NCBI RefSeq assembly: GCF_900142765.1
Contig: NZ_FRCB01000008.1
Location: 62,001 to 126,000 of the forward strand
Reading direction: 5' to 3'
Length of the DNA stretch: 64,000 nt
Source of the DNA: Roseovarius litoreus
Lineage (GTDB): Bacteria; Pseudomonadota; Alphaproteobacteria; Rhodobacterales; Rhodobacteraceae
A program made the translations under genes and the position numbers. The notes beneath the pieces are model-generated. The model did not search any database. It saw nothing but the letters and a program-made list of their open reading frames with translations, and was not told the origin of the DNA. Positions 1-64,000 of the stretch are shown piece by piece. Position 1 is the stretch's first letter. Each line of letters starts with the position of its first letter.

Positions 1-148
1 GCGCGGCAAGACCCACGCCCGGCATCGCTTCCATCGTGTCGATCATGTCGCCCCAGATCGCGCGGATCTCATCGGTGATCGCCTCGACCGGGGCGGCCGG
101 GCTGCGCAACCGCTTGTCCGGCCATGGCAGGCAGCGCCGCACCGCCAT
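1..148 (-). CDS. second peptide deformylase-like protein (partial)
   Basis: Reading leftwards from the ATG at 148, 49 residues are visible before the window edge. They begin MAVRRCLPWPDKRLRSPAAP and contain P-G-V-G-L-A-A, the beginning of deformylase motif 1 (GxGxAAxQ). The start codon lies four bases after the stop of the complete def gene, so the two are almost certainly co-transcribed and coupled. Tandem def genes are common in Rhodobacterales. The Cys motif and the HExxH zinc motif lie outside the window, so whether this copy is active cannot be judged. Confidence 0.75.
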   Translation of the reverse strand, partial: MAVRRCLPWPDKRLRSPAAPVEAITDEIRAIWGDMIDTMEAMPGVGLAA

Positions 149-152
149 GCCG

Positions 153-677
153 TCAGGCCCTCGCCTTGGCCTGTTCGCGCTTCAGTTTCTGCATACGGCG
201 CGTGATCATCTGGCGCTTCATCGGCCCCAGATAATCAATGAACAGCTTGCCGTTCAGATGGTCGATCTCATGCTGCACGCAGGTGGCCCAGAGCCCGTCG
301 AATGTCTCGGTCTGCTCGTTGCCGTCCCGGTCGATCCAGCGCACATCCACCGCCTCGGGGCGCTTGACCTCGGCATATTCCTCGGGGATCGACAGACAGC
401 CTTCCTCATAGACATTCATCACGTCCGACGAGGCCACGATCTCGGGATTGAACATCACCAGAGGGCGCGGCGTCTCGTTCTCGCCCTTGACGCAATCCAT
501 CACGATCAGCCGGTCGAGCACCCCGATCTGCGGCGCCGCCAGCCCGATGCCCGGCGCGTCATACATGGTTTCCAGCATGTCATCAGCCAGAACGCGCAAT
601 TCGTCCGACAGATCGCCAAGGGGCGCGCAGACTTTCTTGAGACGCGGGTCAGGATGGATCAGGATAGGCCGTTTCAT
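153..677 (-). CDS. def: peptide deformylase
   Basis: Removes the N-formyl group from nascent proteins in the cytoplasm using a metal bound by one Cys and two His. The 174-residue protein has the three family motifs: G-I-G-L-A-A-P-Q at residues 43-50, E-G-C-L-S with the metal Cys at 94, and H-E-I-D-H at 136-140 with catalytic Glu137. Length is normal for the family. The next gene, a second deformylase copy, starts four bases after its stop. The intergenic DNA in front of it is unusually AT-rich. Confidence 0.95.
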   Translation of the reverse strand: MKRPILIHPDPRLKKVCAPLGDLSDELRVLADDMLETMYDAPGIGLAAPQIGVLDRLIVMDCVKGENETPRPLVMFNPEIVASSDVMNVYEEGCLSIPEEYAEVKRPEAVDVRWIDRDGNEQTETFDGLWATCVQHEIDHLNGKLFIDYLGPMKRQMITRRMQKLKREQAKARA

Positions 678-931
678 GCGGGAGGATTTAGGTCATGCCC
701 GCACAGCGCGCAATGGGCCAATGATCCGCCCCGCCATGGCATCGATCATTTTACAAGAAATATATTCCATATATATTTATATAAATAGGACATATTTCCA
801 TATTTAATCACCATTACAGAACATACTTTCATATCAAAAGATTATTTGGAATATTATCCGCCAGAAGATCACCCCTACACCCTGTCACCCGAACATTATA
901 GCCTGCCCGCGTCACCAACAAGGAGCCCCCC
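678..931. other. AT-rich intergenic region between def and the C-S lyase gene
   Basis: Divergent intergenic region of 254 bases. From about 748 to 855 it is strongly AT-rich, in sharp contrast to the GC-rich surroundings, with runs such as ATATATATTTATATAAATA and two related TATTCCATAT / TATTTCCATAT elements. No open frame or RNA gene is seen. It presumably carries both promoters. An AAGGAG ribosome site (920-925) stands just before the ATG at 932. Confidence 0.5.
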
Positions 932-2104
932 ATGGATTTCGACCGCATCATCGACCGCTTCGGCACCCATTCCCAGAAATGGGACATGATGGAAAAAACC
1001 TATGGCGTGCCGGCCAGCGATGGGCTCGCGATGTGGGTCGCCGACATGGATTTCCAGCCGCCGCGCTGCGTGTCAGATGCGCTTCAGGGCATGGTCGATC
1101 ATGGCATCTATGGCTATTACGGCGATGATCGCAGCTATCTGAACGCCATCCGCTGGTGGATGCAGGAGCGCCATGGCTGGCGTGTCGAACCCGAATGGGT
1201 GTTCACCACCCACGGCCTCGTGAACGGCACCGCCATGTGCGTCGATGCCTTCACTGATCCCGGCGATGGCGTGGTGATCTTCACGCCGGTCTATCATGCC
1301 TTCGCCCGCGTCATCAAAGCCGCCGGGCGCCGGGTCGTCGAATGTCCGCTGCGCCACGAGAACGGTCTCTACCGGATGGATTTCGACGCCTATGATGCCG
1401 CGATGGACGGCTCGGAAAAGATGCTGATCCTGTGCTCGCCGCATAACCCGGGTGGCCGCGTCTGGACCCGCGAGGAATTGCAGGACGTCGCCGATTTCGC
1501 CCGCCGTCATGACCTCGTGCTGGTGTCGGACGAAATTCACCACGATCTGGTGATGCCCGGCCATACCCATATCCCGATGGCCAATATCGACGAGCGCATC
1601 GCCGACCGGCTGGTGATGATGACCGCCACCACCAAGACCTTCAACATCGCGGGCGCCCATTCCGGCAACGTGATCATCGCCGACGAAACCCTGCGCGCCC
1701 GCTTTGCCGCGCGCATGTCGGCGCTCGGCCTGTCGCCCAATTCCTTCGGGCTGGTCATGGCCGAGGCCGCCTATTCCCCCGAGGGCGCAGAATGGGTCGA
1801 TGCTCTGGTCCGCTATCTCGATGGCAACCGCCGCCTGTTCGACGCGGGCGTGAACGCCATCCCGGGCCTCGCCTCCATGCCGCTCGAAGCCACCTATCTC
1901 GCATGGGTCGACTTCTCCGGCACCGGCATGGACAAGGGCGAATTCACCGCCCGTGTCGAACGCGACGCGCGCATCGCGGTCAATCACGGCCCCAGCTTCG
2001 GCCAGGGCGGCGAGGCGTTTTTGCGCTTCAACCTCGCCACCCCGCGCACCCGCGTGGAAGAGGCCGTCGCCCGCCTGCAGGACGCCTTCGCCGACCTGCA
2101 GTGA
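932..2104 (+). CDS. patB: PLP-dependent C-S lyase / aminotransferase, MalY-PatB family
   Basis: A fold-type I pyridoxal-phosphate enzyme of the MalY/PatB subgroup, whose members act mainly as cystathionine or cysteine-S-conjugate beta-lyases. The 390-residue length is normal. Visible signature residues are Asn172 in S-P-H-N-P-G-G, Asp200 in S-D-E-I-H-H-D, and the Schiff-base lysine Lys235 in T-T-K-T-F-N. The N-terminal phrase M-W-V-A-D-M-D-F (about 34-41) is typical of PatB rather than of ordinary aspartate aminotransferases. Start chosen at the ATG preceded by AAGGAG. It stands alone; substrate is not deducible, cystathionine or a related thioether being most likely. Confidence 0.88.
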   Translation: MDFDRIIDRFGTHSQKWDMMEKTYGVPASDGLAMWVADMDFQPPRCVSDALQGMVDHGIYGYYGDDRSYLNAIRWWMQERHGWRVEPEWVFTTHGLVNGTAMCVDAFTDPGDGVVIFTPVYHAFARVIKAAGRRVVECPLRHENGLYRMDFDAYDAAMDGSEKMLILCSPHNPGGRVWTREELQDVADFARRHDLVLVSDEIHHDLVMPGHTHIPMANIDERIADRLVMMTATTKTFNIAGAHSGNVIIADETLRARFAARMSALGLSPNSFGLVMAEAAYSPEGAEWVDALVRYLDGNRRLFDAGVNAIPGLASMPLEATYLAWVDFSGTGMDKGEFTARVERDARIAVNHGPSFGQGGEAFLRFNLATPRTRVEEAVARLQDAFADLQ

Positions 2105-2219
2105 TCCACTCCGGCGCGTCGCACCACCCCCGTCACAAAGGCCAGGCGCCCCTCAAGGCGCTTGCCCCCCGCTGCGAACGGGTTACCTTTTGGCCTGCCA
2201 TCAGCCCCGGAGCGCCCCG

Positions 2220-2747
2220 ATGATCCGTCTTGCCACAGCCCTCGCCGCCCTTGCCCTTCTCACCGCCTGCTCGGGCCGGCCTTCGCTGGACGATCCCGCC
2301 CTCAGCGATGCCGATTTCGAGCTGCAGGAGTTCTTCGAAGGAAAGACCGTGGCCCACGGCCAGTTTCAGGACCGTTTCGGCACCGTGCGCCGCCGCTTCG
2401 AGGTGGCCATCGACGGCACATGGGACGGCGAGACCCTCACCCTGGTCGAGGATTTCGCCTATGCCGACGGCACCACCGAGCAGCGCATCTGGACCCTTCG
2501 CCAGACCGGCCCCGAAACATGGGAAGGCACCGCCCCCGGCGTGATCGGCACCGCCACCGGCACCGAGAAAGGCGACGTGTTCAACTGGGCCTACACGATC
2601 GACCTGCCCGTGCCCGACGGCACCCTGCGCGTCAGCTTCGACGACTGGATGTGGCAACTCTCCGACGACCGGGTGCTCAACATCGCCTATATGCGCAAGG
2701 CGGGCATCACCATCGGCAAGGTGATCATCACTTTCGAGAAACTCTGA
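2220..2747 (+). CDS. DUF3833-type lipoprotein
   Basis: A 175-residue exported lipoprotein. The first 17 residues form a lipoprotein signal with lipobox L-T-A-C, Cys17 being the lipidated residue. The mature part (G-K-T-V-A-H-G-Q-F-Q-D-R-F-G at about 40-53, then alternating beta-strand-like stretches) resembles the DUF3833 lipocalin-like family of unknown role. I chose the ATG at 2220 because it begins directly with the signal peptide, although the frame is open upstream. Likely anchored in the outer or inner membrane facing the periplasm. No functional partner is evident nearby. Confidence 0.8.
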   Translation: MIRLATALAALALLTACSGRPSLDDPALSDADFELQEFFEGKTVAHGQFQDRFGTVRRRFEVAIDGTWDGETLTLVEDFAYADGTTEQRIWTLRQTGPETWEGTAPGVIGTATGTEKGDVFNWAYTIDLPVPDGTLRVSFDDWMWQLSDDRVLNIAYMRKAGITIGKVIITFEKL

Positions 2748-2779
2748 GCAGGGCGCTGCACGCCCCTCAGTCATGCCCC

Positions 2780-3130
2780 TCAGTCGCGCCCGATCAAAGC
2801 CACCGGCGCATCCGGGTCACGCTCGAAATCCACCGGCTGCCGGTCGCTGGCCTCGGTCATGCGCTTCAACTCGAACCGGATCTCGCCGCCCTCTTCCTCT
2901 GACGCAACGATCAGGCAACGCGACAAGTGCTTCGGCCCGTCATAGAGATCGACCAGCCCCCGCAAATGCGGCGCCACATCCGAATCAAGCGAGAACCCGC
3001 CCTCCCACGCATTCAGCACGGGGTAGGTGTCTTCACCGGTCTGCACCCGCAGCCGATGGCTTTTTTTCAAGGCTTTTTTGCGCGCGGCATCAAGACCCGC
3101 CTGCACGTCGGGGGGTAAATAGGTCGTCAT
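2780..3130 (-). CDS. small conserved protein, function unknown
   Basis: A 116-residue acidic soluble protein starting M-T-T-Y-L-P-P-D-V-Q-A-G-L. I do not recognise a characterised family. Residues about 14-26 are lysine/arginine rich (ARKKALKKSHRLRVQ); the rest looks like a compact alpha/beta domain, with no signal peptide, membrane segment or Cys motif. I chose ATG 3130 rather than the upstream extension because the extension reads through unlikely sequence. It lies 84 bases downstream of cobM on the same strand and could be its operon tail, but nothing in it points to cobalamin. Confidence 0.68.
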   Translation of the reverse strand: MTTYLPPDVQAGLDAARKKALKKSHRLRVQTGEDTYPVLNAWEGGFSLDSDVAPHLRGLVDLYDGPKHLSRCLIVASEEEGGEIRFELKRMTEASDRQPVDFERDPDAPVALIGRD

Positions 3131-3214
3131 TGCAAATGCCTTTCTTGCCTTCCAGCCCCCAGACTGTGCCAGCAAACCATGACGGTCACGTTAAAATTCA
3201 CCGCCCCGCGCAAA

Positions 3215-3988
3215 TCATGCGCGCAGTGTGGCCTTCGGGCGCAGCACATGCGGCTGTGCCGGATCGTAGAGCGCACTGTCCTTGAAATCCGCGATCTCTC
3301 CCAGAACCGGCCCCACAAGGATCAACGCGGTTCGGGTGATCTTCTCGGTCCTCACCTTCTCGCGGATATCGGCCAGCGTGCCGCGAATGAACATCTGGTC
3401 GGGCCAGCCCACACGATACGCCACCACCACCGGACACTCGGCGCCGTAATGCGGCGTCAGCACCCGTTCGATCTCGCGCAGGGCGCGCACCCCCAGATGG
3501 ATCGCCAGCGTCGTGCGCGTGCGCGCGAAATTCTCCAGCGTCTCGCCATCCGGCATCGAGGTGGATTTCATCGACACCCGCGTGAGGATGATCGACTGCG
3601 CCACCTCCGGCACGGTCAACTCCTGCCCCAACGCGGCGGCAGCGGCGGCATAGGCCGGCACGCCCGGAATGATCTGGTAATCGATCCCGTCGGCGCGCAG
3701 CCGCCGGATCTGCTCGGCAATGGCGCCATAAAGCGACGGATCGCCCGAATGCACCCGCGCCACGTCCTGCCCCTTCGCGTGGGCGTCGCGGATCACCGCG
3801 TGCGTGTCATCCAGCGTCATCGGCGCGGTGTCCATCACCAGCGCGCCCTTGGGCGCGCAGGCCACCACCTCGGCCGGCACCAGCGATCCGGCATAAAGGC
3901 AGACGGGGCATTCCCCGATCACCCGCTCGGCCTTTTTGGTCAGAAGTTCCGGATCGCCCGGTCCCGCCCCGATGAAATAAACGGTCAT
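3215..3988 (-). CDS. cobM: precorrin-4 C11-methyltransferase
   Basis: S-adenosylmethionine-dependent methylation of C11 of precorrin-4 in corrin-ring synthesis. The 257-residue protein starts M-T-V-Y-F-I-G-A-G-P-G-D-P-E, the canonical SAM-binding loop of tetrapyrrole methylases, and has the second family motif G-D-P-S-L-Y-G around residue 86. The start ATG overlaps the stop of the preceding gene (ATGA, four bases), showing translational coupling. It is the last recognisable cob gene of the reverse-strand operon. Confidence 0.95.
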   Translation of the reverse strand: MTVYFIGAGPGDPELLTKKAERVIGECPVCLYAGSLVPAEVVACAPKGALVMDTAPMTLDDTHAVIRDAHAKGQDVARVHSGDPSLYGAIAEQIRRLRADGIDYQIIPGVPAYAAAAAALGQELTVPEVAQSIILTRVSMKSTSMPDGETLENFARTRTTLAIHLGVRALREIERVLTPHYGAECPVVVAYRVGWPDQMFIRGTLADIREKVRTEKITRTALILVGPVLGEIADFKDSALYDPAQPHVLRPKATLRA

Positions 3989-4515
3989 TCGCTCAATAGC
4001 CCTTTCAGCTGATCGTTCTGATAATAGCAGACACAGACCTGCCCACCGCCGCCGTGATCGCCCATAAACACGCCATCCGCATCCGAGATATAGGCGCAGA
4101 TCGCCATATACTCGCGCGCGCGCTCTTCCTCCGTCGGTCCGCCGCGCGTCAACAGCTCCTCGATCTCCTGCCGCTCGCCGAATTGCTGCACCGCCCAGGC
4201 CGCCTGCTGCATCGGCTCGGGCACCTCCGGATGCCCCCAGCCCCACATCCAGCTTCCGTCATCCGACCATGTGCCGATGATCTGCGCCTCGACCGACAGA
4301 TCCGGCGCATCCTCGAAACTCAGCACAAGACGCCCCTTCTCGAGGTTCAGCCGAAAGCCCGTGACCGCGTCCAGCCGCTGCGCCAGTGCGCCCCCCGCCA
4401 TCCGCGTGCCCAGGAAGAACCTGGCGTTGACCGCCATCTGCCGAAAGGTCTCGGGCAGTTGGGTCGCGCCCTGATCGGCCATGCGCCCCGCAAATTCCAG
4501 AAGGATCGGATTCAT
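3985..4515 (-). CDS. unknown protein embedded in the cob operon (DUF6882-like)
   Basis: A 176-residue protein coupled at both ends: its ATG overlaps the stop of the CbiG-CobJ gene (4512-4515) and its stop overlaps the start of cobM (3985-3988). The centre has a Trp-rich phrase W-S-D-D-G-S-W-M-W-G-W-G-H-P (about 84-97) and the C-terminal part contains G-D-H-G-G-G-G-Q-V-C-V-C-Y-Y. This pattern resembles DUF6882 proteins; I do not know a function. No signal peptide or membrane segment is visible. Tight coupling to two corrin enzymes suggests an accessory role or simply operon hitch-hiking. Confidence 0.75.
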   Translation of the reverse strand: MNPILLEFAGRMADQGATQLPETFRQMAVNARFFLGTRMAGGALAQRLDAVTGFRLNLEKGRLVLSFEDAPDLSVEAQIIGTWSDDGSWMWGWGHPEVPEPMQQAAWAVQQFGERQEIEELLTRGGPTEEERAREYMAICAYISDADGVFMGDHGGGGQVCVCYYQNDQLKGLLSE

Positions 4516-6332
4516 GCCGCGCCACCTGTCCTGCGCGGCTCGGCCAGGTCCCCGTCGATCTTGCGCGCATAGCCGCGCGGCGTGAACATGCGCGGCCCCT
4601 CTCCCAGATGGGCCAGCCGCGAATTGCTCGATCCCACCAGAACCACCGTCAGCATATCCACCTCATCGACCTGCAGCTCGTCCAGCCGGCGGTAGCGCAC
4701 ATGCTCCTCGGGACGCCCCAGCGACGAGGCCAGCATCACCGGCGTCTCCGCCGGACGATGCCTGAGCAGGATATCCCGCGCCTCCGCCAGCAGGGTGCGC
4801 CGGGTCTTGGACACCGGGTTGTAGAAGGCGATCACGAAATCGCCCTCGGCGGCGGCGTGCAACCGGCGCAGGATATCCTCGCGCGGAGTCAGCAGATCGG
4901 ACAGCGAAATGGTGCAGAAATCATGCCCCAAAGGCGCCCCCGCCCGTGCCGCCGCCCCCTGCAGCGCCGACACGCCCGGCGAGCAGACAACCTCGACCCG
5001 ATGTGCCGCATCGCTCACGCCGTGATCGTCCTTGCCCCGGTCCAGAAGTTCGAAGACAAGCGCGCCCATCGCATAGATCCCCGCATCCCCCGAACAGACC
5101 AGCGCCACGTTACGGCCCTCCGCCGCGCGCTCCAGCGCGTGACGGCAGCGCGCCTCCTCTCCACCAAGCGGGAAATCATGACGCGGCTTGCCAGCGGCAA
5201 GCGGCCCCAGCAGATCGATGTAAAGCCCATAGCCCACCAGCTCATCGGCCTCGGCGATCAACCGGCTGACCTCCGGCGTGCGCCATGCCGCCTGCCCCGG
5301 CCCTATGCCGACGACACTCAAGCGCCCCCTCGCGCGCCCCGGCAGTTCGGTGACAGGCTCAGCCGTGCGTCCCACGGCGCAGGTCGCATTGGCCGTCTTG
5401 CGCTTCTCCACCGCCAGAGCGGCGCCCGCGGCCAGCACCGCGCCTTCCGCCACCCCGTGACAGCCGACTTCCGCGAAAACCACCTCCGACGGATTGGCCA
5501 GCCGATCCGCCTGCGCCTCGAGCTCGGCCGCGCTGAACAACCTGAGCGGCACATCAAGCCGCCGCGCCACCTCGTTCATCGCCGGCTCATCGGCCTTGAG
5601 GTCAATCGACGCGACACAGGCCACGGCCCCAGTTGCGATCCCGGCCTCCTCCAGCGTGGCGCAGACCAGCGCCCACATCTCGTCCGGATCGCAATTGCGT
5701 GCGCATCCCAGCCCCAGCACGATCCGCTGCGGATGATAGACCAGCCGCTTGTCGCCCGGCCGCGCAGGGGCCTCGCTGACGACCAGCTCCACCGCGCCGC
5801 CCGCCTCGCGCCCAAGGCCGAAAATATCCTCACCCTCGACGCTCAGCCCCTCTCCCGCCAGCATCGCCGCCATCGCCGATTTCGCATCCTGCGGATTGGC
5901 CAGCCGGTAGCCATCGGGCGGCGCATCCAGCGCCACGCCCATCGCCACATCCCCCGCCGTGGTCACCGCCGCCACCGCATCCAGCCCCCGGGCGATCTCC
6001 GCCGCCAGCCGGTTGGCCCCGCGATGCCCCCCCAGAAGCGGCACCACCACCGCGCCGTCATCGCTCACCGACACCACCGGCGGCTCGCCGCGCTTGTCCG
6101 ACAGCAAGGGCGCCACGGCCCGGATCAGGATGCCACTGGCACAGACGCCAACGACCGGCACACCGGCCGCAAAAAGATCGCGTGCATGATCGAGCGCATT
6201 GGGGAAAAACGCATCCGCCCGCTCGACGCGCCCTTCGCGCCCATGCACCTTTGCCCCGATCAGGCGGGCAACGCGATGCGCCACCTCCTCGCCCGACCGG
6301 CTCAGCGCCAGAACGACAGGTTTCACAGCCAT
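4512..6332 (-). CDS. cobJ: CbiG - CobJ fusion (precorrin-3B C17-methyltransferase)
   Basis: A 606-residue fusion. Residues 1 to about 325 are CbiG-like: N-terminal domain with G-V-C-A-S-G-I-L-I-R and L-L-G-G-H-R-G-A-N, then the C-terminal CbiG/CobE domain beginning near L-G-L-G-C-A-R-N-C. From about 336 the CobJ methyltransferase begins with V-V-G-I-G-P-G and continues with the C-S-G-D-A-G-I-Y-A-M motif. CobJ performs ring contraction and C17 methylation; CbiG opens the delta-lactone in the anaerobic route. The start at MAVKPVV was chosen because earlier codons overlap cobI heavily; the remaining overlap with cobI is 10 bases. Confidence 0.94.
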   Translation of the reverse strand: MAVKPVVLALSRSGEEVAHRVARLIGAKVHGREGRVERADAFFPNALDHARDLFAAGVPVVGVCASGILIRAVAPLLSDKRGEPPVVSVSDDGAVVVPLLGGHRGANRLAAEIARGLDAVAAVTTAGDVAMGVALDAPPDGYRLANPQDAKSAMAAMLAGEGLSVEGEDIFGLGREAGGAVELVVSEAPARPGDKRLVYHPQRIVLGLGCARNCDPDEMWALVCATLEEAGIATGAVACVASIDLKADEPAMNEVARRLDVPLRLFSAAELEAQADRLANPSEVVFAEVGCHGVAEGAVLAAGAALAVEKRKTANATCAVGRTAEPVTELPGRARGRLSVVGIGPGQAAWRTPEVSRLIAEADELVGYGLYIDLLGPLAAGKPRHDFPLGGEEARCRHALERAAEGRNVALVCSGDAGIYAMGALVFELLDRGKDDHGVSDAAHRVEVVCSPGVSALQGAAARAGAPLGHDFCTISLSDLLTPREDILRRLHAAAEGDFVIAFYNPVSKTRRTLLAEARDILLRHRPAETPVMLASSLGRPEEHVRYRRLDELQVDEVDMLTVVLVGSSNSRLAHLGEGPRMFTPRGYARKIDGDLAEPRRTGGAA

Positions 6333-7024
6333 GGATCGGCCCCCTTGGTCAGCAATATCATGGAAAAATAGGGCGCCACCTGCGGCGCCTCGGCCAGCGG
6401 GCACACCACCTCCTCGGGCAGGCTCGCGCGCTCCACATAGACCGCGCGCCCCGTCAGACCCAGCTCCTCGATCACACCCCGGATCTTGGCCAGATGCCGG
6501 CCCACCTTCATGATGACGACGCTTTCCGCCCCATCGATCCGCGCCCGCAACTCGGCCTCCGGCAGCGGCCCCGGCAACACGGTCAGCCGCTCGTTGCGCG
6601 CCGCCAGCGGCATCCCCGCCCTTGCCGCACAGGTGGTCACCGATGTCACCCCCGGCACAACCTCCACCCGATAACGCGTCGAAAGCCGGGCAAAAAGATA
6701 CATGAACGAGCCATAAAAGAACGGATCGCCCTCACACAGGCAGACCACATCCTGCCCCTGCTCCAGCGCGTCCGCGATCTCGGCCGCCCCCTTGTCATAG
6801 GCCGCCTGCGCCGGCGCCCGCTCCGGCGTCATCGGGACATCCATCACGATTTCCCGGGCACCCTCCGGAATGATACCGGCCGCGATCGACCGCGCGAAAC
6901 TGGCGCCCCCGGCCAGACTGGGATAGGCCAGCACCTCGGCCCCCGCGATCAGCCTGTGCGCCCTCAGCGTCATCAGCTCCGGATCGCCCGGCCCAAGCCC
7001 CACGCCGTAAAGAACGCCGCTCAT
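6323..7024 (-). CDS. cobI: precorrin-2 C20-methyltransferase
   Basis: Adds the C20 methyl group that commits precorrin-2 to the corrin pathway. The 233-residue protein opens M-S-G-V-L-Y-G-V-G-L-G-P-G-D-P-E, the SAM-binding loop with the CobI-type L-G-P-G-D-P-E-L-M-T-L-R-A continuation, and carries C-E-G-D-P-F-F-Y-G-S-F-M-Y further on, a CobI/CbiL signature. Start at 7024 was preferred to an in-frame upstream codon because the methylase fold begins immediately. It overlaps the downstream fusion gene by 10 bases. Confidence 0.95.
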   Translation of the reverse strand: MSGVLYGVGLGPGDPELMTLRAHRLIAGAEVLAYPSLAGGASFARSIAAGIIPEGAREIVMDVPMTPERAPAQAAYDKGAAEIADALEQGQDVVCLCEGDPFFYGSFMYLFARLSTRYRVEVVPGVTSVTTCAARAGMPLAARNERLTVLPGPLPEAELRARIDGAESVVIMKVGRHLAKIRGVIEELGLTGRAVYVERASLPEEVVCPLAEAPQVAPYFSMILLTKGADPWL

Positions 7025-7048
7025 CGCCCGGACCCCGCTTTCATCGAT

Positions 7049-7071
7049 CCCCAAATACTCCCGCCGGAGGC
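7049..7071 (-). repeat. dispersed GCCTCCGGCGGGAGTATTT motif, copy A
   Basis: In the 79-base gap between cobL and cobI the reverse strand reads GCCTCCGGCGGGAGTATTT followed by GGGG. The same 19 bases occur on the forward strand at 9038-9056, and shorter relatives at 15931-15945 and 51780-51792. GCCTCCGGC can form a tiny hairpin. I read it as a dispersed repeat rather than a site specific to cobI. Confidence 0.6.
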
Positions 7072-7103
7072 TCCCGTCCCCCGCCACAGACCCCGGCCCC
7101 GGC

Positions 7104-8306
7104 TCATCGCTTCACAAGGCTCCACTGGGTGACCGGCATCAGCGGCCGCCAGCCGGTGAGCCCCCCCACCGGTTCGGCGCGGTTGACCATCAGCTTGACC
7201 AGCTGCCCGCCATGCGCCTTGTGCAACTCGAGCAGCAAGGCCTCGCTTTCCAGTGTCACGGCATTGCAGACCAGCCGCCCCAGCGGGCGCAGCGCCTGCC
7301 ATGCCGCCTCGAAGGTCTGGCGGCTCAAGCCGCCTCCGATGAAGACCGCATCCGGCGCGGGAAGACCCTCCAGCGCCTCCGGCACGCGCCCATCGATCAG
7401 CTCCAGCCTCGGCGCGCCCAGCGCCAGCGCATTGGCCGCCGCCATCTCGCGGCGGTCGGCGCGCGGCTCTATGCCGATCGCACGGGCATAGCGCGCCGCG
7501 CGCATCCATTCCACCGCGACCGAGCCGCAGCCCGTGCCGATATCCCACAAGAGCGCGCCGCGCATCGGCATCAGCTTGGCCAGCGTGGCCGCGCGCACCT
7601 CCTGCTTGGTCATCGTGCCGTCATGCCGGAAAAGATCATCCGACAGGCCCGGAACCCGGGGCAGAAGGGCGGCATCGGGGGCCGCCACACAATGCACAGC
7701 CAGCGTGTTGAAGGCCGGCACCTGATGGTCCCATGTCTCGGCCCGCCCGTCAAAGCGGGCCTCCTCCGCGCCGCCCATATTGGCGAGCACCGTCATCGCC
7801 GACTGGCCGAAACCGCGCTCGGTCAGAAAAGCCGCGATCTGCCCCGGCGTCTCCGAGCCGGTGGTCAGGATCAAGAGCCGCGCATCGGGCTGGATGAAGG
7901 CGATCATCTGCTGCACGGGACGGCCATGCACGGTCAGCGTCTCGACATCCGCAAGGCTCCAGCCCATGCGCGCCGCCGCCAGCTGAAAGGCCGACAGTTG
8001 CGGGTGATAGGTGATCTCGGTCGGATCGATCGCGCGCCCGATCCGGGCGCCCACCGAGAACCACAGCGGATCCCCCGTGGCCAGCACCACCACGCGCCGC
8101 CCGCGCAGCGCCTCGAGCGTGTCGATCAGCGCATCGAAGGGCGAGGGCCAGGCGATGCGCTCGGCACTCACACTGTCCGACAACTGGTGATGACGGTCTC
8201 CGCCGATGATGACCTCCGCCGCCTCGACCACGGCGCGCGTCGCAGGCAAAAGCCCCGCCATGCCATCCTCGCCGATGCCCACGATATGCAGCCAGGGATC
8301 CATCAT
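7104..8306 (-). CDS. cobL: precorrin-6Y C5,15-methyltransferase (decarboxylating)
   Basis: A two-domain enzyme that methylates C5 and C15 of precorrin-6Y and removes the acetate carboxyl at C12. The N-terminal half is a tetrapyrrole-methylase domain (H-I-V-G-I-G-E-D-G near the start, then A-T-G-D-P-L-W-F-S); the C-terminal half is the CbiT-type methyltransferase with L-L-W-D-I-G-T-G-C-G-S-V as its SAM loop. I chose the ATG at 8306 (MMDPWLH); 8315 and 8303 are equally in frame. Upstream codons lie inside two tandem hairpins, and no strong ribosome site is close to any of the three, so the start is uncertain by a few residues. Confidence 0.92.
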   Translation of the reverse strand: MMDPWLHIVGIGEDGMAGLLPATRAVVEAAEVIIGGDRHHQLSDSVSAERIAWPSPFDALIDTLEALRGRRVVVLATGDPLWFSVGARIGRAIDPTEITYHPQLSAFQLAAARMGWSLADVETLTVHGRPVQQMIAFIQPDARLLILTTGSETPGQIAAFLTERGFGQSAMTVLANMGGAEEARFDGRAETWDHQVPAFNTLAVHCVAAPDAALLPRVPGLSDDLFRHDGTMTKQEVRAATLAKLMPMRGALLWDIGTGCGSVAVEWMRAARYARAIGIEPRADRREMAAANALALGAPRLELIDGRVPEALEGLPAPDAVFIGGGLSRQTFEAAWQALRPLGRLVCNAVTLESEALLLELHKAHGGQLVKLMVNRAEPVGGLTGWRPLMPVTQWSLVKR

Positions 8307-8318
8307 CAGCGCCATACT

Positions 8319-8364
8319 CGAAAATTCGCAGAATTTTCGACCCATGATTTTTCTGCGAAAAATC
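8319..8364. repeat. two tandem perfect hairpins between cobH and cobL
   Basis: Positions 8319-8327 (CGAAAATTC) pair perfectly with 8331-8339 (GAATTTTCG) around a 3-base loop GCA; 8346-8353 (GATTTTTC) pair perfectly with 8357-8364 (GAAAAATC) around TGC. The two cores, TTCGCAGAA and TTCTGCGAA, are reverse complements of each other, so alternative long-range pairing is possible. They occupy the region between the cobH stop and the cobL start. Confidence 0.8.
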
Positions 8365-9003
8365 TCACACTCTCTCCTCCGGAAGGCCCGCCGCCAGCGC
8401 ATTGACCGCAGCCGAGGCGATGGCAGATCCGCCCCGCCGTCCTCTCAGCGCCACGAACTCGCAGCCGCGCGGGCGCTCGGCCAGCTCCGCCTTGCTTTCG
8501 GCAGCGCCCACGAAACCCACCGGAAACCCCAGGATCACCGCCGGTTTCGGCGCGCCCTCATCCAGAAGCTCCAGCAGGTGAAACAGCGCCGTGGGCGCAT
8601 TGCCGATCGCCACCACAGCACCCTCCAGCCGGTCGGCCCACAGCTCGACAGCCGCCGCCGACCGGGTGTTGCCGATGCCAGCGGCAATGCCCGGCACGCG
8701 CGGATCGTTCAGCGTGACGACCACCTCGTTATCCGCCGGCAGGCTGCGCCGGATGATGCCCGCGCCCACCATCTCGCAATCGCACAGCACCGGCGCGCCC
8801 GCGCGCAGCGCGGATTGTCCGGCCTCCCAGGCGTGATCGGAAAACGCCAGCCTGTCGGCCACCTCGATCATCCCGCAGGCATGGATCACGCGGATCGCCA
8901 AGGCCTCGAGGCCCGGACCGAACCGCTGGAGCCGCGCCTCGCGGCGCACGGTGGCAAAGCTTTCGGCATAGATCGCCGAGGGGTTCTTTTCATAGGGGCG
9001 CAA
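8365..9003 (-). CDS. cobH: precorrin-8X methylmutase
   Basis: Moves the C11 methyl to C12, converting precorrin-8X to hydrogenobyrinate. The 212-residue protein is full length and contains R-V-I-H-A-C-G-M with the catalytic His41, the L-C-D-C-E-M-V segment, I-G-N-A-P-T-A-L and the C-terminal G-R-R-G-G-S-A-I-A-S-A-A-V-N-A-L block typical of CobH/CbiC. It lies between cbiX and cobL on the same strand. The end of its coding sequence reads GGAGGAGAG, which may also serve as ribosome site for cobL. Confidence 0.96.
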   Translation of the reverse strand: MRPYEKNPSAIYAESFATVRREARLQRFGPGLEALAIRVIHACGMIEVADRLAFSDHAWEAGQSALRAGAPVLCDCEMVGAGIIRRSLPADNEVVVTLNDPRVPGIAAGIGNTRSAAAVELWADRLEGAVVAIGNAPTALFHLLELLDEGAPKPAVILGFPVGFVGAAESKAELAERPRGCEFVALRGRRGGSAIASAAVNALAAGLPEERV

Positions 9004-9037
9004 TGGGCAGCCTTCGGTCTTGGGATCACCGCCGGAT

Positions 9038-9056
9038 GCCTCCGGCGGGAGTATTT
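9038..9056 (+). repeat. dispersed GCCTCCGGCGGGAGTATTT motif, copy B
   Basis: Nineteen bases identical to copy A at 7053-7071 but in opposite orientation, here in the 71-base gap between cbiX and cobH. It lies inside the operon, so it would be transcribed as part of the cob mRNA. Confidence 0.6.
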
Positions 9057-9074
9057 CAGGAACGGTGAACCCTG

Positions 9075-10337
9075 TCAGGCCCGGGTCTTCCGCGCGCTTT
9101 CCGGCCCCAGCGGATGATCGGCATGGGGGTATTGCGGATGGTGATGATGATGGTGGTGATGGTGATCGTGGCCATGATCATCGTGGTGGTGGTGATGATC
9201 GTGGCCGTGATCGTGGTGGTGGTGATGATGCCCTTGCGCCTCGAGACGGCAAAGACCGGTGCAGAACGTGTCGCACAGGGTGCAATCGGCGACGTTCGAG
9301 CCGGGGGCGCTGGCGCCCTGGCCTTCCACATGGTGATGGTGGCTTTCCTGCACGGCGCCCACCTCGGCCTCGAAGCCCAGCACGGCGGTGCGGTATTTGC
9401 ACATCACGCAGGTGGGCGGCGGCACGTCGCTGAAGGCCGCATGTCCCGCACCGCGCGCCTGCGCGAAGGCGGCGCGTTGGTCCGGGGTGATCTCGCGGAT
9501 CTCTTCGCCCTCGATGGCGAGGATCTGGGTGCGATACTGGCAGGTGCCGCAATTGGGCGGCGGATTGGCGCCGGCCTGTTCGGTGACGCGCTCGGCGAAG
9601 GTTTCCAGCACCTTCGGGTGATCGCCGAGATAGCCTGCCTTGACGAACTGGATCTCCGGGTGTTCGGCGGCCACCCGGTCGGTGAAGCCGTAGATCCGGT
9701 CGATCAGGATGCCCGAGAAGAGGAAATAGGGAAACACGATCACCCGCTTGTAGCCAAGCCGCGTGACATGCTGCAGGCAGGGTTCCACCAGCGGGAAGGT
9801 CACGCCGGAATAGCCCACCTCGCACCAGCCGAAGCCGATGCCTTCCTGCAGCAGCCGGGCGATCTTGGCCACGTTGCTGTTGGCGTCCGGGTCCGAGGCG
9901 CCACGCCCGATCACCACAAGGCAGGTGTCGTGCAGATCGACCGGCCCCAGCTCGGCTTCGGCCCGCGCCAGCGCGTCGCGGATGCGCGCACCGGCGGCGG
10001 CGACCATCTTGGGATCGACGCCCAGTTCGCGCCCGTAGCGGATGTCGATGCCATGGCGCTCGGCATAGCTGTTGAGCACCGTGGGAATGTCGTTCTTGGA
10101 ATGCATGGCGGCAAACAGCATCCCCGGCACCGCCAGGATCCGGTCGCAGCCTTTCTCGCGCAGCTTGTCCAGACCGTCGCGGATCACCGGGTTTGCGAAT
10201 TCCAGGTAGCCGTATTCCATCTCCCAGCCATCGGGCAGATAGGCCGGCAGCTTTTCCGCCAGCGTCGCGAACTCATCCACCGCCGACTGGCTGCGCGACC
10301 CATGCCCGCAGATCATCACCCCGGTCTTGCTGCCCAT
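9075..10337 (-). CDS. cbiX: sirohydrochlorin cobaltochelatase CbiX, long form with Cys pairs and His tail
   Basis: Inserts cobalt into sirohydrochlorin (or, in this context, another corrinoid precursor). The 420-residue protein has two CbiX-type halves; the first shows G-H-G-S-R with His12 and M-H-S at 78-80, the usual active-site histidines. After residue 260 come Cys pairs C263/C266 and C310/C313, then C352, C355, C359, C363, probable Fe-S or metal sites. Residues 370-400 are almost entirely His with a few Asp and Gly, probably a cobalt store. Start chosen at MGSKTGVMICGHGSR because the fold begins there. Confidence 0.9.
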   Translation of the reverse strand: MGSKTGVMICGHGSRSQSAVDEFATLAEKLPAYLPDGWEMEYGYLEFANPVIRDGLDKLREKGCDRILAVPGMLFAAMHSKNDIPTVLNSYAERHGIDIRYGRELGVDPKMVAAAGARIRDALARAEAELGPVDLHDTCLVVIGRGASDPDANSNVAKIARLLQEGIGFGWCEVGYSGVTFPLVEPCLQHVTRLGYKRVIVFPYFLFSGILIDRIYGFTDRVAAEHPEIQFVKAGYLGDHPKVLETFAERVTEQAGANPPPNCGTCQYRTQILAIEGEEIREITPDQRAAFAQARGAGHAAFSDVPPPTCVMCKYRTAVLGFEAEVGAVQESHHHHVEGQGASAPGSNVADCTLCDTFCTGLCRLEAQGHHHHHHDHGHDHHHHHDDHGHDHHHHHHHHHPQYPHADHPLGPESARKTRA

Positions 10338-10339
10338 GC

Positions 10340-10564
10340 TCAGGCCTCCTGCGCGTCGTCTTCGGGGGCATCCTCGGCCGCATCCTCCTCGGCTTCGGCA
10401 TCCTTGCGCCCCTTGAGGGCACCCCAAAGGCCGATGGCGATGGCAGCGCCGATCGCCGCGGCCCCCAGCCAATGGCCATGTCCCGCCACCTCGGCCAGAT
10501 GGCCGGGATGGGCCTGCGCGCCGGTGGCGGCGAGCAATGCGAAGGCAAGCGTTGCAAATCTCAT
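10340..10564 (-). CDS. small His-containing membrane protein at the head of the cob operon
   Basis: A 74-residue protein: signal-like segment (residues 1-18, ending A-Q-A), then H-P-G-H-L-A-E-V-A-G-H-G-H-W with four His, one membrane helix (about 33-49), and a very acidic C-terminal tail (A-E-E-D-A-A-E-D-A-P-E-D-D). It ends two bases before the cbiX start codon. The His motif just after a predicted cleavage site, the acidic tail and the position suggest a metal-handling helper for cobalt, but this is inference; I do not recognise a characterised family. Confidence 0.72.
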   Translation of the reverse strand: MRFATLAFALLAATGAQAHPGHLAEVAGHGHWLGAAAIGAAIAIGLWGALKGRKDAEAEEDAAEDAPEDDAQEA

Positions 10565-10877
10565 GGGCGGTCCCCTTTTTTGTCGCTGATCCGCGTCGCG
10601 CCGGGAAAGGAGTCGCGCCGCGCGGTGTCGCGCGGCAGACGATCACAGGCTGATGGACCCCCGGTATGGGTCGGCCCCCTCTGCACATCTTTCCGGCCCG
10701 GTCACGGGCATCGTCCCGCCCTCTATAGAAGCTGCGCCCCCCTGGCGCAAACAGAGAAACGCCACAAGGCGGGCGGTGCGCGACATGTGCGGACCTGCAC
10801 GGGGCCTGCGCGCCACACAGGCTACCCGGGCCGCATCGCGCGGCCTAGATCGGTGTCGAGCAACAGGAGGCACATTC
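10565..10877. other. divergent intergenic region between cob operon and yqjG
   Basis: 313 bases without a gene. It holds a candidate cob-operon promoter (10722-10750, reverse strand), the ribosome site AGGAGG (10865-10870) for the hydroquinone reductase gene, and several GC-rich imperfect palindromes. I looked for a cobalamin riboswitch on the reverse strand: the box sequence and the conserved P3-P6 core are not recognisable. Confidence 0.55.
10722..10750 (-). promoter_or_regulatory. candidate sigma70-type promoter for the cob operon
   Basis: On the reverse strand TTGCGC (10745-10750) is followed after exactly 17 bases by TATAGA (10722-10727). It would give a leader of about 150 bases before the first gene. 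The match is moderate; no start site is known. Confidence 0.35.
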
Positions 10878-11852
10878 ATGGGACAGCTGATCGACGGCCA
10901 ATGGCACGACCAATGGTATGACACCGCCAGAACGGGCGGCGCATTCGTCCGCGACACCGCGAAATTGCGCAACTGGATCACCCCGGATGGCCAGCCCGGC
11001 CCCTCGGGCGAGGGCGGTTTTGCTGCCGAAAGCGGGCGCTATCACCTGTATGTGTCGCTGGCCTGCCCCTGGGCGCATCGCACGCTGATCTTGCGCAGTC
11101 TCAAAGGTCTGGAGGATCATGTCGGCGTCTCGGTCGTGCATCCCGACATGGGGTCCGAAGGCTGGGAATTCCGCAGCGATTACCCCGGCGCCACCGGCGA
11201 CCTCCTGCATGGGCTGAGCTACGCGCGCGATCTCTACACAAGGGCCGATCCGGGCATTTCGGGCCGGGTCACGGTGCCGATCCTGTGGGACACGGCCCGC
11301 GACACGATCGTGTCGAACGAATCGGCCGAGATCATCCGCATGTTCAACTCCGCCTTCGACGGGCTCACCGGCAATACCGACGATTACTGGCCCGAGGATC
11401 TGCGCAGCGCGATCGAGCCGGTGAACGCGCGGATCTACGACACGCTCAACAATGGCGTCTACCGTGCCGGCTTCGCCACGACACAGGCCGCCCATGACGC
11501 GGCGGTCGGCCCGCTTTTCGACACGCTCGACTGGCTGGAGGATCGGCTGGCGCAGAACCGCTACCTGATGGGCGCGCGCCTGACCGAGGCGGACTGGCGG
11601 CTCTTCACCACGCTGATCCGGTTCGACAAGGTCTATCACACCCATTTCAAGTGCAACCGCGCGCGGATCGTGGATTATCCCAATATCTGGGCCTATCTGC
11701 GCGAGCTCTACCAATGGCCCGGCGTGGCCGGAACAGTGGATTTCGACCATATCACGCGGCACTATTATTACAGCCACGACATGATCAACCCGCACCGGAT
11801 CATCCCGCAAGGGCCTGAGCTGGATCTGGGCGCGCCGCACGGGCGGGGGTGA
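10878..11852 (+). CDS. yqjG: glutathionyl-hydroquinone reductase (YqjG/ECM4 family)
   Basis: A cytosolic Xi-class glutathione transferase that reduces glutathionyl-hydroquinones. The 324-residue length and the sequence R-Y-H-L-Y-V-S-L-A-C-P-W-A-H-R-T at about 54-69, with the catalytic Cys in C-P-W-A, are diagnostic. The C-terminal helical domain shows F-D-K-V-Y-H-T-H-F-K-C-N and W-A-Y-L-R-E-L-Y-Q, also typical. Start chosen at the ATG seven bases after AGGAGG, not at the long upstream open frame. It is transcribed away from the cob operon and has no obvious partner. Confidence 0.93.
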   Translation: MGQLIDGQWHDQWYDTARTGGAFVRDTAKLRNWITPDGQPGPSGEGGFAAESGRYHLYVSLACPWAHRTLILRSLKGLEDHVGVSVVHPDMGSEGWEFRSDYPGATGDLLHGLSYARDLYTRADPGISGRVTVPILWDTARDTIVSNESAEIIRMFNSAFDGLTGNTDDYWPEDLRSAIEPVNARIYDTLNNGVYRAGFATTQAAHDAAVGPLFDTLDWLEDRLAQNRYLMGARLTEADWRLFTTLIRFDKVYHTHFKCNRARIVDYPNIWAYLRELYQWPGVAGTVDFDHITRHYYYSHDMINPHRIIPQGPELDLGAPHGRG

Positions 11853-12484
11853 ACCGGCCCGGGCCGCGCCAAGACTCCCTGGCTTGGCCAGGCCCACCAA
11901 GACGCCGCGACATGCGGCTCAGGACGCCGGGCAGCGCCGGGGCGCGTGCCGGGCCGAGTCGGGGTGGGCGCCGGGCCGGGGGACACCGGGCCGAGTCGGG
12001 GGGCGACAGGCCGCGCCGGGGGACGCCGGGCCGAGTCGGAGCGAGGCAGCGTCCGCGCAGGCCGCCTGATCGCCTCAGGGCCACCGCAGCAAATCAACCA
12101 AAGCTCACCGCAGCACACCGACCACAGCTCACCGCGACACCGCGCAAACGGACCCTGACGCTCATCGCACCGGCGCCGCTTTCACCATGTCCGGCGCATT
12201 GCCCTCAGCACCGCCACCATGCCCAGTGCATTTGCTTCAGCGCCGCGCCAGCACACCGCGACACCGCGCAAACAGACCCGGACGCTCATCGCACCGGCGC
12301 CGCTTTCACCATGCCCGGCGCATTGCCCTCAGCACCGCCACCATGCCCAGTGCATTTGCTTCAGCGCCGCGCCAGCACACCGCGACACCGCGCAAACAGA
12401 CCCGGACGCTCACCGCCACGGCGCCGCTTTCACCATGCCCAGCGCATGACCCTCAGCACCACCACCACGCCCAGCGCAGTGACT
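11853..12484. other. gene-free, GC-rich repeat region
   Basis: 632 bases without a convincing gene between yqjG and the HPF-type gene, whose 3' ends face each other. The first part carries three copies of CCGGGCCGAGTCGG; the second part consists of a 124-bp tandem repeat. Open frames running through it in several directions have repeat-encoded, low-complexity translations and no credible start sites. Confidence 0.7.
11949..12039. repeat. short spaced repeats of CCGGGCCGAGTCGG
   Basis: The 14-base sequence occurs at 11949-11962, 11986-11999 and 12026-12039, that is with spacings of 37 and 40 bases, embedded in imperfectly repeated GGGGGACRCCGGG segments. Extremely GC-rich. Confidence 0.75.
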
Positions 12485-12501
12485 TCACCGTCGCGCCAGC
12501 T
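12130..12501. repeat. 124-bp tandem repeat, three copies
   Basis: Copies at 12130-12253, 12254-12377 and 12378-12501, each beginning CACCGCGACACCGCGCAAAC. Copies 1 and 2 are nearly identical; copy 3 is more diverged and its last 17 bases are the 3' end of the neighbouring reverse-strand HPF-type gene, including its stop codon. The unit therefore seems to derive from, or to have captured, the gene end and its downstream flank. Confidence 0.85.
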
Positions 12502-12799
12502 TGCCGAACTCGCTGTCCAGCAGCGCCCGCATCTTCTTGGAGCCGCCACGCAATGCCGCCGCCACATCGGCATCGCCATGGCTCACCGTCTGGGGCTGCA
12601 TCCCCTCGGGCCGCGCTTCGATGGTGCAGCGGATGTCATCCGCGCCGCCCTTGGCGCCATTGGTATCGACAAGATGCACCTCCAGCCGCGTCAACCGCCC
12701 GGTCAGATGGCCCAGCGCCGATGTCACGATCTCTTCCGCCACATCTTCAAGACGTTCGTCACCGCGAATGTTCGAATCCGTATTGAGCTGAAATTGCAT
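12485..12799 (-). CDS. HPF/RaiA-type ribosome-associated protein
   Basis: A 104-residue protein starting M-Q-F-Q-L-N-T-D-S-N-I, with the beta-alpha-beta pattern of the S30AE/HPF family (R-L-E-V-H-L-V-D-T-N-G-A-K-G-G-A-D-D-I-R-C-T-I-E-A-R-P broken over two strands, then A-D-V-A-A-A-L-R). It lacks the C-terminal extension of long HPF, so it is a short form. Family members bind the ribosomal decoding region in stationary phase. The last codons lie within the third copy of the 124-bp repeat. Isolated gene; 191 bases separate it from the cupin gene upstream. Confidence 0.8.
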   Translation of the reverse strand: MQFQLNTDSNIRGDERLEDVAEEIVTSALGHLTGRLTRLEVHLVDTNGAKGGADDIRCTIEARPEGMQPQTVSHGDADVAAALRGGSKKMRALLDSEFGKLARR

Positions 12800-12990
12800 C
12801 GCTCTCGTGCCTCCTGTCCATGTGTTCAGCGGGGTCCATATGGCCCACCCAACCTATCTGCGTATCGCACCTCTCTTGTTCAAGCGCCCTGCGGCGCCAT
12901 GGCCTTGGCTCAAGCGCCCGTCGACGCCGGGGACATGTCACCGCGACTCGTCCCCTGCGATCATTTCACACGATAAGTCTTGCGATACGG

Positions 12991-13398
12991 TTAATCGGGG
13001 GCGCGGCCATAATCCGCATCGCTCACATGCTCCAGCCAGTCGGCCACGTGCCCATCGTCATCGGCCTCCTGAATGGCCAGATGGCACATCATCGTCTCGG
13101 GCGCGGCCCCGTGCCAGTGTTCCTCTCCCGGGGGAATCCAGACCGTGTCGCCGGGCCGGATCACCTGTGGCGCGCCGTCGCGCAGCGCCACCAGCCCCAC
13201 GCCCGACACCACATGCAGCGTCTGGCCCAGGGGATGCGTGTGCCATGCCGTGCGCGCGCCCGGCTCGAAGGTCACCCGCAGCGCACGCACTCGCGCAGGC
13301 TCCTGCGCCTCGACGATCAGTTCCTGCCAGACGCGCCCGGTGAAGTAATCGGGATTGGCCAGCTTGTGGGGCTTGTGCCCGGCCCGTGTGATTTCCAT
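12991..13398 (-). CDS. cupin-domain protein
   Basis: A 135-residue single-domain cupin. Motif 1 is visible as A-W-H-T-H-P-L-G-Q-T-L-H-V-V-S-G-V-G (about 53-70), motif 2 as P-G-D-T-V-W-I-P-P-G-E-E-H-W-H-G-A (about 81-97), giving a plausible three-His metal site. Similar proteins are annotated as quercetin-dioxygenase-like or carboxymuconolactone-associated cupins; the substrate is unknown. ATG at 13398 was chosen over a TTG nine bases upstream; GGAGG stands about 10 bases before it. Confidence 0.82.
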   Translation of the reverse strand: MEITRAGHKPHKLANPDYFTGRVWQELIVEAQEPARVRALRVTFEPGARTAWHTHPLGQTLHVVSGVGLVALRDGAPQVIRPGDTVWIPPGEEHWHGAAPETMMCHLAIQEADDDGHVADWLEHVSDADYGRAPD

Positions 13399-13746
13399 TG
13401 TCCTCAATCCTCCCTCTGGATCGTGGTCACCCTACGCTCCCTTCCGCGCGCGGCAACCCCCGATCACATGGCCGTCCGCGGTCTGCGCAAGGCGATTTGT
13501 GTACGGGATGGACACAAATTCCGCAGCACCGCGTGGTTTCCGTACCAAACGCGCGTAAGTTCGGTACGAACCCTACACAAGTCACCGCCTGCGAGATTAC
13601 GTGCCGGCTGCCTGGTTCGAATCCCTTGACGCCCCCCGCGTTTGGCCATAAAGAACCCTCGATGAATTCGGGGCGCTGCCGCTGGCGGTGCCCGTTTGTA
13701 TTGAGCAGGGGCCGACCGCCCCCTTGACCCAAGACGAGGAAACACC
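13399..13746. other. intergenic region upstream of rpmB with several inverted repeats
   Basis: 348 bases between the cupin gene and rpmB, divergent promoters. Inverted repeats: ATTTGTGT (13495-13502) with ACACAAAT (13512-13519), and CGTACC with GGTACG around 13541-13569. A GGTTCGAATCCC string at 13614-13625 looks like a tRNA T-loop but has no pairing stem. The rpmB promoter (13626-13654) and a GACGAGG ribosome site precede the gene. Confidence 0.55.
13626..13654 (+). promoter_or_regulatory. candidate sigma70-type promoter of rpmB
   Basis: TTGACG (13626-13631), exactly 17 bases, then TAAAGA (13649-13654). The start of transcription would fall near 13661, about 85 bases before the rpmB ATG. 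Good match to the housekeeping consensus and expected for a ribosomal protein gene. Confidence 0.6.
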
Positions 13747-14037
13747 ATGTCGCGCCGCTGCGAACTGACCGGAAAAGGCCCCATGTCTGGCTTCAACTCG
13801 AGCCACGCAAACAACAAGACCAAGCGTCGCTACCTGCCGAACCTGCAGGATGTGACCCTGCAGTCGGAAATCCTGAACCGTGGCATCAAGCTCCGGATCA
13901 GCGCCGCGGCCCTGCGCAGTGTCGATCACCGCGGTGGCCTCGATGCCTTCCTCGCCAAGGCGAAGGACGAGGAACTTTCGGCCAACGCGCTGAAACTGAA
14001 GAAAGAAATCTCCAAGGCGCAGGCTGCTGCCGCCTGA
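13747..14037 (+). CDS. rpmB: 50S ribosomal protein L28
   Basis: Component of the large ribosomal subunit. The 96-residue protein begins [17 protein letters not shown] and continues [15 protein letters not shown], the unmistakable L28 signature, with the alphaproteobacterial extended C-terminus rich in Lys and Ala. It is flanked by its own promoter and by an intrinsic terminator, so it looks monocistronic. Confidence 0.97.
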
Positions 14038-14065
14038 GACGGACGGTTCTTCATGAAGATTTTTC

Positions 14066-14100
14066 GCGGCCCCTCTGATCCAGTGGGGCCGTTTCTTTTT
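14066..14100 (+). terminator. rho-independent terminator of rpmB
   Basis: GGCCCC (14068-14073) pairs with GGGGCC (14085-14090), flanking CG/GT extends the stem by wobble, and the run GTTTCTTTTT follows directly. It lies 30 bases after the rpmB stop. Confidence 0.85.
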
Positions 14101-14144
14101 GTCGCTTTCACACCGGTCCGCAGCACGGCTATAGTCCGCATCGC

Positions 14145-14492
14145 ATGACACAGGTCCGCACATATCTCGCCCTCGCCCTGGCCTTTGTTCTGACCCTCAC
14201 GGCGCAGAGCATGGCCCTCGCGCGGAACGCGCCCGACCCCGCGGGTCAGATGGTGCTGTGCACCGGCACAGGGCCTGTCACGGTTCTGGTCGATGCGCAG
14301 GGTCAACCCACGGGTGCTGTGCATATCTGTCCCGAATGTGCCCTGTCGCTTTTTCAGGTGATCTCCACCGACACGGCAGACCTGCTGCGCCCGACCACGT
14401 GGACACCCGCGCAAACCCTTGATTTACCTTTGGAAATATTCGACCTGGCACGCCTGCCCGCACGGGCGCGCGGACCACCCGTGCACTCCTGA
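14145..14492 (+). CDS. exported Cys-containing protein upstream of a copper chaperone (DUF2946-like)
   Basis: A 115-residue protein with an N-terminal signal peptide (about 1-26, ending S-M-A-L-A). The mature part has Cys in V-L-C-T-G-T-G-P-V-T-V and a C-P-E-C pair in V-H-I-C-P-E-C-A-L-S-L-F. This arrangement resembles short DUF2946-type periplasmic proteins often found beside copper-handling genes. The next gene, 43 bases on, encodes a PCuAC copper chaperone, so a role in copper binding or delivery is a reasonable inference. Confidence 0.7.
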   Translation: MTQVRTYLALALAFVLTLTAQSMALARNAPDPAGQMVLCTGTGPVTVLVDAQGQPTGAVHICPECALSLFQVISTDTADLLRPTTWTPAQTLDLPLEIFDLARLPARARGPPVHS

Positions 14493-14535
14493 TCCTGTCG
14501 TCTTTCCAAAAACCTCTCAAGATCAGGAGACACCC

Positions 14536-15015
14536 ATGTCTTTCAAATCCACCGTTCTCGCGGCCCTTGCCGCTTCCGCCTTCGCCCTGCCCGCCTTTGC
14601 TCAGGACATCATGATCAACGACGCCTATGCGCGATCCTCCGCAGCCATGGCGACCTCGGGAGCTGCCTTCATGACGATCATGAATCACGGCGGCTCCGAC
14701 GACCGACTGATCGGCGCGGCCTCGCCCGCCGCCAAGCAGGTCGAGCTGCACACGCATACGCAGGATGCTCAGGGCGTGATGCGAATGATCCATGTCACCG
14801 AAGGGTTTCCCCTCGCAGCGGGCGAGACACTGATGCTCGAGCGTGGCGGCAACCATGTGATGTTCATGGGCCTCACCTCCCCGTTCGAGCAGGGCGACAT
14901 GATTCCGCTCACCCTGACCTTCGAACAGGCCGGCGATATCGAGATCGAGGTTCCCGTCGATCTCGAACGCAAGCCTGCACACGGGATGGGCCATCAGCAC
15001 GGAAAATCCGAGTAA
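14536..15015 (+). CDS. periplasmic copper(I) chaperone PCuAC
   Basis: A 159-residue secreted copper chaperone that loads the CuA/CuB sites of cytochrome oxidase. Signal peptide 1-22 (ending P-A-F-A), then the PCuAC domain with I-N-D-A-Y-A-R and the Met/His copper site: His72/His74, Met82/Met84 and H-V-M-F-M at 107-111. The C-terminus adds H-G-M-G-H-Q-H-G, a second soft metal site. Start at 14536 is preceded by a CAGGAGA ribosome site; the open frame further upstream belongs to the gap. Confidence 0.92.
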   Translation: MSFKSTVLAALAASAFALPAFAQDIMINDAYARSSAAMATSGAAFMTIMNHGGSDDRLIGAASPAAKQVELHTHTQDAQGVMRMIHVTEGFPLAAGETLMLERGGNHVMFMGLTSPFEQGDMIPLTLTFEQAGDIEIEVPVDLERKPAHGMGHQHGKSE

Positions 15016-15030
15016 CGTCTTGCAAACAAA

Positions 15031-15060
15031 GGAAAGGCGGCGCAATGCGCCCGCCTTTCC
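15031..15060. terminator. bidirectional hairpin terminator
   Basis: GGAAAGGCGG (15031-15040) and CCGCCTTTCC (15051-15060) are perfectly complementary over 10 bases, with further pairing inside the loop. It lies between two convergent genes, 16 bases after the copper chaperone stop and 7 bases before the sirtuin stop. Confidence 0.8.
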
Positions 15061-15066
15061 TCGCCA

Positions 15067-15759
15067 TCAGCGATACAGAATCCCGTCCACCCATTCCGGC
15101 ACGATCACCGAGGCAACCCCCTGCCTCACCTCCGTGAAGTCGCGGACATTGGCAGACGCCTCGAGATTCAGTTCTATCGTATGCGCCCCTGCGCGGCCGG
15201 CGTGCTGACCGAAGGCCGCCGCCGGATAGACCTGCCCCGACGTGCCGATCGCCGCGAAAATATCCGCCTCTTCCAGATGCGCCCAGATGTCTTCCATGTG
15301 ATAGGACATCTCGCCGAACCATACGATATCGGGCCTTGCGGCCTGCGCATGGCAGCGCGGGCAGGTGTCATGCGGAAACATCTCGAGCGGCGCGGGCCAG
15401 CGATGATCGCAAGCCGCGCACAAGGCGCCCGACAACGCGCCATGCATGTGCAGGACGTTGCGACTGCCCGCCGCTTCGTGCAGACCGTCCACGTTCTGCG
15501 TCACGACCAGCACATCGCCGCCATACTCAGCCTCGAGCCGGGCCAAGGCATGATGCGCCGCGTTTGGAGCAGCCCCCGCCGCCTGTACCCGGCGGGCGTT
15601 ATAGAAGCGATGAACCAGCGCCGGATCGCGGGCGAAGCCTTCGGGCGTGGCCACATCCTCCAGCCGGTGCTGTGCCCAAAGACCGCCTTCGTCCCGAAAG
15701 GTCCCAAGCCCGCTTTCGGCGGAAATGCCCGCGCCGGTCAGAATAACGATCTTGTCCAT
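15067..15759 (-). CDS. cobB: NAD-dependent protein deacylase (sirtuin, class III type)
   Basis: A 230-residue SIR2 protein that removes acyl groups from lysines using NAD. Visible: G-A-G-I-S-A-E-S-G at 9-17, Q-N-V-D-G-L-H at 88-94, catalytic His106 in H-M-H-G, and the zinc Cys residues 114, 117, 133 and 136. Tyr53 and Arg56 form the Y-x-x-R pair that in class III sirtuins (CobB, SIRT5) recognises succinyl and malonyl lysine. Start at 15759 follows an AAGGAGG ribosome site. The symbol refers to the sirtuin, not to cobyrinate amidase. Confidence 0.93.
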   Translation of the reverse strand: MDKIVILTGAGISAESGLGTFRDEGGLWAQHRLEDVATPEGFARDPALVHRFYNARRVQAAGAAPNAAHHALARLEAEYGGDVLVVTQNVDGLHEAAGSRNVLHMHGALSGALCAACDHRWPAPLEMFPHDTCPRCHAQAARPDIVWFGEMSYHMEDIWAHLEEADIFAAIGTSGQVYPAAAFGQHAGRAGAHTIELNLEASANVRDFTEVRQGVASVIVPEWVDGILYR

Positions 15760-16082
15760 GTGGCCTCCTTTTGATGTCTCTTGATGACTCAAAAAGCCTC
15801 GTTTGGCCAAGGGGATCCCGGTCATCCGGCTTGGCGAGAAGCGCTTTTGCCCAACGAGGCGCCGGCGGGACCGTGCCAAAGGGGGCCCTGCCCCCGCCGA
15901 TCAAATCCCGGGGGGATTTGATCGACTCCCCCGGGATATTTGGGGCCAGAAGAAGCCGCGCCATTTTTCGGAAATGCCGAAGCCGAGTTTCGGCCACCGG
16001 AAAAACCGGTGCGGGCCGGCAGCAAAGCGCTTGCCGCGATGTCACCTTGCGCTTCATGCAGGAGACGACAAGGAGAGTGTTC
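15760..16082. other. divergent intergenic region with hairpin-rich repeat element
   Basis: 323 bases without a gene between cobB (leftwards) and the dehydrogenase gene (rightwards). The centre is the hairpin element at 15881-15955; the right end has ACAAGGAGAG as ribosome site for the ATG at 16083. Promoters for both genes must lie here but I cannot single one out. Confidence 0.55.
15881..15955 (+). repeat. hairpin-rich dispersed element (relative of the GGGAGTATTTGG motif)
   Basis: Contains GGGGGC/GCCCCC (15881-15886 with 15890-15895), a perfect 12-base inverted repeat (15898-15909 with 15913-15924), then CCCGGGATATTTGGGGCC and AGAAGAAG up to 15955. The final part resembles the motif copies at 7049 and 9038. 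From general familiarity with Rhodobacterales genomes I take this to be a member of an abundant intergenic repeat family. Confidence 0.65.
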
Positions 16083-17390
16083 ATGCCCCTCGATCATATC
16101 AAGTCAGCGCCCGGACAGCCGCCCCAGGCCGCCGCGGATATCGTGGATACCGTGCAGATCATGCTCGCGCGCCTGCGCGCAGGAGGTGCACAGGTGGCCC
16201 TGGAATATGCCCGTACCCTCGACGGCTGGGAGGGGAGCATCGCTGTGCCCTCCGCAAGCATTGCCGAGGCGATAGACCGGGTGCCGCAGGATCTGAAGGA
16301 TGACATCGCCTGGGCGCATGACAATATCAGCCGCTTTGCCGCAGCGCAGCGCGCCACCGCACAGGACATGGAGATCGAGCTGCGCCCCGGTCTGATCGCG
16401 GGACAGCGTCAGATCCCGCTGTCGGCGGCGGGCTGCTATGTGCCGGGCGGACGCTACACGCATATCGCCAGCGCGCTGATGTCCATCGCCACGGCGCGCG
16501 AGGCCGGGGTGGCCGATATCACCGCCTGCTCGCCACCCAATGGCGCGGAGGGCATTCCCGCTCCGATGCTCTATGCGATGCATCTGGCCGGAGCCACGCG
16601 CGTCCTGTGCATCGGCGGGGTGCAGGGGGTGGCGGCGATGGCCTTCGGGCTCTTCGGCGCGCCGCCTGCGGATATTCTGGTCGGACCGGGCAATGCCTTT
16701 GTGGCAGAAGCCAAGCGGCAATTGTTCGGGCCCATCGGGATCGACATGTTCGCCGGCCCCACTGACAGCCTTGTGTTGGCCGATGACAGTGCAGACCCCG
16801 AAACTGTCGCCGTCGATCTGATCGGGCAGGCCGAACATGGCGCGACGAGCCCCGTCTGGCTGGCCACCACATCAAGGGATCTGGCCGAGAGCGTTCTTGC
16901 CCGCATCCCCCGGGTGATCGCCGCCCTTCCCGAGCCGAACCGCAGCGCCGCCGAGGCGGCATGGCGCGATCTGGGTGAGATCGTGCTGTGCAATGACCGC
17001 GAGGAGATGGCGCGTTTCGCCGATGACAAGGCGCCCGAACATCTCCATGTGCAGGCGCTCGATCTTGCATGGTGGCGCGAGAGATTGCGGGCTTATGGCT
17101 CGCTCTTTCTTGGCGCGGAAACCACCGTGGCCTTCGGCGACAAGGCGGCGGGGCCGAACCATGTGCTGCCCACCTCGGGCGCGGCGCGCTATACCGGGGG
17201 GCTGAGCGTGCACAAGTTTCTCAAGACCGTCACCTGGCAACAGGTGGATGCGCGTGCCCTGCCCGATCTTGCCCGCGTCAGCGCACGGATCAGCCGCGAG
17301 GAACGGATGGAAGGCCATGCCCGGTCCGCCGACATTCGGCTGGACAAGCTCGCCGCAGACCGCAAGATACAGGTCCGCGCCGGGGGCTGA
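16083..17390 (+). CDS. histidinol dehydrogenase-family NAD-dependent alcohol dehydrogenase (HpsN-like)
   Basis: A 435-residue zinc enzyme of the HisD fold that oxidises a primary alcohol to a carboxylate with two NAD. Family residues are visible: A-G-C-Y-V-P-G-G-R-Y, V-G-P-G-N, G-P-T-D-S, G-Q-A-E-H-G-A (Gln and His zinc ligands), E-H-L-H-V and H-K-F-L-K. The R-Y-T-H-I-A-S-A variant after V-P-G-G is closer, in my recollection, to sulfopropanediol dehydrogenase (HpsN) and paralogues than to biosynthetic HisD, and no his genes are near. Pairing with a racemase suggests catabolism. Start at 16083 follows AAGGAGAG. Confidence 0.82.
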   Translation: MPLDHIKSAPGQPPQAAADIVDTVQIMLARLRAGGAQVALEYARTLDGWEGSIAVPSASIAEAIDRVPQDLKDDIAWAHDNISRFAAAQRATAQDMEIELRPGLIAGQRQIPLSAAGCYVPGGRYTHIASALMSIATAREAGVADITACSPPNGAEGIPAPMLYAMHLAGATRVLCIGGVQGVAAMAFGLFGAPPADILVGPGNAFVAEAKRQLFGPIGIDMFAGPTDSLVLADDSADPETVAVDLIGQAEHGATSPVWLATTSRDLAESVLARIPRVIAALPEPNRSAAEAAWRDLGEIVLCNDREEMARFADDKAPEHLHVQALDLAWWRERLRAYGSLFLGAETTVAFGDKAAGPNHVLPTSGAARYTGGLSVHKFLKTVTWQQVDARALPDLARVSARISREERMEGHARSADIRLDKLAADRKIQVRAGG

Positions 17391-17431
17391 AAGCCGCCGG
17401 CAAAACACGCGCCAGGAAGGATTGCCGGATT

Positions 17432-18112
17432 ATGAAAACCGTGGGCATTTTGGGCGGCATGGGGCCAGAGGCCACCATTCTTCTCATGCAAAAGGTGCTG
17501 GATGCCGTCCCTGCAAAGGACGATGCGGATCATATTCCGCTGATCGTGCATCAGAACCCCCAGGTGCCAAGCCGCATCAAGGCGCTGATCGAGGGCACGG
17601 GCGAGGATCCCGGGCCGGTCCTGGCAAAGATGGCCCGCGATCTCGAGGCCGCAGGGGCGGCGGCTCTGGCGATGCCGTGCAACACCGCGCATCACTATGC
17701 CAAGGCGGTCGAAGAGGCCAGTGATCTGCCGTTTCTCGACATGCTGGAGCTGACGGCGGCGGAGCTGGCGCGCGCCGGTGCAAGGCGTGTGGGCCTGCTC
17801 GCATCTCCCGCGACCCGGTTGACGGGGGTGTTCGAAGCGCCCTTTGCGGCGCAAGGTCTCGAGCCGGTGACCCTGCCCGATGACAGCGGGTTGCTGGCCA
17901 TCATCCGGGCCGTGAAGGCGGGAGAGGATCCCGAAGGTCTGGCGCCGCGGCTTGCAGAGCAAGCCAATGCGCTTGTCGCCGAAGGGGCAGATCATCTGCT
18001 GGTCGCCTGCACCGAGTTGTCCCTGCTGACCGATGCGCTGCCCGGTGGCACATCATGGACCGACAGTCTGGATTGCCTCGTGGGTGGTATCGTGGCCTTT
18101 GCGAAGGGCTAG
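17432..18112 (+). CDS. aspartate/glutamate racemase-family protein
   Basis: A 226-residue PLP-independent racemase. M-K-T-V-G-I-L-G-G-M-G-P-E-A-T at the start and the two active-site Cys, in M-P-C-N-T-A-H-H-Y (about residue 81) and V-A-C-T-E-L (about 193), identify the family (YgeA/aspartate racemase group). The reaction could be amino acid racemisation or, as in some relatives, isomerisation of another 2-carbon acid. It follows the HisD-like gene by 41 bases. Its stop overlaps by four bases the stop of meaB on the other strand. Confidence 0.85.
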   Translation: MKTVGILGGMGPEATILLMQKVLDAVPAKDDADHIPLIVHQNPQVPSRIKALIEGTGEDPGPVLAKMARDLEAAGAAALAMPCNTAHHYAKAVEEASDLPFLDMLELTAAELARAGARRVGLLASPATRLTGVFEAPFAAQGLEPVTLPDDSGLLAIIRAVKAGEDPEGLAPRLAEQANALVAEGADHLLVACTELSLLTDALPGGTSWTDSLDCLVGGIVAFAKG

Positions 18113-19116
18113 GTCTGTTCCTGCAGGCCGAGCAGCAGGTCCTGTGCCGCCACGGTGGGAGTGATTGCGCCTTGGGCCACGCGGCTGGCATAGTCCTGCA
18201 TCATGGCGCGCGCCTGTGGCGTGTCGAGCTGCGCCAGAAGCCCGTTGCGCACCTCCTGCTCGAACCAGTAGCGCGCCTGATCCTCGCGGCGGGCATCGAA
18301 AAATCCGTTATCTCGCCGCCAGCCGATCAATGAGGTCATCTCGGACCACGCGGTTTGCAGCCCCTCCTGCTGCATGGCCGACACCATCATCGCCTTGGGA
18401 AAGCCTTCGGGATCCTGAGGCCGCTTGCGCAGCAGACGCAATGCTCCGGCGTAATCGCTGCAGGTGCGTGTCGCCGCCGGTTTGAGATCGCCATCGGCCT
18501 TGTTCACAAGGATGATGTCGGCGATTTCCATGATGCCGCGCTTGACGCCCTGCAATTCATCCCCGCCTGCCGGGGCCAGCAGCAGTACGAACACGTCCGA
18601 TATTTCCGCAACCACGGTTTCCGACTGCCCCACGCCCACGGTCTCGATCAGGACCACGTCGAAGCCTGCGGCTTCGCACAGGCTGACGGCTTCGCGCGTC
18701 CGGCGGGCCACACCGCCCAGATGCGAGCGCGACGGAGAGGGGCGGATGAACGCATTCGGATCGCGGCTGAGTTCCTCCATCCGCGTCTTGTCGCCAAGGA
18801 TCGAGCCTCCAGAGCGCGCGCTGGACGGATCCACCGCAAGCACCGCCACTTTCAGTCCCTGCCCCGTCAGCATCTTGCCAAAACTTTCGATGAAAGTGGA
18901 TTTGCCCACGCCGGGCGTTCCTGACAGCCCGATACGGATCGCCTGACGGTTCGCGGTTTTCAAATATTCGATCAGTTGCACAGCCTGTTCGCGATGATCG
19001 GCACGCGAGCTTTCGATCAGGGTGATGGCGCGCGACAAGGCGCGACGGTCGCCAGAGGTGATCGCCTGGCTGAAAGTTTCGATATCCATCGCGGCGGCGG
19101 GTCCGTTCTTTTGCAT
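18109..19116 (-). CDS. meaB: methylmalonyl-CoA mutase-associated GTPase MeaB (ArgK)
   Basis: A 335-residue G3E GTPase that guards adenosylcobalamin loading of methylmalonyl-CoA mutase. Walker A G-T-P-G-V-G-K-S at 66-73, the base-specificity motif N-K-A-D, and I-E-T-V-G-V-G-Q-S-E as switch II are present. ATG at 19116 was preferred to 19131 because GAAGG stands five bases before it. The mutase genes are not in this window. B12 dependence gives a thematic, not positional, link to the cob operon. Confidence 0.94.
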   Translation of the reverse strand: MQKNGPAAAMDIETFSQAITSGDRRALSRAITLIESSRADHREQAVQLIEYLKTANRQAIRIGLSGTPGVGKSTFIESFGKMLTGQGLKVAVLAVDPSSARSGGSILGDKTRMEELSRDPNAFIRPSPSRSHLGGVARRTREAVSLCEAAGFDVVLIETVGVGQSETVVAEISDVFVLLLAPAGGDELQGVKRGIMEIADIILVNKADGDLKPAATRTCSDYAGALRLLRKRPQDPEGFPKAMMVSAMQQEGLQTAWSEMTSLIGWRRDNGFFDARREDQARYWFEQEVRNGLLAQLDTPQARAMMQDYASRVAQGAITPTVAAQDLLLGLQEQT

Positions 19117-19215
19117 ACTGCCTGCCTTCATGCCTTGGCGTGACCCGCATTGTCCAGAGTGGGCGACCAGAGGCGGCTATGGAAAAGTGATCGGACTTGG
19201 TCGATAAGGCGGATC

Positions 19216-21672
19216 ATGTCGACGCAATTGCCCATCCATGACGCCATCGCCCCGCTGATCGCGGCGCTACGCGAGCACGGCGGCGCGGTGCTGCAGGCTC
19301 CGCCCGGTGCCGGCAAGACCACCATTGTGCCGCTCGAGATGCTGGCGGCGGGCCTGACCGAAGGGCGCATCCTGATGTTGGAGCCGCGCCGCCTTGCCGC
19401 GCGCGCCGCAGCCGAACGCATGGCACAAAGCCTTGGCGAGGCACCGGGTCAAACGGTCGGATACCGCATGCGCGGCGAGGCCAAGCTGTCAGGCGTCACG
19501 CGCATCGAAGTCGTGACCGAAGGCATCCTGACCCGTATGCTGCAAACAGACCCGGAGCTTTCCGGCGTCGGCGCCGTCATTTTCGATGAGTTTCACGAAC
19601 GGTCGCTGAATGCCGATCTGGGCCTGGCCCTGTGCATCGAGATCCGCGAGGCGCTGCGCCCGGATCTGATCCTGCTGGCGATGTCAGCCACGCTGGACGC
19701 CGCCCCGGTGGCCGAGCTCATGGGCGGTGTGCCGGTGATCACCTCGGAAGGGCGCAGTTTTCCCGTCGAGATCCGCTGGCTGGATCGCCCGATACCGAAA
19801 GAGCGGCGCTTCGAGGATATGGCGGCCGAGCTGGTGCTGCGGGCCGTGGCAGAAACGCAAGGCGGCATGCTGGTCTTTTTGCCCGGCGAAGCCGAGATCC
19901 GGCGCGTCGAGGCATTGATCGCGGATCGTCTGCCGCCTTGCTGCCATGTGCGGCCCTTGTTCGGCGCCATGGACTTTGCCAAGCAGCGCAGCGCGATTGC
20001 CCCGGTCATGGACGGGCGCAAGATCGTACTGGCCACCGCGATCGCTGAGACGTCGTTGACCATCGAAGATATCCGTGTGGTGATCGATTGCGGACGGGCG
20101 CGGCGGGCGCGGTTCGATCCCGCCAGCGGCATGTCCCGGCTGGTGACGGACCCGGTGACGCGCGCCGAGGCGACACAGCGTGCAGGCCGCGCTGGACGGG
20201 TGAGCGAAGGGCTGTGCTACCGGATGTGGACCAAGGGCGAGGAAGGCGCGCTGCCCGCCTATCCGCCGGCCGAGATCGAAGAGGCGGATCTTTCAGGACT
20301 TGCGCTGGAACTAGCCGTCTGGGGCGCCGCGCCGGGGGATCTGGCCTTTCTGACACCGCCCAATCCGGGCGCCTATGCCGAGGCCCAGGCGCTTTTGCGG
20401 ATGCTGGGCGCACTGGATGACGACAACCGGATCACACCGCATGGCAAGGTGATTGCCGCACTTCCACTGCATCCGAGGCTGGCCCATGTGATGGCGCTGG
20501 CGGGCGCGCAAGGCGCAACGCTTGCGGCGCTCTTGTCGGACCGTGACCCCCTGCCACGCAAGGCGCCGGTCGATCTGCACTTGCGGCTGATGGCGGCGCG
20601 CGATCCGCGCGACTATGCGCAGCGGCACGCGCATATTGCCAATCGCGGCGTGTTGGAACGGATACGAACCGAAGCCAAGCGCCTTACCCGGCAGGTCGGC
20701 AAGACTGCCGAAACCCCATTCAGCGATGCCGAAATGGCCGCGCTGGCCTATCCGGACCGGGTGGGGATGCGGCGCAAGGGGGATGCACCACGTTACATCC
20801 TGTCAGGCGGCAAGGGCGCGGTTCTTCCAGAAGGCGATGATCTGTCAGCCGCACGATTGATCGTGGCGACAGATCTGGACGGCAACCCCCGAGAGGCCCG
20901 CATCCGGCAGGCGATCCGGATAACCGAGGCCGAAATTCGGGGGCTTTTCGCGGATCAGATCGACTGGCATGACCTTTGCGTGTGGGATCGACGCGAGCGC
21001 CGGGTGGTCGCGCGCCAGCAGGAACGCTTCGGCGCGCTGGTTCTGGATGACCGTGTCTGGAAAACCGCCCCTGCCGATGTCATGGCGCGCGCCATGCTGG
21101 ACGGGGTACGCGATCTTGGGCTGATCTGGAGCGATGCCGCAAGACGCTTTGCCGCGCGGGTCGAATTGCTGCGCCGCGCAGGCGAGGATTTGCCTGCCAT
21201 GACCGAAACCGCGCTGCTGGAGCAGTTGGAGGACTGGTTGCTGCCCTATCTGGCAGAGGTCAGGACTGCACAGGACTGGAAACGCTTCGACATGCTGGAT
21301 GCGCTGCGCGCGCGGCTGGATTTCGAGCAGATGCAGCGTCTCGATCAGGGCGCGCCAGCGCATTTTACAACGCCACTGGGTCGGAAGATACCGATCGATT
21401 ATTCCGGCGATGCCCCTGAGATCCAGTTGCGCCTGCAAGAGATGTTCGGCCAAACGACCCATCCCCGTGTCGGCAGCACACCGTTGCGGGTCACCCTTCT
21501 GTCGCCGGCGGGCAGGCCCGTGCAGACCACGACGGATATTCCGGGATTCTGGGCAAACAGTTATGCCGATGTGCGCAAGGATATGCGCGGGCGGTACCCC
21601 AAACACCCATGGCCAGAAGACCCCACCAAGGCGGACCCCACCTTGCGCGCCAATCGCCGAAATCCGACGTGA
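19216..21672 (+). CDS. hrpB: ATP-dependent helicase HrpB
   Basis: An 818-residue DEAH-type RNA helicase-like ATPase of the HrpB family, whose cellular role is poorly defined. Walker A G-A-G-K-T-T at 31-36, DEFH at 124-127 (the HrpB/HrpA variant of DEAH), S-A-T-L-D, and Q-R-A-G-R-A-G-R-V in domain 2 are visible. The C-terminal HrpB domain ends with H-P-W-P-E-D-P, the usual family ending. Start at 19216 gives the standard N-terminus; the longer open frame has no ribosome site. Divergent from meaB. Confidence 0.94.
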   Translation: MSTQLPIHDAIAPLIAALREHGGAVLQAPPGAGKTTIVPLEMLAAGLTEGRILMLEPRRLAARAAAERMAQSLGEAPGQTVGYRMRGEAKLSGVTRIEVVTEGILTRMLQTDPELSGVGAVIFDEFHERSLNADLGLALCIEIREALRPDLILLAMSATLDAAPVAELMGGVPVITSEGRSFPVEIRWLDRPIPKERRFEDMAAELVLRAVAETQGGMLVFLPGEAEIRRVEALIADRLPPCCHVRPLFGAMDFAKQRSAIAPVMDGRKIVLATAIAETSLTIEDIRVVIDCGRARRARFDPASGMSRLVTDPVTRAEATQRAGRAGRVSEGLCYRMWTKGEEGALPAYPPAEIEEADLSGLALELAVWGAAPGDLAFLTPPNPGAYAEAQALLRMLGALDDDNRITPHGKVIAALPLHPRLAHVMALAGAQGATLAALLSDRDPLPRKAPVDLHLRLMAARDPRDYAQRHAHIANRGVLERIRTEAKRLTRQVGKTAETPFSDAEMAALAYPDRVGMRRKGDAPRYILSGGKGAVLPEGDDLSAARLIVATDLDGNPREARIRQAIRITEAEIRGLFADQIDWHDLCVWDRRERRVVARQQERFGALVLDDRVWKTAPADVMARAMLDGVRDLGLIWSDAARRFAARVELLRRAGEDLPAMTETALLEQLEDWLLPYLAEVRTAQDWKRFDMLDALRARLDFEQMQRLDQGAPAHFTTPLGRKIPIDYSGDAPEIQLRLQEMFGQTTHPRVGSTPLRVTLLSPAGRPVQTTTDIPGFWANSYADVRKDMRGRYPKHPWPEDPTKADPTLRANRRNPT

Positions 21673-21744
21673 ATTGTAATTTCACGTTTAACGCGTATAT
21701 TGAGTTCATAAAAACAATGAAAATCGAGCGGGTACGGTACTCTC

Positions 21745-22203
21745 ATGATTGAAGGTCTGAAAAAAGCGTGGTCTGGCGTCCTCCAGCCGTTTTTCCGTTT
21801 GCCGGAGGAAGAACAATCGGCGGCGCTATGCTGCCGAACAGGTGCTGATGGAACCGAGGTTTTGTTGATCACCAGCCGCGATACCGGCCGCTGGATCCTG
21901 CCCAAGGGTTGGCTGGAGAAAGACATGTCGCCCGCACAATCCGCACAGAAGGAAGCCTGGGAGGAGGCCGGGGTAAAATCCGGCGTCCTGCATGAGACCG
22001 GTCTGGGCAAGTTCTGTTATGAGAAATCTGCCGAGGACGGGTGCGATCTTCTGGTCGAGGTAGAGGTTTTTCGCCTTGATGTGACGGAAATGGCCGATGA
22101 CTTTCCCGAAGCGCATGAACGCGAGCGCGGATGGTTCCGGCCCTCGGACGCGGCCGAGGCCGTGCAAGAGCCGGAGTTGAAAAAAATCCTGCTAAGGCTG
22201 TAA
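21745..22203 (+). CDS. Nudix hydrolase (diphosphoinositol-polyphosphatase-like)
   Basis: A 152-residue Nudix protein. The box runs G-W-L-E-K-D-M-S-P-A-Q-S-A-Q-K-E-A-W-E-E-A-G-V at about 54-76. It deviates from the consensus: Met replaces the first Glu and Lys replaces Arg, but the catalytic E-E pair is intact. I-L-P-K-G-W before the box is characteristic of the alphaproteobacterial branch related to DIPP/Ap4A hydrolases. Preceded by an AT-rich 72-base gap after hrpB with its own probable promoter. Substrate unknown. Confidence 0.85.
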   Translation: MIEGLKKAWSGVLQPFFRLPEEEQSAALCCRTGADGTEVLLITSRDTGRWILPKGWLEKDMSPAQSAQKEAWEEAGVKSGVLHETGLGKFCYEKSAEDGCDLLVEVEVFRLDVTEMADDFPEAHERERGWFRPSDAAEAVQEPELKKILLRL

Positions 22204-22222
22204 CCGCAGGACAGCATCCGGT

Positions 22223-22238
22223 CCGGGTTCATACCCGG
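22223..22238. terminator. small hairpin between convergent nudix and argF genes
   Basis: CCGGGT (22223-22228) pairs with ACCCGG (22233-22238) over a four-base loop, midway in a 57-base convergent gap. No T-run follows, so it is at best a weak or rho-assisted terminator. Confidence 0.35.
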
Positions 22239-22260
22239 GCAGACGCGCAGAACGCGACGA

Positions 22261-23187
22261 TCACCGGTCGAGACACCAACGCATGATAGCTTTCTGGGCA
22301 TGAAGGCGGTTCTCGGCCTCATCCCAGATCACCGAGTGCGGTCCATCCATGACCTGACTGGTGACCTCTTCCTCGCGATGGGCCGGCAGGCAATGCATGA
22401 ACAAGGCATCCGGCTTGGCATGGGCCATAAGCTCTTCGTTCACCTGATAGGGCCGCAGCATGTTGTGACGCCGCTCCTTGGTGGATTGGCTGTCATGCAT
22501 ACTGACCCATGTATCGGTGACCACCAGATCGGCACCGCTGACCGCCTTGACCGGATCCCGCTCGATCTGGATGGTGCTGCCTTTCTGACGGGCGAAGCCG
22601 ACGAACGCGTCTTCGGGATCGAGTTGCGCGGGGCCGGTGAAGGTGACGTCGAAACCGAACTGGCCCGCCGCATGCAGAAGCGAGGCGCAGACATTGTTGC
22701 CATCCCCGGACCAGACCACCTTGCGGCCTGCAATTGGCCCGCGATGCTCTTCGTACGTCATGATATCGGCCATGATCTGACAGGGATGCGTCCGGTTGGT
22801 CAGACCGTTGATGACCGGCACATCCGCATAATCGGCCATCTCCAGCAGGACGGATTCATCGAATGTACGGATCATGATGAGGTCGACATAGCGGCTCAGC
22901 ACACGGGCTGTATCTGCGATGGTTTCACCATGGCCAAGCTGCATGTCCGTGCCCGAAAGAACCATGGTCTGACCACCCATCTGGCGCACACCGACATCAA
23001 AGCTGGTCCGCGTCCGGGTTGAGGGCTTTTCGAAGATCAGCGCCACCATATGCCCGGCCAGAGGCAATTCATCATCAGTCGCACCGCGCGGACGGTCCTT
23101 GCGGGCATCCTTCATCGCTTTCGCACTGTCGATGATGTGCCGCAGCGCCTCAGGATCGGTTTTGTGAATATCGAGAAAATTTTCCAT
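22261..23187 (-). CDS. argF: ornithine carbamoyltransferase
   Basis: Converts ornithine and carbamoyl phosphate to citrulline in arginine synthesis. The 308-residue protein carries the carbamoyl-phosphate loop S-T-R-T-R-T at 56-61, the H-P-C-Q-I segment, and M-H-C-L-P-A near the C-terminus that binds ornithine; these distinguish it from aspartate carbamoyltransferase. It follows argD by 98 bases on the same strand, so the two probably form an operon. Confidence 0.96.
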
Positions 23188-23285
23188 TTTGAGCCCTTGG
23201 CTGAGGGGAAGGCTGCGTGAGTGTCGACATGGACTGCAGTCGGAGTGGAACCCTGATCCCCGGAATGATGAAAAACGTCCGGTGG

Positions 23286-24470
23286 TCAGGACGCGATTGC
23301 GGTTTCGATCGCCACGGCGCTCGCCTGCAAGCGGGACAGCGCTTCGGAAATCTCCTCATCGCTCAGATTGAGGGGCGGCAAAAGCCGGACGACATTATCG
23401 GCAGCCGGCACGGTGATGACCCCGGCGTCATAGCCTGCCGTGACCACATCCATATTGGCGACCTTGCATTTCAGCCCGATCATGAGACCCACACCGCGCA
23501 CGCCTTCGAAGACGTCCGGGTGACTGGCAACCAGCCCTTCGAGACCCTGGCGCAATTTGCAGGCCTTGGCGTTGACCGCATTCAGGAAGTCGGGCGCAGC
23601 CACGATATCCATCACCTTGGTCCCCACTGCACAAGCCAGAGGGTTGCCGCCATAGGTGGATCCATGCGTGCCCGCCGTCATGCCGCCGGCCGCGTCTTGG
23701 GTGGCGAGCACCGCACCAAGCGGAACCCCCCCGCCGATCCCCTTGGCGACCATCATGATGTCCGGCTCGACACCCGCCCATTCATGCGCAAAGAGCTTGC
23801 CGGTACGACCCATGCCGCACTGAACCTCGTCGAAAATCAGCAGGATACCCTTTTCGTCGCACAGATCGCGCAACCCCTTGAGGCACTGATCCGGCACCGG
23901 GCGGATCCCGCCCTCGCCCTGAACCGGCTCGATCAGGATGGCGGCGGTGGTGTCGGTGATTGCGGCATGAAGCCCGTCGTGATCACCCCAAGCAACCTGA
24001 GTGAATCCGGGCAGAAGAGGCCCGAACCCCTTGACCATCTTCTCGGAGCCTGCCGCGGCAATCGCGGCATGAGACCGGCCGTGGAACGCGCCTTCGAAGG
24101 CGACGATACCGATCCGGTCGGGCTGACCCTTCTCATAGAAATACTTGCGGGCCATTTTCACGGCCAATTCGCAGGACTCGGTGCCGGAGTTTGTGAAAAA
24201 CACAGTATCCGCAAAAGTCGCATCCACCAGCTTGTCCGCGAGGGCCTGCTGCTGCGGAATATTGTAGAGGTTCGAGGTATGCCACAATTTGCCAGCCTGC
24301 TCGGTCAGCGCTGCAATCAGCGCCGGATGCGCATGGCCAAGGGCGTTCACCGCGATACCGGCTCCCATATCCAGAAATCGGCGCCCATCCGCCTCGACCA
24401 GCCAGCTGCCTTCGCCCTTGACGAAAGTCAGCGGAGCCCGGTTGTATGTCGGCAGAACGGACGGAAACAT
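23286..24470 (-). CDS. argD: acetylornithine aminotransferase
   Basis: PLP-dependent class III aminotransferase forming N-acetylornithine (and often succinyl-diaminopimelate). The 394-residue protein has the cofactor aspartate in [13 protein letters not shown] and the Schiff-base lysine in [14 protein letters not shown], plus G-S-T-Y-G-G-N-P-L. First gene of the argD-argF pair. The 256-base gap upstream also contains an imperfect GC-rich inverted repeat near 24687-24715 that may terminate the neighbouring gene. Confidence 0.95.
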
Positions 24471-24726
24471 GTGCGTATCCTTTATTAAGAAGCCCTTTGA
24501 GTGCCTTAGAGGCGCAGGCGAGTCAATGTTTCAGGAAGGGGAACGGCGCCGAGCGCCAAATATCGCAAACAGGAGCGTCAGACGCGTCAGCGTCCTCGTC
24601 GGGTCGTGCGATATGTGAAGCATGCGATCATGCAGCGCGTGTAGCGCGTTCTTTCCCCGACGTGAAGCAAAAATGCACAAGCGGCGCCGCCCGTCCGCAT
24701 AACGAGCGGCGGCGGTGGTCCCGATG

Positions 24727-25053
24727 TCAGCCCGAGGTCACGCGTTCAAGATGCGTGCGCAATTGTTCGGCCTCGTAGCGGGCTTCTCGCAGACCATCCA
24801 TCGTCGCGGCCAGTTCGGCCTCGGATTGAGCAAGCTGATTGGTCAACTCGGCCTCACGCTGCTGCAGGTAGGTGATCGCCTGATCGCGGGTTTCCTCGGC
24901 TTCGTGCAACTCCTGCGCAAGGCGCTCCAGCTCACCGACATCGGACTGATTCACACGGATGAAGCGATGCACCAGCCAATTGGCGAACCATCCCATACAA
25001 AATGCCACGAACAGAATGATCGCGGTGGCAATGATAAACTCAGTTCTGTTCAT
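24727..25053 (-). CDS. membrane-anchored coiled-coil protein following an OmpA-family gene
   Basis: A 108-residue protein: one N-terminal membrane helix (residues 5-27, including C-M-G-W-F-A-N-W), then a Glu/Gln/Leu-rich heptad region to the end (E-L-E-R-L-A-Q-E-L-H-E-A-E-E-T). Topology suggests an inner-membrane anchor with a coiled coil on one side. Its start overlaps the end of the OmpA-family gene by 14 bases, so the pair is coupled and may act together in the envelope. No known family recognised. Confidence 0.78.
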   Translation of the reverse strand: MNRTEFIIATAIILFVAFCMGWFANWLVHRFIRVNQSDVGELERLAQELHEAEETRDQAITYLQQREAELTNQLAQSEAELAATMDGLREARYEAEQLRTHLERVTSG

Positions 25054-26956
25054 CCGCTGGTTCTTCCTGCTCTGCGCTTGTCGCTCCGCTTTCTTCTTCG
25101 CCCGGTTCTTCGAGGCTTTCAAGCGTCGTCGCAACTTCTTCGACAGGTTGCGGGCGCAACAGCCGGAATTCGATCCTTCGATTGGCTTCCCGGCCCTCTT
25201 CGGTATCATTGTCGGCGATGGGCTGGCTTTCACCATATCCCTTGGCCGTGAAAGACGATGTAAGCACCCGGCGCGCACGCAATTCGTTCAGGACCGCCTG
25301 CGCCCGCTCCTGGCTCAACCGCTCGTTCATCTCTTCGCGGCCCTGACTGTCGGTGTGACCGCCGATCTCGATGCGGATGTCACCGCATTCGCGCAAGATC
25401 TCGGCGATGTCGTCCATGATCGCGGCGCCATTGCCATCGATGGTCGAAGAGCCCGGCTCGAAGTTGATCTTGCGCCCGGACTGCACGGAGGCGATCTTCG
25501 CCTCGCATTCTTCAGGCGTCGGGATGCTGGCGATCGGGTCCAGCTCTTCTCTGTAGGTGACGTTGATCGAAAACTGCGAACCCTCGCCCAGCTTGTCGGC
25601 CAGGAACCCTGAAATCGTCGCGGACGCGTCTGCCTGGCCTGTATCGCCCGTGACCGTCAACTCGTCCGGGGTCACGGTGACCGCCCCGTTCGACAGATAG
25701 GTCAGCGCCTCGAGCCCCGTCAGCGTGCGCAGGGACCAGTCACGAGGCAACCCTTCGGCCACACGCGCGGTCATGTGGACGGACCGTGACGAAAACCGGG
25801 CCTTGGCGAAACTGTCGAGGGTCTGGCGCGCCAATTCGCTGCCCACGCGCCCACGCAACTGCACCAGACCTTCAGGCGACAAGGTGGCCACGAATTCGGG
25901 CTGTGCCGCGTCGGATTTATTTTCGGGTTCCAAAAGGACCGCGTGCAGCGCGAAAACATCGGGCAACGAGCTTTCAAGCTTGCCCACCACATCATCAAAG
26001 ACGTTTTGCGGCGTGCCCTGCTGCACCAGAAGTGAAATATCCGCATCCGAAAAGGTCAGGCTACCGCCCCCAAGTTCGGCAAGTGCCGCGATCGACTGCT
26101 CGACGGCCTCACCCCATTTCGGCGAAGGCACGCCCAATCCGATGGTGCAATCAGCCTTGGTGTCGAGTCCGGCCCGTCCAGCCGCACTGAGAATGCGGGC
26201 ACGCGTCTCTTCGGTGTCGGCGGAACAGGCGTCGAATTTCGCGACCCCGTTCTCGATCAGAAACCGCAGATTGAAGGGGGTGATGACCGGGCGCGGCGCA
26301 GAGATGTCCAGCGACAGCCTCACATCGTCAGGCGCCGCTCGGGCAAGTTCGGTTTCCAGTCTGCGCTTGTCGGCGGGACTGTCGACCATGGCTTTCACGA
26401 CCACGCGCGTTGAATCGACCGAAATTTTCGTGCGCGGCAACAGGCTGAGCGAGTCGACGGCAAAATCGAGTGCGTCCTCCCATGTCTCGGGCTCAGGATA
26501 ATCGGCGGATTCAAGAAGATCCTTTGCTGGCGCGCCGTCCGTGGCCTTGGCGATTGCCGCCATCAACGCTTCGCGATCCGTCGAAGCGGGCAAAAGGCCG
26601 ATCAGGGAAAGACCGCTGTCATTGCGCAAAATCTCGATCGAAAAGCGCGGCGGCGTCATGATCTTTGCGTCCTCGACAAGCATCTGGTCTATGACGCGGG
26701 CCGCATCCACGACCGTACCCGCGACCGAAAGCGCCTTGAACCGAGCGACTTCGGACGGGGCGGTGCCGGCCAGAAAGACCTGCAGCCCGTCCGCGTCCAC
26801 CTCGGCCCAGGACAGGCCGTTTTGCTCCAGCGTGTTCCTGACGGACAAACGTGAATTGTCCTCGATGATGCGCACGGCAAAACTGGCCATCAGCACGCAA
26901 AACACAGCCGCTGCCAGAAAGGTGCCGACTATGGTGAAGATCGAAGACAGGCGCAT
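25040..26956 (-). CDS. OmpA-family protein with N-terminal membrane anchor and BON-like repeats
   Basis: A 638-residue envelope protein. Residues 1-30 form a membrane anchor or uncleaved signal; the long middle part contains several BON-like modules (repeated phrases on the pattern L-x-x-x-G-x-A-x-x-x-x-x-R); residues about 500-600 are the OmpA C-terminal peptidoglycan-binding domain with N-F-E-P-G-S-S-T-I-D, G-H-T-D-S-Q-G and L-S-Q-E-R-A-Q-A-V. The last 30 residues are acidic and Glu-rich. Likely tethers membrane and cell wall. Coupled to the coiled-coil gene downstream. Confidence 0.88.
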   Translation of the reverse strand: MRLSSIFTIVGTFLAAAVFCVLMASFAVRIIEDNSRLSVRNTLEQNGLSWAEVDADGLQVFLAGTAPSEVARFKALSVAGTVVDAARVIDQMLVEDAKIMTPPRFSIEILRNDSGLSLIGLLPASTDREALMAAIAKATDGAPAKDLLESADYPEPETWEDALDFAVDSLSLLPRTKISVDSTRVVVKAMVDSPADKRRLETELARAAPDDVRLSLDISAPRPVITPFNLRFLIENGVAKFDACSADTEETRARILSAAGRAGLDTKADCTIGLGVPSPKWGEAVEQSIAALAELGGGSLTFSDADISLLVQQGTPQNVFDDVVGKLESSLPDVFALHAVLLEPENKSDAAQPEFVATLSPEGLVQLRGRVGSELARQTLDSFAKARFSSRSVHMTARVAEGLPRDWSLRTLTGLEALTYLSNGAVTVTPDELTVTGDTGQADASATISGFLADKLGEGSQFSINVTYREELDPIASIPTPEECEAKIASVQSGRKINFEPGSSTIDGNGAAIMDDIAEILRECGDIRIEIGGHTDSQGREEMNERLSQERAQAVLNELRARRVLTSSFTAKGYGESQPIADNDTEEGREANRRIEFRLLRPQPVEEVATTLESLEEPGEEESGATSAEQEEPADEQN

Positions 26957-27018
26957 GGCGTTCAGGCCCGCAAGTTATTGCTCTGGCCGTGTTTAGGCCG
27001 TGCAGGCGGGATGTTCAA

Positions 27019-27984
27019 TCACAGCAACAGGGCAATGGCGAAAAACGGCAAAGGCAACAGCCCCGCATCCCGGTTCGACCGGAACAGTCCGAGCAGTCTC
27101 TCGTTGTCGTTCAGGTCCAGTTTTCGCAGCTGCCATTGCATATGCCAGCCCATTGCCCACGGACCCAGAAGCGCAACCAGCAGGGCCGGCGAACTCCCGC
27201 CGATGGCCGCGACAATCACCGCCAGAGACTGCAATGCAACCGTCAGGACAAGGAACATGGCCAGCCATCTGGGTGTCCGGTCTCCGAACAGGCGTGCGGT
27301 CGATTTGACACCGATCAGGGCGTCATCTTCCTTGTCCTGATGCGCATAGATCGTATCGTAGAACAGCGTCCAGGAAATACCCGCCAGATAAAGAAGAACC
27401 GCCGGCCATTCGAGCTGTCCGGCATGCGCGGTCCAGGCCAGCAGCGCCCCCCAGTTGAACGCCAGGCCCAGAAACACCTGAGGCCACCAGGTGAACCGCT
27501 TGGCAAAAGGGTAGATGGCCACCGGCACGAGCGCCAGAATACCAAGCGCGATTGCAGCCGCGTTGAACGTCAGCAAGATGCAGAACGCCACGAGCGCCTG
27601 TGCAACCAGCCAGACAAGCGCACCCGTCACGCTCACCTGACCCGAGGGGATGGGGCGCGATGCGGTGCGGGCTACGCTGCCATCAATATCGCGATCGGTG
27701 ATGTCGTTCCATGTGCAGCCCGCCCCTCGCATCAACCACGCCCCGATGCCGCAGCCCGCAAAGATCCACAGATCATGCCAATGGGCGCGCCCGTCATGGA
27801 GCATCGCCAGCAACAACCCCCACCAACAAGGGAGCAACAGCAGCCATGTGCCGATAGGCCGATCCGCGCGCGCCAATCGCAGATAGGGCCGCGTGGCCGC
27901 TGGTGCGAACCGATCAACCCAGTTGCCCTTGACCGCATCGGCCACCATGCCTGCGGCCTCTGGCGTCTGGTTCTTGCCGGTCAT
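27019..27984 (-). CDS. ubiA: 4-hydroxybenzoate polyprenyltransferase
   Basis: Integral membrane prenyltransferase of ubiquinone synthesis. The 321-residue protein has the first Asp-rich motif N-D-I-T-D-R-D-I-D at 93-101 followed by R-T-A-S-R-P-I-P-S-G, the second motif D-T-I-Y-A-H-Q-D-K-E-D-D, and about eight to nine hydrophobic helices. Its start codon is only 11 bases from that of rsmE on the other strand. Followed on its own strand by nothing; the OmpA-family gene upstream end lies 62 bases beyond its stop. Confidence 0.95.
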   Translation of the reverse strand: MTGKNQTPEAAGMVADAVKGNWVDRFAPAATRPYLRLARADRPIGTWLLLLPCWWGLLLAMLHDGRAHWHDLWIFAGCGIGAWLMRGAGCTWNDITDRDIDGSVARTASRPIPSGQVSVTGALVWLVAQALVAFCILLTFNAAAIALGILALVPVAIYPFAKRFTWWPQVFLGLAFNWGALLAWTAHAGQLEWPAVLLYLAGISWTLFYDTIYAHQDKEDDALIGVKSTARLFGDRTPRWLAMFLVLTVALQSLAVIVAAIGGSSPALLVALLGPWAMGWHMQWQLRKLDLNDNERLLGLFRSNRDAGLLPLPFFAIALLL

Positions 27985-27995
27985 ATGGTGCCCCC

Positions 27996-28721
27996 ATGGC
28001 AGATGCGAAGATCAGGCTTTATGTAGAGCACCCCTTGGGGGAAGGGCAAACGGTTCCTCTGAGCCGCGATCAGGCACATTACCTGTTCGGGGTGATGCGG
28101 CGCGGCGCGGGCGATGCGCTTCTGGGGTTCAACGGGCGTGACGGCGAATGGCTTGTCACCGTGCAGGAGGCCTCGAAAAAGGGGGGGGTTCTGCGGGTCG
28201 AAAAGCAGACGGCCCCGCAGCGAAACCCGCCCGATCTGTGGGTGCTATTCGCTCCGATCAAGAAGGCGCGCACCGATTTCATCGTCGAGAAAGCCGCCGA
28301 AATGGGGGCCGCGCGCATCCTGCCTGTGCAGACGGATTTCACCAATTCCGAGCGTATCCGGCAGGACCGTCTGCAGGCCCATGCCATCGAGGCCGCCGAG
28401 CAATGCGGCGGCACCTATGTGCCCGAGGTCACCGATCTGCAAAAGCTCGACCGGTTGCTGCAGGACTGGCCCGAGAGGCGGCAATTGATGTTCTGTGACG
28501 AGGCATTGGCCGGAGCGGCACAGAATCTCGGGGCTGTGGGTGGCCCGGCATGGGCGATCCTGATCGGCCCGGAGGGCGGATTTTCCGAGGCAGAGCGCGC
28601 CCGCCTGCACGCCCTGCCTTTCGCGCATCCGGTCAGTCTTGGCCCGCGCATCCTGCGGGCGGATACTGCGGCGGTAGCGGCGATGACGGTCTGGCAGATG
28701 ACCCTGGGGGATTGGAGATGA
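27996..28721 (+). CDS. rsmE: 16S rRNA m3U1498 methyltransferase
   Basis: Methylates N3 of U1498 in 16S rRNA. The 241-residue SPOUT protein has the PUA-like N-terminus (R-L-Y-V-E-H-P-L, then H-Y-L-F-G-V-M-R-R) and the C-terminal SAM knot L-I-G-P-E-G-G-F-S-E-A-E and L-G-P-R-I-L-R-A-D-T-A, diagnostic of RsmE. Its stop overlaps the start of the next gene (ATGA). The start is 11 bases from the ubiA start on the opposite strand. Confidence 0.95.
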   Translation: MADAKIRLYVEHPLGEGQTVPLSRDQAHYLFGVMRRGAGDALLGFNGRDGEWLVTVQEASKKGGVLRVEKQTAPQRNPPDLWVLFAPIKKARTDFIVEKAAEMGAARILPVQTDFTNSERIRQDRLQAHAIEAAEQCGGTYVPEVTDLQKLDRLLQDWPERRQLMFCDEALAGAAQNLGAVGGPAWAILIGPEGGFSEAERARLHALPFAHPVSLGPRILRADTAAVAAMTVWQMTLGDWR

Positions 28722-29230
28722 GCTTTGTGCGCCCTGAGGCCACGGCGGCGCTGTGGCGGTGGCGCGAGGTGCTGGCCGGGGGCGCAGTTCTGGCTGTCGG
28801 CCTCTGGTGGGCCTTCGGGGCGGTCGGATTGTTGCACTGGCTGGGCTATGTGATCGCCGCAGCAGGCGCGGTTCTGGTTGCCGCGGGGGTGCAGCGCGGA
28901 CGCTTTCGCTCTGGTCAGGATGGTCCGGGTATCGTCAATGTGGTCGAGGGTCAGATCGCCTATTTCGGTCCGTTGACCGGCGGTATGGTGGCTTTGGGCG
29001 AGCTGTCGCAAGTGTCGCTCGATCCCACTGGGAGACCGCCGCACTGGATCTTGAGCCAACCCGGCCAACCCGATCTTGCGATCCCCCTGACGGCCAGCGG
29101 CGCAGATGCGCTGTTCGATGCATTTGCAACATTGCCGGGCATCCGGACCGAGCATATGCTGGCTCAGATGAAACGGCATGGAAATAGCCCGGTGGTCATC
29201 TGGCAAAAATCATACCCCCGGCTACATTGA
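28718..29230 (+). CDS. small membrane protein downstream of rsmE
   Basis: A 170-residue protein with two hydrophobic helices (about 19-36 and 38-56) followed by a soluble domain of about 110 residues. The pattern V-V-E-G-Q-I-A-Y-F-G-P and L-G-E-L-S-Q-V-S-L-D-P recalls a PH-like or YdbS-like beta-domain on a membrane hairpin. The start overlaps the rsmE stop by four bases, so it is translationally coupled, and gshA follows after 64 bases. Function unknown; I know it only as a conserved neighbour type in this group. Confidence 0.75.
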   Translation: MSFVRPEATAALWRWREVLAGGAVLAVGLWWAFGAVGLLHWLGYVIAAAGAVLVAAGVQRGRFRSGQDGPGIVNVVEGQIAYFGPLTGGMVALGELSQVSLDPTGRPPHWILSQPGQPDLAIPLTASGADALFDAFATLPGIRTEHMLAQMKRHGNSPVVIWQKSYPRLH

Positions 29231-29294
29231 CACCCCGTGCGAATGCCGCCACTTGTGGCAGCCAGCAAGACGCGACAAGGCAGGAGAAACGGTC

Positions 29295-30665
29295 ATGTCC
29301 ATACCCCAGTCCGGTGGCGGGCCGATCGAGCGGCATGAACAACTGGCCGAATATCTGGCAAGCGGCTGCAAACCGCGCGATGAATGGCGCATCGGCACCG
29401 AGCACGAGAAGTTCGGGTATTGCAAGGACACGCTCAAGCCGATCCCCTACGAAGGGGAACGCAGCGTCTTGGCCGTGCTTGAAGGACTGCGCGACCTTCA
29501 CGGCTGGGCCCCGCTTGAAGAAGGTGGAAAGCTGATCGGTCTTGCCAAGGATGGCGCGAATGTCAGCCTTGAACCCGGCGGGCAGCTGGAACTTTCGGGC
29601 GCGCCGCTGGAAACGATCCACGAAACCTGCGACGAGGTGAACGCCCATCTGAGGGACGTCAAGGACATCGCAGACAAGGTGGGCGTGGGCTTTATCGGAC
29701 TGGGGGCCGCGCCGATCTGGAGCCACGAGGACATGCCGCGCATGCCCAAGGGCCGTTACAAGCTGATGACCGACTACATGGACCGTGTCGGCACCATGGG
29801 CAAATCCATGATGTACCGGACCTGCACCGTGCAGGTGAACCTTGATTTCGGCTCTGAAGCGGACATGGTGCGCAAGCTGCGCGTGGCGCTGGCGTTGCAG
29901 CCGGTGGCGACGGCCCTTTTCGCCAATTCACCGTTTTTCGATGGCAAGCCGACGGGTCTGAAATCATGGCGCGCGCGGGTTTGGCGGGATCTGGATGCGG
30001 CCCGGACAGGGATGCTGCCCTTCGTCTTCGACGAGGGATTCGGCTTTGAGGCATGGGCCGACTATGCCCTTGATGTACCTATGTATTTTGTCTATCGCGA
30101 CGGGAAATACATTGACGCTTTGGGGCAGTCTTTCCGGGATTTCCTGAAGGGGGAGCTGCCGGCGCTGCCGGGGGAAAAGCCGACGCTGTCGGACTGGGCG
30201 GATCATTTGACCACGATCTTCCCCGAAGCGCGCATCAAGAAATACCTTGAAATGCGCGGGGCCGATGGCGGGCCATGGCGCAGGCTTTGCGCGCTGCCGG
30301 CGTTCTGGGTGGGGCTGATGTATGACCAGTCGTCGCTGGATGCGGCATGGGATATCGTCAAGGACTGGGACGCGGAAACCCGCGAGGCGCTGCGCGTAGC
30401 GGCGAGCGAAAAAGCGTTGCAGGCCAATGTGATGGGCATTTCCATGCATGATCTGGCACGCGAGGTTCTGGACCTTTCGGAAGCGGGACTGAAGGCGCGG
30501 GCGCGGGCCGGGGCCAATGGGATGATCCCGGACGAGACCCATTTCCTCAACGCGCTGAAGGAAAGCGTGGAGAACGGAAAAGTTCCCGCCGACGAGCTTC
30601 TGGAGCATTACGAAGGCGACTGGAACGGCGATCTGAGCCGGATTTACGCGCAGTATTCCTACTGA
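29295..30665 (+). CDS. gshA: glutamate-cysteine ligase (plant/alphaproteobacterial type)
   Basis: First step of glutathione synthesis. The 456-residue protein belongs to the GCS2-like group shared by alphaproteobacteria and plants: I-G-T-E-H-E-K-F-G near the N-terminus, G-G-Q-L-E-L-S-G-A-P, M-Y-R-T-C-T-V-Q-V-N-L-D and R-Y-K-L-M are typical. Cys residues at the conserved positions may allow redox control as in plants, but that is inference. Start at 29295 follows CAGGAGAAA. Transcribed with rsmE and the small membrane protein gene, or from its own promoter in the 64-base gap. Confidence 0.93.
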   Translation: MSIPQSGGGPIERHEQLAEYLASGCKPRDEWRIGTEHEKFGYCKDTLKPIPYEGERSVLAVLEGLRDLHGWAPLEEGGKLIGLAKDGANVSLEPGGQLELSGAPLETIHETCDEVNAHLRDVKDIADKVGVGFIGLGAAPIWSHEDMPRMPKGRYKLMTDYMDRVGTMGKSMMYRTCTVQVNLDFGSEADMVRKLRVALALQPVATALFANSPFFDGKPTGLKSWRARVWRDLDAARTGMLPFVFDEGFGFEAWADYALDVPMYFVYRDGKYIDALGQSFRDFLKGELPALPGEKPTLSDWADHLTTIFPEARIKKYLEMRGADGGPWRRLCALPAFWVGLMYDQSSLDAAWDIVKDWDAETREALRVAASEKALQANVMGISMHDLAREVLDLSEAGLKARARAGANGMIPDETHFLNALKESVENGKVPADELLEHYEGDWNGDLSRIYAQYSY

Positions 30666-30692
30666 TCCCGGACACCCGAAAAACAGCGAAAA

Positions 30693-30736
30693 ACTGCATC
30701 GGTATCACGTCAGTATAACGTCAGTATTGCGTCGGT
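30693..30736. repeat. four tandem 11-bp units in the gshA-plsY gap
   Basis: Units ACTGCATCGGT (30693), ATCACGTCAGT (30704), ATAACGTCAGT (30715) and ATTGCGTCGGT (30726) follow one another without gaps. The two middle copies differ at one base. The 11-bp period is close to one helical turn. Located between two convergent genes. Confidence 0.65.
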
Positions 30737-30805
30737 GCAGGGTCGGAGCAACCGGAAGGCCGGAAGAGCGCGGTCAGACCGGGGTCACCCAAACCAACCC
30801 CAGGA

Positions 30806-31411
30806 TCACTTCTGCCCGATCCGAGGCTCGGTTCCAGCCTTGATCCGGGCGATATTGTCGCGGTGGCGCCAATAGATCATCAGGGTCAGGATCACGCAGA
30901 GCAGGAACGCATCGGGCCGTCCCAGCACGAAGGCCCAGATCGACGACAGCGCCGCCGCAGTGATCGCGGCAAAGGACGACATCCGCTTGAGCGCGGCGGC
31001 GACCAGCCATGTCAGGCAGCACGCCACACCGACCGGCCAAGCCAGCGCCAGCAGAAGGCCAAGGAACGTCGCCACCCCCTTGCCGCCCTTGAACTTGAGC
31101 CAGACCGGATAGCAATGGCCGAAAAATGCCATCACCCCGGCCAGTTGCGCGGCGTCCTCGCCGGTCAGGTAGCGCGCCAGCAGGGCCGCCAATGCCCCCT
31201 TGCCGCCATCCAGCAGCAGCGTCGCCGCCGCCGCCCCCTTGGAGCCGGTGCGAAGGACATTCGTGGCGCCGATATTGCCCGATCCGATCTCGCGCAGATT
31301 GCCGAGATTCATCGCGCGCGTCAGCAGCAGTCCGAAGGGGATCGACCCCAGAAGATAGCCGATGACGGCCCAGACGATCAGCAGGGTGGATCCGGTTTCG
31401 ATGGGTGGCAT
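30806..31411 (-). CDS. plsY: acyl-phosphate:glycerol-3-phosphate acyltransferase
   Basis: Membrane enzyme making lysophosphatidate. The 201-residue protein has five to six helices and the three PlsY loops: G-S-I-P-F-G-L-L, G-S-G-N-I-G-A-T-N-V-L-R-T-G-S, and L-K-F-K-G-G-K-G-V-A-T. Its ATG overlaps the stop of the pyrC-like gene by one base (TGATG), so it is the last gene of the pyrB operon and translationally coupled to it. Confidence 0.95.
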   Translation of the reverse strand: MPPIETGSTLLIVWAVIGYLLGSIPFGLLLTRAMNLGNLREIGSGNIGATNVLRTGSKGAAAATLLLDGGKGALAALLARYLTGEDAAQLAGVMAFFGHCYPVWLKFKGGKGVATFLGLLLALAWPVGVACCLTWLVAAALKRMSSFAAITAAALSSIWAFVLGRPDAFLLCVILTLMIYWRHRDNIARIKAGTEPRIGQK

Positions 31412-32694
31412 CAGGCGGCCTCGTAGACGCAGGTTCCGGCGACATAGGTCAAGCGCACCTTACCCTGAAGGCGCTGACCGTCAAACGGCGTGTTCTTGGA
31501 CTTGGAGTGCAAGCTGTTGCGATCCATCACGAAGGGCTTGTCGGGATCGAAGACCAGCAGATCGGCGGGCGCGCCCGGCGCAAGCCGACCCGAGGCCAGC
31601 CCCAGCCGTTGCGCGGGATTGAACGCCATCGCCCGGAACAGCGTGGGCAGGTCCAGATCGCCGGAATGATAGAGCCTGAGCGCGGCGGGCAGCAGGGTTT
31701 CCAGGGCGACGGCGCCGGATGCGGCCTCTTCGAAGGGCAGGCGCTTGGATTCCACATCCTGCGGCGTGTGCATCGAGCAGATGACATCGATCAGCCCCGA
31801 GCGCACGGCTTCGATCACCGCTTGCCTGTCATCCTCGGAGCGCAGCGGCGGCTTGACCTTGAAGAAGGTACGATAATCGGCCACGTCCAGTTCGTTCAAG
31901 GTCAGATGGTGGATCGAGGTGCCTGCGGTGATGTCCAGCCCGTTGCGCTTGGCACGCTCCAGCGCGGGCAGCGCGCGGGCGGTGGTGATCTGATCGGCGT
32001 GATAGCGCGCGCCGGTCATTTCCAGCAGAGCGATATCGCGATCGAGCCCCATACGTTCGGCCATGGGCGAGACCGATGGCAGCCCGCGCAGCGAGGCGAA
32101 TTTGCCCGAGGTGGCCGAGGCCCCGGCGCTGAGGCCCGGTTCCTGAGGATGGGCGATGATCAGCGCGCCAAGGCCACGGGCATAGGTCAGCGCGCGCTGG
32201 AACACCTTGGTATTGGTGATGACATGGTCGCAATCGGTGAAGGCCACGGCGCCGGCATCCAGAAGGAACCCGATCTCGGTCATCTCGCGGCCTTCGCGGC
32301 CCTTGGTCAACGCCGCCATGGGGCGGACATTCACGGGGCCGGCGGCATTGGCGCGGCGCGCGACGAATTCCAGCGTCTCGGGGGTGTCGATGGCGGGCAA
32401 GGTGTCGGGACGGGTGATCATGGTGGTGACCCCGCCCGCCGCCGCCGCAAGCCCGGCCGAGCGATAGGATTCCTTGTGCCGTTCGCCCGGCTCGCAGACC
32501 TTGACGCCGATATCCACGATGCCCGGGGCAAGACAATGGCCGCCGCAATCGATCACCGCGTCAGCGGCGGGTGCCGCATCTTCGGTGCCGAGCGCCTTGA
32601 TCGTGGTGCCCTCGATCAGCAGCCAGCCGGGCGCGTCGGTGCCTTTTTCGGGGTCGATCAGGCGGGCATTCGTGAAAAGCGTGGTGCGGCTCAT
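31411..32694 (-). CDS. pyrX: dihydroorotase homologue lacking metal ligands (PyrC'/PyrX type)
   Basis: A 427-residue amidohydrolase-fold protein clearly related to dihydroorotase (L-A-P-G-I-V-D, G-G-V-T-T-M, H-H-L-T, K-P-P-L-R, A-S-G-A-V-A-L-E-T). The catalytic residues are altered: the D-x-H-x-H-x-R-E-P-G motif is D-I-G-V-K-V-C-E-P-G at 61-70, both His and the Arg being lost, and the usual T-D-H-A-P-H is C-S-M-H-T-P-Q, losing the Asp. I infer a non-catalytic partner of aspartate carbamoyltransferase, as known for PyrC' in Pseudomonas. pyrB lies three genes upstream in the same operon. Confidence 0.85.
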   Translation of the reverse strand: MSRTTLFTNARLIDPEKGTDAPGWLLIEGTTIKALGTEDAAPAADAVIDCGGHCLAPGIVDIGVKVCEPGERHKESYRSAGLAAAAGGVTTMITRPDTLPAIDTPETLEFVARRANAAGPVNVRPMAALTKGREGREMTEIGFLLDAGAVAFTDCDHVITNTKVFQRALTYARGLGALIIAHPQEPGLSAGASATSGKFASLRGLPSVSPMAERMGLDRDIALLEMTGARYHADQITTARALPALERAKRNGLDITAGTSIHHLTLNELDVADYRTFFKVKPPLRSEDDRQAVIEAVRSGLIDVICSMHTPQDVESKRLPFEEAASGAVALETLLPAALRLYHSGDLDLPTLFRAMAFNPAQRLGLASGRLAPGAPADLLVFDPDKPFVMDRNSLHSKSKNTPFDGQRLQGKVRLTYVAGTCVYEAA

Positions 32695-33140
32695 GGGCGG
32701 GCTCCGGTCATGGCGGTCTGGATACGCTGACGGGTGGCGTCGCGGTCGGGTTGATACTTGAGAAGATGCTTGTCGCCGGACCGGGTGACGATCTGCACCG
32801 CCGACCCCAGGGTGCGGACGCGGGCGATATCGGCCAGCAGAACGGCGCGGGTTTGCGGCCCCAGCAGGCGTCTGTCGGTCAGATCCCATCGGGCCTGCAT
32901 CTCGTCGGAGGCGACGTAGAAGGCGCGCACGGCAACGGCGGCCAGCCCGCCCACGGCCCCGGTCCAGACATGCGGATTGCCCATGACCCAGAGGATCGCC
33001 ATGCCGATCGCCATCGCCGCGGCGGCAAGCCAAGCGTGATCACGCCAATAGGTGGCCCGGTCGGGATGGAAGCTGTGCAGCACCATTTCGCCCTCGGCCA
33101 AGGGTGTGGTCGGGGTCATGGAGTGCATCAGGCCATCCAT
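32691..33140 (-). CDS. membrane protein in the pyrB operon (PH-domain-like)
   Basis: A 149-residue protein with two membrane helices (about 38-52 and 56-74) and a C-terminal beta-rich part (W-D-L-T-D-R-R-L-L-G-P, then I-V-T-R-S-G-D-K-H-L-L-K) resembling bacterial PH-like domains. Its ATG overlaps the stop of the preceding gene by one base and its stop overlaps the pyrX start by four. A role in pyrimidine synthesis is not known; location may be conserved in the group. Confidence 0.75.
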   Translation of the reverse strand: MDGLMHSMTPTTPLAEGEMVLHSFHPDRATYWRDHAWLAAAAMAIGMAILWVMGNPHVWTGAVGGLAAVAVRAFYVASDEMQARWDLTDRRLLGPQTRAVLLADIARVRTLGSAVQIVTRSGDKHLLKYQPDRDATRQRIQTAMTGARP

Positions 33141-33676
33141 CAGGACGCCACCCAGACGACCAGCGCCACCAAAAGGAACAGGACCAGCAGCGCGATGGAG
33201 GCCACGCGCCCGGACATCGCCGCGTCACTGGGAGGGGGCTTGCCGCCGGTGACGCCGCGCGCCGCCTGCGAGGGCAGCGGATCGAAGGAGACCGGTGGAC
33301 GGTCTTCGGTGAAGGTGGCGACAAGGTGCAGCGGCGCACGGGGCGAGAGCGTCTGTTCCTCACCGCCGAAGGCGCGGGAGGTGACGATCAGCACATGGCC
33401 GGACAGGGCCGCGAGCCGCCCGCGCATGTCGCGCAGATCATCCGAGGAAATACCATGCCCTTCGGCGAGATAGCCCGCAAGGCCCAGCTCATCGAGATCC
33501 TCGACCGCGATGAGATCGACATGGGCGGGATCGAGCGTGCCGGCGCCAAGTGCATCCTGCAGCGGCCATGTGCCGTTGCGACGGTTGAAGGCCTTGATCT
33601 GCTCGGCGGGCAGATCGACATCGAAGACACGCACGACGCCATGTTCGGTGGGTTTGATTTGGATGCTGTCGGTCAT
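33140..33676 (-). CDS. tail-anchored protein following pyrB
   Basis: A 178-residue protein: a soluble acidic domain (1 to about 155; [25 protein letters not shown]) and one hydrophobic C-terminal helix ([17 protein letters not shown]) with no residues to spare after it, so a tail anchor. The start overlaps pyrB by four bases (ATGA). Unknown function; the tight coupling suggests a partner of aspartate carbamoyltransferase or of the following membrane protein. Confidence 0.75.
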
Positions 33677-34623
33677 GCCATCACCGCCTTGGGGCGCGCG
33701 CGCAGGTTGCGGGCCAGAAGGTCCATCGCGGCCATGCGGACCGCGACGCCCATTTCCACCTGTTCCTGAATGACGCTGCGGTTGATGTCGTCGGCGATCT
33801 CGCCGTCGATCTCGACGCCGCGATTCATCGGACCGGGATGCATGACGATGGCATCGGGTTTGGCATAGGCCAGCTTTTCGGCATCCAGACCGTAGCGGAA
33901 ATAGTATTCACGCTCGGAGGGGATGAAGCCGCCGTCCATGCGTTCGCGTTGCAGGCGCAGCATCATGACGACATCCACATCTTGCAGGCCCTGCTTCATG
34001 TCGTCGAACACCTCGACCCCGAAATCGCGGATGCCCGAGGGCATGAGCGTGGGCGGGCCGATCAGGCGGATGCGGTTCTCCATCTTGCCCAGAAGCAGCA
34101 GGTTCGAGCGCGCCACCCGGCTATGGGCGATGTCACCGCAGATCGCGATGTTGAGACGGTGAAGGCGGCCCTTGGCACGGCGGATGGTGAGCGCGTCCAG
34201 CAGGGCCTGGGTAGGGTGTTCGTGACGGCCGTCGCCTGCGTTGAGCACGGCGCAGTTCACCTTCTGCGACAAGAGATCCACGGCACCCGATTGGGGATGG
34301 CGCACGACCAGCAGATCGGGGTGCATGGCGTTGAGCGTCATCGCCGTGTCGATCAGCGTTTCACCTTTCTTGATCGAGCTGGCCTGCATCGCCATGTTCA
34401 TCACGTCCGCGCCAAGCCGCTTGCCCGCGAGTTCGAAACTCGCCTGCGTGCGGGTGGAGTTTTCGAAGAACATGTTGATCTGGGTGAGCCCGGCCAGGGC
34501 GTCGGCATGTTTCACGTCCCGACGGTTGAGATCCACGTATTGATCGGCGAGGTCCAGAATCGTGGTGATCTCGGGCGGGGCAAGGGGCTCGATCCCCAGA
34601 AGGTGGGAGTGTGAAAAGGTCAT
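33673..34623 (-). CDS. pyrB: aspartate carbamoyltransferase catalytic chain
   Basis: Forms carbamoyl aspartate in pyrimidine synthesis. The 316-residue protein has the carbamoyl-phosphate loop [19 protein letters not shown], and the C-terminal [11 protein letters not shown], which separates it from ornithine carbamoyltransferase. The start at 34623 follows CGGAGCGG. No regulatory chain (pyrI) is present; instead a dihydroorotase-like protein lies in the operon, consistent with a PyrB-PyrC' type of assembly. Confidence 0.95.
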
Positions 34624-34735
34624 CCGCCGCTCCGTTCCGTGATCCTGCCCGCTTATAGAAAGCGGCGCGCGGAGGGGCAAGGGATCGCTTTGTCGCCTTT
34701 CCACCGGCGCGACGGGGCGGTAGCTTGGCAGGGCA

Positions 34736-35542
34736 ATGGAATCGACATTTGATCCTCATGCCGCGAAGGCGCTTCTGGACTGGCAGATCGAGCTTGGGGC
34801 GACCGAGGCGATCGGAGATCTGCCGGTCAATCGCTATGAGCTGCCCGACACGCCACCTGCCGCCGCGGCGGCCACCAAGCCGCGTGCGGCACAGGCCGTT
34901 GCGGCATCGGTGGCGCCCGCCCCTGCCCCCGCCGCCGATCCGCTGGCCGAGGCGCGCGCTGCCGCCGGGGCGGCGGAGACGCTTGATGCGCTGCGAGAGG
35001 CTCTGGCAGGCTACGAGCATTGCGATCTGAAGCGCGGCGCGCGCAACCTGGTGTTCGCGGATGGCCAGCCATCGGCGCGGGTGATGATCATCGGCGAAGC
35101 GCCGGGCCGCGACGAGGATCTTCAGGGCCGGCCTTTCGTGGGGCGCGCGGGGCAATTGCTGGACCGGATGCTGGAGGCGATCGACATGAGCCGCACCGCG
35201 CCCGAGGCCGGACAGGCCGTCTATATCACCAACGTGATGCCGTGGCGCCCACCGCAGAATCGCGATCCCAAGCCCGAAGAGATCGCCATGATGCTGCCTT
35301 TCGTGCAGCGCCATGTCGATCTGGTGGATCCCGAGATCGTCGTTCTGATGGGCAATATCAGCTGTCAGGCGGGTCTGGGCCGTCAAGGCATCACGCGGCT
35401 GCGCGGGCAATGGACCGAAAGCTATGGCAGGCCGACCCTGCCGATGGTCCATCCCGCCTATCTGCTGCGCAACCCGCATGCCAAGCGCGAGGCCTGGGCC
35501 GATCTGCTGGAGTTGCAGGCGCGGCTGCGGGGCGGGGCATGA
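34736..35542 (+). CDS. uracil-DNA glycosylase, family 4-like without iron-sulfur cysteines
   Basis: A 268-residue base-excision repair glycosylase. G-E-A-P-G-R-D-E-D (120-128), [12 protein letters not shown] and H-P-A-Y-L-L-R-N-P match family 4 (UDGa). Canonical members bind a [4Fe-4S] cluster with four Cys; here only Cys96 and one distant Cys are present, the K-C-R-P-P position reading P-W-R-P-P. Residues 40-80 form an Ala/Pro-rich linker after an N-terminal extension. The stop overlaps the next start (ATGA). Confidence 0.88.
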
Positions 35543-36138
35543 AGATCCTTGCCTTTTCCGACCTGCACCAGTCGGCCCGCCATGCCGAGGCGCTGACCCA
35601 AGCGGCGCGGCAGGCCGATCTGGTGATCGGGGCGGGGGATTTCTGCAACGGGCGGCGCGGGCTGGATCAGGCCATGGCGCTGCTGGATGGGATCGCGGCG
35701 CCGATGGTGGTGGTGCCGGGCAATGCGGAAAGCGCCGAAGAGCTGCGGGACGCCGCGCGCGACGGGATCACCGTTCTGCATGGGCAGGGTCACGAGATCG
35801 GAGGGCTGCGCCTGTTCGGTCTGGGATATGGCGTGCCGGTTACGCCGTTCGGCGCATGGTCCTGCGATCTGACCGAAGAGGATGCAGACAGATTGCTGGG
35901 CACCTGCACCGGCGCGGATATCCTTGTCACCCATTCCCCACCCAAGGGGCTTGCCGATGTCACATCGCAGGGGGTTTCCGTCGGCTCCACCGCGATCCGC
36001 GACGCGATAGAGCGCCTGCAGCCGACACTGGCGGTCTGCGGGCATATTCACGACAGCTGGGGCCAGAGCGGCATGATCGGCAAGACCCGCGTGGTCAATC
36101 TGGGCCCCACGGTCAACTGGTTCGAGGTCGGGGCATGA
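35539..36138 (+). CDS. metallophosphoesterase
   Basis: A 199-residue calcineurin-type phosphoesterase. Metal motifs: F-S-D-L-H at 6-10, G-A-G-D-F, P-G-N-A-E-S (in place of G-N-H-E), T-H-S-P-P and G-H-I-H-D. Substrate not deducible; relatives hydrolyse cyclic nucleotides, nucleotides or RNA ends. Coupled upstream to the glycosylase and overlapping the transporter gene downstream (stop 36136-36138), so these three form one operon. Confidence 0.88.
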   Translation: MKILAFSDLHQSARHAEALTQAARQADLVIGAGDFCNGRRGLDQAMALLDGIAAPMVVVPGNAESAEELRDAARDGITVLHGQGHEIGGLRLFGLGYGVPVTPFGAWSCDLTEEDADRLLGTCTGADILVTHSPPKGLADVTSQGVSVGSTAIRDAIERLQPTLAVCGHIHDSWGQSGMIGKTRVVNLGPTVNWFEVGA

Positions 36139-36758
36139 TGGACCCGCTTGTGCTGCTGGCGTTCATCCCTGCGGCTCTGGCGCTGAACCTTACGCCGGGG
36201 GCGGACATGATGTTCTGTCTTGGGCTTGGCCTACGGTCGGGGGGCAAGGCCGCGCTGGCGGCCGCTGCAGGTATTTCGGCGGGTGGTCTAGTGCATGTCA
36301 CGCTGGCGGGTCTGGGCCTGGGCGCGGCGGTGGCGGCGCTGCCATGGCTGTTCGACGCGATCCGATGGGTCGGCGTGGCCTATCTTCTGTGGCTGGCGGC
36401 GGGCGCGCTGCGGCGCGGGCCGGCGCGGGATGTCACGCCGTTGGCGATGCCTGCGGCGCGGGCCTTTCGGGAGGGGCTGATCGTCAACCTGCTCAATCCC
36501 AAGGTGATCCTGTTCGTGCTGGCCTTCGTGCCGCAATTCGTCAATCCGGCGCAAGGATCGGTTCTCGGGCAGTTTCTGATTTGCGGGCTGGTTCTGGCGG
36601 TGGGGGGCTTTGTCATCAACGGCGCTGTCGGCCTGTTGGCCGGGGGCCTTGGGCAGCGACTGGCCACCTCGGCCCGGTTTACACGCGGGCTTGGCTATGC
36701 GAGTGCGCTGATATTCGCGGGGCTAGCCGTGCGGCTTGCCCTTCTTCAGAGGAGTTGA
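36135..36758 (+). CDS. LysE/RhtB-family exporter
   Basis: A 207-residue integral membrane protein with six predicted helices. L-N-L-T-P-G-A-D-M-M-F near the N-terminus and the G-x-x-x-G stretches are characteristic of LysE/RhtB exporters of amino acids or homoserine lactones. Substrate unknown. Two start codons in tandem (36135 and 36138) overlap the stop of the phosphoesterase gene; moaB follows after five bases. Confidence 0.88.
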   Translation: MMDPLVLLAFIPAALALNLTPGADMMFCLGLGLRSGGKAALAAAAGISAGGLVHVTLAGLGLGAAVAALPWLFDAIRWVGVAYLLWLAAGALRRGPARDVTPLAMPAARAFREGLIVNLLNPKVILFVLAFVPQFVNPAQGSVLGQFLICGLVLAVGGFVINGAVGLLAGGLGQRLATSARFTRGLGYASALIFAGLAVRLALLQRS

Positions 36759-36763
36759 CCCGA

Positions 36764-37306
36764 ATGGGCCGTATCGACGAAACAAAGGATTTCATCCCGG
36801 TTCGGATTGCCGTGTTGACCGTGAGCGACAGCCGCGACATCTCGGAGGATCGTTCCGGCGAGGTGCTGGTGAACCGGATCGAGGCGGCGGGCCATGTGCT
36901 TGCCGACCGGATGATCGTGCGCGACGAGCGCGACCAGATCGCCGATCAGCTGCGCGAATGGATCGCGTCGGATCAGGTGGATGTGGTGATTTCGACGGGC
37001 GGTACCGGATTGACCGGTCGGGATGTCACCGTCGAGGCGCATCGCGATGTCTATGAAAAGGAGATCGACGCCTTCGGGACGGTATTCACCATGATCTCGT
37101 TCCAGAAGATCGGCACGAGTGCCGTGCAGTCGCGCGCCACGGGCGGTGTTGCGAACGGCACCTATCTTTTCGCCCTGCCCGGCAGTCCCGGCGCCTGCAA
37201 GGATGCCTGGGACGAGATCCTGAGCCTGCAGCTGGATTACCGCCACCGGCCCTGCAATTTCGTGGAGATCCTGCCCCGGCTGGATGAGCACAAGCGGCGC
37301 AAGTGA
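36764..37306 (+). CDS. moaB: molybdopterin adenylyl-type protein MoaB
   Basis: A 180-residue MoaB/Mog-family protein of molybdenum cofactor synthesis. V-L-T-V-S-D-S-R near the start and S-T-G-G-T-G-L-T-G-R-D-V-T in the middle are the MPT-binding signatures. Preceded by a GAGGAG ribosome site. Terminal gene of the four-gene forward operon. Its stop is six bases from the stop of the convergent DsbD-like gene. The molybdenum hydroxylase at 61 kb would need this cofactor, but that is only a thematic link. Confidence 0.93.
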   Translation: MGRIDETKDFIPVRIAVLTVSDSRDISEDRSGEVLVNRIEAAGHVLADRMIVRDERDQIADQLREWIASDQVDVVISTGGTGLTGRDVTVEAHRDVYEKEIDAFGTVFTMISFQKIGTSAVQSRATGGVANGTYLFALPGSPGACKDAWDEILSLQLDYRHRPCNFVEILPRLDEHKRRK

Positions 37307-37312
37307 CCGGGG

Positions 37313-38119
37313 TCACTTCGACGGGCAGCCTTGGATATCGACGGCCTGGTTGTCACCGATCACCGTGATCCGCAGGCCCGAGCGATCCAGGGCGAAGGCG
37401 CCGCCTTCGACGTGATACATCTCGGTTTCGGCGGAGAGAGTTCCGTTGTGGCGCGTGGTGGCGGCTTGCGCCACCCAGATCGCGGGGTTCGATGTCTCGA
37501 TCACGGCGATTTCCTCGCCGCCGGTATGGGGCAGTTTCACGTCGGCACGCAGGCGAAGCCCGCCTTCGACGGGGCTGACGCTGCAGCGGACCGATGTCAC
37601 CCCGGCCTCCTGCGCGGAATAGGGGCGCGCGGCCAGCGCCGAGACGATCCGCGGATCGCGCTGCGTCGCCTTGGGCAGATCCTGCGACAGGATCAGCGTG
37701 ACCGGAACGCAGATATCCTTGCAGACGCCCAGTTCGATCTTGCCGGCGAGCGTGATCGGTTGGCCCGCGCGAGCCGGTGTCAGGGTCAGCGGCCAGATGA
37801 CGGTGTCGGAATACCCGATGGTGCGCAGCCCGCCTTGATCGATGGATCGAGGGGTGGGCCAGGTGATCTGCACGGCAGCGAGGTTTTCGGAGCCTGCCCA
37901 GTCGAAGCGCGGAGGAATGCCCGCATCACCCGGCGCACGCCAGTAGGTTTTCCAGCCATCCAGCATCGACAATTGCAATGCGGCGACATGGCTGCCATCG
38001 TCCTGACGCCAGCCGGTCAGGATACGGGCTTCGATCATGGAACTGTCGGCACGGGCCATCGGGGCCAGCGAGACAGGGCCGCAAAGCAGGGCGAGAAGGA
38101 CAAGGATGCGCGTTATCAT
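37313..38119 (-). CDS. DsbD alpha-domain-like periplasmic protein
   Basis: A 268-residue exported protein with signal peptide (1-24, ending A-R-A). The mature part matches the N-terminal (alpha) domain of thiol:disulfide interchange protein DsbD, with W-K-T-Y-W-R-A-P-G-D-A-G-I-P and the redox-type pair in G-V-C-K-D-I-C-V-P. No membrane domain follows, so it is a stand-alone alpha domain, a form common in Rhodobacterales and probably tied to copper or cytochrome c thiol chemistry. Confidence 0.83.
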   Translation of the reverse strand: MITRILVLLALLCGPVSLAPMARADSSMIEARILTGWRQDDGSHVAALQLSMLDGWKTYWRAPGDAGIPPRFDWAGSENLAAVQITWPTPRSIDQGGLRTIGYSDTVIWPLTLTPARAGQPITLAGKIELGVCKDICVPVTLILSQDLPKATQRDPRIVSALAARPYSAQEAGVTSVRCSVSPVEGGLRLRADVKLPHTGGEEIAVIETSNPAIWVAQAATTRHNGTLSAETEMYHVEGGAFALDRSGLRITVIGDNQAVDIQGCPSK

Positions 38120-38199
38120 GACCTTTCAAATGGGGTATCCGGCAGGAAATGCCAACTCACTTTCCAGCGAGAATTGTCACAATCAAGGCACTGGACTGC

Positions 38200-38228
38200 T
38201 TGAACTGAGTGGCTGAGCGCCCCATTCT
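38200..38228 (+). promoter_or_regulatory. candidate promoter upstream of yqgE
   Basis: TTGAAC (38200-38205), 17 bases, CATTCT (38223-38228). Transcription would begin about 20 bases before the start codon. Only a moderate match. Confidence 0.3.
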
Positions 38229-38254
38229 TGAAACATGGCTAATGGAGAACGGGA

Positions 38255-38821
38255 TTGACCTCGGATATCGATCTGACCGGAAAACTGCTGATCGCCATGC
38301 CCGGCATGGGGGATCCCCGCTTCGAACATTCGGTGATCTTCATGTGCGCGCATTCCGGAGAGGGCGCGATGGGGATCATCATAAACAAGCCGACCGTGGA
38401 TCTGAAGCTGCGGGATCTTCTGGAACAGCTGTCGATCACGCCGGGACAGGACATGCGCAACGTGGTGGTGCACTTCGGCGGCCCGGTGGAGCATGGACGG
38501 GGCTTCGTTCTGCATGATTACGGGTATCATTCGTCGATTTCCACGCTGGATGTGAACCAGGATTTCGCCATGACCGCGACGCTGGATATCCTTGAGGATC
38601 TGGCGGATGGGCGCGGGCCGCGGCATGTGGTGATGGCGCTTGGCTATGCCGGATGGGGGCCGGGACAGCTTGAGTCCGAGATCGCCCAGAATGGCTGGCT
38701 GACCTGCGAGGCCGGCAAGGAGATCGTGTTCGACACGCCCGATGCCGAGAAGTGGGAAGCCGCGCTGAAATCGCTTGGCGTGGACGCGCTGGCGCTGTCG
38801 GCCAGTGCGGGACGGGCGTGA
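38255..38821 (+). CDS. YqgE/AlgH-family protein
   Basis: A 188-residue DUF179 protein ([16 protein letters not shown] at 8-23, [19 protein letters not shown]). The family is conserved but functionally undefined, once linked to alginate regulation. The start is a TTG at 38255, supported by GGAGAACGGGA just upstream and by homologue-like N-terminus; no in-frame ATG is available. Divergent from the DsbD-like gene. Confidence 0.87.
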
Positions 38822-38828
38822 CGCCCGA

Positions 38829-40106
38829 TCAGCCGAAGGTGTGACGGCGGCGCACGGTATCGGGACGGCCCGGAAGGGACAGGCCCGCATCCTCGCGCGG
38901 CATCCGAGACACCACTTTTCCCTTGGAGATCACCGCAAGACGCGCGGGGCGCAGGCGCAAGGCCTCGATCGGATTGCCGGCATCGAGCACCACCAGTGAC
39001 GCGGTCTTGCCCGGCGCGATACCATAGCCATCAAGGCCCATGATGCGGGCGTTCTGGGTGGTGACCATGTCGAAACTGCGCGCCATCTCTTCGGGGCTGG
39101 TCATCTGCGCCACGTGCATCCCCATGAAGGCCACGTCGAGCATGTCGGCGGTGCCGAGCGAATACCACGGGTCGAGCACGCAATCCTGCCCCCAGCCAAC
39201 GGTGATGCCATGGGCCTGCATTTCCCTCACGCGGGTCAGACCACGGCGCTTGGGATAGGTATCGTGTCGTCCCTGAAGGACGATATTGATCAGCGGGTTT
39301 GAGATCGCTGCGACCTGCGCCTCGGCCATCAGGGGCAGAAGTTTCGAGACGTAATAATTGTCCATCGAATGCATCGAGGTCAGGTGAGAGCCTGCGACCC
39401 GGCCCTGAAGGCCAAGGCGCTGCGTCTCGAAGACCAGTGCTTCGATATGCCGACTGAGAGGGTCGTCGGATTCGTCGCAATGGATGTCGACCATCAGCCC
39501 GCGCGCGGCGGCGATTTCGCAGAGCTCGCGCAGCGAGGCGGCGCCATCGGCCATCGTCCGTTCGAAATGCGGGATGCCGCCGACCACATCGAGGCCCATG
39601 TCGAGCGCGCGGATCGTGTTGTCGCGCGCGGTGGGGTCGCGGTAGAGGCCATCCTGCGGGAAGGCCACCAGTTGCAAATCCAGGTAGGGGCGGACACGTT
39701 CACGCACTTCGAGCATCGCCTCGACCCCGATAAGGCGGTCATCGCAGGTATCGACATGGCTGCGGATCGCCAGAAGCCCCTGGCTGACGGCCCAATCGCA
39801 ATAGGCCAGAGCGCGCTCGATCATCTCGTCCTGGGTGACGATCTGCTTGAGTTCACCCCAGAGCCCGATGCCTTCGAGCAAGGTGCCCGAGGCGTTGATC
39901 CGCGGCAGGCCATAGGACAGGGTCGCATCAAGGTGAAAATGGGGATCGACGAAAGGCGGTGCGACCAGATCGCCCGCAGCGTCGATCACCAAGCCCGCTT
40001 CGGCGCCCGACAGATCCTCGACCGCGGCGATGGTGTCGCCGGTGATACCGATATCGGCGATGCGGCCATCGGCCAGCGTGCCGCCCTGAACGATCAGATC
40101 GAACAT
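38829..40106 (-). CDS. cytosine deaminase-type amidohydrolase
   Basis: A 425-residue metal-dependent amidohydrolase of the CodA group. Visible: D-P-H-F-H-L-D (metal HxH), H-V-D-T-C-D, V-D-I-H-C-D-E-S-D-D-P and G-W-G-Q-D-C-V-L-D-P-W-Y, the last with the catalytic Asp, all as in cytosine deaminase. Start ATG overlaps the stop of the permease gene by one base, so it is the final gene of the uptake operon and presumably processes the imported base; cytosine or a related pyrimidine/creatinine-like compound. Confidence 0.85.
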   Translation of the reverse strand: MFDLIVQGGTLADGRIADIGITGDTIAAVEDLSGAEAGLVIDAAGDLVAPPFVDPHFHLDATLSYGLPRINASGTLLEGIGLWGELKQIVTQDEMIERALAYCDWAVSQGLLAIRSHVDTCDDRLIGVEAMLEVRERVRPYLDLQLVAFPQDGLYRDPTARDNTIRALDMGLDVVGGIPHFERTMADGAASLRELCEIAAARGLMVDIHCDESDDPLSRHIEALVFETQRLGLQGRVAGSHLTSMHSMDNYYVSKLLPLMAEAQVAAISNPLINIVLQGRHDTYPKRRGLTRVREMQAHGITVGWGQDCVLDPWYSLGTADMLDVAFMGMHVAQMTSPEEMARSFDMVTTQNARIMGLDGYGIAPGKTASLVVLDAGNPIEALRLRPARLAVISKGKVVSRMPREDAGLSLPGRPDTVRRRHTFG

Positions 40107-41050
40107 CAGCGTTCTCCCTTGTTGAACGGCACCATCAGCGCGGCGGGCACCTCGGCCCGGCGCGACATGACGATAAGCGCCAGTATGGACAGGAAATAGG
40201 GCATCATCAGGAACACCTGATAGGGAATGTCGGCCCCAAGCGGCGTCTGCTGGATGCGGATCTGCAGCGCGTCGAAGGCCGCGAACAGGATCGCGCCCAG
40301 AAGCGCCTTGCCCGGCCGCCATGCCCCGAACACCACGAGGGCGATGCAGATCCAGCCGCGCCCGTTGACCATCTCGAAGAAGAAGCTGTCAAAGGCCGAC
40401 ATGGTCAGGAACGCACCCCCCACCGCCATGAAGCCGCTGCCGACGATCACCGCACCCATGCGGATGCCGGTGACCGAAAGCCCCTGAGCGGCCACGGCCG
40501 AGGGGTTTTCCCCCGCGGCCCGCAAGGCAAGGCCAAGCGGCGTGCGGTAGAGCACGAACGCCACCACGCCGACCAGAATGAACGCGAGATAAGTCAGCGG
40601 CGTCTGGGAAAACAGCGCCGGGCCGATCAGCGGCAGATCCGACAGCAGCGGGATTTCATAAGGCTGGAACGCGTCGATCTTGGGCGGGCTGGTCACTTCG
40701 GGCAGTGCAAGGCGATAGGCGTAATAGGTCAGCGACGTGGCCAACAGCGTGACGCCAAGCCCGACCACATGCTGCGACAGTCCGAACGGGACGGTCAGCA
40801 GGCTGTGCACCAGCCCAAAGAGCATGCCCACCGCCATGGCCACGGCCACGCCCATCCATAGCCCGGTGCCGGAATAGACCGCCATCCAGCCCGCGAAGGC
40901 ACCGGCGACCATGATCCCCTCGATCCCGAGATTGAGCACGCCCGCGCGTTCGCAGATCAGCTCGCCCAGAGTGGCGAAGATCAGCGGGCTGGCGATGCGG
41001 ATGGCCGCTGTCCAGAAACTGGCGGAGAGAAGGATTTCGAGGATGTCCAT
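40106..41050 (-). CDS. ABC transporter permease, nucleoside-type (NupQ/YufQ-like)
   Basis: A 314-residue inner-membrane permease with about nine to ten helices. A-T-L-G-E-L-I-C-E-R-A-G-V-L-N-L-G-I-E-G-I-M near residues 26-47 is the signature of the BMP-linked nucleoside permeases. Second of two permease genes; starts four bases after the first one ends and overlaps the deaminase gene by one base. Confidence 0.92.
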   Translation of the reverse strand: MDILEILLSASFWTAAIRIASPLIFATLGELICERAGVLNLGIEGIMVAGAFAGWMAVYSGTGLWMGVAVAMAVGMLFGLVHSLLTVPFGLSQHVVGLGVTLLATSLTYYAYRLALPEVTSPPKIDAFQPYEIPLLSDLPLIGPALFSQTPLTYLAFILVGVVAFVLYRTPLGLALRAAGENPSAVAAQGLSVTGIRMGAVIVGSGFMAVGGAFLTMSAFDSFFFEMVNGRGWICIALVVFGAWRPGKALLGAILFAAFDALQIRIQQTPLGADIPYQVFLMMPYFLSILALIVMSRRAEVPAALMVPFNKGER

Positions 41051-41053
41051 GGC

Positions 41054-42103
41054 CTATTCCCTCACCACGCGGAACCGGGTCAGCAGGATCGCCAGCACCA
41101 TCAGCAAAAGTGCCGTGGCCAGCATGATATCGGCCAGATAGCTGGGAACGCCCACGGCGCGGCTCATGCTGTCGGCACCGACGAAGATGCCCGCAACGAA
41201 CAGGGCCGCCGCGATCACCCCAAGCGGATTGAGCAGCGCCAGCATGGCAACGATGATGCCGGTGTAGCCAAAGCCGGGGCTGAGATCGAGGGTCAGGTTG
41301 CCCTTGAGGCCCGCCACCTCGGAGAAGCCCGCAAGCGCCGCCAGCCCCCCCGCCAGAAGCGCCGTCTTGACGAGCACGAGGTTGACCGGGATGCCCGCGA
41401 ACCCCGCCGCCTCGCGGTTGAGACCGACCGCGCGCATCTCGTAGCCGAGCGTGGTGCGGCGCTGGATCACCCAGACCACCACCGCCGCGATCAGAGCCAA
41501 TGCGAAGCCCCAATGCAGGCGCAACCCTTCGACGATGCGCGGCAGGCGCGCCTCGGCGATCAGGCGTTCGGATTTCGGCCAGCCCATGCCCATCGGATCC
41601 TTGAGCGGCCCTTCCAGAAGCATCGAGACGAACAGGAGGAAAATGAAGTTGAACAGAAGTGTGGTGACGACCTCATCGACACCGAAGCGCACCTTGAGCA
41701 GCGCCGGGACCAAGAGCACCAGTGCCCCCGCCAGCATCGACGCAATGGCCAGCGTTGGAATGAGGGCAAAAGCCCCCCATTGCAGCATCCCCGTACCAAG
41801 GATCACGGTAATGAGCGCGCCGGCGTAAAGCTGCGCCTCGGCGCCGATGTTCCAAAGACGGGCGCGGAAGGCGACAGCGACCGACAGGCCGGTGAAGATG
41901 AGCGGCGTTGCCCGGTTGAGCGTTTCCAGAAGCGCGAATTTCGAGCCGAATGCGCCCTTGATGATAAGCCCCAGCACGGAAAACGGGTTGGCCCCTGCGG
42001 CCATGGCCAGAAGCGAGGCGATCACCACGGTCGAGCCGATGGCGATGGCGGGCGGCACCGTGGTGCGTAGAAACGAAGGGTTGGCGACAGGTTCAAGACG
42101 CAT
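41054..42103 (-). CDS. ABC transporter permease, nucleoside-type (NupP/YufP-like)
   Basis: A 349-residue permease with about ten helices. R-A-T-P-L-I-F-T-G-L-S-V-A-V-A-F-R-A and L-W-N-I-G-A-E-A-Q-L-Y-A-G are the conserved phrases of this permease class. ATG at 42103 was chosen (MRLEPVANPS); it overlaps the ATPase gene by 11 bases. Forms the membrane channel together with the following permease. Confidence 0.92.
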   Translation of the reverse strand: MRLEPVANPSFLRTTVPPAIAIGSTVVIASLLAMAAGANPFSVLGLIIKGAFGSKFALLETLNRATPLIFTGLSVAVAFRARLWNIGAEAQLYAGALITVILGTGMLQWGAFALIPTLAIASMLAGALVLLVPALLKVRFGVDEVVTTLLFNFIFLLFVSMLLEGPLKDPMGMGWPKSERLIAEARLPRIVEGLRLHWGFALALIAAVVVWVIQRRTTLGYEMRAVGLNREAAGFAGIPVNLVLVKTALLAGGLAALAGFSEVAGLKGNLTLDLSPGFGYTGIIVAMLALLNPLGVIAAALFVAGIFVGADSMSRAVGVPSYLADIMLATALLLMVLAILLTRFRVVRE

Positions 42104-43643
42104 GGGCCGTCTCCGCTTCGTCGAAGCCCTGCCCGGCCATCCAGACACCCAGTTCGGCGGGTGTCATGCTGCCGCGCGCGAAACCGGGCGACAGGCGGCC
42201 TTCGGACATGACATGGATCACATCCGACAGGGCCATGATCTCGTCGAGATCCTCGGAGATCAGGAGCACCGCAGCCCCACGGTCGCGCGCGGCCAGAAGT
42301 TGCGAATGCACGTAGTTCACAGCACCGATATCCAGACCGCGAACCGGCTGATTGGCGAGAATGATCGAGGGCGCCTTTTCAAGCACACGGCCAAGGATCA
42401 GTTTCTGCATGTTGCCGCCCGAGAGCAGACGGATACGCGTGCCGGGACCGGGGCAGCGCACGTCGTAGGTGTCGATGATCTGGCGGGTGAACGCCTCGGC
42501 CACGCCCCAGCTCATCCAGCCCGCTCGGCTGTAGGGCGGATCGGCATAGGATTCGAGAATGGCGTTTTCGGTCAGGTCGAACTCGGCGATGGTGCCGGTC
42601 TTGTGACGGTCTTCGGGGATGCGGGCGATGCCCGACTGCACCGCCTTGCGCGGGGTCCAGTCCTGCATTTCGGCGTCGTTGAGGTCGAGCCGGCCCGTAG
42701 CGGGTCGGATCAGCCCGCCGATCAGATCGGCCAGCGCCGCCTGTCCGTTGCCAGACACGCCCGCAAGCCCCACGATCTGACCGGAATGGAGTGCGAGCGA
42801 CACGCGGTTGAGACCCGGCGCGCTGCCCCGGTCCGGCGTGGTGACATCCTGCAGGCGCATGAGCACGGCGCCGGGCCGGCCCTGTTCGACCTTGGGCGCG
42901 GCCACTTCGGAGCCGACCATGAGGGCGGCGAGTTTCGCCTTGTCGACCTCGGCGATGGGGCGTTCGGCGACAAGGCGACCGTGGCGCAGGATCAGCACGC
43001 GGTCGGAAATCGCCATCACCTCATGCAGCTTGTGCGAGATGAAGACGACCGACAGGCCCAGTTTCACGGCCTTGCGCAAGGTCGCGAACAGATCGTCGAT
43101 TTCCTGTGGGGTCAGAACGGCGGTGGGCTCGTCGAGGATCAGGATACGGGCATCGCGGTAAAGCGCCTTGAGGATTTCGACCCGCTGGCGTTCGCCGACC
43201 GTGAGGCTGCCGACCCGGGCATCGGGATGCACCTGAAGCCCGAAATCCGCTGCAAGCCGGGCCAGCTTGTCGCGGGCGGCGCCACGATCCAGCCGGGGGG
43301 CGAAAAGCGGTTGCGTGCCGAGGGTCACGTTTTCCAGAACGGTCATGTTGTCGGCGAGGGTGAAATGCTGGTGCACCATGCCCACGCCTGCATCCAGCGC
43401 CGCGCGGGGGTTGCCCGGCGGAAGGGTCTGGCCGAACACCTCGACCGTGCCTTCATCGGCCGTGTATTGACCGAAGAGGATGTTCATCAGCGTGGTCTTG
43501 CCGGCGCCGTTCTCGCCCAGAAGGGCGATCACCTCGCCTTGATGCAGCGACAAGCTGATCGCGTCGTTCGCGACCAGCTTGCCAAAACGCTTGGTTATGC
43601 CGTCAAGGCGCAGGACGACCCGCGCCGCCTCTGGGCGCAGCAT
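42093..43643 (-). CDS. ABC transporter ATPase with two nucleotide-binding domains
   Basis: A 516-residue fused double ATPase of the NupO/YufO class. Domain 1 is intact: Walker A G-E-N-G-A-G-K-T-T, S-L-T-V-G-E-R-Q-R-V-E as signature, L-I-L-D-E-P-T-A-V-L as Walker B. Domain 2 has a degenerate Walker A (V-S-G-N-G-Q-A-A-L, without Lys) and L-S-G-G-N-M-Q-K signature, a common asymmetry in this class. Its start directly abuts the stop of the binding-protein gene. Confidence 0.93.
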   Translation of the reverse strand: MLRPEAARVVLRLDGITKRFGKLVANDAISLSLHQGEVIALLGENGAGKTTLMNILFGQYTADEGTVEVFGQTLPPGNPRAALDAGVGMVHQHFTLADNMTVLENVTLGTQPLFAPRLDRGAARDKLARLAADFGLQVHPDARVGSLTVGERQRVEILKALYRDARILILDEPTAVLTPQEIDDLFATLRKAVKLGLSVVFISHKLHEVMAISDRVLILRHGRLVAERPIAEVDKAKLAALMVGSEVAAPKVEQGRPGAVLMRLQDVTTPDRGSAPGLNRVSLALHSGQIVGLAGVSGNGQAALADLIGGLIRPATGRLDLNDAEMQDWTPRKAVQSGIARIPEDRHKTGTIAEFDLTENAILESYADPPYSRAGWMSWGVAEAFTRQIIDTYDVRCPGPGTRIRLLSGGNMQKLILGRVLEKAPSIILANQPVRGLDIGAVNYVHSQLLAARDRGAAVLLISEDLDEIMALSDVIHVMSEGRLSPGFARGSMTPAELGVWMAGQGFDEAETAHAS

Positions 43644-44675
43644 TCAGGACGACTTGGGTTCTTCGTCGTTGATCTCGACCACATAGGCGCCCGACATGAT
43701 CTCATCGGTGCGCTGCTTGACCAGATCCATCGCCGCCTGTGGCACCTTGCCTTCGAACGTGCCGAGCGGCGCGATCGAGCAGCCGCCTTCCTGCATGAAG
43801 GAATAAACGCCATAGTCAGCGGCCTTGAAGGTGCCCGCCTGCACTTCGGCGATGGCCTTGTCGAGCGTCGGCTCGAAATGCCAGATCGCCGAGGCGACGA
43901 CCGTATCGGGATAGTCGGCCTGCGTGTCGATCACGTTGCCGATGGCCAGAATGCCCTTTTCCTGCGCGGCGTCCGAGACGCCGAAGCGTTCGGCATAGAG
44001 CATGTCCGCGCCGTTTTCGATCATGGCGAAGGCGGTTTCCTTGGCCTTGGGCGGGTCGAACCAGCTGCCGATGAAGCTGACCTGGAAGGAGATGTCGGGG
44101 TTCATTTCACGGGCGCCGGCCATGAAGGCATGCATCAGGCGGTTGACCTCGGGGATGGGGAAGCCGCCCACCATGCCGATATTCGCGGTTTCGGTCATGG
44201 AGCCTGCGATGATGCCGGTCAGATAGGACGCGTCCTGAATGTAGTTGTCGAAGACGGCGAAGTTGGGCAGCGCATCATCCTGCTTGAAGCTGGAGCCCAT
44301 GAGGAAGGCGATGTCGGGATATTCGGCCGCGACCTCGCGCGCCTCCTGTTCGACGGCGAACACTTCGCCGATGATGAGCTGGTATCCCTGTTCGGCATAT
44401 TCGCGCATCACGCGGGCATAGTCGGTATTCGAGACATTCTCGGAGAAGACATAGGCGATATCGCCACGATCCTGTGCGATCCCGGCGGCCTTGTGGATGC
44501 GGCTGACCCATTGCTGCTCGACCGGGACGGTGTAGATGCCCGCCACCTTGAGCGGTTCAGCAGCGCGCAGACCGCCCGGAGCGCCCGCCGCCACGACAAG
44601 CGCCGTGCCCGCGGTGGTGCCGAGAAAGCGCCGGCGAGTGATGCCGGATGCGGCATTGGTGAGTGATGTCTTCAT
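43644..44675 (-). CDS. BMP/PnrA-family substrate-binding protein
   Basis: A 343-residue periplasmic binding protein of the Bmp family, whose known ligands are nucleosides and purine bases. The N-terminus has a twin-arginine signal (T-R-R-R-F-L-G-T-T-A-G-T-A, cleavage near residue 39). The mature part shows I-Y-T-V-P-V-E-Q-Q-W, G-Y-Q-L-I-I-G, and N-I-G-M-V-G-G-F-P-I. First gene of the five-gene uptake-deaminase operon. Start at 44675 gives the proper Tat signal; 337 bases of regulatory DNA precede it. Confidence 0.92.
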   Translation of the reverse strand: MKTSLTNAASGITRRRFLGTTAGTALVVAAGAPGGLRAAEPLKVAGIYTVPVEQQWVSRIHKAAGIAQDRGDIAYVFSENVSNTDYARVMREYAEQGYQLIIGEVFAVEQEAREVAAEYPDIAFLMGSSFKQDDALPNFAVFDNYIQDASYLTGIIAGSMTETANIGMVGGFPIPEVNRLMHAFMAGAREMNPDISFQVSFIGSWFDPPKAKETAFAMIENGADMLYAERFGVSDAAQEKGILAIGNVIDTQADYPDTVVASAIWHFEPTLDKAIAEVQAGTFKAADYGVYSFMQEGGCSIAPLGTFEGKVPQAAMDLVKQRTDEIMSGAYVVEINDEEPKSS

Positions 44676-45012
44676 GACCTTTTTCCCCTGTTGGACGAGG
44701 CGCGCCTCGATGTTTGACCAAATGGTAAAGACAATTCGCGTATCTGCCAATAAAAGGTTTCATGCGGGCGAGTGTCCAGCGCAAATAGACTGTTTTTCCG
44801 GCAGACTTGCCCGACATGCGCAGGAATTGTGCACAGTGCGACAAGGCAGGTTGCGCAAGATCGATGCTGCGCGGTCACTCGCCTGCCAGGTGCCGATAGC
44901 GTGATTGCAGGCTATACATCCACGGTCTGAAAGGATAACGCGGGGGTTTAGCCGTCCGGGGCCGTCCTTCGGACGCCTGTGGCCCTCCTCGCATCCGAAA
45001 AGTGAACCGCCT
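44676..45012. other. divergent intergenic region between nucleoside uptake operon and RNA helicase
   Basis: 337 bases without a gene. An imperfect palindrome TTTGACCAAATGGTAAA lies at 44713-44729, 38 bases before the binding-protein start, and could be an operator. The right half is the probable helicase leader: it contains a CGTCC-TTC-GGACG hairpin near 44972-44984 within the CCGTCC-rich stretch. No RNA family recognised. Confidence 0.5.
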
Positions 45013-47001
45013 TTGAAACAAGCTCTTGCAAACGCTCTGGACGCCCAGGGATATACCTCGCTCACCGCCGTGCAGGAGGCCGTGAGCGCCCCGGAACTGG
45101 CGGGCAAGGATCTTCTGGTCTCGGCGCAGACCGGATCGGGCAAGACGCTTGGATTCGGGCTTGCCATCGCGCCGGGCCTGTTCGGCGAGGCCGAGAGTTT
45201 CGGGCCAGCCGCGGCACCCCTGGCCCTGGTGATCGCGCCGACGCGCGAACTGGCCCTGCAGGTCAAGCGCGAGCTGGCGTGGCTCTTCGGGCAGGCCAAT
45301 GCTGTTCTGGCCTCGACCGTGGGGGGCATGGACATGCGCGACGAGCGCCGGGCGCTGGAGCGCGGCGCGCATATCGTTGTCGCCACGCCGGGCCGTCTGC
45401 GCGATCACATCATGCGGGGCAGCATTGATCTGAGCGCCTTGAAGGCGGTGGTTCTGGATGAAGCCGACGAGATGCTGGATCTCGGGTTTCGCGAAGATCT
45501 GGAATTCATTCTCGAGCAGGCGCCGACCGAGCGTCAGACATTGCTGTTCTCGGCCACGGTGCCAGCGGCGATCGCGAAGCTGGCCAGCAATTATCAAAAG
45601 GACGCGATCCGGATTTCCACCGCCTCGGGCACCACGCAGCATGCCGATATCGAGTATCGCGCGCTGAACGTGTCGGCGCGGGATGCCGAGAATGCGATCA
45701 TCAACGTGTTGCGCTATTACGAGGCGCCTAACGCCATCGTGTTCTGCAATACCCGCGCGATGGTCAACCGGCTGACCACCCGGCTGTCGAACCGCAACTT
45801 TTCGGTCGTGGCCCTGTCGGGCGAGCTGTCACAGAGCGAACGGACCCATGCGCTGCAAGCGATGCGCGACGGGCGGGCCCGGGTCTGTGTGGCCACGGAT
45901 GTCGCCGCACGCGGGATCGATCTGCCGAATCTCGAACTGGTGATCCATGCCGAATTGCCCACCAATCAGGACACGCTGCTGCACCGCTCGGGCCGCACGG
46001 GCCGCGCAGGGCGCAAAGGGGTCAGCGCGCTGATCGTGCCGCCCGCCGCGCGCAAGAAGGCGCAGCGGCTTCTGGGCTGGGCCAAGGTGAAAGCGGAATG
46101 GGCCGATGCGCCCTCGGCCGATGAGGTCACCGCGAGGGATGACGAGCGTATGTTGGCCGGCACCGAGTGGGATGCGGAGATCGAGGATTCGAACCGCGCG
46201 ACGGTCGCCAAGCTGACCGAAAGATTTTCGGCCGAGCAACTGGCGGCGGCATTCGTGCGGCTGTTCCGCGAAAGGCATTCGGCGCCCGAAGAGCTATCGG
46301 ATGTCTCTGCAGCGCCCGAGCCGCGCGCGGCCTTCGGGCCAAGCGTCTGGTTCTCGGTCGAGGGGGGGCGCGCCGCAGGAGCCGAGCCGCGCAGGCTCTT
46401 GCCGATGCTGTGCAAGATCGGAGCCCTGTCGCGCGAGGATATCGGCGCCATTCGCATTCAGAACGATGTGTCGCTGGTCGAAATTCGGCAAAGTGCTGTG
46501 CAGGGGTTCCTGGCAAATGTCGGACCCGCGATGACTCTGGAGGGCGGTGCGAAGCTGACCCGGCTGGACAGCGCGCCCGCATCCGACCGCGGACCGCGCG
46601 CCGAGAGGCCCGCCAGCCCCAAGGGCAAGCCCGCCACACGGCCCACGCCCCCGGCGGATACGCGGCAGGACAAGCCCGCCGCGCCCGGTACGACGACGCC
46701 TGTGGATTGGAACGACGATCCCAAGCCGCGCGCCAAGAAGCCCAAGCCGGGGACAAAGCCCAAGCCCAAGCGCGATGACACACGCAAGGCCGAAGACCGC
46801 CCGGCCCGGCTTGGGGTAACGGGCCTGACCAAACGCAAGCCCAGAACCGGCGCCGGGACCGCAAGCGGCGATGCACCAGCGCGCGGACCGAAACCGCCTG
46901 CCGGGAAACCAAGCAGCAAGAAAAACCGCGCCAGGCAAGCGGCCAAGGCCGCTGCCGGTGCCGCCACGGCCAAGCCGCGCAAGCCACGCACGAAATCCTG
47001 A
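45013..47001 (+). CDS. DEAD-box RNA helicase, DbpA/CsdA-like, with basic tail
   Basis: A 662-residue RNA helicase. Q-x-G motif region (T-S-L-T-A-V-Q), Walker A A-Q-T-G-S-G-K-T, P-T-R-E-L-A, V-L-D-E-A-D-E-M-L-D, F-S-A-T-V, and H-R-S-G-R-T-G-R-A-G are present. Residues about 450-530 look like the DbpA RNA-binding domain; the last 130 residues are Lys/Pro/Arg-rich and probably disordered. The only start fitting the family N-terminus is TTG at 45013; no good ribosome site is seen, so the start is uncertain. Confidence 0.88.
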   Translation: MKQALANALDAQGYTSLTAVQEAVSAPELAGKDLLVSAQTGSGKTLGFGLAIAPGLFGEAESFGPAAAPLALVIAPTRELALQVKRELAWLFGQANAVLASTVGGMDMRDERRALERGAHIVVATPGRLRDHIMRGSIDLSALKAVVLDEADEMLDLGFREDLEFILEQAPTERQTLLFSATVPAAIAKLASNYQKDAIRISTASGTTQHADIEYRALNVSARDAENAIINVLRYYEAPNAIVFCNTRAMVNRLTTRLSNRNFSVVALSGELSQSERTHALQAMRDGRARVCVATDVAARGIDLPNLELVIHAELPTNQDTLLHRSGRTGRAGRKGVSALIVPPAARKKAQRLLGWAKVKAEWADAPSADEVTARDDERMLAGTEWDAEIEDSNRATVAKLTERFSAEQLAAAFVRLFRERHSAPEELSDVSAAPEPRAAFGPSVWFSVEGGRAAGAEPRRLLPMLCKIGALSREDIGAIRIQNDVSLVEIRQSAVQGFLANVGPAMTLEGGAKLTRLDSAPASDRGPRAERPASPKGKPATRPTPPADTRQDKPAAPGTTTPVDWNDDPKPRAKKPKPGTKPKPKRDDTRKAEDRPARLGVTGLTKRKPRTGAGTASGDAPARGPKPPAGKPSSKKNRARQAAKAAAGAATAKPRKPRTKS

Positions 47002-47068
47002 CCCCTTCGCGCAGATGCGATGGTGATCGTTACGCCAAGGCTCTGAAATGGTCTGATCCAAAACGGAA

Positions 47069-47092
47069 AAAGCGCCCCTGACGGGGCGCTTT
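47069..47092. terminator. bidirectional intrinsic terminator
   Basis: AAAGCGCCCC (47069-47078) and GGGGCGCTTT (47083-47092) pair perfectly over ten bases with loop TGAC, 68 bases after the helicase stop and 22 bases before the RTX gene stop. A-run on one side and T-run on the other suit both directions. Confidence 0.88.
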
Positions 47093-47113
47093 GACTGTCT
47101 GCACAAGAACTGG

Positions 47114-50100
47114 TCACATGGCGAAGCCCATACGGTCCAGCTCTTCTTCCTCCTCGCGGAGCTCTTCACGCATGCGCATTTCTTCGAAGGCTCGTTCTTC
47201 GACCTCACGGTCAGTCGACATTTCGACACCGAAGAAAATCTGCTCGAAGTTTTCGAAGGACACCTCTCCGATCTGACCTTCCTCGTCACCGCCCTCGATC
47301 AGATAGTTACCGACAGGCGATCCTCCGACTGCCCCGCCCAGGATATCCGACAGCAAGAGACCGACTTCCGGCCCAAAGGCAACGGGAGGCGCAGCGTCAG
47401 GGAAGAACTGACCGAAGGCATTATCGGAAATGCCCTGAAGCTGGGTGGCGATGTCGTCTTCCGAGATGGCATTCTCGAAGGCGATGCCGTCAAACCCGGT
47501 TTCATCTTCACCGGCAACGAACGTCTCGACGCTGAACACCTCGTCCAACTCGCCGGATGTGACGTTCTGCACCTGACCGGTCCCGTCCTCACCGACGAAG
47601 ACAAAGACATTGCCCGTGTCTTGGGAAACATAGCTGTCGTTGCCTTCATTGCCGAAGTAGACATCGTTGCCAGCGTTATCGAGGAACGTGTCATCCCCGG
47701 CACCGCCATCGACGAAATCGTTGCCTGCGCCCGCGTCGATCGTGTCGTTCAGACCATCGGTGCCATCAATCTGGTCGCCGTCTTCATCGACGAAGTCCGA
47801 CAGCAGCACATCGTCTCCCGCCGTTCCATCGACCACCGGCGCATCCGGCACTTCTTCCACTTCGACGGTAACCTCGCCGGTATCGGTGTTCCCGAACCCG
47901 TCCGAGATCTCGTAGGTGATGATGTCGGTCCCGAAGAAACCGGGATCGGGGGTGTATTCGAGGCTGTTGTCGTCGTTGACGGTCACCGTCCCGTTCTCGG
48001 CGCTTGCCTGCGTTACGGTCAGCGAGTCCTCTTCGGGGTCGATATCGTTCGACAGCACGTCGATCGTGACCGATCCATCCTCGAGCGCGACGGCGGCATC
48101 ATCGACGGCGACAGGTGCGGCGTTTACCTCACCATCGCTCAGGATCGTCTCAATCCCTTCGAAGGTCAGGGTGCTGCCATCGGCGAAAGTGACGGTGCCC
48201 TTGGTGGCGCCCTCGTCATTCTCGTCGATCTGCTGATCGATGGTGACCTTGCCTGCGCCACGCAGATCGAGCGTGTCGTTGTCCAACGCGCCCTCGGCGC
48301 CGCCGAAGATCATGTCGCCCGCGCCATCGGTGGTGGGGTCTTCGTTGTCCACGAACGGGTTGTCGAAGGTGATCAGGTCATCGCCCGCGCCGCCTTCGAT
48401 CCTGTCGGCATCTGCACCGCCCACAAGCGTGTCGTGGCCGTCGCCGCCAAGCAAGGTGTCGTTGCCGTCGTCGCCATAGAACTGGTCATTGCCGCCGCCG
48501 ACAAACCCTTCGAGCGCATCGCTGACAATGTCATCACCCGCGCCGCCGCCGATGAAGTCGTCACCGGTGTCGCCATAGAGCGAGTCGTTGCCATCCTCGC
48601 CGAGGATATCGTCATTGCCCGAGCCGCCGGCCACGAAGTCATCGCCCGCACGGCCCCGCAACGCGTCGTCGCCCTCCTCGCCCATGATGTTGTCATTGCC
48701 GGCGCCCGCGTCGATGTAATCATCGTCTTCGCGGCCACGCACCACGTCATCGCCGTCGCCCGCAAGGATGAAGTCATTGCCGGTGCCGCCGAAGATGTTG
48801 TCGTTGCCGGTGCCGCCATCGATGAAATCATCACCGCCACCCGAGCGGATATCGTCGTTGCCGCCATTGCCGAAGATGCGATCATCCCCTTCGGTGATCA
48901 CGTCGCCCTGCGCATCCGCATAGCCCACGGGCATGAACTCACCCGTTTCGGCCCCGTCGACCGTGCCATCGCCATCGCTCAGGATCGTCTCAATCCCTTC
49001 GAAGGTCAGGGTGCTGCCATCGGCGAAAGTGACGGTGCCCTTGGTGGCGCCCTCGTCATTCTCGTCGATCTGCTGATCGATGGTGACCTTGCCTGCGCCA
49101 CGCAGATCGAGCGTGTCGTTGTCCAACGCGCCCTCGGCGCCGCCGAAGATCATGTCGCCCGCGCCATCGGTGGTGGGGTCTTCGTTGTCCACGAACGGGT
49201 TGTCGAAGGTGATCAGGTCATCGCCCGCGCCGCCTTCGATCCTGTCGGCATCTGCACCGCCCACAAGCGTGTCGTGGCCGTCGCCGCCAAGCAAGGTGTC
49301 GTTGCCGTCGTCGCCATAGAACTGGTCATTGCCGCCGCCGACAAACCCTTCGAGCGCATCGCTGACAATGTCATCACCCGCGCCGCCGCCGATGAAGTCG
49401 TCACCGGTGTCGCCATAGAGCGAGTCGTTGCCATCCTCGCCGAGGATATCGTCATTGCCCGAGCCGCCGGCCACGAAGTCATCGCCCGCACGGCCCCGCA
49501 ACGCGTCGTCGCCCTCCTCGCCCATGATGTTGTCATTGCCGGCGCCCGCGTCGATGTAATCATCGTCTTCGCGGCCACGCACCACGTCATCGCCGTCGCC
49601 CGCAAGGATGAAGTCATTGCCGGTGCCGCCGAAGATGTTGTCGTTGCCGGTGCCGCCATCGATGAAATCATCACCGCCACCCGAGCGGATATCGTCGTTG
49701 CCGCCATTGCCGAAGATGCGATCATCCCCTTCGGTGATCACGTCGCCCTGCGCATCCGCATAGCCCACGGGCATGAACTCACCCGTTTCGGCCCCGTCGA
49801 CCGTGCCATCGCCATCGCTCAGGATCGTCTCGATCCCTTCGAAGGTCAGGGTGCTGCCATCGGCGAAAGTGACGGTGCCCTTGGTGGCACCCTCGTCATT
49901 CTCGTCGATCTGCTGATCGATGGTGACCTTGCCCGCGCCACGCAGATCGAGCGTGTCGTTGTCCAACGCGCCCTCGGCGCCGCCGAAGATCATGTCTCCC
50001 GCACCATCGGTGGTGGGGTCTTCGTTGTCCACGAACGGGTTGTCGAAGGTGATCAGGTCATCGCCCGCGCCGCCTTCGATCAGGTCGGCACCGGCACCGC

Positions 50101-51238
50101 CGACAAGTGTATCATGGCCAGCGCCACCCTTCATGACGTCCGCGCCGTCATCGCCCGCTACAAAATCGTTACCGTCTCCGCCATTCATGTGGTCATCGCC
50201 ATCCTGGCCACCCATGAAGTCGTCGCCCGTGCCGCCGTCCATGAGGTCGTCGCCAGAGCCGCCGAGCATGTCGTCATTGCCGTCTTCGCCAAAAAGCCGG
50301 TCGTCGCCAGCGCCCGCACGCAGCGCGTCAGCATCCGCACCGCCCATCAGTTGGTCGTTGCCGTCACCCCCGACAAGGAAGTCCTTTCCCGTGCCGCCGC
50401 GCAGATCATCCGCGCCATCACCGCCGAACAGACGATCATCGCCCGCATCTCCGGAGATAAAATCGTTGCCGGTTCCACCCTCGATCTGGTCGTTGTCGTT
50501 GCCGCCACGGAGGTTGTCATTTCCTTCGCCACCAAGGATCGTGTCATGACCCGCGTTGCCTTCGATATATTCGTCACCGACACCGCCATCGATGAAGTCA
50601 TTGCCATCGCCACCGCGCAGGTTGTCATTGCCCTCCCCGCCGAGGATCGTGTCGTTCCCCGCGTTGCCTTCGATGTAATCGTTACCGACGCCGCCATCGA
50701 CAAAGTCATTTCCGTCACCGGCTCGAATGTTGTCGTTGCCGCCGTTGCCAAGAATGTGGTCATCCCCATTGGTGATCATGTCACCTTGAGCGTCGGCATA
50801 ATGCAGCGGCATGAACTCGCCCGTGTCGGCCCCGTCGACCACACCATCCGGCAGCGACTGAAACTGGTAGCCAGCGTCGACCTCGGTTTTGCTTTCGCCC
50901 GCCTGCAGGTGGATCGGATCGGTCAGACCGGAATCAACATTTGCATCGCTGTCCTCTCTGAAGCCACCGATGTCTTTGTCAGCCAATGTCAAATCATTGA
51001 TCCGGCTGGGGAACTGCACGAAGTAGTCCCCACTTGCCAGATGCGTGAACGAATAGAACCCGTTATGATCGGTATGGGTTGCTTGGATGACATTACCATG
51101 TGCATCGAGCAGCTGAACGAGCTGTCCGTCCAGCCCGGCTTCGAAGCCGCCCGAGGCTGAGAACTCGGTATTGTCTGCATTGCTGTCTGAGAAGACTCGA
51201 CCGCCGATAACGGCAGTCTTGGGATCGAAAAAGGTCAA
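47114..51238 (-). CDS. large RTX-type calcium-binding secreted protein
   Basis: A 1374-residue protein. Residues about 8-127 form an SdrD-like B domain (I-G-G-R-V-F-S-D-S-N; G-L-D-G-Q-L-V-Q-L-L-D; G-F-Y-S-F-T). Then come dozens of G-G-x-G-x-D-x-x nonapeptide RTX repeats, interrupted by a non-RTX module (F-D-N-P-F-V-D-N-E-D-P-T-T-D-G) present three times, then a cadherin/VCBS-like domain (N-A-A-P-V-A-V-D-D) and more RTX. The last 30 residues are a charged helix (E-E-R-A-F-E-E-M). Likely exported by a type I system, not in this window. TTG at 51238 follows AGGAG by eight bases; the frame is open to 51412. Confidence 0.88.
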   Translation of the reverse strand: MTFFDPKTAVIGGRVFSDSNADNTEFSASGGFEAGLDGQLVQLLDAHGNVIQATHTDHNGFYSFTHLASGDYFVQFPSRINDLTLADKDIGGFREDSDANVDSGLTDPIHLQAGESKTEVDAGYQFQSLPDGVVDGADTGEFMPLHYADAQGDMITNGDDHILGNGGNDNIRAGDGNDFVDGGVGNDYIEGNAGNDTILGGEGNDNLRGGDGNDFIDGGVGDEYIEGNAGHDTILGGEGNDNLRGGNDNDQIEGGTGNDFISGDAGDDRLFGGDGADDLRGGTGKDFLVGGDGNDQLMGGADADALRAGAGDDRLFGEDGNDDMLGGSGDDLMDGGTGDDFMGGQDGDDHMNGGDGNDFVAGDDGADVMKGGAGHDTLVGGAGADLIEGGAGDDLITFDNPFVDNEDPTTDGAGDMIFGGAEGALDNDTLDLRGAGKVTIDQQIDENDEGATKGTVTFADGSTLTFEGIETILSDGDGTVDGAETGEFMPVGYADAQGDVITEGDDRIFGNGGNDDIRSGGGDDFIDGGTGNDNIFGGTGNDFILAGDGDDVVRGREDDDYIDAGAGNDNIMGEEGDDALRGRAGDDFVAGGSGNDDILGEDGNDSLYGDTGDDFIGGGAGDDIVSDALEGFVGGGNDQFYGDDGNDTLLGGDGHDTLVGGADADRIEGGAGDDLITFDNPFVDNEDPTTDGAGDMIFGGAEGALDNDTLDLRGAGKVTIDQQIDENDEGATKGTVTFADGSTLTFEGIETILSDGDGTVDGAETGEFMPVGYADAQGDVITEGDDRIFGNGGNDDIRSGGGDDFIDGGTGNDNIFGGTGNDFILAGDGDDVVRGREDDDYIDAGAGNDNIMGEEGDDALRGRAGDDFVAGGSGNDDILGEDGNDSLYGDTGDDFIGGGAGDDIVSDALEGFVGGGNDQFYGDDGNDTLLGGDGHDTLVGGADADRIEGGAGDDLITFDNPFVDNEDPTTDGAGDMIFGGAEGALDNDTLDLRGAGKVTIDQQIDENDEGATKGTVTFADGSTLTFEGIETILSDGEVNAAPVAVDDAAVALEDGSVTIDVLSNDIDPEEDSLTVTQASAENGTVTVNDDNSLEYTPDPGFFGTDIITYEISDGFGNTDTGEVTVEVEEVPDAPVVDGTAGDDVLLSDFVDEDGDQIDGTDGLNDTIDAGAGNDFVDGGAGDDTFLDNAGNDVYFGNEGNDSYVSQDTGNVFVFVGEDGTGQVQNVTSGELDEVFSVETFVAGEDETGFDGIAFENAISEDDIATQLQGISDNAFGQFFPDAAPPVAFGPEVGLLLSDILGGAVGGSPVGNYLIEGGDEEGQIGEVSFENFEQIFFGVEMSTDREVEERAFEEMRMREELREEEEELDRMGFAM
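48132..50081. repeat. 840-bp tandem duplication inside the RTX gene
   Basis: Period 840 bp (280 codons): copy A 48132-48971, copy B 48972-49811, and a truncated copy C 49812-50081. A and B with flank are identical over about 860 bases as far as I can read; C differs at a handful of positions. Each full copy encodes the module F-D-N-P-F-V-D-N-E-D-P plus a block of RTX repeats. Confidence 0.93.
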
Positions 51239-51837
51239 CTTACACACTCCTACACAGGCGGTACCACCACCGCACTCATACCAATCCGGTTGCACCTGAC
51301 CTGATGCGACCGAACACGAATTCCGCTGCCAAACTCCGGCAAACGGACACAGAACCGCGGCTGACTGATCGTCAGAGGGCAGGCATCGTCTTGTGCGCCT
51401 TTTCAGACGCAAAACACCTCATGGTCCCTCCGAACCACTGCCATGCCATCCAGCCGGGCTTTTTGGGGCTGATTTTCAGCTGGGTTCGTTGATCCGGGAA
51501 AATTCGTGACAAATTTGGGTGGAAAGATGGCGAAAAAGGGATCGGGGGATTGGGGCTTTTGGCGCGCTCGGCTAACAAGATCGACGGGAGGTGGAGCACT
51601 ACCCTTGGTTGCGCGAAATAATTGGCTATATATATGTTTTATAACGTTTTTTTACGTATTCGGGGGCTGCATTTAGCGGCGGCGCAAGGGGTCGGTCCGG
51701 ATTATTTCCATATCAAGGACGCACGGTTTCCGGGGCGATTTCAAGGGTTTTTCGGCTGCGCACCCAGACCCGGGCACCGCCAAATACTCGCCTGAATTGT
51801 GTAAGATTTGTACAAAATTGTCGCCAGGTTGTACCAA
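51239..51837. other. intergenic region between RTX and fpr genes
   Basis: 599 bases without a convincing gene. From the RTX start outwards: the AGGAG site, then a Cys-containing open stretch to 51412 that I do not think is translated, then an AT-rich island at about 51616-51660 with TATATATATG and a run of seven T, probably carrying the RTX promoter. A TTTGTACAAA palindrome is at 51807-51816 and a short copy of the dispersed GGCGAGTATTTGG motif (reverse strand) at 51780-51792. Confidence 0.55.
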
Positions 51838-52647
51838 TCAATCCACGAAAGCACGCTCGACCACATAGGTTCCGGGCACGCTGTTGGAGCCTTCTTCCAG
51901 ACCGACCGCCTCGCAAAGGGATTTGCCGTCGCGCAGCATCTCCATCGAGCCGCAGATCATCACCCGGTCCTTCGCCGGATCGAGCGCTGGCAAGTCGAGG
52001 TCGTCGAACACACGGCCCGATGTGATCGCATCGGTCACCCGGAGACGGCGGGGGTGGTCTTCGCGGGTGACGCAGGTGTAGTGCCGCAACCGGTCGGCGG
52101 CCAGTTCGCCCACCAGCGGATCGTCTTGCGTGGCGGCCACCAGCTGTTCGCCATAGGTCAGCTCGGCCTGCTGGCGGCACCCATGCATCAGAACGACCGT
52201 TTCGAATTTCTCATAGGTTTCCGGATCACGGACCAGGCTGGCGAACGGTGCGATGCCGGTGCCGGTCGAGAGCATGTAGAGCCTGCGCCCGGGCAAAAGC
52301 GCATCGAGAACGAGCGTGCCTGTGGGTTTCTTGCGCATCAGAACTGTATCGCCCGGTGTGATCCGTTGCAGATGTTCGGTCAGCGGACCGTCCGGCACCT
52401 TGATCGAATAGAATTCCAGGCTGTCATCCCAGGCGGGCGACGCGATGGAATAGGCGCGAAAGACCGGGCGTTCGGCATTCGGCAGACCGATCATCACGAA
52501 TTCGCCCGAACGAAACCGAAAGCTGGTCGGACGCGTCATGCGAAAGCGAAACAGACGGTCGGTGTAATGTTCGACCTCGGTCACGGTTTCGGCGAAGCAA
52601 TTGGCGGGAACAGGCGGCATGGGGGCGGTTGCGGAGTGAACTGTCAT
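51838..52647 (-). CDS. fpr: ferredoxin/flavodoxin-NADP reductase
   Basis: A 269-residue FAD enzyme passing electrons between NADPH and ferredoxin or flavodoxin. R-A-Y-S-I-A-S-P binds FAD, S-T-G-T-G-I-A-P-F is the NADP phosphate loop, V-M-I-C-G-S-M-E-M the nicotinamide region, and the C-terminus ends V-V-E-R-A-F-V-D, usual for bacterial subclass I Fpr. Start at 52647 follows AAAGGA. It lies just downstream of the MarR gene but has its own upstream region with a motif shared with the amidohydrolase unit; it could feed the ring reductase, which is inference. Confidence 0.93.
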   Translation of the reverse strand: MTVHSATAPMPPVPANCFAETVTEVEHYTDRLFRFRMTRPTSFRFRSGEFVMIGLPNAERPVFRAYSIASPAWDDSLEFYSIKVPDGPLTEHLQRITPGDTVLMRKKPTGTLVLDALLPGRRLYMLSTGTGIAPFASLVRDPETYEKFETVVLMHGCRQQAELTYGEQLVAATQDDPLVGELAADRLRHYTCVTREDHPRRLRVTDAITSGRVFDDLDLPALDPAKDRVMICGSMEMLRDGKSLCEAVGLEEGSNSVPGTYVVERAFVD

Positions 52648-52690
52648 CGGGGCGTCCTTTGAAACTCGGTCCACAAAGGGTAGCAATTTT

Positions 52691-52708
52691 TTGTTTGTAT
52701 GCGAACAA
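52691..52708. promoter_or_regulatory. candidate operator upstream of fpr
   Basis: TTGTTTGTATGCGAACAA, an imperfect palindrome, 44 bases before the fpr start. Its first 11 bases recur exactly at 55047-55057 upstream of the amidohydrolase gene. A MarR-type regulator is encoded between the two. Confidence 0.45.
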
Positions 52709-52772
52709 CTTTTCGACGGGAAAAACGCTTTCCCAATGGGCCGCTTCAGCACGGTCGCAAATGCCGAAAAAT

Positions 52773-53246
52773 TCAGCCGATCTTGCGCAGAAGCCGCTGG
52801 AGGGTTGTCTGTTCGCTGCGTGTCAGGGGGGCAAGGGTCAGGCGGGTGATCTCGGTGGCCAGGGGCAGGACCCGATCATGCACGCGCCACCCTTCGGGGG
52901 TGAGGCGCAGCATGTGCAGACGGTGATCTTCCTCGGAGGGGAACTTTTCGATCAGGCCGCGCTGCGTCAGACGACGCACGACACCGTTGATGGTCGAGTT
53001 GTCCATGGCCGTCTGCCGCCCGAGAGAGTTTTGCGACGACGGCTCAACCTCGGCCAGCTTGACCAGTGCTGCGAATTGCTGAGCGGTGAGCCCTTCGCCC
53101 ATATGTGCGGTGAAGATGCTGAGGTGACGCTGTTGCGCCTTGCGCAAAAGAAACCCCGCCTGCGTGTCCAGCACATAGCGACGGCGCACACGTTTCGTGG
53201 TTGCGTCGTCGTCATGGACCTCGTTTGAAGGCTCGCTCCGGGTCAA
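52773..53246 (-). CDS. MarR-family transcriptional regulator
   Basis: A 157-residue winged-helix regulator. The central part (L-T-A-Q-Q-F-A-A-L-V-K-L; D-N-S-T-I-N-G-V-V-R-R-L-T-Q-R-G-L-I-E-K; D-H-R-L-H-M-L-R-L-T-P-E-G) is the MarR DNA-binding and wing region. The start is TTG at 53246, eight bases after AAGGA; no in-frame ATG is suitable. It follows the DUF1185 gene by 18 bases, so it is the last gene of the catabolic unit and probably senses a pathway compound. The N-terminus carries an extra charged segment (D-D-D-A-T-T-K-R-V-R-R-R). Confidence 0.88.
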   Translation of the reverse strand: MTRSEPSNEVHDDDATTKRVRRRYVLDTQAGFLLRKAQQRHLSIFTAHMGEGLTAQQFAALVKLAEVEPSSQNSLGRQTAMDNSTINGVVRRLTQRGLIEKFPSEEDHRLHMLRLTPEGWRVHDRVLPLATEITRLTLAPLTRSEQTTLQRLLRKIG

Positions 53247-53264
53247 AATGCGGGTCCTTTCAGG

Positions 53265-53849
53265 TCAGCGTAACCCGTCTTTGCCGATCGCCTCGGCAGC
53301 TGTCAACCCGCCAACCCGGGGCAAGGGACGCCCGCTATCGGTGACGGCAACGGCGACCATGATCTCGTTCGCGCGCGGCGCATCGTTCAAACGCACCTCG
53401 ATCCCATCGAAATGGCTGCGCACATAGGCCGCGTCCTTGTGGCCAAGCGGCACGTCAAGCGGCTGGCCGGGACCCCCCATCTTTTTCGATGATGGCACAA
53501 GCGCCGCCCCCTTTTCGACCGCGGCCCGAAGGGGCGCGCCCAGCTTTGGATGCAGGATCGCGGCGGCATGTTCCAACTCGCCGTTTTCGCCGACCATCGC
53601 GGCCTTGCCATAGCTTTCGGCCTCGGCTGGCGTGATCCCCAAAGCCTCGACGCAGCGCCGGCCCAGAAGGTCACCAAGTTCGGCGCCGATATCCATCAGG
53701 ATCTCGAGATCCGCCTCGAAGCGGCCCGCAAAGGGGTTTTCGATGACCGCCACCGCGGCGGCGCGGCGCGTCGGCGGCGCGATGGTCTGGCCCATTTCAA
53801 TGTGGGTTTCGTCAAGAAAGACAGCAATCTTGCGGATTTTCGCCTGCAT
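53265..53849 (-). CDS. DUF1185 (amino acid synthesis family) protein, copy 1
   Basis: A 194-residue protein of the AA_synth/DUF1185 family. Conserved phrases: V-I-E-N-P-F-A-G-R, S-Y-G-K, G-E-L-E-H, V-P-S-S-K-K-M-G-G-P-G, Y-V-R-S-H-F-D and D-A-P-R-A. These are shared almost word for word with a second copy at 58108-58692, so the two are paralogues in one locus. The biochemical role is not established. Lies 12 bases after the amidohydrolase gene. Confidence 0.87.
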   Translation of the reverse strand: MQAKIRKIAVFLDETHIEMGQTIAPPTRRAAAVAVIENPFAGRFEADLEILMDIGAELGDLLGRRCVEALGITPAEAESYGKAAMVGENGELEHAAAILHPKLGAPLRAAVEKGAALVPSSKKMGGPGQPLDVPLGHKDAAYVRSHFDGIEVRLNDAPRANEIMVAVAVTDSGRPLPRVGGLTAAEAIGKDGLR

Positions 53850-53861
53850 TTTCGTGCTCCT

Positions 53862-55031
53862 TCAGATGACCGGCACGCGGGCCGAAGGCGGGGTCGAGCG
53901 CGAGCGCCCGGTGCGCATCTTGCCGTCGATCATGACGGCGGCGATGCCGGGGATGTTGCCCATGGCCATAGCACCCAGAACGTCGTCACCCGGCGAGCCG
54001 CCGGGCCGGTCCATGAAGACCAGATCCGCCGGGCGACCAGGCGCGAGGATGCCCTGGCTCAGTCCGCGCCGATGGGCCACGTTGCCGCTGCCGCAGCACC
54101 ACGCAAGCTCGGCCGGCAGGCCCCCGAAGCTGGCCAGAAGGGTTGCCATGCGCAACATGCCGTTGGGCTGGACACCCGATCCGGCGGGCGCATCGGTGCC
54201 GATCAGGAAATCGGCGAGCCGGTCATTCGCCATCGCCCCTTCGAGCGCGACGATGGCGGATTTCTCGTTGCCATTGTGCACCGCCTCGAGCGCGCCGGTG
54301 GCATGGCGGCACAACTCGCGGATATCGTCATGCGGGATGGAGGTGGGACCGCCATTGATGTGGCTCACGATATCGGGCTGCGCCTCGAGCACATCTGCCG
54401 CGCCGACCAGATGCGAGCCGGCAATCGACGGCCCGCCGGTATGCATGATCGTCTCGATGCCCAACTCACGGCACCATGCGGTGACGCGGGCGGCGTCCGG
54501 CCCCTTGGCGACGGTGCCAAGGCCGATCTCGCCGATATGGCGGATACCGGCATCTTTCAGGGCGACATAGAAGTCGCGGTCAAAGTCCAGTTCGGGCACT
54601 GGGGCGCCCGCGATGACCTTGGCGCCAACGGCGCGGAAATTGGTGAAACAGCGCTGTGCGACCATCGCCAGCGCCTTGACGCCTTCGGCATCCTTGGGGC
54701 GGCCCGGCAGGTGCACTTCGCCTGCAGAAATGAAGGTGGTGACGCCGCCGTTCACGTTCATCTCGATCCAGCCGGTCTGGTTCTGGCGGGGGGTCCAGTC
54801 GCCGAAGACCGGGTGGCAATGGCCGTCGATCAACCCCGGAGCCACGGCGCACCCGGCGGCGTCGATCTCGTGATCGGCGGGTTCGGCGGTGAAGCCCGCG
54901 ATCACACCATCCTCGATCAGAAGGCAGTCGCTATCGGCCAGAGGGGCGTTCAGATCGCCGGTGAGCAAGCGGCCGATATTGCGGATCAGGCAGCGGCCCG
55001 TGGCCGGAGTGTCCTTGGTTTCAACAGCCAT
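53862..55031 (-). CDS. enamidase-type amidohydrolase
   Basis: A 389-residue cyclic amidohydrolase. I-D-G-H-C-H-P has metal ligands His71 and His73; later H-T-G-G-P-S, H-I-N-G-G-P-T and L-I-G-T-D-A-P-A-G-S-G (metal Asp) follow. The overall pattern resembles enamidase of nicotinate fermentation, which hydrolyses 6-oxo-tetrahydronicotinate to an open-chain formylglutarate. The assignment rests on this resemblance and on the neighbouring 6-hydroxynicotinate reductase-like gene. It begins a separate cluster (amidohydrolase, DUF1185, marR) after a 76-base gap. Confidence 0.8.
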   Translation of the reverse strand: MAVETKDTPATGRCLIRNIGRLLTGDLNAPLADSDCLLIEDGVIAGFTAEPADHEIDAAGCAVAPGLIDGHCHPVFGDWTPRQNQTGWIEMNVNGGVTTFISAGEVHLPGRPKDAEGVKALAMVAQRCFTNFRAVGAKVIAGAPVPELDFDRDFYVALKDAGIRHIGEIGLGTVAKGPDAARVTAWCRELGIETIMHTGGPSIAGSHLVGAADVLEAQPDIVSHINGGPTSIPHDDIRELCRHATGALEAVHNGNEKSAIVALEGAMANDRLADFLIGTDAPAGSGVQPNGMLRMATLLASFGGLPAELAWCCGSGNVAHRRGLSQGILAPGRPADLVFMDRPGGSPGDDVLGAMAMGNIPGIAAVMIDGKMRTGRSRSTPPSARVPVI

Positions 55032-55046
55032 TCAAAATCCCCGATC

Positions 55047-55064
55047 TTGTTTGTATGGAAACGA
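55047..55064. promoter_or_regulatory. candidate operator upstream of the amidohydrolase gene
   Basis: TTGTTTGTATGGAAACGA; the first 11 bases are identical to the element upstream of fpr (52691-52701), and GTTT/AAAC arms make it weakly palindromic. It lies 16 bases before the amidohydrolase start, a position suited to repression. Confidence 0.45.
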
Positions 55065-55107
55065 TACTGCGCAGCTTTTGAGCTGACAAGCCCGTTGGGA
55101 GGCGCGG

Positions 55108-56367
55108 CTAGAGCAGGGCAAGGCTGAACCATGGGACCAGTGCGAGAACCAACAGCGCAAGGCAGGCCGCCAGAAAGAAGGGCGCGGTCACCCAGAACAC
55201 CCGAAGCGGGCTGACATTGCTGACCTGGGCTGCCACGTAAAGGCCGATGCCTACCGGTGGCGACAGCAACCCGAGGATCAGGTTGATCGAGACGACGACC
55301 CCGAAATGCAAAGGGTGGATGCCGTAGACATCCGTCGCGATCGGCAGCAGGATCGGCACCACCATGATGAGCCCCGGAATGCCGTCGATCACCGTGCCCA
55401 CCACCAGCAGCGCCACAAGCACCAGCAGCATGAAGGCCATGGGCGTTGTGGCAACGGACTGAATCCAGGCCGCGGCGGTCTGCGGCACCTGCCCGAAGAT
55501 CAGCACCCAGGAGAACACCCCCGCCGCCGCCACGAGAAACAGCACCAGCGCGCTGTTGATCCCGGTGCGGATCAGGATCAGGGGGAAATCACGCAGCCGG
55601 AGCGAGCGGGTATAAAAGAGGCCGATCAGCACGGCGAGGACAGCGCCGACGGCGGCGGCCTCGGTCGGAGAGCCGAAGCCGCCCAAGATGGTGCCGATGA
55701 TCACCAGAGGAATGGCCAGCATCGGCAAGGCATTGCGCAGCGCGGCGAAGCGCGCGGGCCATGTCTGTCGCGTGCCGACCGGATAGGCGTGTTTGCGGCC
55801 CAGAAGGGCCACGACCAGAATAAAGAGGCCGGTGAGCATCAGGCCCGGCAGGATGCCCGCCACCAGCATGTCACGCACGGCCACCTGCGCCAGCACGGCA
55901 TAGACCACGAAGACGATCGAGGGCGGGATGATCGGCCCCAGAAGCCCGCCATAGGCCGTGAGGCCGGCGGCGAAGGCGCGATCATAGCCTGCGCGCTGCA
56001 TCTCGGGGACCATCACCTGGCTCATCATGGCGATCTGTGCCGTGGCGGACCCAAGGATCGACGCCACCATCATGTTGGCCAGAAGGTTGATATAGGCCAG
56101 CCCACCCTTGAGCGCCCCGACAAAGGCCGCCGCCAGCTGGACCAGCCGCTGCGTGATGCCCGCCCCGTTCATCAGCTCGCCCACCAGAATGAAGAGCGGG
56201 ATGGCCAGAAGGCTGAAATTGTCGAGCGACGTGAACAGCTTGAGCGGATAGCTTTGCAGGAGAATGAGGTTGTTCGTGTCGTAGATGAAAACCAGTGCCG
56301 CCACGCACAGGATCAATCCGATCGGCAAGCCGATCACCAGAAGCAGCAGGAAAGCGACCAGCGTCAT
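55108..56367 (-). CDS. dctM: TRAP transporter large permease (DctM)
   Basis: A 419-residue membrane protein with about twelve helices, the ion-coupled channel subunit of a TRAP transporter. G-S-A-T-A-Q-I-A, G-P-I-I-P-P-S-I and P-V-G-I-G-L-Y are the usual DctM landmarks. Its start overlaps the small-subunit gene by four bases. Encoded within the heterocycle locus, so it presumably imports the substrate, likely a carboxylate, with sodium. Confidence 0.94.
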   Translation of the reverse strand: MTLVAFLLLLVIGLPIGLILCVAALVFIYDTNNLILLQSYPLKLFTSLDNFSLLAIPLFILVGELMNGAGITQRLVQLAAAFVGALKGGLAYINLLANMMVASILGSATAQIAMMSQVMVPEMQRAGYDRAFAAGLTAYGGLLGPIIPPSIVFVVYAVLAQVAVRDMLVAGILPGLMLTGLFILVVALLGRKHAYPVGTRQTWPARFAALRNALPMLAIPLVIIGTILGGFGSPTEAAAVGAVLAVLIGLFYTRSLRLRDFPLILIRTGINSALVLFLVAAAGVFSWVLIFGQVPQTAAAWIQSVATTPMAFMLLVLVALLVVGTVIDGIPGLIMVVPILLPIATDVYGIHPLHFGVVVSINLILGLLSPPVGIGLYVAAQVSNVSPLRVFWVTAPFFLAACLALLVLALVPWFSLALL

Positions 56368-56972
56368 CGGGACGTCTCCGGGAGGGGAACATCGTCCTCG
56401 GACGGATCGAGTTCACGGGCGAGATTGCGTTGCGGGATCAGGCCCAGATCCTCGGCCAGATTGGTGAGCGCGTGAACGGTCAGCGTCAGAGCGAACCACG
56501 GCATCACGAGATAGAACCAGAACACCGGCCAGACCAGCACGGGTGTTTTGCCGGAATAGATGAAGTTGAAGGTCGTGCCTTCGAATGTCGAGATGTCGAA
56601 ACCGGCGGCAACAAGTCCAGGCGGATTGAACCATATCCAGTTGAGCCAGATGAGGATAATGCCGAAGACGGACGCCAGCACCGAGACGGACACCCGAAGC
56701 GCGCGCACGCCGAGCGGGCCAACCGCCTCATGCAGCAGGCGGACGGCCGGATCGATGCGAGCCCGCAGCATCAACGAGGCCCCCACGAAGCCGGACCATG
56801 CCATCGCCAGCACGGCCAGCTCATCCGCCCATGCCAGAGTGATCTCGAAAAGGCGGAACCCCACGTTCAAGAGAACAAGAGAGATGACCGCAAAGACAAG
56901 CAGCATCAACAGAATGCGCTCGATCCGGACAATGCCATCGGACAGGGCGCGCAACAGGCGTATCAGCGGCAT
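56364..56972 (-). CDS. dctQ: TRAP transporter small permease (DctQ)
   Basis: A 202-residue protein with four membrane helices; W-A-D-E-L-A-V-L-A-M-A-W-S-G-F-V-G-A is the family signature of DctQ. It sits between the binding protein and the large permease, separated from the former by a 74-base gap that contains a strong hairpin. C-terminal tail is acidic and polar. Confidence 0.92.
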   Translation of the reverse strand: MPLIRLLRALSDGIVRIERILLMLLVFAVISLVLLNVGFRLFEITLAWADELAVLAMAWSGFVGASLMLRARIDPAVRLLHEAVGPLGVRALRVSVSVLASVFGIILIWLNWIWFNPPGLVAAGFDISTFEGTTFNFIYSGKTPVLVWPVFWFYLVMPWFALTLTVHALTNLAEDLGLIPQRNLARELDPSEDDVPLPETSR

Positions 56973-57003
56973 GCGGTTCTTCCTTGGGTCTCGGGGTATT
57001 TGC

Positions 57004-57032
57004 GGTGGCGCGGCATGACCGGCCGCACCACC
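57004..57032 (-). promoter_or_regulatory. intercistronic hairpin between dctP and dctQ
   Basis: Arms 57004-57014 and 57022-57032 form 10 of 11 pairs around a 7-base loop, 15 bases after the dctP stop. No T-run follows. It likely protects the 3' end of dctP mRNA or partly attenuates transcription, giving excess binding protein. Confidence 0.6.
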
Positions 57033-57046
57033 CGGGTTTTACCAGA

Positions 57047-58024
57047 TCAGAACGAGGCGACCAGCTCGCGCAGGCGGGCGACATAGGAGGTCTTGGCCCC
57101 CCATTCGGCATCCCAACGCTCGACGATATCGCCAAAGAAGTCCTGACCCACATCCTCGGTGATCTGGATGCCCGACACTTCACGCAGGCTGGCCAGCTTT
57201 TTATCTTCTTCCGCCACGAAACGGTCGATGGTGCGGTCGCAATGCATCTGCGTCACCTCGCTGATCAGGGCGCGATCCTCTTCGGAGAGCGTTGCCCAGA
57301 CCGGCGCCGAAATCAGGGCCACCATGCCGAACATATGGTGGTTGGTCTCGAGGATATGCGGCGCATGTTCGTAGTAGCGGAAGTTGATGATGGATTCGTA
57401 ATCCATGTCCAGCCCGTCGATCTGACCATTGGCGAGCGAGTCGTAGATCGCCGGAAGCGGCATCGGCGCGGGCGCGGCGCCGAACATCTCGAAGAAGGTG
57501 CTGATCGCCGGGGCGGGCGTGATCCGGATCCGCTTGCCGGCAAGATCGGCGGCGGAGTCGATATTCTCGCGCATAACCATCTGGCGCATCCCGATCATCG
57601 CATAGCAGACGCCGACCGTGCCGGTGGCTGCGGGCAGCGTGTCGAGGATCTCGCGCGCCTCGTCCGAGCGCAGGACACGCGCGGCATCTTCGATATTATC
57701 CACGAGGAAGGGGGCGTGCAGCGCGGCCATGTCCGGCACGCGGAAGGTCAGCTCGGCGGTGGTGAGCCACGCCATGTCGAGCGCCCCGGTTTGCAATTGC
57801 TGCAGCATGGCGGATTCGTTGCCCAGCTGGCCCGAGGGGAAGGCGGTGATCGAAAAACGCCCATCCGACCGCTCCTTGAGCGTTTCGGACATCGCGTCCA
57901 CCTCCTTGTTCCAGACATGCACCGGGGGCGTGATCAGCCCCAGACGGAATTCACGCTCTTGTGCCATGGCCGGCAAGGCCAGCCCAAGCGCCACAACTGT
58001 TGCCATCATCGGCTTCAAAAACAT
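57047..58024 (-). CDS. dctP: TRAP transporter substrate-binding protein (DctP)
   Basis: A 325-residue periplasmic binding protein with signal peptide (1-21, ending A-M-A). R-L-G-L-I-T-P-P-V-H-V-W-N-K opens the mature domain, and G-K-R-I-R-I-T-P-A-P with A-N-G-Q-I-D-G-L-D-M carry the usual Arg that holds a substrate carboxylate. The ligand is unknown, but the locus suggests an aromatic or reduced N-heterocyclic carboxylate. Bracketed by hairpins at 57004-57032 and 58056-58076. Confidence 0.92.
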   Translation of the reverse strand: MFLKPMMATVVALGLALPAMAQEREFRLGLITPPVHVWNKEVDAMSETLKERSDGRFSITAFPSGQLGNESAMLQQLQTGALDMAWLTTAELTFRVPDMAALHAPFLVDNIEDAARVLRSDEAREILDTLPAATGTVGVCYAMIGMRQMVMRENIDSAADLAGKRIRITPAPAISTFFEMFGAAPAPMPLPAIYDSLANGQIDGLDMDYESIINFRYYEHAPHILETNHHMFGMVALISAPVWATLSEEDRALISEVTQMHCDRTIDRFVAEEDKKLASLREVSGIQITEDVGQDFFGDIVERWDAEWGAKTSYVARLRELVASF

Positions 58025-58055
58025 TCTCGATCTCCCTATCGGTTACTTGTTCAAG

Positions 58056-58076
58056 CCCGGAGTTTTCGTCTCCGGG
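58056..58076 (-). promoter_or_regulatory. hairpin upstream of dctP
   Basis: CCCGGAG (58056-58062) pairs perfectly with CTCCGGG (58070-58076) over a 7-base loop, in the 83-base gap between the DUF1185 gene and dctP. Could be a 5' stabilising stem or a terminator remnant; no T-run. Confidence 0.5.
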
Positions 58077-58107
58077 TCGGTATGGCGGCGCGGTCCGCGC
58101 CAGCATT

Positions 58108-58692
58108 CTATCGCAATCCATCCCTTCCCTCTATGTCGGCGGCGGCAAGGCCTCCGACACGCGCATGTATGCGAGGCCCGGTCGTCATGACCAGTATCAA
58201 GGCCAGTTCAGCAGCACGAGGCGCATCGGTCAGCCCGACTTCCATTGCGTCGAAATGACTGCGCACATAAGAGGCGTTCACATGGGTGATCGGCACATCA
58301 AGCCGGGTGCCCGGCCCGCCCACCTTCTTGGTGGAGGGCACGATCGCCATCGCATCGCCCAGGACTTCGCGCATCGCCCATCCCCCCGGCACATGCCAAA
58401 GCGCGCCATGCTCCAACTCGCCCGCGGCGCCGACGATGGCGCCCTTGCCATAGCCCTGCACCTGCGCGGGATCGCCGCCAAGGGCGTCGAGCATCCGGCG
58501 GGCCATCGCCTCGCCCAAGGGTTTGAGCGTGTCCATGAAGGGCGCGATGTCGGGCTCGTAGCGACCGGCGAAGGGGTTTTCGATGACCGACACCATGGCG
58601 ACCCGGCGCAGAGGCACAGACGCGGGAGGGCCGAATTCGTGAAAGATCTCTTCGGTCAGGAGCGCCTGTTTGCGCAAGGTGAGATCAGGCAT
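58108..58692 (-). CDS. DUF1185 (amino acid synthesis family) protein, copy 2
   Basis: A 194-residue paralogue of the protein at 53265-53849, sharing V-I-E-N-P-F-A-G-R, G-Y-G-K, G-E-L-E-H, V-P-S-T-K-K-V-G-G-P-G, Y-V-R-S-H-F-D and R-V-G-G-L. Start at 58692 (MPDLTLRKQ) overlaps the UPF0280 gene by eight bases. Two diverged copies in one locus suggest either a heteromeric protein or two related reactions. Confidence 0.86.
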   Translation of the reverse strand: MPDLTLRKQALLTEEIFHEFGPPASVPLRRVAMVSVIENPFAGRYEPDIAPFMDTLKPLGEAMARRMLDALGGDPAQVQGYGKGAIVGAAGELEHGALWHVPGGWAMREVLGDAMAIVPSTKKVGGPGTRLDVPITHVNASYVRSHFDAMEVGLTDAPRAAELALILVMTTGPRIHARVGGLAAADIEGRDGLR

Positions 58693-59584
58693 GTGCAAGC
58701 GCCTCCCTGTTAGGCTGTGAAATAGTCGCGAATAGCGGCAGATCGCCGACAACACGCGCGGTGCCCTGAAGAACGATGAGCGCGCCGCCGATCAGGCCGC
58801 GCGCCAGCATCGAGCGGGCCGCCGTCTCTCCCGCGTCGAGGGCGGCCGAAATCCGGTCAGGCGAGAGCGGGGCGACATGCTGCGTCACAAGCCGCGCCCC
58901 CAGATCGCTGTCGGGCGACAGAACATGCGCCGGAGCACGGGTCACGGCCGCATCGCCGGGCAGATCAACGGCATTGGCGATGAGCGTTGCCGCCGCATCG
59001 GCGGATTCCGCATCACGGGCGAGCACGGTGACACTGTCGGCGATGCCCATCGAATGGCTGCGCCCCCGCGCGCCGCTGGTGGCCACCCCGCGCCATGGGG
59101 TTTGAGGCCCGATCATGATCCGCCCCGGTGACGCGGGTGCTGAGGGATCCACCACGACGCCAAGCCTGTAAGGAGCTGCCCCTTGCGCCAGAAAGAGTGC
59201 GATATCGCCCCCGTTATTGACATAGGCGCGCACTAGCCCCGGAACGTCGGTCATCGCCGCAAGAATGGCCGAAGCCCCGGCCCCGGCCACAGCCGCCATG
59301 GGCGTGACGAAAGTGGGCAGATGGGCGCGCGCGGCACGCGCCATGGCGCGCGCCACCCGGCCTTGCAAAGGGCACTCGGGCAAGGGCCTGACGGGTTGGC
59401 GCAAAAGCGGCAGTTCGGACACAAGCTCGGACAGGAGGCTGTCGAAGCGGGTGATGGCCTGGCCATAGGCGGTCCGGACTGAGGATGCCGGGCCGTCTGC
59501 TTGCACGATCATGTCGATCGGCCCGTGCTGCAGATGCAGCCGCCCGTCGGCAAGGTGCCGGTGGAAAGGGCCTGCGCCGGTCAT
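58685..59584 (-). CDS. UPF0280 / ApbE-like protein
   Basis: A 299-residue protein of the UPF0280 family, structurally related to the flavin transferase ApbE. M-A-A-V-A-G-A-G-A-S-A-I-L (about 97-109), Y-V-N-N-G-G-D-I-A-L-F-L and G-R-S-H-S-M-G-I-A-D-S-V-T-V match the family. Role unknown; flavin handling for the ring reductase is a possible inference. The start overlaps the reductase stop (ATGA) and the end overlaps the DUF1185 gene. Confidence 0.83.
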   Translation of the reverse strand: MTGAGPFHRHLADGRLHLQHGPIDMIVQADGPASSVRTAYGQAITRFDSLLSELVSELPLLRQPVRPLPECPLQGRVARAMARAARAHLPTFVTPMAAVAGAGASAILAAMTDVPGLVRAYVNNGGDIALFLAQGAAPYRLGVVVDPSAPASPGRIMIGPQTPWRGVATSGARGRSHSMGIADSVTVLARDAESADAAATLIANAVDLPGDAAVTRAPAHVLSPDSDLGARLVTQHVAPLSPDRISAALDAGETAARSMLARGLIGGALIVLQGTARVVGDLPLFATISQPNREALAHA

Positions 59585-61104
59585 TCGGTGGTCCAGCCGA
59601 AGCGGTGAGGCAGCACCGGCCAGCGTGCGGGATCGCTTGCGCGGCCAAGATGGCGCAGCCCGCCCTGCGCCACCCCGGTCACGTCATCCAGCGCACGGAC
59701 CGACTCCATATGGCCGCCAAGGGCCGCGTAATCAGACAGGCGCAGGGTGAATTCGATCGGAGCGACAAGTGCGGGGGTGGGTACGTAGCCGAAGGAGTTT
59801 TCCGGCATCTGCATCACGTCGACCATGTAGGTGATCCCGCCACCCGGCCAGATATAGACCTCGGCACCGCCGGAGGTGACATGGGTGAGGGTCTCGCGCA
59901 CCGAGCGGGTCAGCTTGACCGGGTTTTCCGTGACCCCGGCCCGGAGCGATCCGCCCGCGCCACCGATGAACACCACCGAACAGAGCGCGGGTTCGCAATT
60001 TTCCTGCACACGGGCCACCGAGGCTGCGACAGGATCGGGCATCGGTATGGGAACGGGCTGCAGATCGGCGTCGAGCTCGTAATAGGCGGCGTGATCGCCT
60101 GTGGTCGAGACCATCAGCATCCGCAGTCCCGGCCATGCGGTCTTGGCGTCGAAGCGGTCGATGATCGACAGGGGATCGACGATGTCGGTGCCGCCCCAGC
60201 CCTGCCCCGGTTCGGCGACGCGGAAATAGCGGCCCGGGGTGCTTTTGTGGCCCTTGATGCGAATACCCGTGGGCGGCACGTCGAGAAGCTTGCCGGCCTG
60301 ATGCTCGGAGAGAACCCCGGTGATATGGTCGTCCACGACAACCACCTCGTCGAGATGGCGGAACCATTGCTGGGCGAACATCCCGATGGCCGCCGATCCG
60401 CAACCGACGCGCATCCGCTCTTCGCGCTCGCCGTCGATCACGGGCGGCTTGCCGGCCTCGACCACGAGGCTGACACCGTCATCCACGGTCAGTTCCACCG
60501 CCTGACGGTTGCACAGGTGAAGCAACGCCTCGCAGGTGGCGCGGCCCTCTTTCTTGCTGCCTCCGGTGAGGTGATGCACCCCCCCGAGGCTCATCATCTG
60601 GCTGCCGTATTCCGCCGTGCTGACATGGCCCACCACTTCGCCGTTATAGCGCACCGAGGCGGTTTCGGGTCCAAGATGGCGGTCGGTGTCGATCTTGAGC
60701 TTGACGCCGCAATAGGAAAAAATGCCTTCGGTGACCACGGTCACCATGTCGATGCCATCCATCTGGCTCGAGACGATGAAGGGTGCGGGCTTGTAATCGG
60801 GATAGGTGGTGCCTGCGCCCACAGCGGTCACGAAACGGTCCGAGGTGTTGACGATCTCGCCGCCCCAGTCGCGGCCGTTATCAAGAAAGCTGACCAGCTC
60901 ACCACCATCGGAGGCCATGCGATCAAGGATCACCAGAGGATCGACGCGGGTCAGAATCCCATCGACATTGGCGTAGCGATCACAGGCGCCGGCCCGCCCT
61001 TCGGCGATGTAGCACAGGACAGGACAGGCATCGCAGCGGATCTTTTCGGGCTTCTCGCGGCGCGGACGGCCCGAGACGGGCGGGGGTGCGGGCGTGTCAC
61101 TCAT
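59581..61104 (-). CDS. hnr: 6-hydroxynicotinate reductase-family protein
   Basis: A 507-residue protein resembling 6-hydroxynicotinate reductase (Hnr), the ferredoxin-dependent ring reductase of nicotinate fermentation in Eubacterium barkeri. Near the N-terminus Cys24, 27, 31 and 41 (C-x2-C-x3-C) suggest an Fe-S cluster; G-S-A-A-I-G-M-F and G-G-A-G-G-S-L-R-A-G-V-T-E-N-P-V are conserved phrases. The true substrate here is unknown: nicotinate derivatives are the best guess. It lies between the molybdenum hydroxylase and the UPF0280 gene, coupled to the latter. Confidence 0.82.
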   Translation of the reverse strand: MSDTPAPPPVSGRPRREKPEKIRCDACPVLCYIAEGRAGACDRYANVDGILTRVDPLVILDRMASDGGELVSFLDNGRDWGGEIVNTSDRFVTAVGAGTTYPDYKPAPFIVSSQMDGIDMVTVVTEGIFSYCGVKLKIDTDRHLGPETASVRYNGEVVGHVSTAEYGSQMMSLGGVHHLTGGSKKEGRATCEALLHLCNRQAVELTVDDGVSLVVEAGKPPVIDGEREERMRVGCGSAAIGMFAQQWFRHLDEVVVVDDHITGVLSEHQAGKLLDVPPTGIRIKGHKSTPGRYFRVAEPGQGWGGTDIVDPLSIIDRFDAKTAWPGLRMLMVSTTGDHAAYYELDADLQPVPIPMPDPVAASVARVQENCEPALCSVVFIGGAGGSLRAGVTENPVKLTRSVRETLTHVTSGGAEVYIWPGGGITYMVDVMQMPENSFGYVPTPALVAPIEFTLRLSDYAALGGHMESVRALDDVTGVAQGGLRHLGRASDPARWPVLPHRFGWTTE

Positions 61105-61111
61105 GCTGCCC

Positions 61112-63886
61112 TCATCTTCTGGCGGACTGCAGGGCGCGCAGCACCTTGTCAGGTGTCGCCGGCATATCGCGGACCACGGCGCCGGTCGCGTCGCGCAGTG
61201 CGTTCAGGATCGCGGGCGCGGTGGGAATCAGCACCTGCTCGCCGATCCCCTTGGCGCCGAACGGGCCATGCGCGTCCGGGTCCTCGATCAGGATCGATTC
61301 CACTCGGGGCACATCGCCCACGGTCGGGATCAGGTAATCATGCAGGTTCTCGGTGCGCCCGGGAATGAACTCTTCCATCAGGGCAAGCCCGATCCCCTGG
61401 GCCGATCCGCCCTCGATCTGGCCTTCGAGAAGCGTCGGGTTGATCGCGCGGCCCACGTCATGCGCGCAGACCAGATCGCGGACGCGGATGGTGCCCAGTT
61501 CGATATCGACGTCGATTTCCGCAAGATGCGCGCCCCAGCCATAGGCGGCATAGGGTTCGCCCTGTCCGTTTTCATCAAGCGGCGAGGTGGGCGGATCGAA
61601 GGTTTCCTCGGCCATCAGCACATAGCCGAAGGCGTTTTCCTGACCCGCCAGCGTCGCCAGATCGAAGGCCGCAGAACCGGCGGAAATCACGCTGCCGGCA
61701 AGCTGCAATTGCGCGTCATCGCCCGCATTGAGCCTGCGCAAGAGCTGCGCCCTGAGCGCCGCCCCGGCCCTGAGCGATGCCGCCCCCGAAACGAAAGTCT
61801 GCCGCGAAGCGGATGTCTTGCCCGCATCGGGCGTCAGATCGGTATCGGCGCCCACCAGCGTGAAGGCCGAGACCGGCAGGCCAAGCGCCTCGGCACAGAT
61901 CTGGGTGATGACCGTGTTGGCCCCCTGCCCGATATCCATTGCGCCCTGATGCAGAACCAGTGTGCCATCGGCCTTGATGCCAACGCGGATCGTGGACGGA
62001 TTGGGCAGCGAGGTGTTGCCGCAGCCATACCACATGCCCGCAACACCGACACCGCGCCGCAGCGCGCCGCCTTCGGCACTTTGCGCCGCATTGAACGCAG
62101 CCGCCGCCGCGCGCCTTTCGGCCCATGCAGGGCGCAGAGCTTCGAGACAGGCGCGGATCCCGACACCTTGGGAAAAGACCTGTCCGGTCACCGTAGGTTG
62201 ACCTGTCTGCAAGGCGTTCCGGATGCGAAACTCGAGCCGGTCATGGCCCAGCGCATCGGCAAGCTCGTCAAAAAGCGCCTCTTGCGCGATGGAGCCTTGC
62301 GGGACACCGAAGCCGCGGAAGGCACCCGCCGGCGCGCAATGGCTGTGAATGGCTGCGGCGCGCGCCTCGTAGGCGGGCAGAAAATAGGGGCCGGATGCAT
62401 GGACCGGCACCCGGTTCGCCACGGTCGGCCCCCAGGACGCATAGGCGCCCGTGTTGAAACTTGCCGCAACCGTCATGCCCAGCAACCGGCCTTCGGCATC
62501 GGCGCCGATGCGCGCGGTGATCTGCGACGGGTGCCTTTTGGTGGTCGTCATCATCGAGTCCCGGCGGCTATAGACCATGCCGCAGGGTGCGCCCGTGACC
62601 CAGGCCGCCAGCGCGAGATAGGGCTGAAGTGAAAGATCCAGCTTGGCCCCGAAGCCCCCGCCGACCGAAGAAGGCAGGATGCGGATCGCCTCGCGCGGCA
62701 GGTCCATGATGAGCGCCAGATCCTCGAGGTCCATATGCGGCGCCTGCGTGCAGGCCCAAACCTCGATCCGGTTTCCGACGCGGCGGGCATAGCCTGCTTC
62801 GGGTTCGATATAGGCGTGTTCGATGAAGCCGGTGGTAAAGGTGGCCTCGACCACCGCCGCCGCTTCCTTGAGGGCGTCTTCGGGCGCACCGCGCCGCACG
62901 AAGCCTTCGGTCAGCAGGTTGCCGGGCCGCCCCTCATGCAGCACCGGCGCCCCTTCGGCGCGGGCCGAGGGAATATCGAGCACGGCAGGCCGTTCCTCCC
63001 ATGTCACGGGGAAGTGACACAGATCGAGACGCTCGACCACATCGTGCGGGCCGATGATGGCGGCGACCGGCTCTCCCTTGAAGCGCGCGACATGCTCGGC
63101 GAAGACGGGCTGATCGGCGAAGGGCGGAATGACGCCGTGGCAGTTGCGACCGGGAATATCCGCTGCGGTCAGGACTGCGTGCAGATCCGGGTGGGCCGCG
63201 CGCCAAGCCGCGATATCGCCGAAGGAGAAGCCCGCATGGTGATGCGGGCTGCGCACCAGACGCACCGCCAGCGTCCCCTCGGGCCAGCCATCCGCCCCGA
63301 AAAGATCGGTCCCGAGAACCTTGGGCAATCCATCGAGCCGCTCGATCCGCGCGCCCACGGCCCCATCGGGCGGGGTGACATCCGCGCCGCCGCAATCCAT
63401 GACGGCGGAAACGATCTTGCTGTAACCGGTGCAGCGACACAGGACGCCCGACAGCGCCTCTTCGACCTCTGGCCGGGTCGGTTGCGGCACACGACGCAGC
63501 AAGCCTTCGGCCGCCATAAGCATCCCCGGCGTACAGATGCCGCATTGTGCCGCGCCGTGGCGCTGAAACGCGCGCTGCAGTTTGCCCGGCACACCGCTGG
63601 ACGGGGCAAGCGCCTTGACCGTCTCGACCACGCGACCCTCGGCGCGAGCGGCAGGCATGAGGCAGGCACAGATCGGCGCACCATCCAACAGCACCGTACA
63701 GGCGCCGCAATCGCCCGCATCGCACCCCACCTTGATCTCTTCGCAGTCAAAGGTATCGCGCAAGGCCGCACTCAGCCGTGCCGCGGGGGCAACGACGCCC
63801 TCGCGCGGCGCGCCGTTGAGGGTCAGGGACAGGGTAATCCGATTGTCCGTGTCAGCGACGGGCGTCGCGGGGGCGATCCTGTTCAT
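61112..63886 (-). CDS. molybdenum hydroxylase: 2Fe-2S and Mo-binding subunits fused
   Basis: A 924-residue xanthine dehydrogenase-family protein. Residues 18-160 are the small subunit with both 2Fe-2S clusters (C55, C60, C63, C75; C115, C118, C150, C152). From about 175 the large molybdopterin subunit follows, with S-V-G-G-G-F-G-A-K, G-A-F-R-G-F-G-V-P-Q, D-I-G-Q-G and the catalytic Glu883 in G-A-K-G-I-G-E-Q. It hydroxylates a heteroaromatic ring next to N, as nicotinate dehydrogenase does. AGGAG stands seven bases before the start. The FAD subunit is the gene at the window edge. Confidence 0.9.
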   Translation of the reverse strand: MNRIAPATPVADTDNRITLSLTLNGAPREGVVAPAARLSAALRDTFDCEEIKVGCDAGDCGACTVLLDGAPICACLMPAARAEGRVVETVKALAPSSGVPGKLQRAFQRHGAAQCGICTPGMLMAAEGLLRRVPQPTRPEVEEALSGVLCRCTGYSKIVSAVMDCGGADVTPPDGAVGARIERLDGLPKVLGTDLFGADGWPEGTLAVRLVRSPHHHAGFSFGDIAAWRAAHPDLHAVLTAADIPGRNCHGVIPPFADQPVFAEHVARFKGEPVAAIIGPHDVVERLDLCHFPVTWEERPAVLDIPSARAEGAPVLHEGRPGNLLTEGFVRRGAPEDALKEAAAVVEATFTTGFIEHAYIEPEAGYARRVGNRIEVWACTQAPHMDLEDLALIMDLPREAIRILPSSVGGGFGAKLDLSLQPYLALAAWVTGAPCGMVYSRRDSMMTTTKRHPSQITARIGADAEGRLLGMTVAASFNTGAYASWGPTVANRVPVHASGPYFLPAYEARAAAIHSHCAPAGAFRGFGVPQGSIAQEALFDELADALGHDRLEFRIRNALQTGQPTVTGQVFSQGVGIRACLEALRPAWAERRAAAAAFNAAQSAEGGALRRGVGVAGMWYGCGNTSLPNPSTIRVGIKADGTLVLHQGAMDIGQGANTVITQICAEALGLPVSAFTLVGADTDLTPDAGKTSASRQTFVSGAASLRAGAALRAQLLRRLNAGDDAQLQLAGSVISAGSAAFDLATLAGQENAFGYVLMAEETFDPPTSPLDENGQGEPYAAYGWGAHLAEIDVDIELGTIRVRDLVCAHDVGRAINPTLLEGQIEGGSAQGIGLALMEEFIPGRTENLHDYLIPTVGDVPRVESILIEDPDAHGPFGAKGIGEQVLIPTAPAILNALRDATGAVVRDMPATPDKVLRALQSARR

Positions 63887-63901
63887 CGGCGCTCTCCTGT
63901 C

Positions 63902-64000
63902 TCAGGGGTCCATGCAGCGCGCAAGCGCCCTGCGCACAAGCACCGGCACAACCGCTTCGCGATAGGCCGCCTCGCCCCGCACATCGGTGATTGGGGTCAG
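63902..64000 (-). CDS. FAD-binding subunit of the molybdenum hydroxylase (C-terminal part)
   Basis: The last 32 codons of a gene entering from the right edge: L-T-P-I-T-D-V-R-G-E-A-A-Y-R-E-A-V-V-P-V followed by L-V-R-R-A-L. P-I-[ST]-D-V-R-G-[ST]-A-x-Y-R is the usual end of CoxM/XdhB-type FAD subunits. It lies 15 bases before the start of the fused Fe-S/Mo gene, completing the three-module hydroxylase and marking the operon as starting outside the window. Confidence 0.8.
   Translation of the reverse strand: MTPITDVRGEAAYREAVVPVLVRRALARCMDP

Follow-up and report, generated by a model that had tools for sequence, protein, structure and literature searches.

A predicted operon for reductive nicotinate degradation in Roseovarius litoreus and the pairing of its UPF0280 protein with the 6-hydroxynicotinate reductase family

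We are confident that a packed set of genes in Roseovarius litoreus is a catabolic operon that degrades nicotinate by the reductive route. It lies at one end of the window, that is, the whole 64,000-nucleotide stretch analysed here (positions 62001-126000 of a 183-kb contig, in a genome of 3.93 Mb that is 99.96% complete). The most valuable result, and the strongest lead, is the dependency between the UPF0280 protein of this operon and Hnr, its ring reductase of the 6-hydroxynicotinate reductase family. The reductive nicotinate pathway in respiring alphaproteobacteria is already known: in the portions of the two papers available to us, the route is described for Azorhizobium (PMC9304392) and a nicotinate cluster for Azorhizobium caulinodans and Bradyrhizobiaceae (PMC3511419). 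The first of these, a recent paper, still labels the route anaerobic. An earlier note on this DNA had presented the pathway as new in such a bacterium, a view superseded by these papers and by the naming of many plasmid-borne relatives of Hnr (see below).

The identities of the hydroxylase, the Hnr family member, the enamidase and the TRAP transporter are established by sequence homology, and we infer the substrate, the electron path, the roles of UPF0280 and DUF1185 and the regulation in the following model. The TRAP importer would take in nicotinate, which the molybdenum hydroxylase, composed of a separate FAD subunit and a fused 2Fe-2S/Mo chain, would convert to 6-hydroxynicotinate. Hnr would turn the latter into 1,4,5,6-tetrahydro-6-oxonicotinate, the probable electron route running from NADPH through the ferredoxin-NADP reductase (FNR) of the operon and a ferredoxin to Hnr. 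The enamidase would then open the ring and free ammonia, yielding 2-formylglutarate. UPF0280 would mature Hnr, possibly through attachment of its flavin, the DUF1185 proteins would probably act on, or assist with, the enamine or aldehyde product, and the MarR protein would control the operon.

Operon layout

All named open reading frames were found on the minus strand, to which all gene coordinates below refer, and the ORF list and family scans place them in the claimed families. Read along that strand, the order is FAD subunit, fused 2Fe-2S/Mo chain, Hnr, UPF0280, DUF1185, TRAP genes P, Q and M, enamidase, a second DUF1185, MarR and FNR. With the start codons chosen here, the gaps between genes range from -8 to 83 bases, and judging by this packing the set, about 13 kb long, looks like a single transcription unit. 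The tight one-strand arrangement of hydroxylase, Hnr-like, TRAP and enamidase-like genes described in the earlier note is thus confirmed. The limits it had set, 52773..64000, miss both ends of the operon.

At the upper end, the gene for the NdhF-like FAD subunit of the hydroxylase had been placed in the window. Its family assignment stands (PF00941 E 2.1e-44, PF03450 E 3.6e-14), but only its last 99 bases (63902..64000) lie inside; the rest continues past 64000, to 64810 at most (L003:13903-14811). It had been suggested that genes for the later steps, such as those of hydroxymethylglutarate, might lie beyond 64 kb. None was recognised in the ORF lists of the 20 kb past the window, where the opening 60 residues per ORF served for the further part and three proteins were scanned against Pfam; in this the locus differs from the nicotinate cluster of Eubacterium barkeri.

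At the lower end, an FNR-like gene (51838..52752; PF00175, PF00970) probably also belongs to the operon. Related loci were taken as the best 80 of at least 591 in named genomes, 26 with shorter and 54 with full flanks, and an FNR gene occurs in 29 of these best 80 (24 of the 54 with full flanks). It adjoins hnr in Sagittula. Since the genome encodes a second copy elsewhere, 55% identical, the operon FNR is likely to be dedicated, and it is a possible electron source for Hnr. Pfam and NCBIfam scans identified no ferredoxin gene among the operon proteins. The neighbouring MarR-family gene (52773..53246; PF01047 E 6.6e-11) encodes what is probably the regulator of the nicotinate operon; a MarR gene is present in 54 of the best 80 loci (43 of 54 with full flanks).

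Hydroxylase and ring reductase

The predicted nicotinate 6-hydroxylase gene (61112..63886), which adjoins the FAD-subunit gene, encodes one chain of 924 residues with Fer2_2 and both Mo-cofactor domains (PF01799, PF02738, PF20256), equivalent to NdhS, NdhL and NdhM together. Twenty NCBIfam models match it, none reaching its cut-off. The best PDB match of the C-terminal 325 residues is subunit M of the E. barkeri enzyme (3hrd_B; E 3e-61, 41% identity), with 210 bits against 138 for the runner-up. When the full chain is the query, the aldehyde oxidoreductase 1dgj scores highest, because the Mo part of the E. barkeri enzyme is split over two chains, L and M, which lowers its score; the window protein combines the 2Fe-2S part with both of these in one polypeptide. 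The E. barkeri enzyme also carries selenium at its Mo site, a feature that lies outside the polypeptide sequence.

Tyr620 of the fused chain corresponds to Tyr13 of E. barkeri NdhM (Tyr13M), and this position is Tyr in all 38 aligned fused hydroxylases, the window's included. According to the passages of PMC5746545 at hand, Tyr13M has been modelled as binding the ring nitrogen of nicotinate, and it is not conserved in every nicotinate hydroxylase, hence is no strict marker. The conserved Tyr accordingly supports nicotinate without proving the substrate.

The protein that we assign to the Hnr family (59581..61104) has no Pfam, NCBIfam or PDB family match at the thresholds used. Structure-based comparison, which the earlier note had recommended for the reductase and the amidohydrolase, gave no PDB structure match for Hnr at E<=0.001; its predicted structure is poor (pLDDT 73). 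Weak matches to GCV_T_C were seen in 15 of 16 members of the family, the best with E 0.0045.

The assignment comes instead from relatives. Hnr is 65-95% identical to those in named genomes (best 80 of at least 591 encoding stretches), the closest among the matches listed being from a Roseovarius metagenome bin (95%), and 70-73% identical to Hnr of Bradyrhizobium and Afipia. The family is tight, with at least 62% identity in near-complete open matches. Among 72,556 public plasmid records, 26 carry Hnr at 62-71% identity; 17 of these 26 are annotated as 6-hydroxynicotinate reductase and three as hypothetical protein, and six are unannotated there. Membership in the 6-hydroxynicotinate reductase family is supported through the annotation of relatives and the Bradyrhizobium/Afipia kin. 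In the part of PMC3511419 that was available, a figure of 42% is given for the homologue of SG-6C in the context of E. barkeri Hnr.

A Cys24/27/31/41 motif had been pointed out previously, and these residues, together with Cys132, Cys235 and Cys370, are indeed invariant in 50 aligned sequences including that of the window. The E. barkeri Hnr reportedly contains a covalent flavin, one 2Fe-2S cluster and two 4Fe-4S clusters. If all ligands were Cys, seven invariant Cys would be too few for these three clusters.

Hnr matches were obtained in 104 of 295 genomes of the same family (Rhodobacteraceae) and in 32 of 398 across the phylum. The Hnr family is represented in about one-third of the genera sampled here (103/294), many of which are thus likely to use nicotinate as a source of carbon and nitrogen. 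Two matches in the collection stand apart: that of G136 is weak, covers 61 residues and was taken as chance, and that of G014 has 50% identity and five stops.

UPF0280, a near-constant partner of Hnr

The gene next to hnr (58685..59584) encodes a UPF0280/COG2122 protein of the ApbE superfamily (NF003322 E 1.4e-104, 349 bits against a cut-off of 290), which we predict to be a maturation partner of Hnr. UPF0280 is found in 103 of the 295 same-family genomes, and 102 hold both it and Hnr. In 99 of these 102, UPF0280 directly follows Hnr, the ends of the two matches being separated by -15 to 221 bases; the two genes are on different contigs in two genomes and about 4 kb apart in one (G010). The Hnr matches without UPF0280 are that of G008, truncated and from an 82% complete genome, and the weak one of G136. 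The converse case, G155, is a UPF0280 fragment at a contig start. In the phylum sample of 398 genomes, the 32 with Hnr also have UPF0280, by reading the lists side by side, and two weak UPF0280 matches below the cut-off occur without Hnr. The two samples overlap by a few genomes and the genomes are related, so the Fisher value computed for the pairing cannot be read as an independent probability.

The same picture emerges from the related loci: UPF0280 is present in 77 of the best 80 (52 of 54 with full flanks) and lies no more than 350 bases after Hnr in 76. The earlier note had regarded UPF0280 as a new component, as it had the two DUF1185 proteins; both families turn out to be regular members of such loci, DUF1185 being present at least once in 73 of the best 80 (51 of 54 with full flanks). 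The genomes of the three loci in which UPF0280 was not counted (L104, L123 and L130) still hold a UPF0280 gene. That of the L104 genome has one in-frame stop, and that of the L130 genome is in two pieces. UPF0280 was also found in 27 of the 72,556 plasmid records, which on reading of the lists include all 26 with Hnr. The remaining record is a Hydrogenophaga plasmid, in which UPF0280 lies beside IS1071.

The predicted structure of UPF0280 is of good quality (pLDDT 92), and its best match is DVU1097 (2o34). At E<=0.001, Foldseek returned 29 PDB matches, namely 2o34 and chains of the flavin transferases ApbE, FmnB and Ftp. The resemblance to ApbE-type structures is one of fold, with TM-scores of 0.3-0.5 and large rmsd. 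In sequence, PF02424 is matched at E<=10 by 30 of 43 UPF0280 members (best 2e-6; 0.068 for the window's protein), and hhalign of UPF0280 against ApbE gave 92.9% over 105 columns. The GGD, TSG and ADAxxT motifs are shared with these transferases; GGD and the Asp and Thr of ADAxxT are invariant.

What differs is the HxxDP segment of ApbE, which is absent from UPF0280 in the alignments and in the structure and profile comparison. The stretch from TSG to VTV counts 12 residues in 36 of 37 parsed UPF0280 rows and 17 in the other, six of the 43 rows being unparsed, and the string HxxDP occurs, wherever in the row, in one of 43. Alignment of the 6nxi and 6nxj sequences places in this segment the Vibrio cholerae residue H257, mutated in 6nxj (H257G). 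As the histidine segment is missing, we rejected the idea that UPF0280 is an ordinary ApbE. Its homology stops short of the flavin-binding region of ApbE, according to the portion of PMC5764234 accessible to us. We found no statement of a biochemical activity in the available extracts of the literature on UPF0280/COG2122.

Because of its linkage with Hnr, its ApbE fold and the covalent flavin reported for Hnr, UPF0280 is most likely a maturation factor for its near-constant partner. It is tempting to go further and propose, tentatively, that it is a dedicated Hnr maturase, a degenerate ApbE joining the flavin covalently to Hnr without the catalytic histidine of ApbE and likewise serving DUF39-dependent homocysteine synthesis. 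If this were true, the UPF0280 family would have one activity spanning two unrelated reductive pathways. The pairing gives UPF0280 a testable job, and may explain how Hnr acquires its flavin.

Adjacency to and co-occurrence with Hnr would also fit if UPF0280 were a structural subunit or an electron-transfer partner of Hnr instead of a maturation factor, and the loss of the ApbE histidine segment and homology that lies outside the ApbE flavin-binding region are also in keeping with such a role. However, no column of the UPF0280 alignment is Cys in at least 90% of the rows, and the invariant GGD and ADAxxT Asp and Thr suggest a retained nucleotide or metal site; we consider a subunit role rather unlikely. 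That UPF0280 serves homocysteine synthesis with DUF39, its partner in that pathway according to the passages of PMC5764234 at hand, as in Desulfovibrio and methanogens, and sits beside Hnr by accident is hardly credible: two methanogen control genomes do give sub-cut-off matches to the UPF0280 model, but DUF39 (PF01837) was found in none of the 295 same-family genomes, that of R. litoreus included, with three control genomes positive, which led us to reject such a role in these genomes, and all but one of the 103 UPF0280-bearing genomes hold Hnr.

Enamidase, importer and substrate

The enamidase (53862..55031) has 389 residues and matches E. barkeri enamidase (2vun) with E 1.2e-93 and 43% identity over 374 residues, the next PDB match having E 7e-5. 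H71, H73, E168, H197, H224 and D280 correspond to H67, H69, E164, H193, H220 and D276 of 2vun, which we take to be the ligands of its binuclear metal site; all six are kept. Beside the match of the hydroxylase to 3hrd_B with its Tyr13M and the Hnr-family annotation of relatives, this bears out the three-step chemistry (hydroxylation, ring reduction and enamide hydrolysis) that had been proposed for the locus.

Nevertheless, the enamidase belongs to a divergent clade. In a tree of 43 sequences, rows with fewer than 300 aligned residues being left out, it clusters with those of four loci (L068-L071) with support 100/100. A long stem of 1.47 changes per column separates this group from the remaining bacterial enamidases; that of E. 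barkeri is on a very long branch. The enamidases of Bradyrhizobium and Afipia are 48-51% identical to that of the window, and one from Afipia (L126) is 48% identical to 2vun. Of the 129 positions at which E. barkeri has the residue found in 95% or more of the bacterial enamidases outside the clade, the clade keeps 94. At 31 clade-separating positions, E. barkeri sides with the others in 15, with the window clade in nine and with neither in seven. Both end residues of the loop SHINGGP are among the nine; 95% or more of the others have GHINGGH there.

The TRAP transporter consists of a DctP-type solute-binding protein (57047..58024; PF03480 E 2.5e-53), a small permease, DctQ (56364..56972; PF04290 E 2.8e-13), and a large permease, DctM (55108..56367; PF06808 E 7.8e-102). 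Genes for both P and M are present in five of the best 80 loci (three of 54 with full flanks), and a gene for P in six. The TRAP importer and the divergent enamidase clade are the unusual features of the window locus.

These features raise the possibility that the same chemistry is applied to a different pyridine carboxylate, such as isonicotinate or a substituted nicotinate, with enamidase and TRAP as adapted parts; the earlier note had likewise suggested another N-heteroaromatic carboxylate. The well-supported, long-stemmed clade, the 15 positions at which the window clade departs from a residue common to E. barkeri and the remaining enamidases, and the six TRAP binding-protein genes among the best 80 loci, which include those of all four divergent-enamidase loci, are consistent with it. 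Pointing the other way are the retained Tyr13M, the nine positions that E. barkeri shares with the window clade alone, both loop ends among them, and the similar conservation of Hnr in both types of locus. We therefore regard another substrate as improbable. Nicotinate is the likeliest substrate, favoured over other N-heteroaromatic carboxylates because Tyr13M is kept, and the gene contexts of Hnr relatives also point to it. The divergent enamidase, long-branched but E. barkeri-like in its metal site and one active-site loop, may have a changed substrate specificity.

Exchangeable parts and known clusters

Across the related loci, the parts of the pathway look exchangeable: hydroxylase and importer each come in two types, and ring opening would be by an enamidase or by HyuA/HyuB-type proteins. 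The hydroxylase is fused in 37 of the best 80 loci (24 of 54 with full flanks) and, judged by a weak Mo match, split in 35 (27 of 54). Clustering detected an ABC-type gene cluster in 51 of the best 80, and a Liv-type binding protein is present in 25; the one binding protein scanned had an NCBIfam match below the cut-off. Enamidase is present in 45 of the best 80 (36 of 54). A HyuA- or HyuB-type gene occurs in six (six of 54), both types being found in four (L076, L079, L105 and L142), and never together with an enamidase within the fetched flank. The two Hyu-type proteins scanned, from L076, matched caprolactamase models below the cut-off. In 29 of the best 80 loci (12 of 54 with full flanks), neither an enamidase nor a HyuA/HyuB-type gene was detected. 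A cluster of nicotinate phosphoribosyltransferase type is present in eight of the best 80, the one member scanned being over the NCBIfam cut-off. In Neorhizobium, an annotated nicB lies beside fpr, liv, MarR, hnr and hyuAB.

The ndh, hnr and ena cluster of E. barkeri resembles the window locus in its nicotinate dehydrogenase-type hydroxylase with Tyr13M, its Hnr family member and its enamidase metal site. The window locus also has the TRAP importer, UPF0280 and DUF1185. Closer to home, the Bradyrhizobium and Afipia loci share with it a similar Hnr, UPF0280 and DUF1185; a MarR gene, an enamidase and an FNR are frequent there as well. The Azorhizobium and Bradyrhizobiaceae loci differ in their split hydroxylase, with cytochrome c domains on the large chain in the one scanned (Bradyrhizobium L086), and, as far as the available descriptions go, in having ABC importer genes where the window has TRAP.

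DUF1185 proteins

The operon encodes two divergent DUF1185/AA_synth paralogues, which we call DUFb (58108..58692; PF06684 E 2.4e-70; PDB 3byq E 1.8e-60) and DUFa (53265..53849; PF06684 E 1.5e-72). In the accessible part of PMC2954203, DUF1185 structures are described as hexamers with a chorismate-mutase-like fold and four conserved histidines, and the family is linked to branched-chain amino-acid transport genes. Liv-type nicotinate importers may be what lies behind this 'amino-acid' link. As a guess, DUF1185 acts on the product of the enamidase, an enamine or aldehyde.

The genome holds four DUF1185 copies in all. A third has an LLM monooxygenase gene on one side and an alpha/beta hydrolase gene on the other, with flavin reductase and aldehyde dehydrogenase genes close by, a neighbourhood that presumably resembles the trigonelline (tgn) gene set. 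BB2672/SPO0826 and TgnF belong to the same Pfam family as the operon proteins, TgnF as a homologue according to an excerpt of PMC7913881; unlike in their settings, two divergent copies share an operon with Hnr here. The same excerpt likens the DUF1185-type protein of that study to TgnF, said to stimulate aldehyde oxidation, and reports that such stimulation was not observed for that protein.

Hydantoinase A/B-type genes accompany the 6-hydroxynicotinate reductase gene, hnr, in Neorhizobium (L184:8965-16425), in Sagittula (L183:1-9846) and at a further locus (L076:13842-17686). As these genes lie beside hnr and no enamidase was seen in the fetched stretches of these hnr loci, they suggest an alternative ring-opening enzyme there. 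UPF0280, the near-constant partner gene of hnr, also occurs (L182:7935-8867) on a Hydrogenophaga plasmid on which the Hnr search gave zero matches; the gene is flanked there by copies of IS1071 and by Rieske and tripartite-tricarboxylate-transporter genes that are present repeatedly. In one genome of the phylum-wide sample, the Hnr match (G310:C1:2969823-2971252) is made up of two overlapping pieces, and the UPF0280 match is without a stop.

As for the DUF1185 genes of Roseovarius litoreus outside the operon, one belongs to a five-gene row on contig C2 (L178:4639-9117), where it follows genes for a flavin reductase, an aldehyde dehydrogenase and an LLM monooxygenase and precedes one for an alpha/beta hydrolase, a gene content resembling that of the trigonelline-degradation (tgn) genes. 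The other, solitary on contig C3 (L177:7594-8142), adjoins a gene labelled pirin-like by eye, and no nicotinate genes were recognised in the neighbourhood inspected.

Directly below the operon lies an ORF of 1432 residues (47114-51412), presumably RTX-like, whose sequence contains long blocks that recur as well as GGxGxDxx-like repeats.
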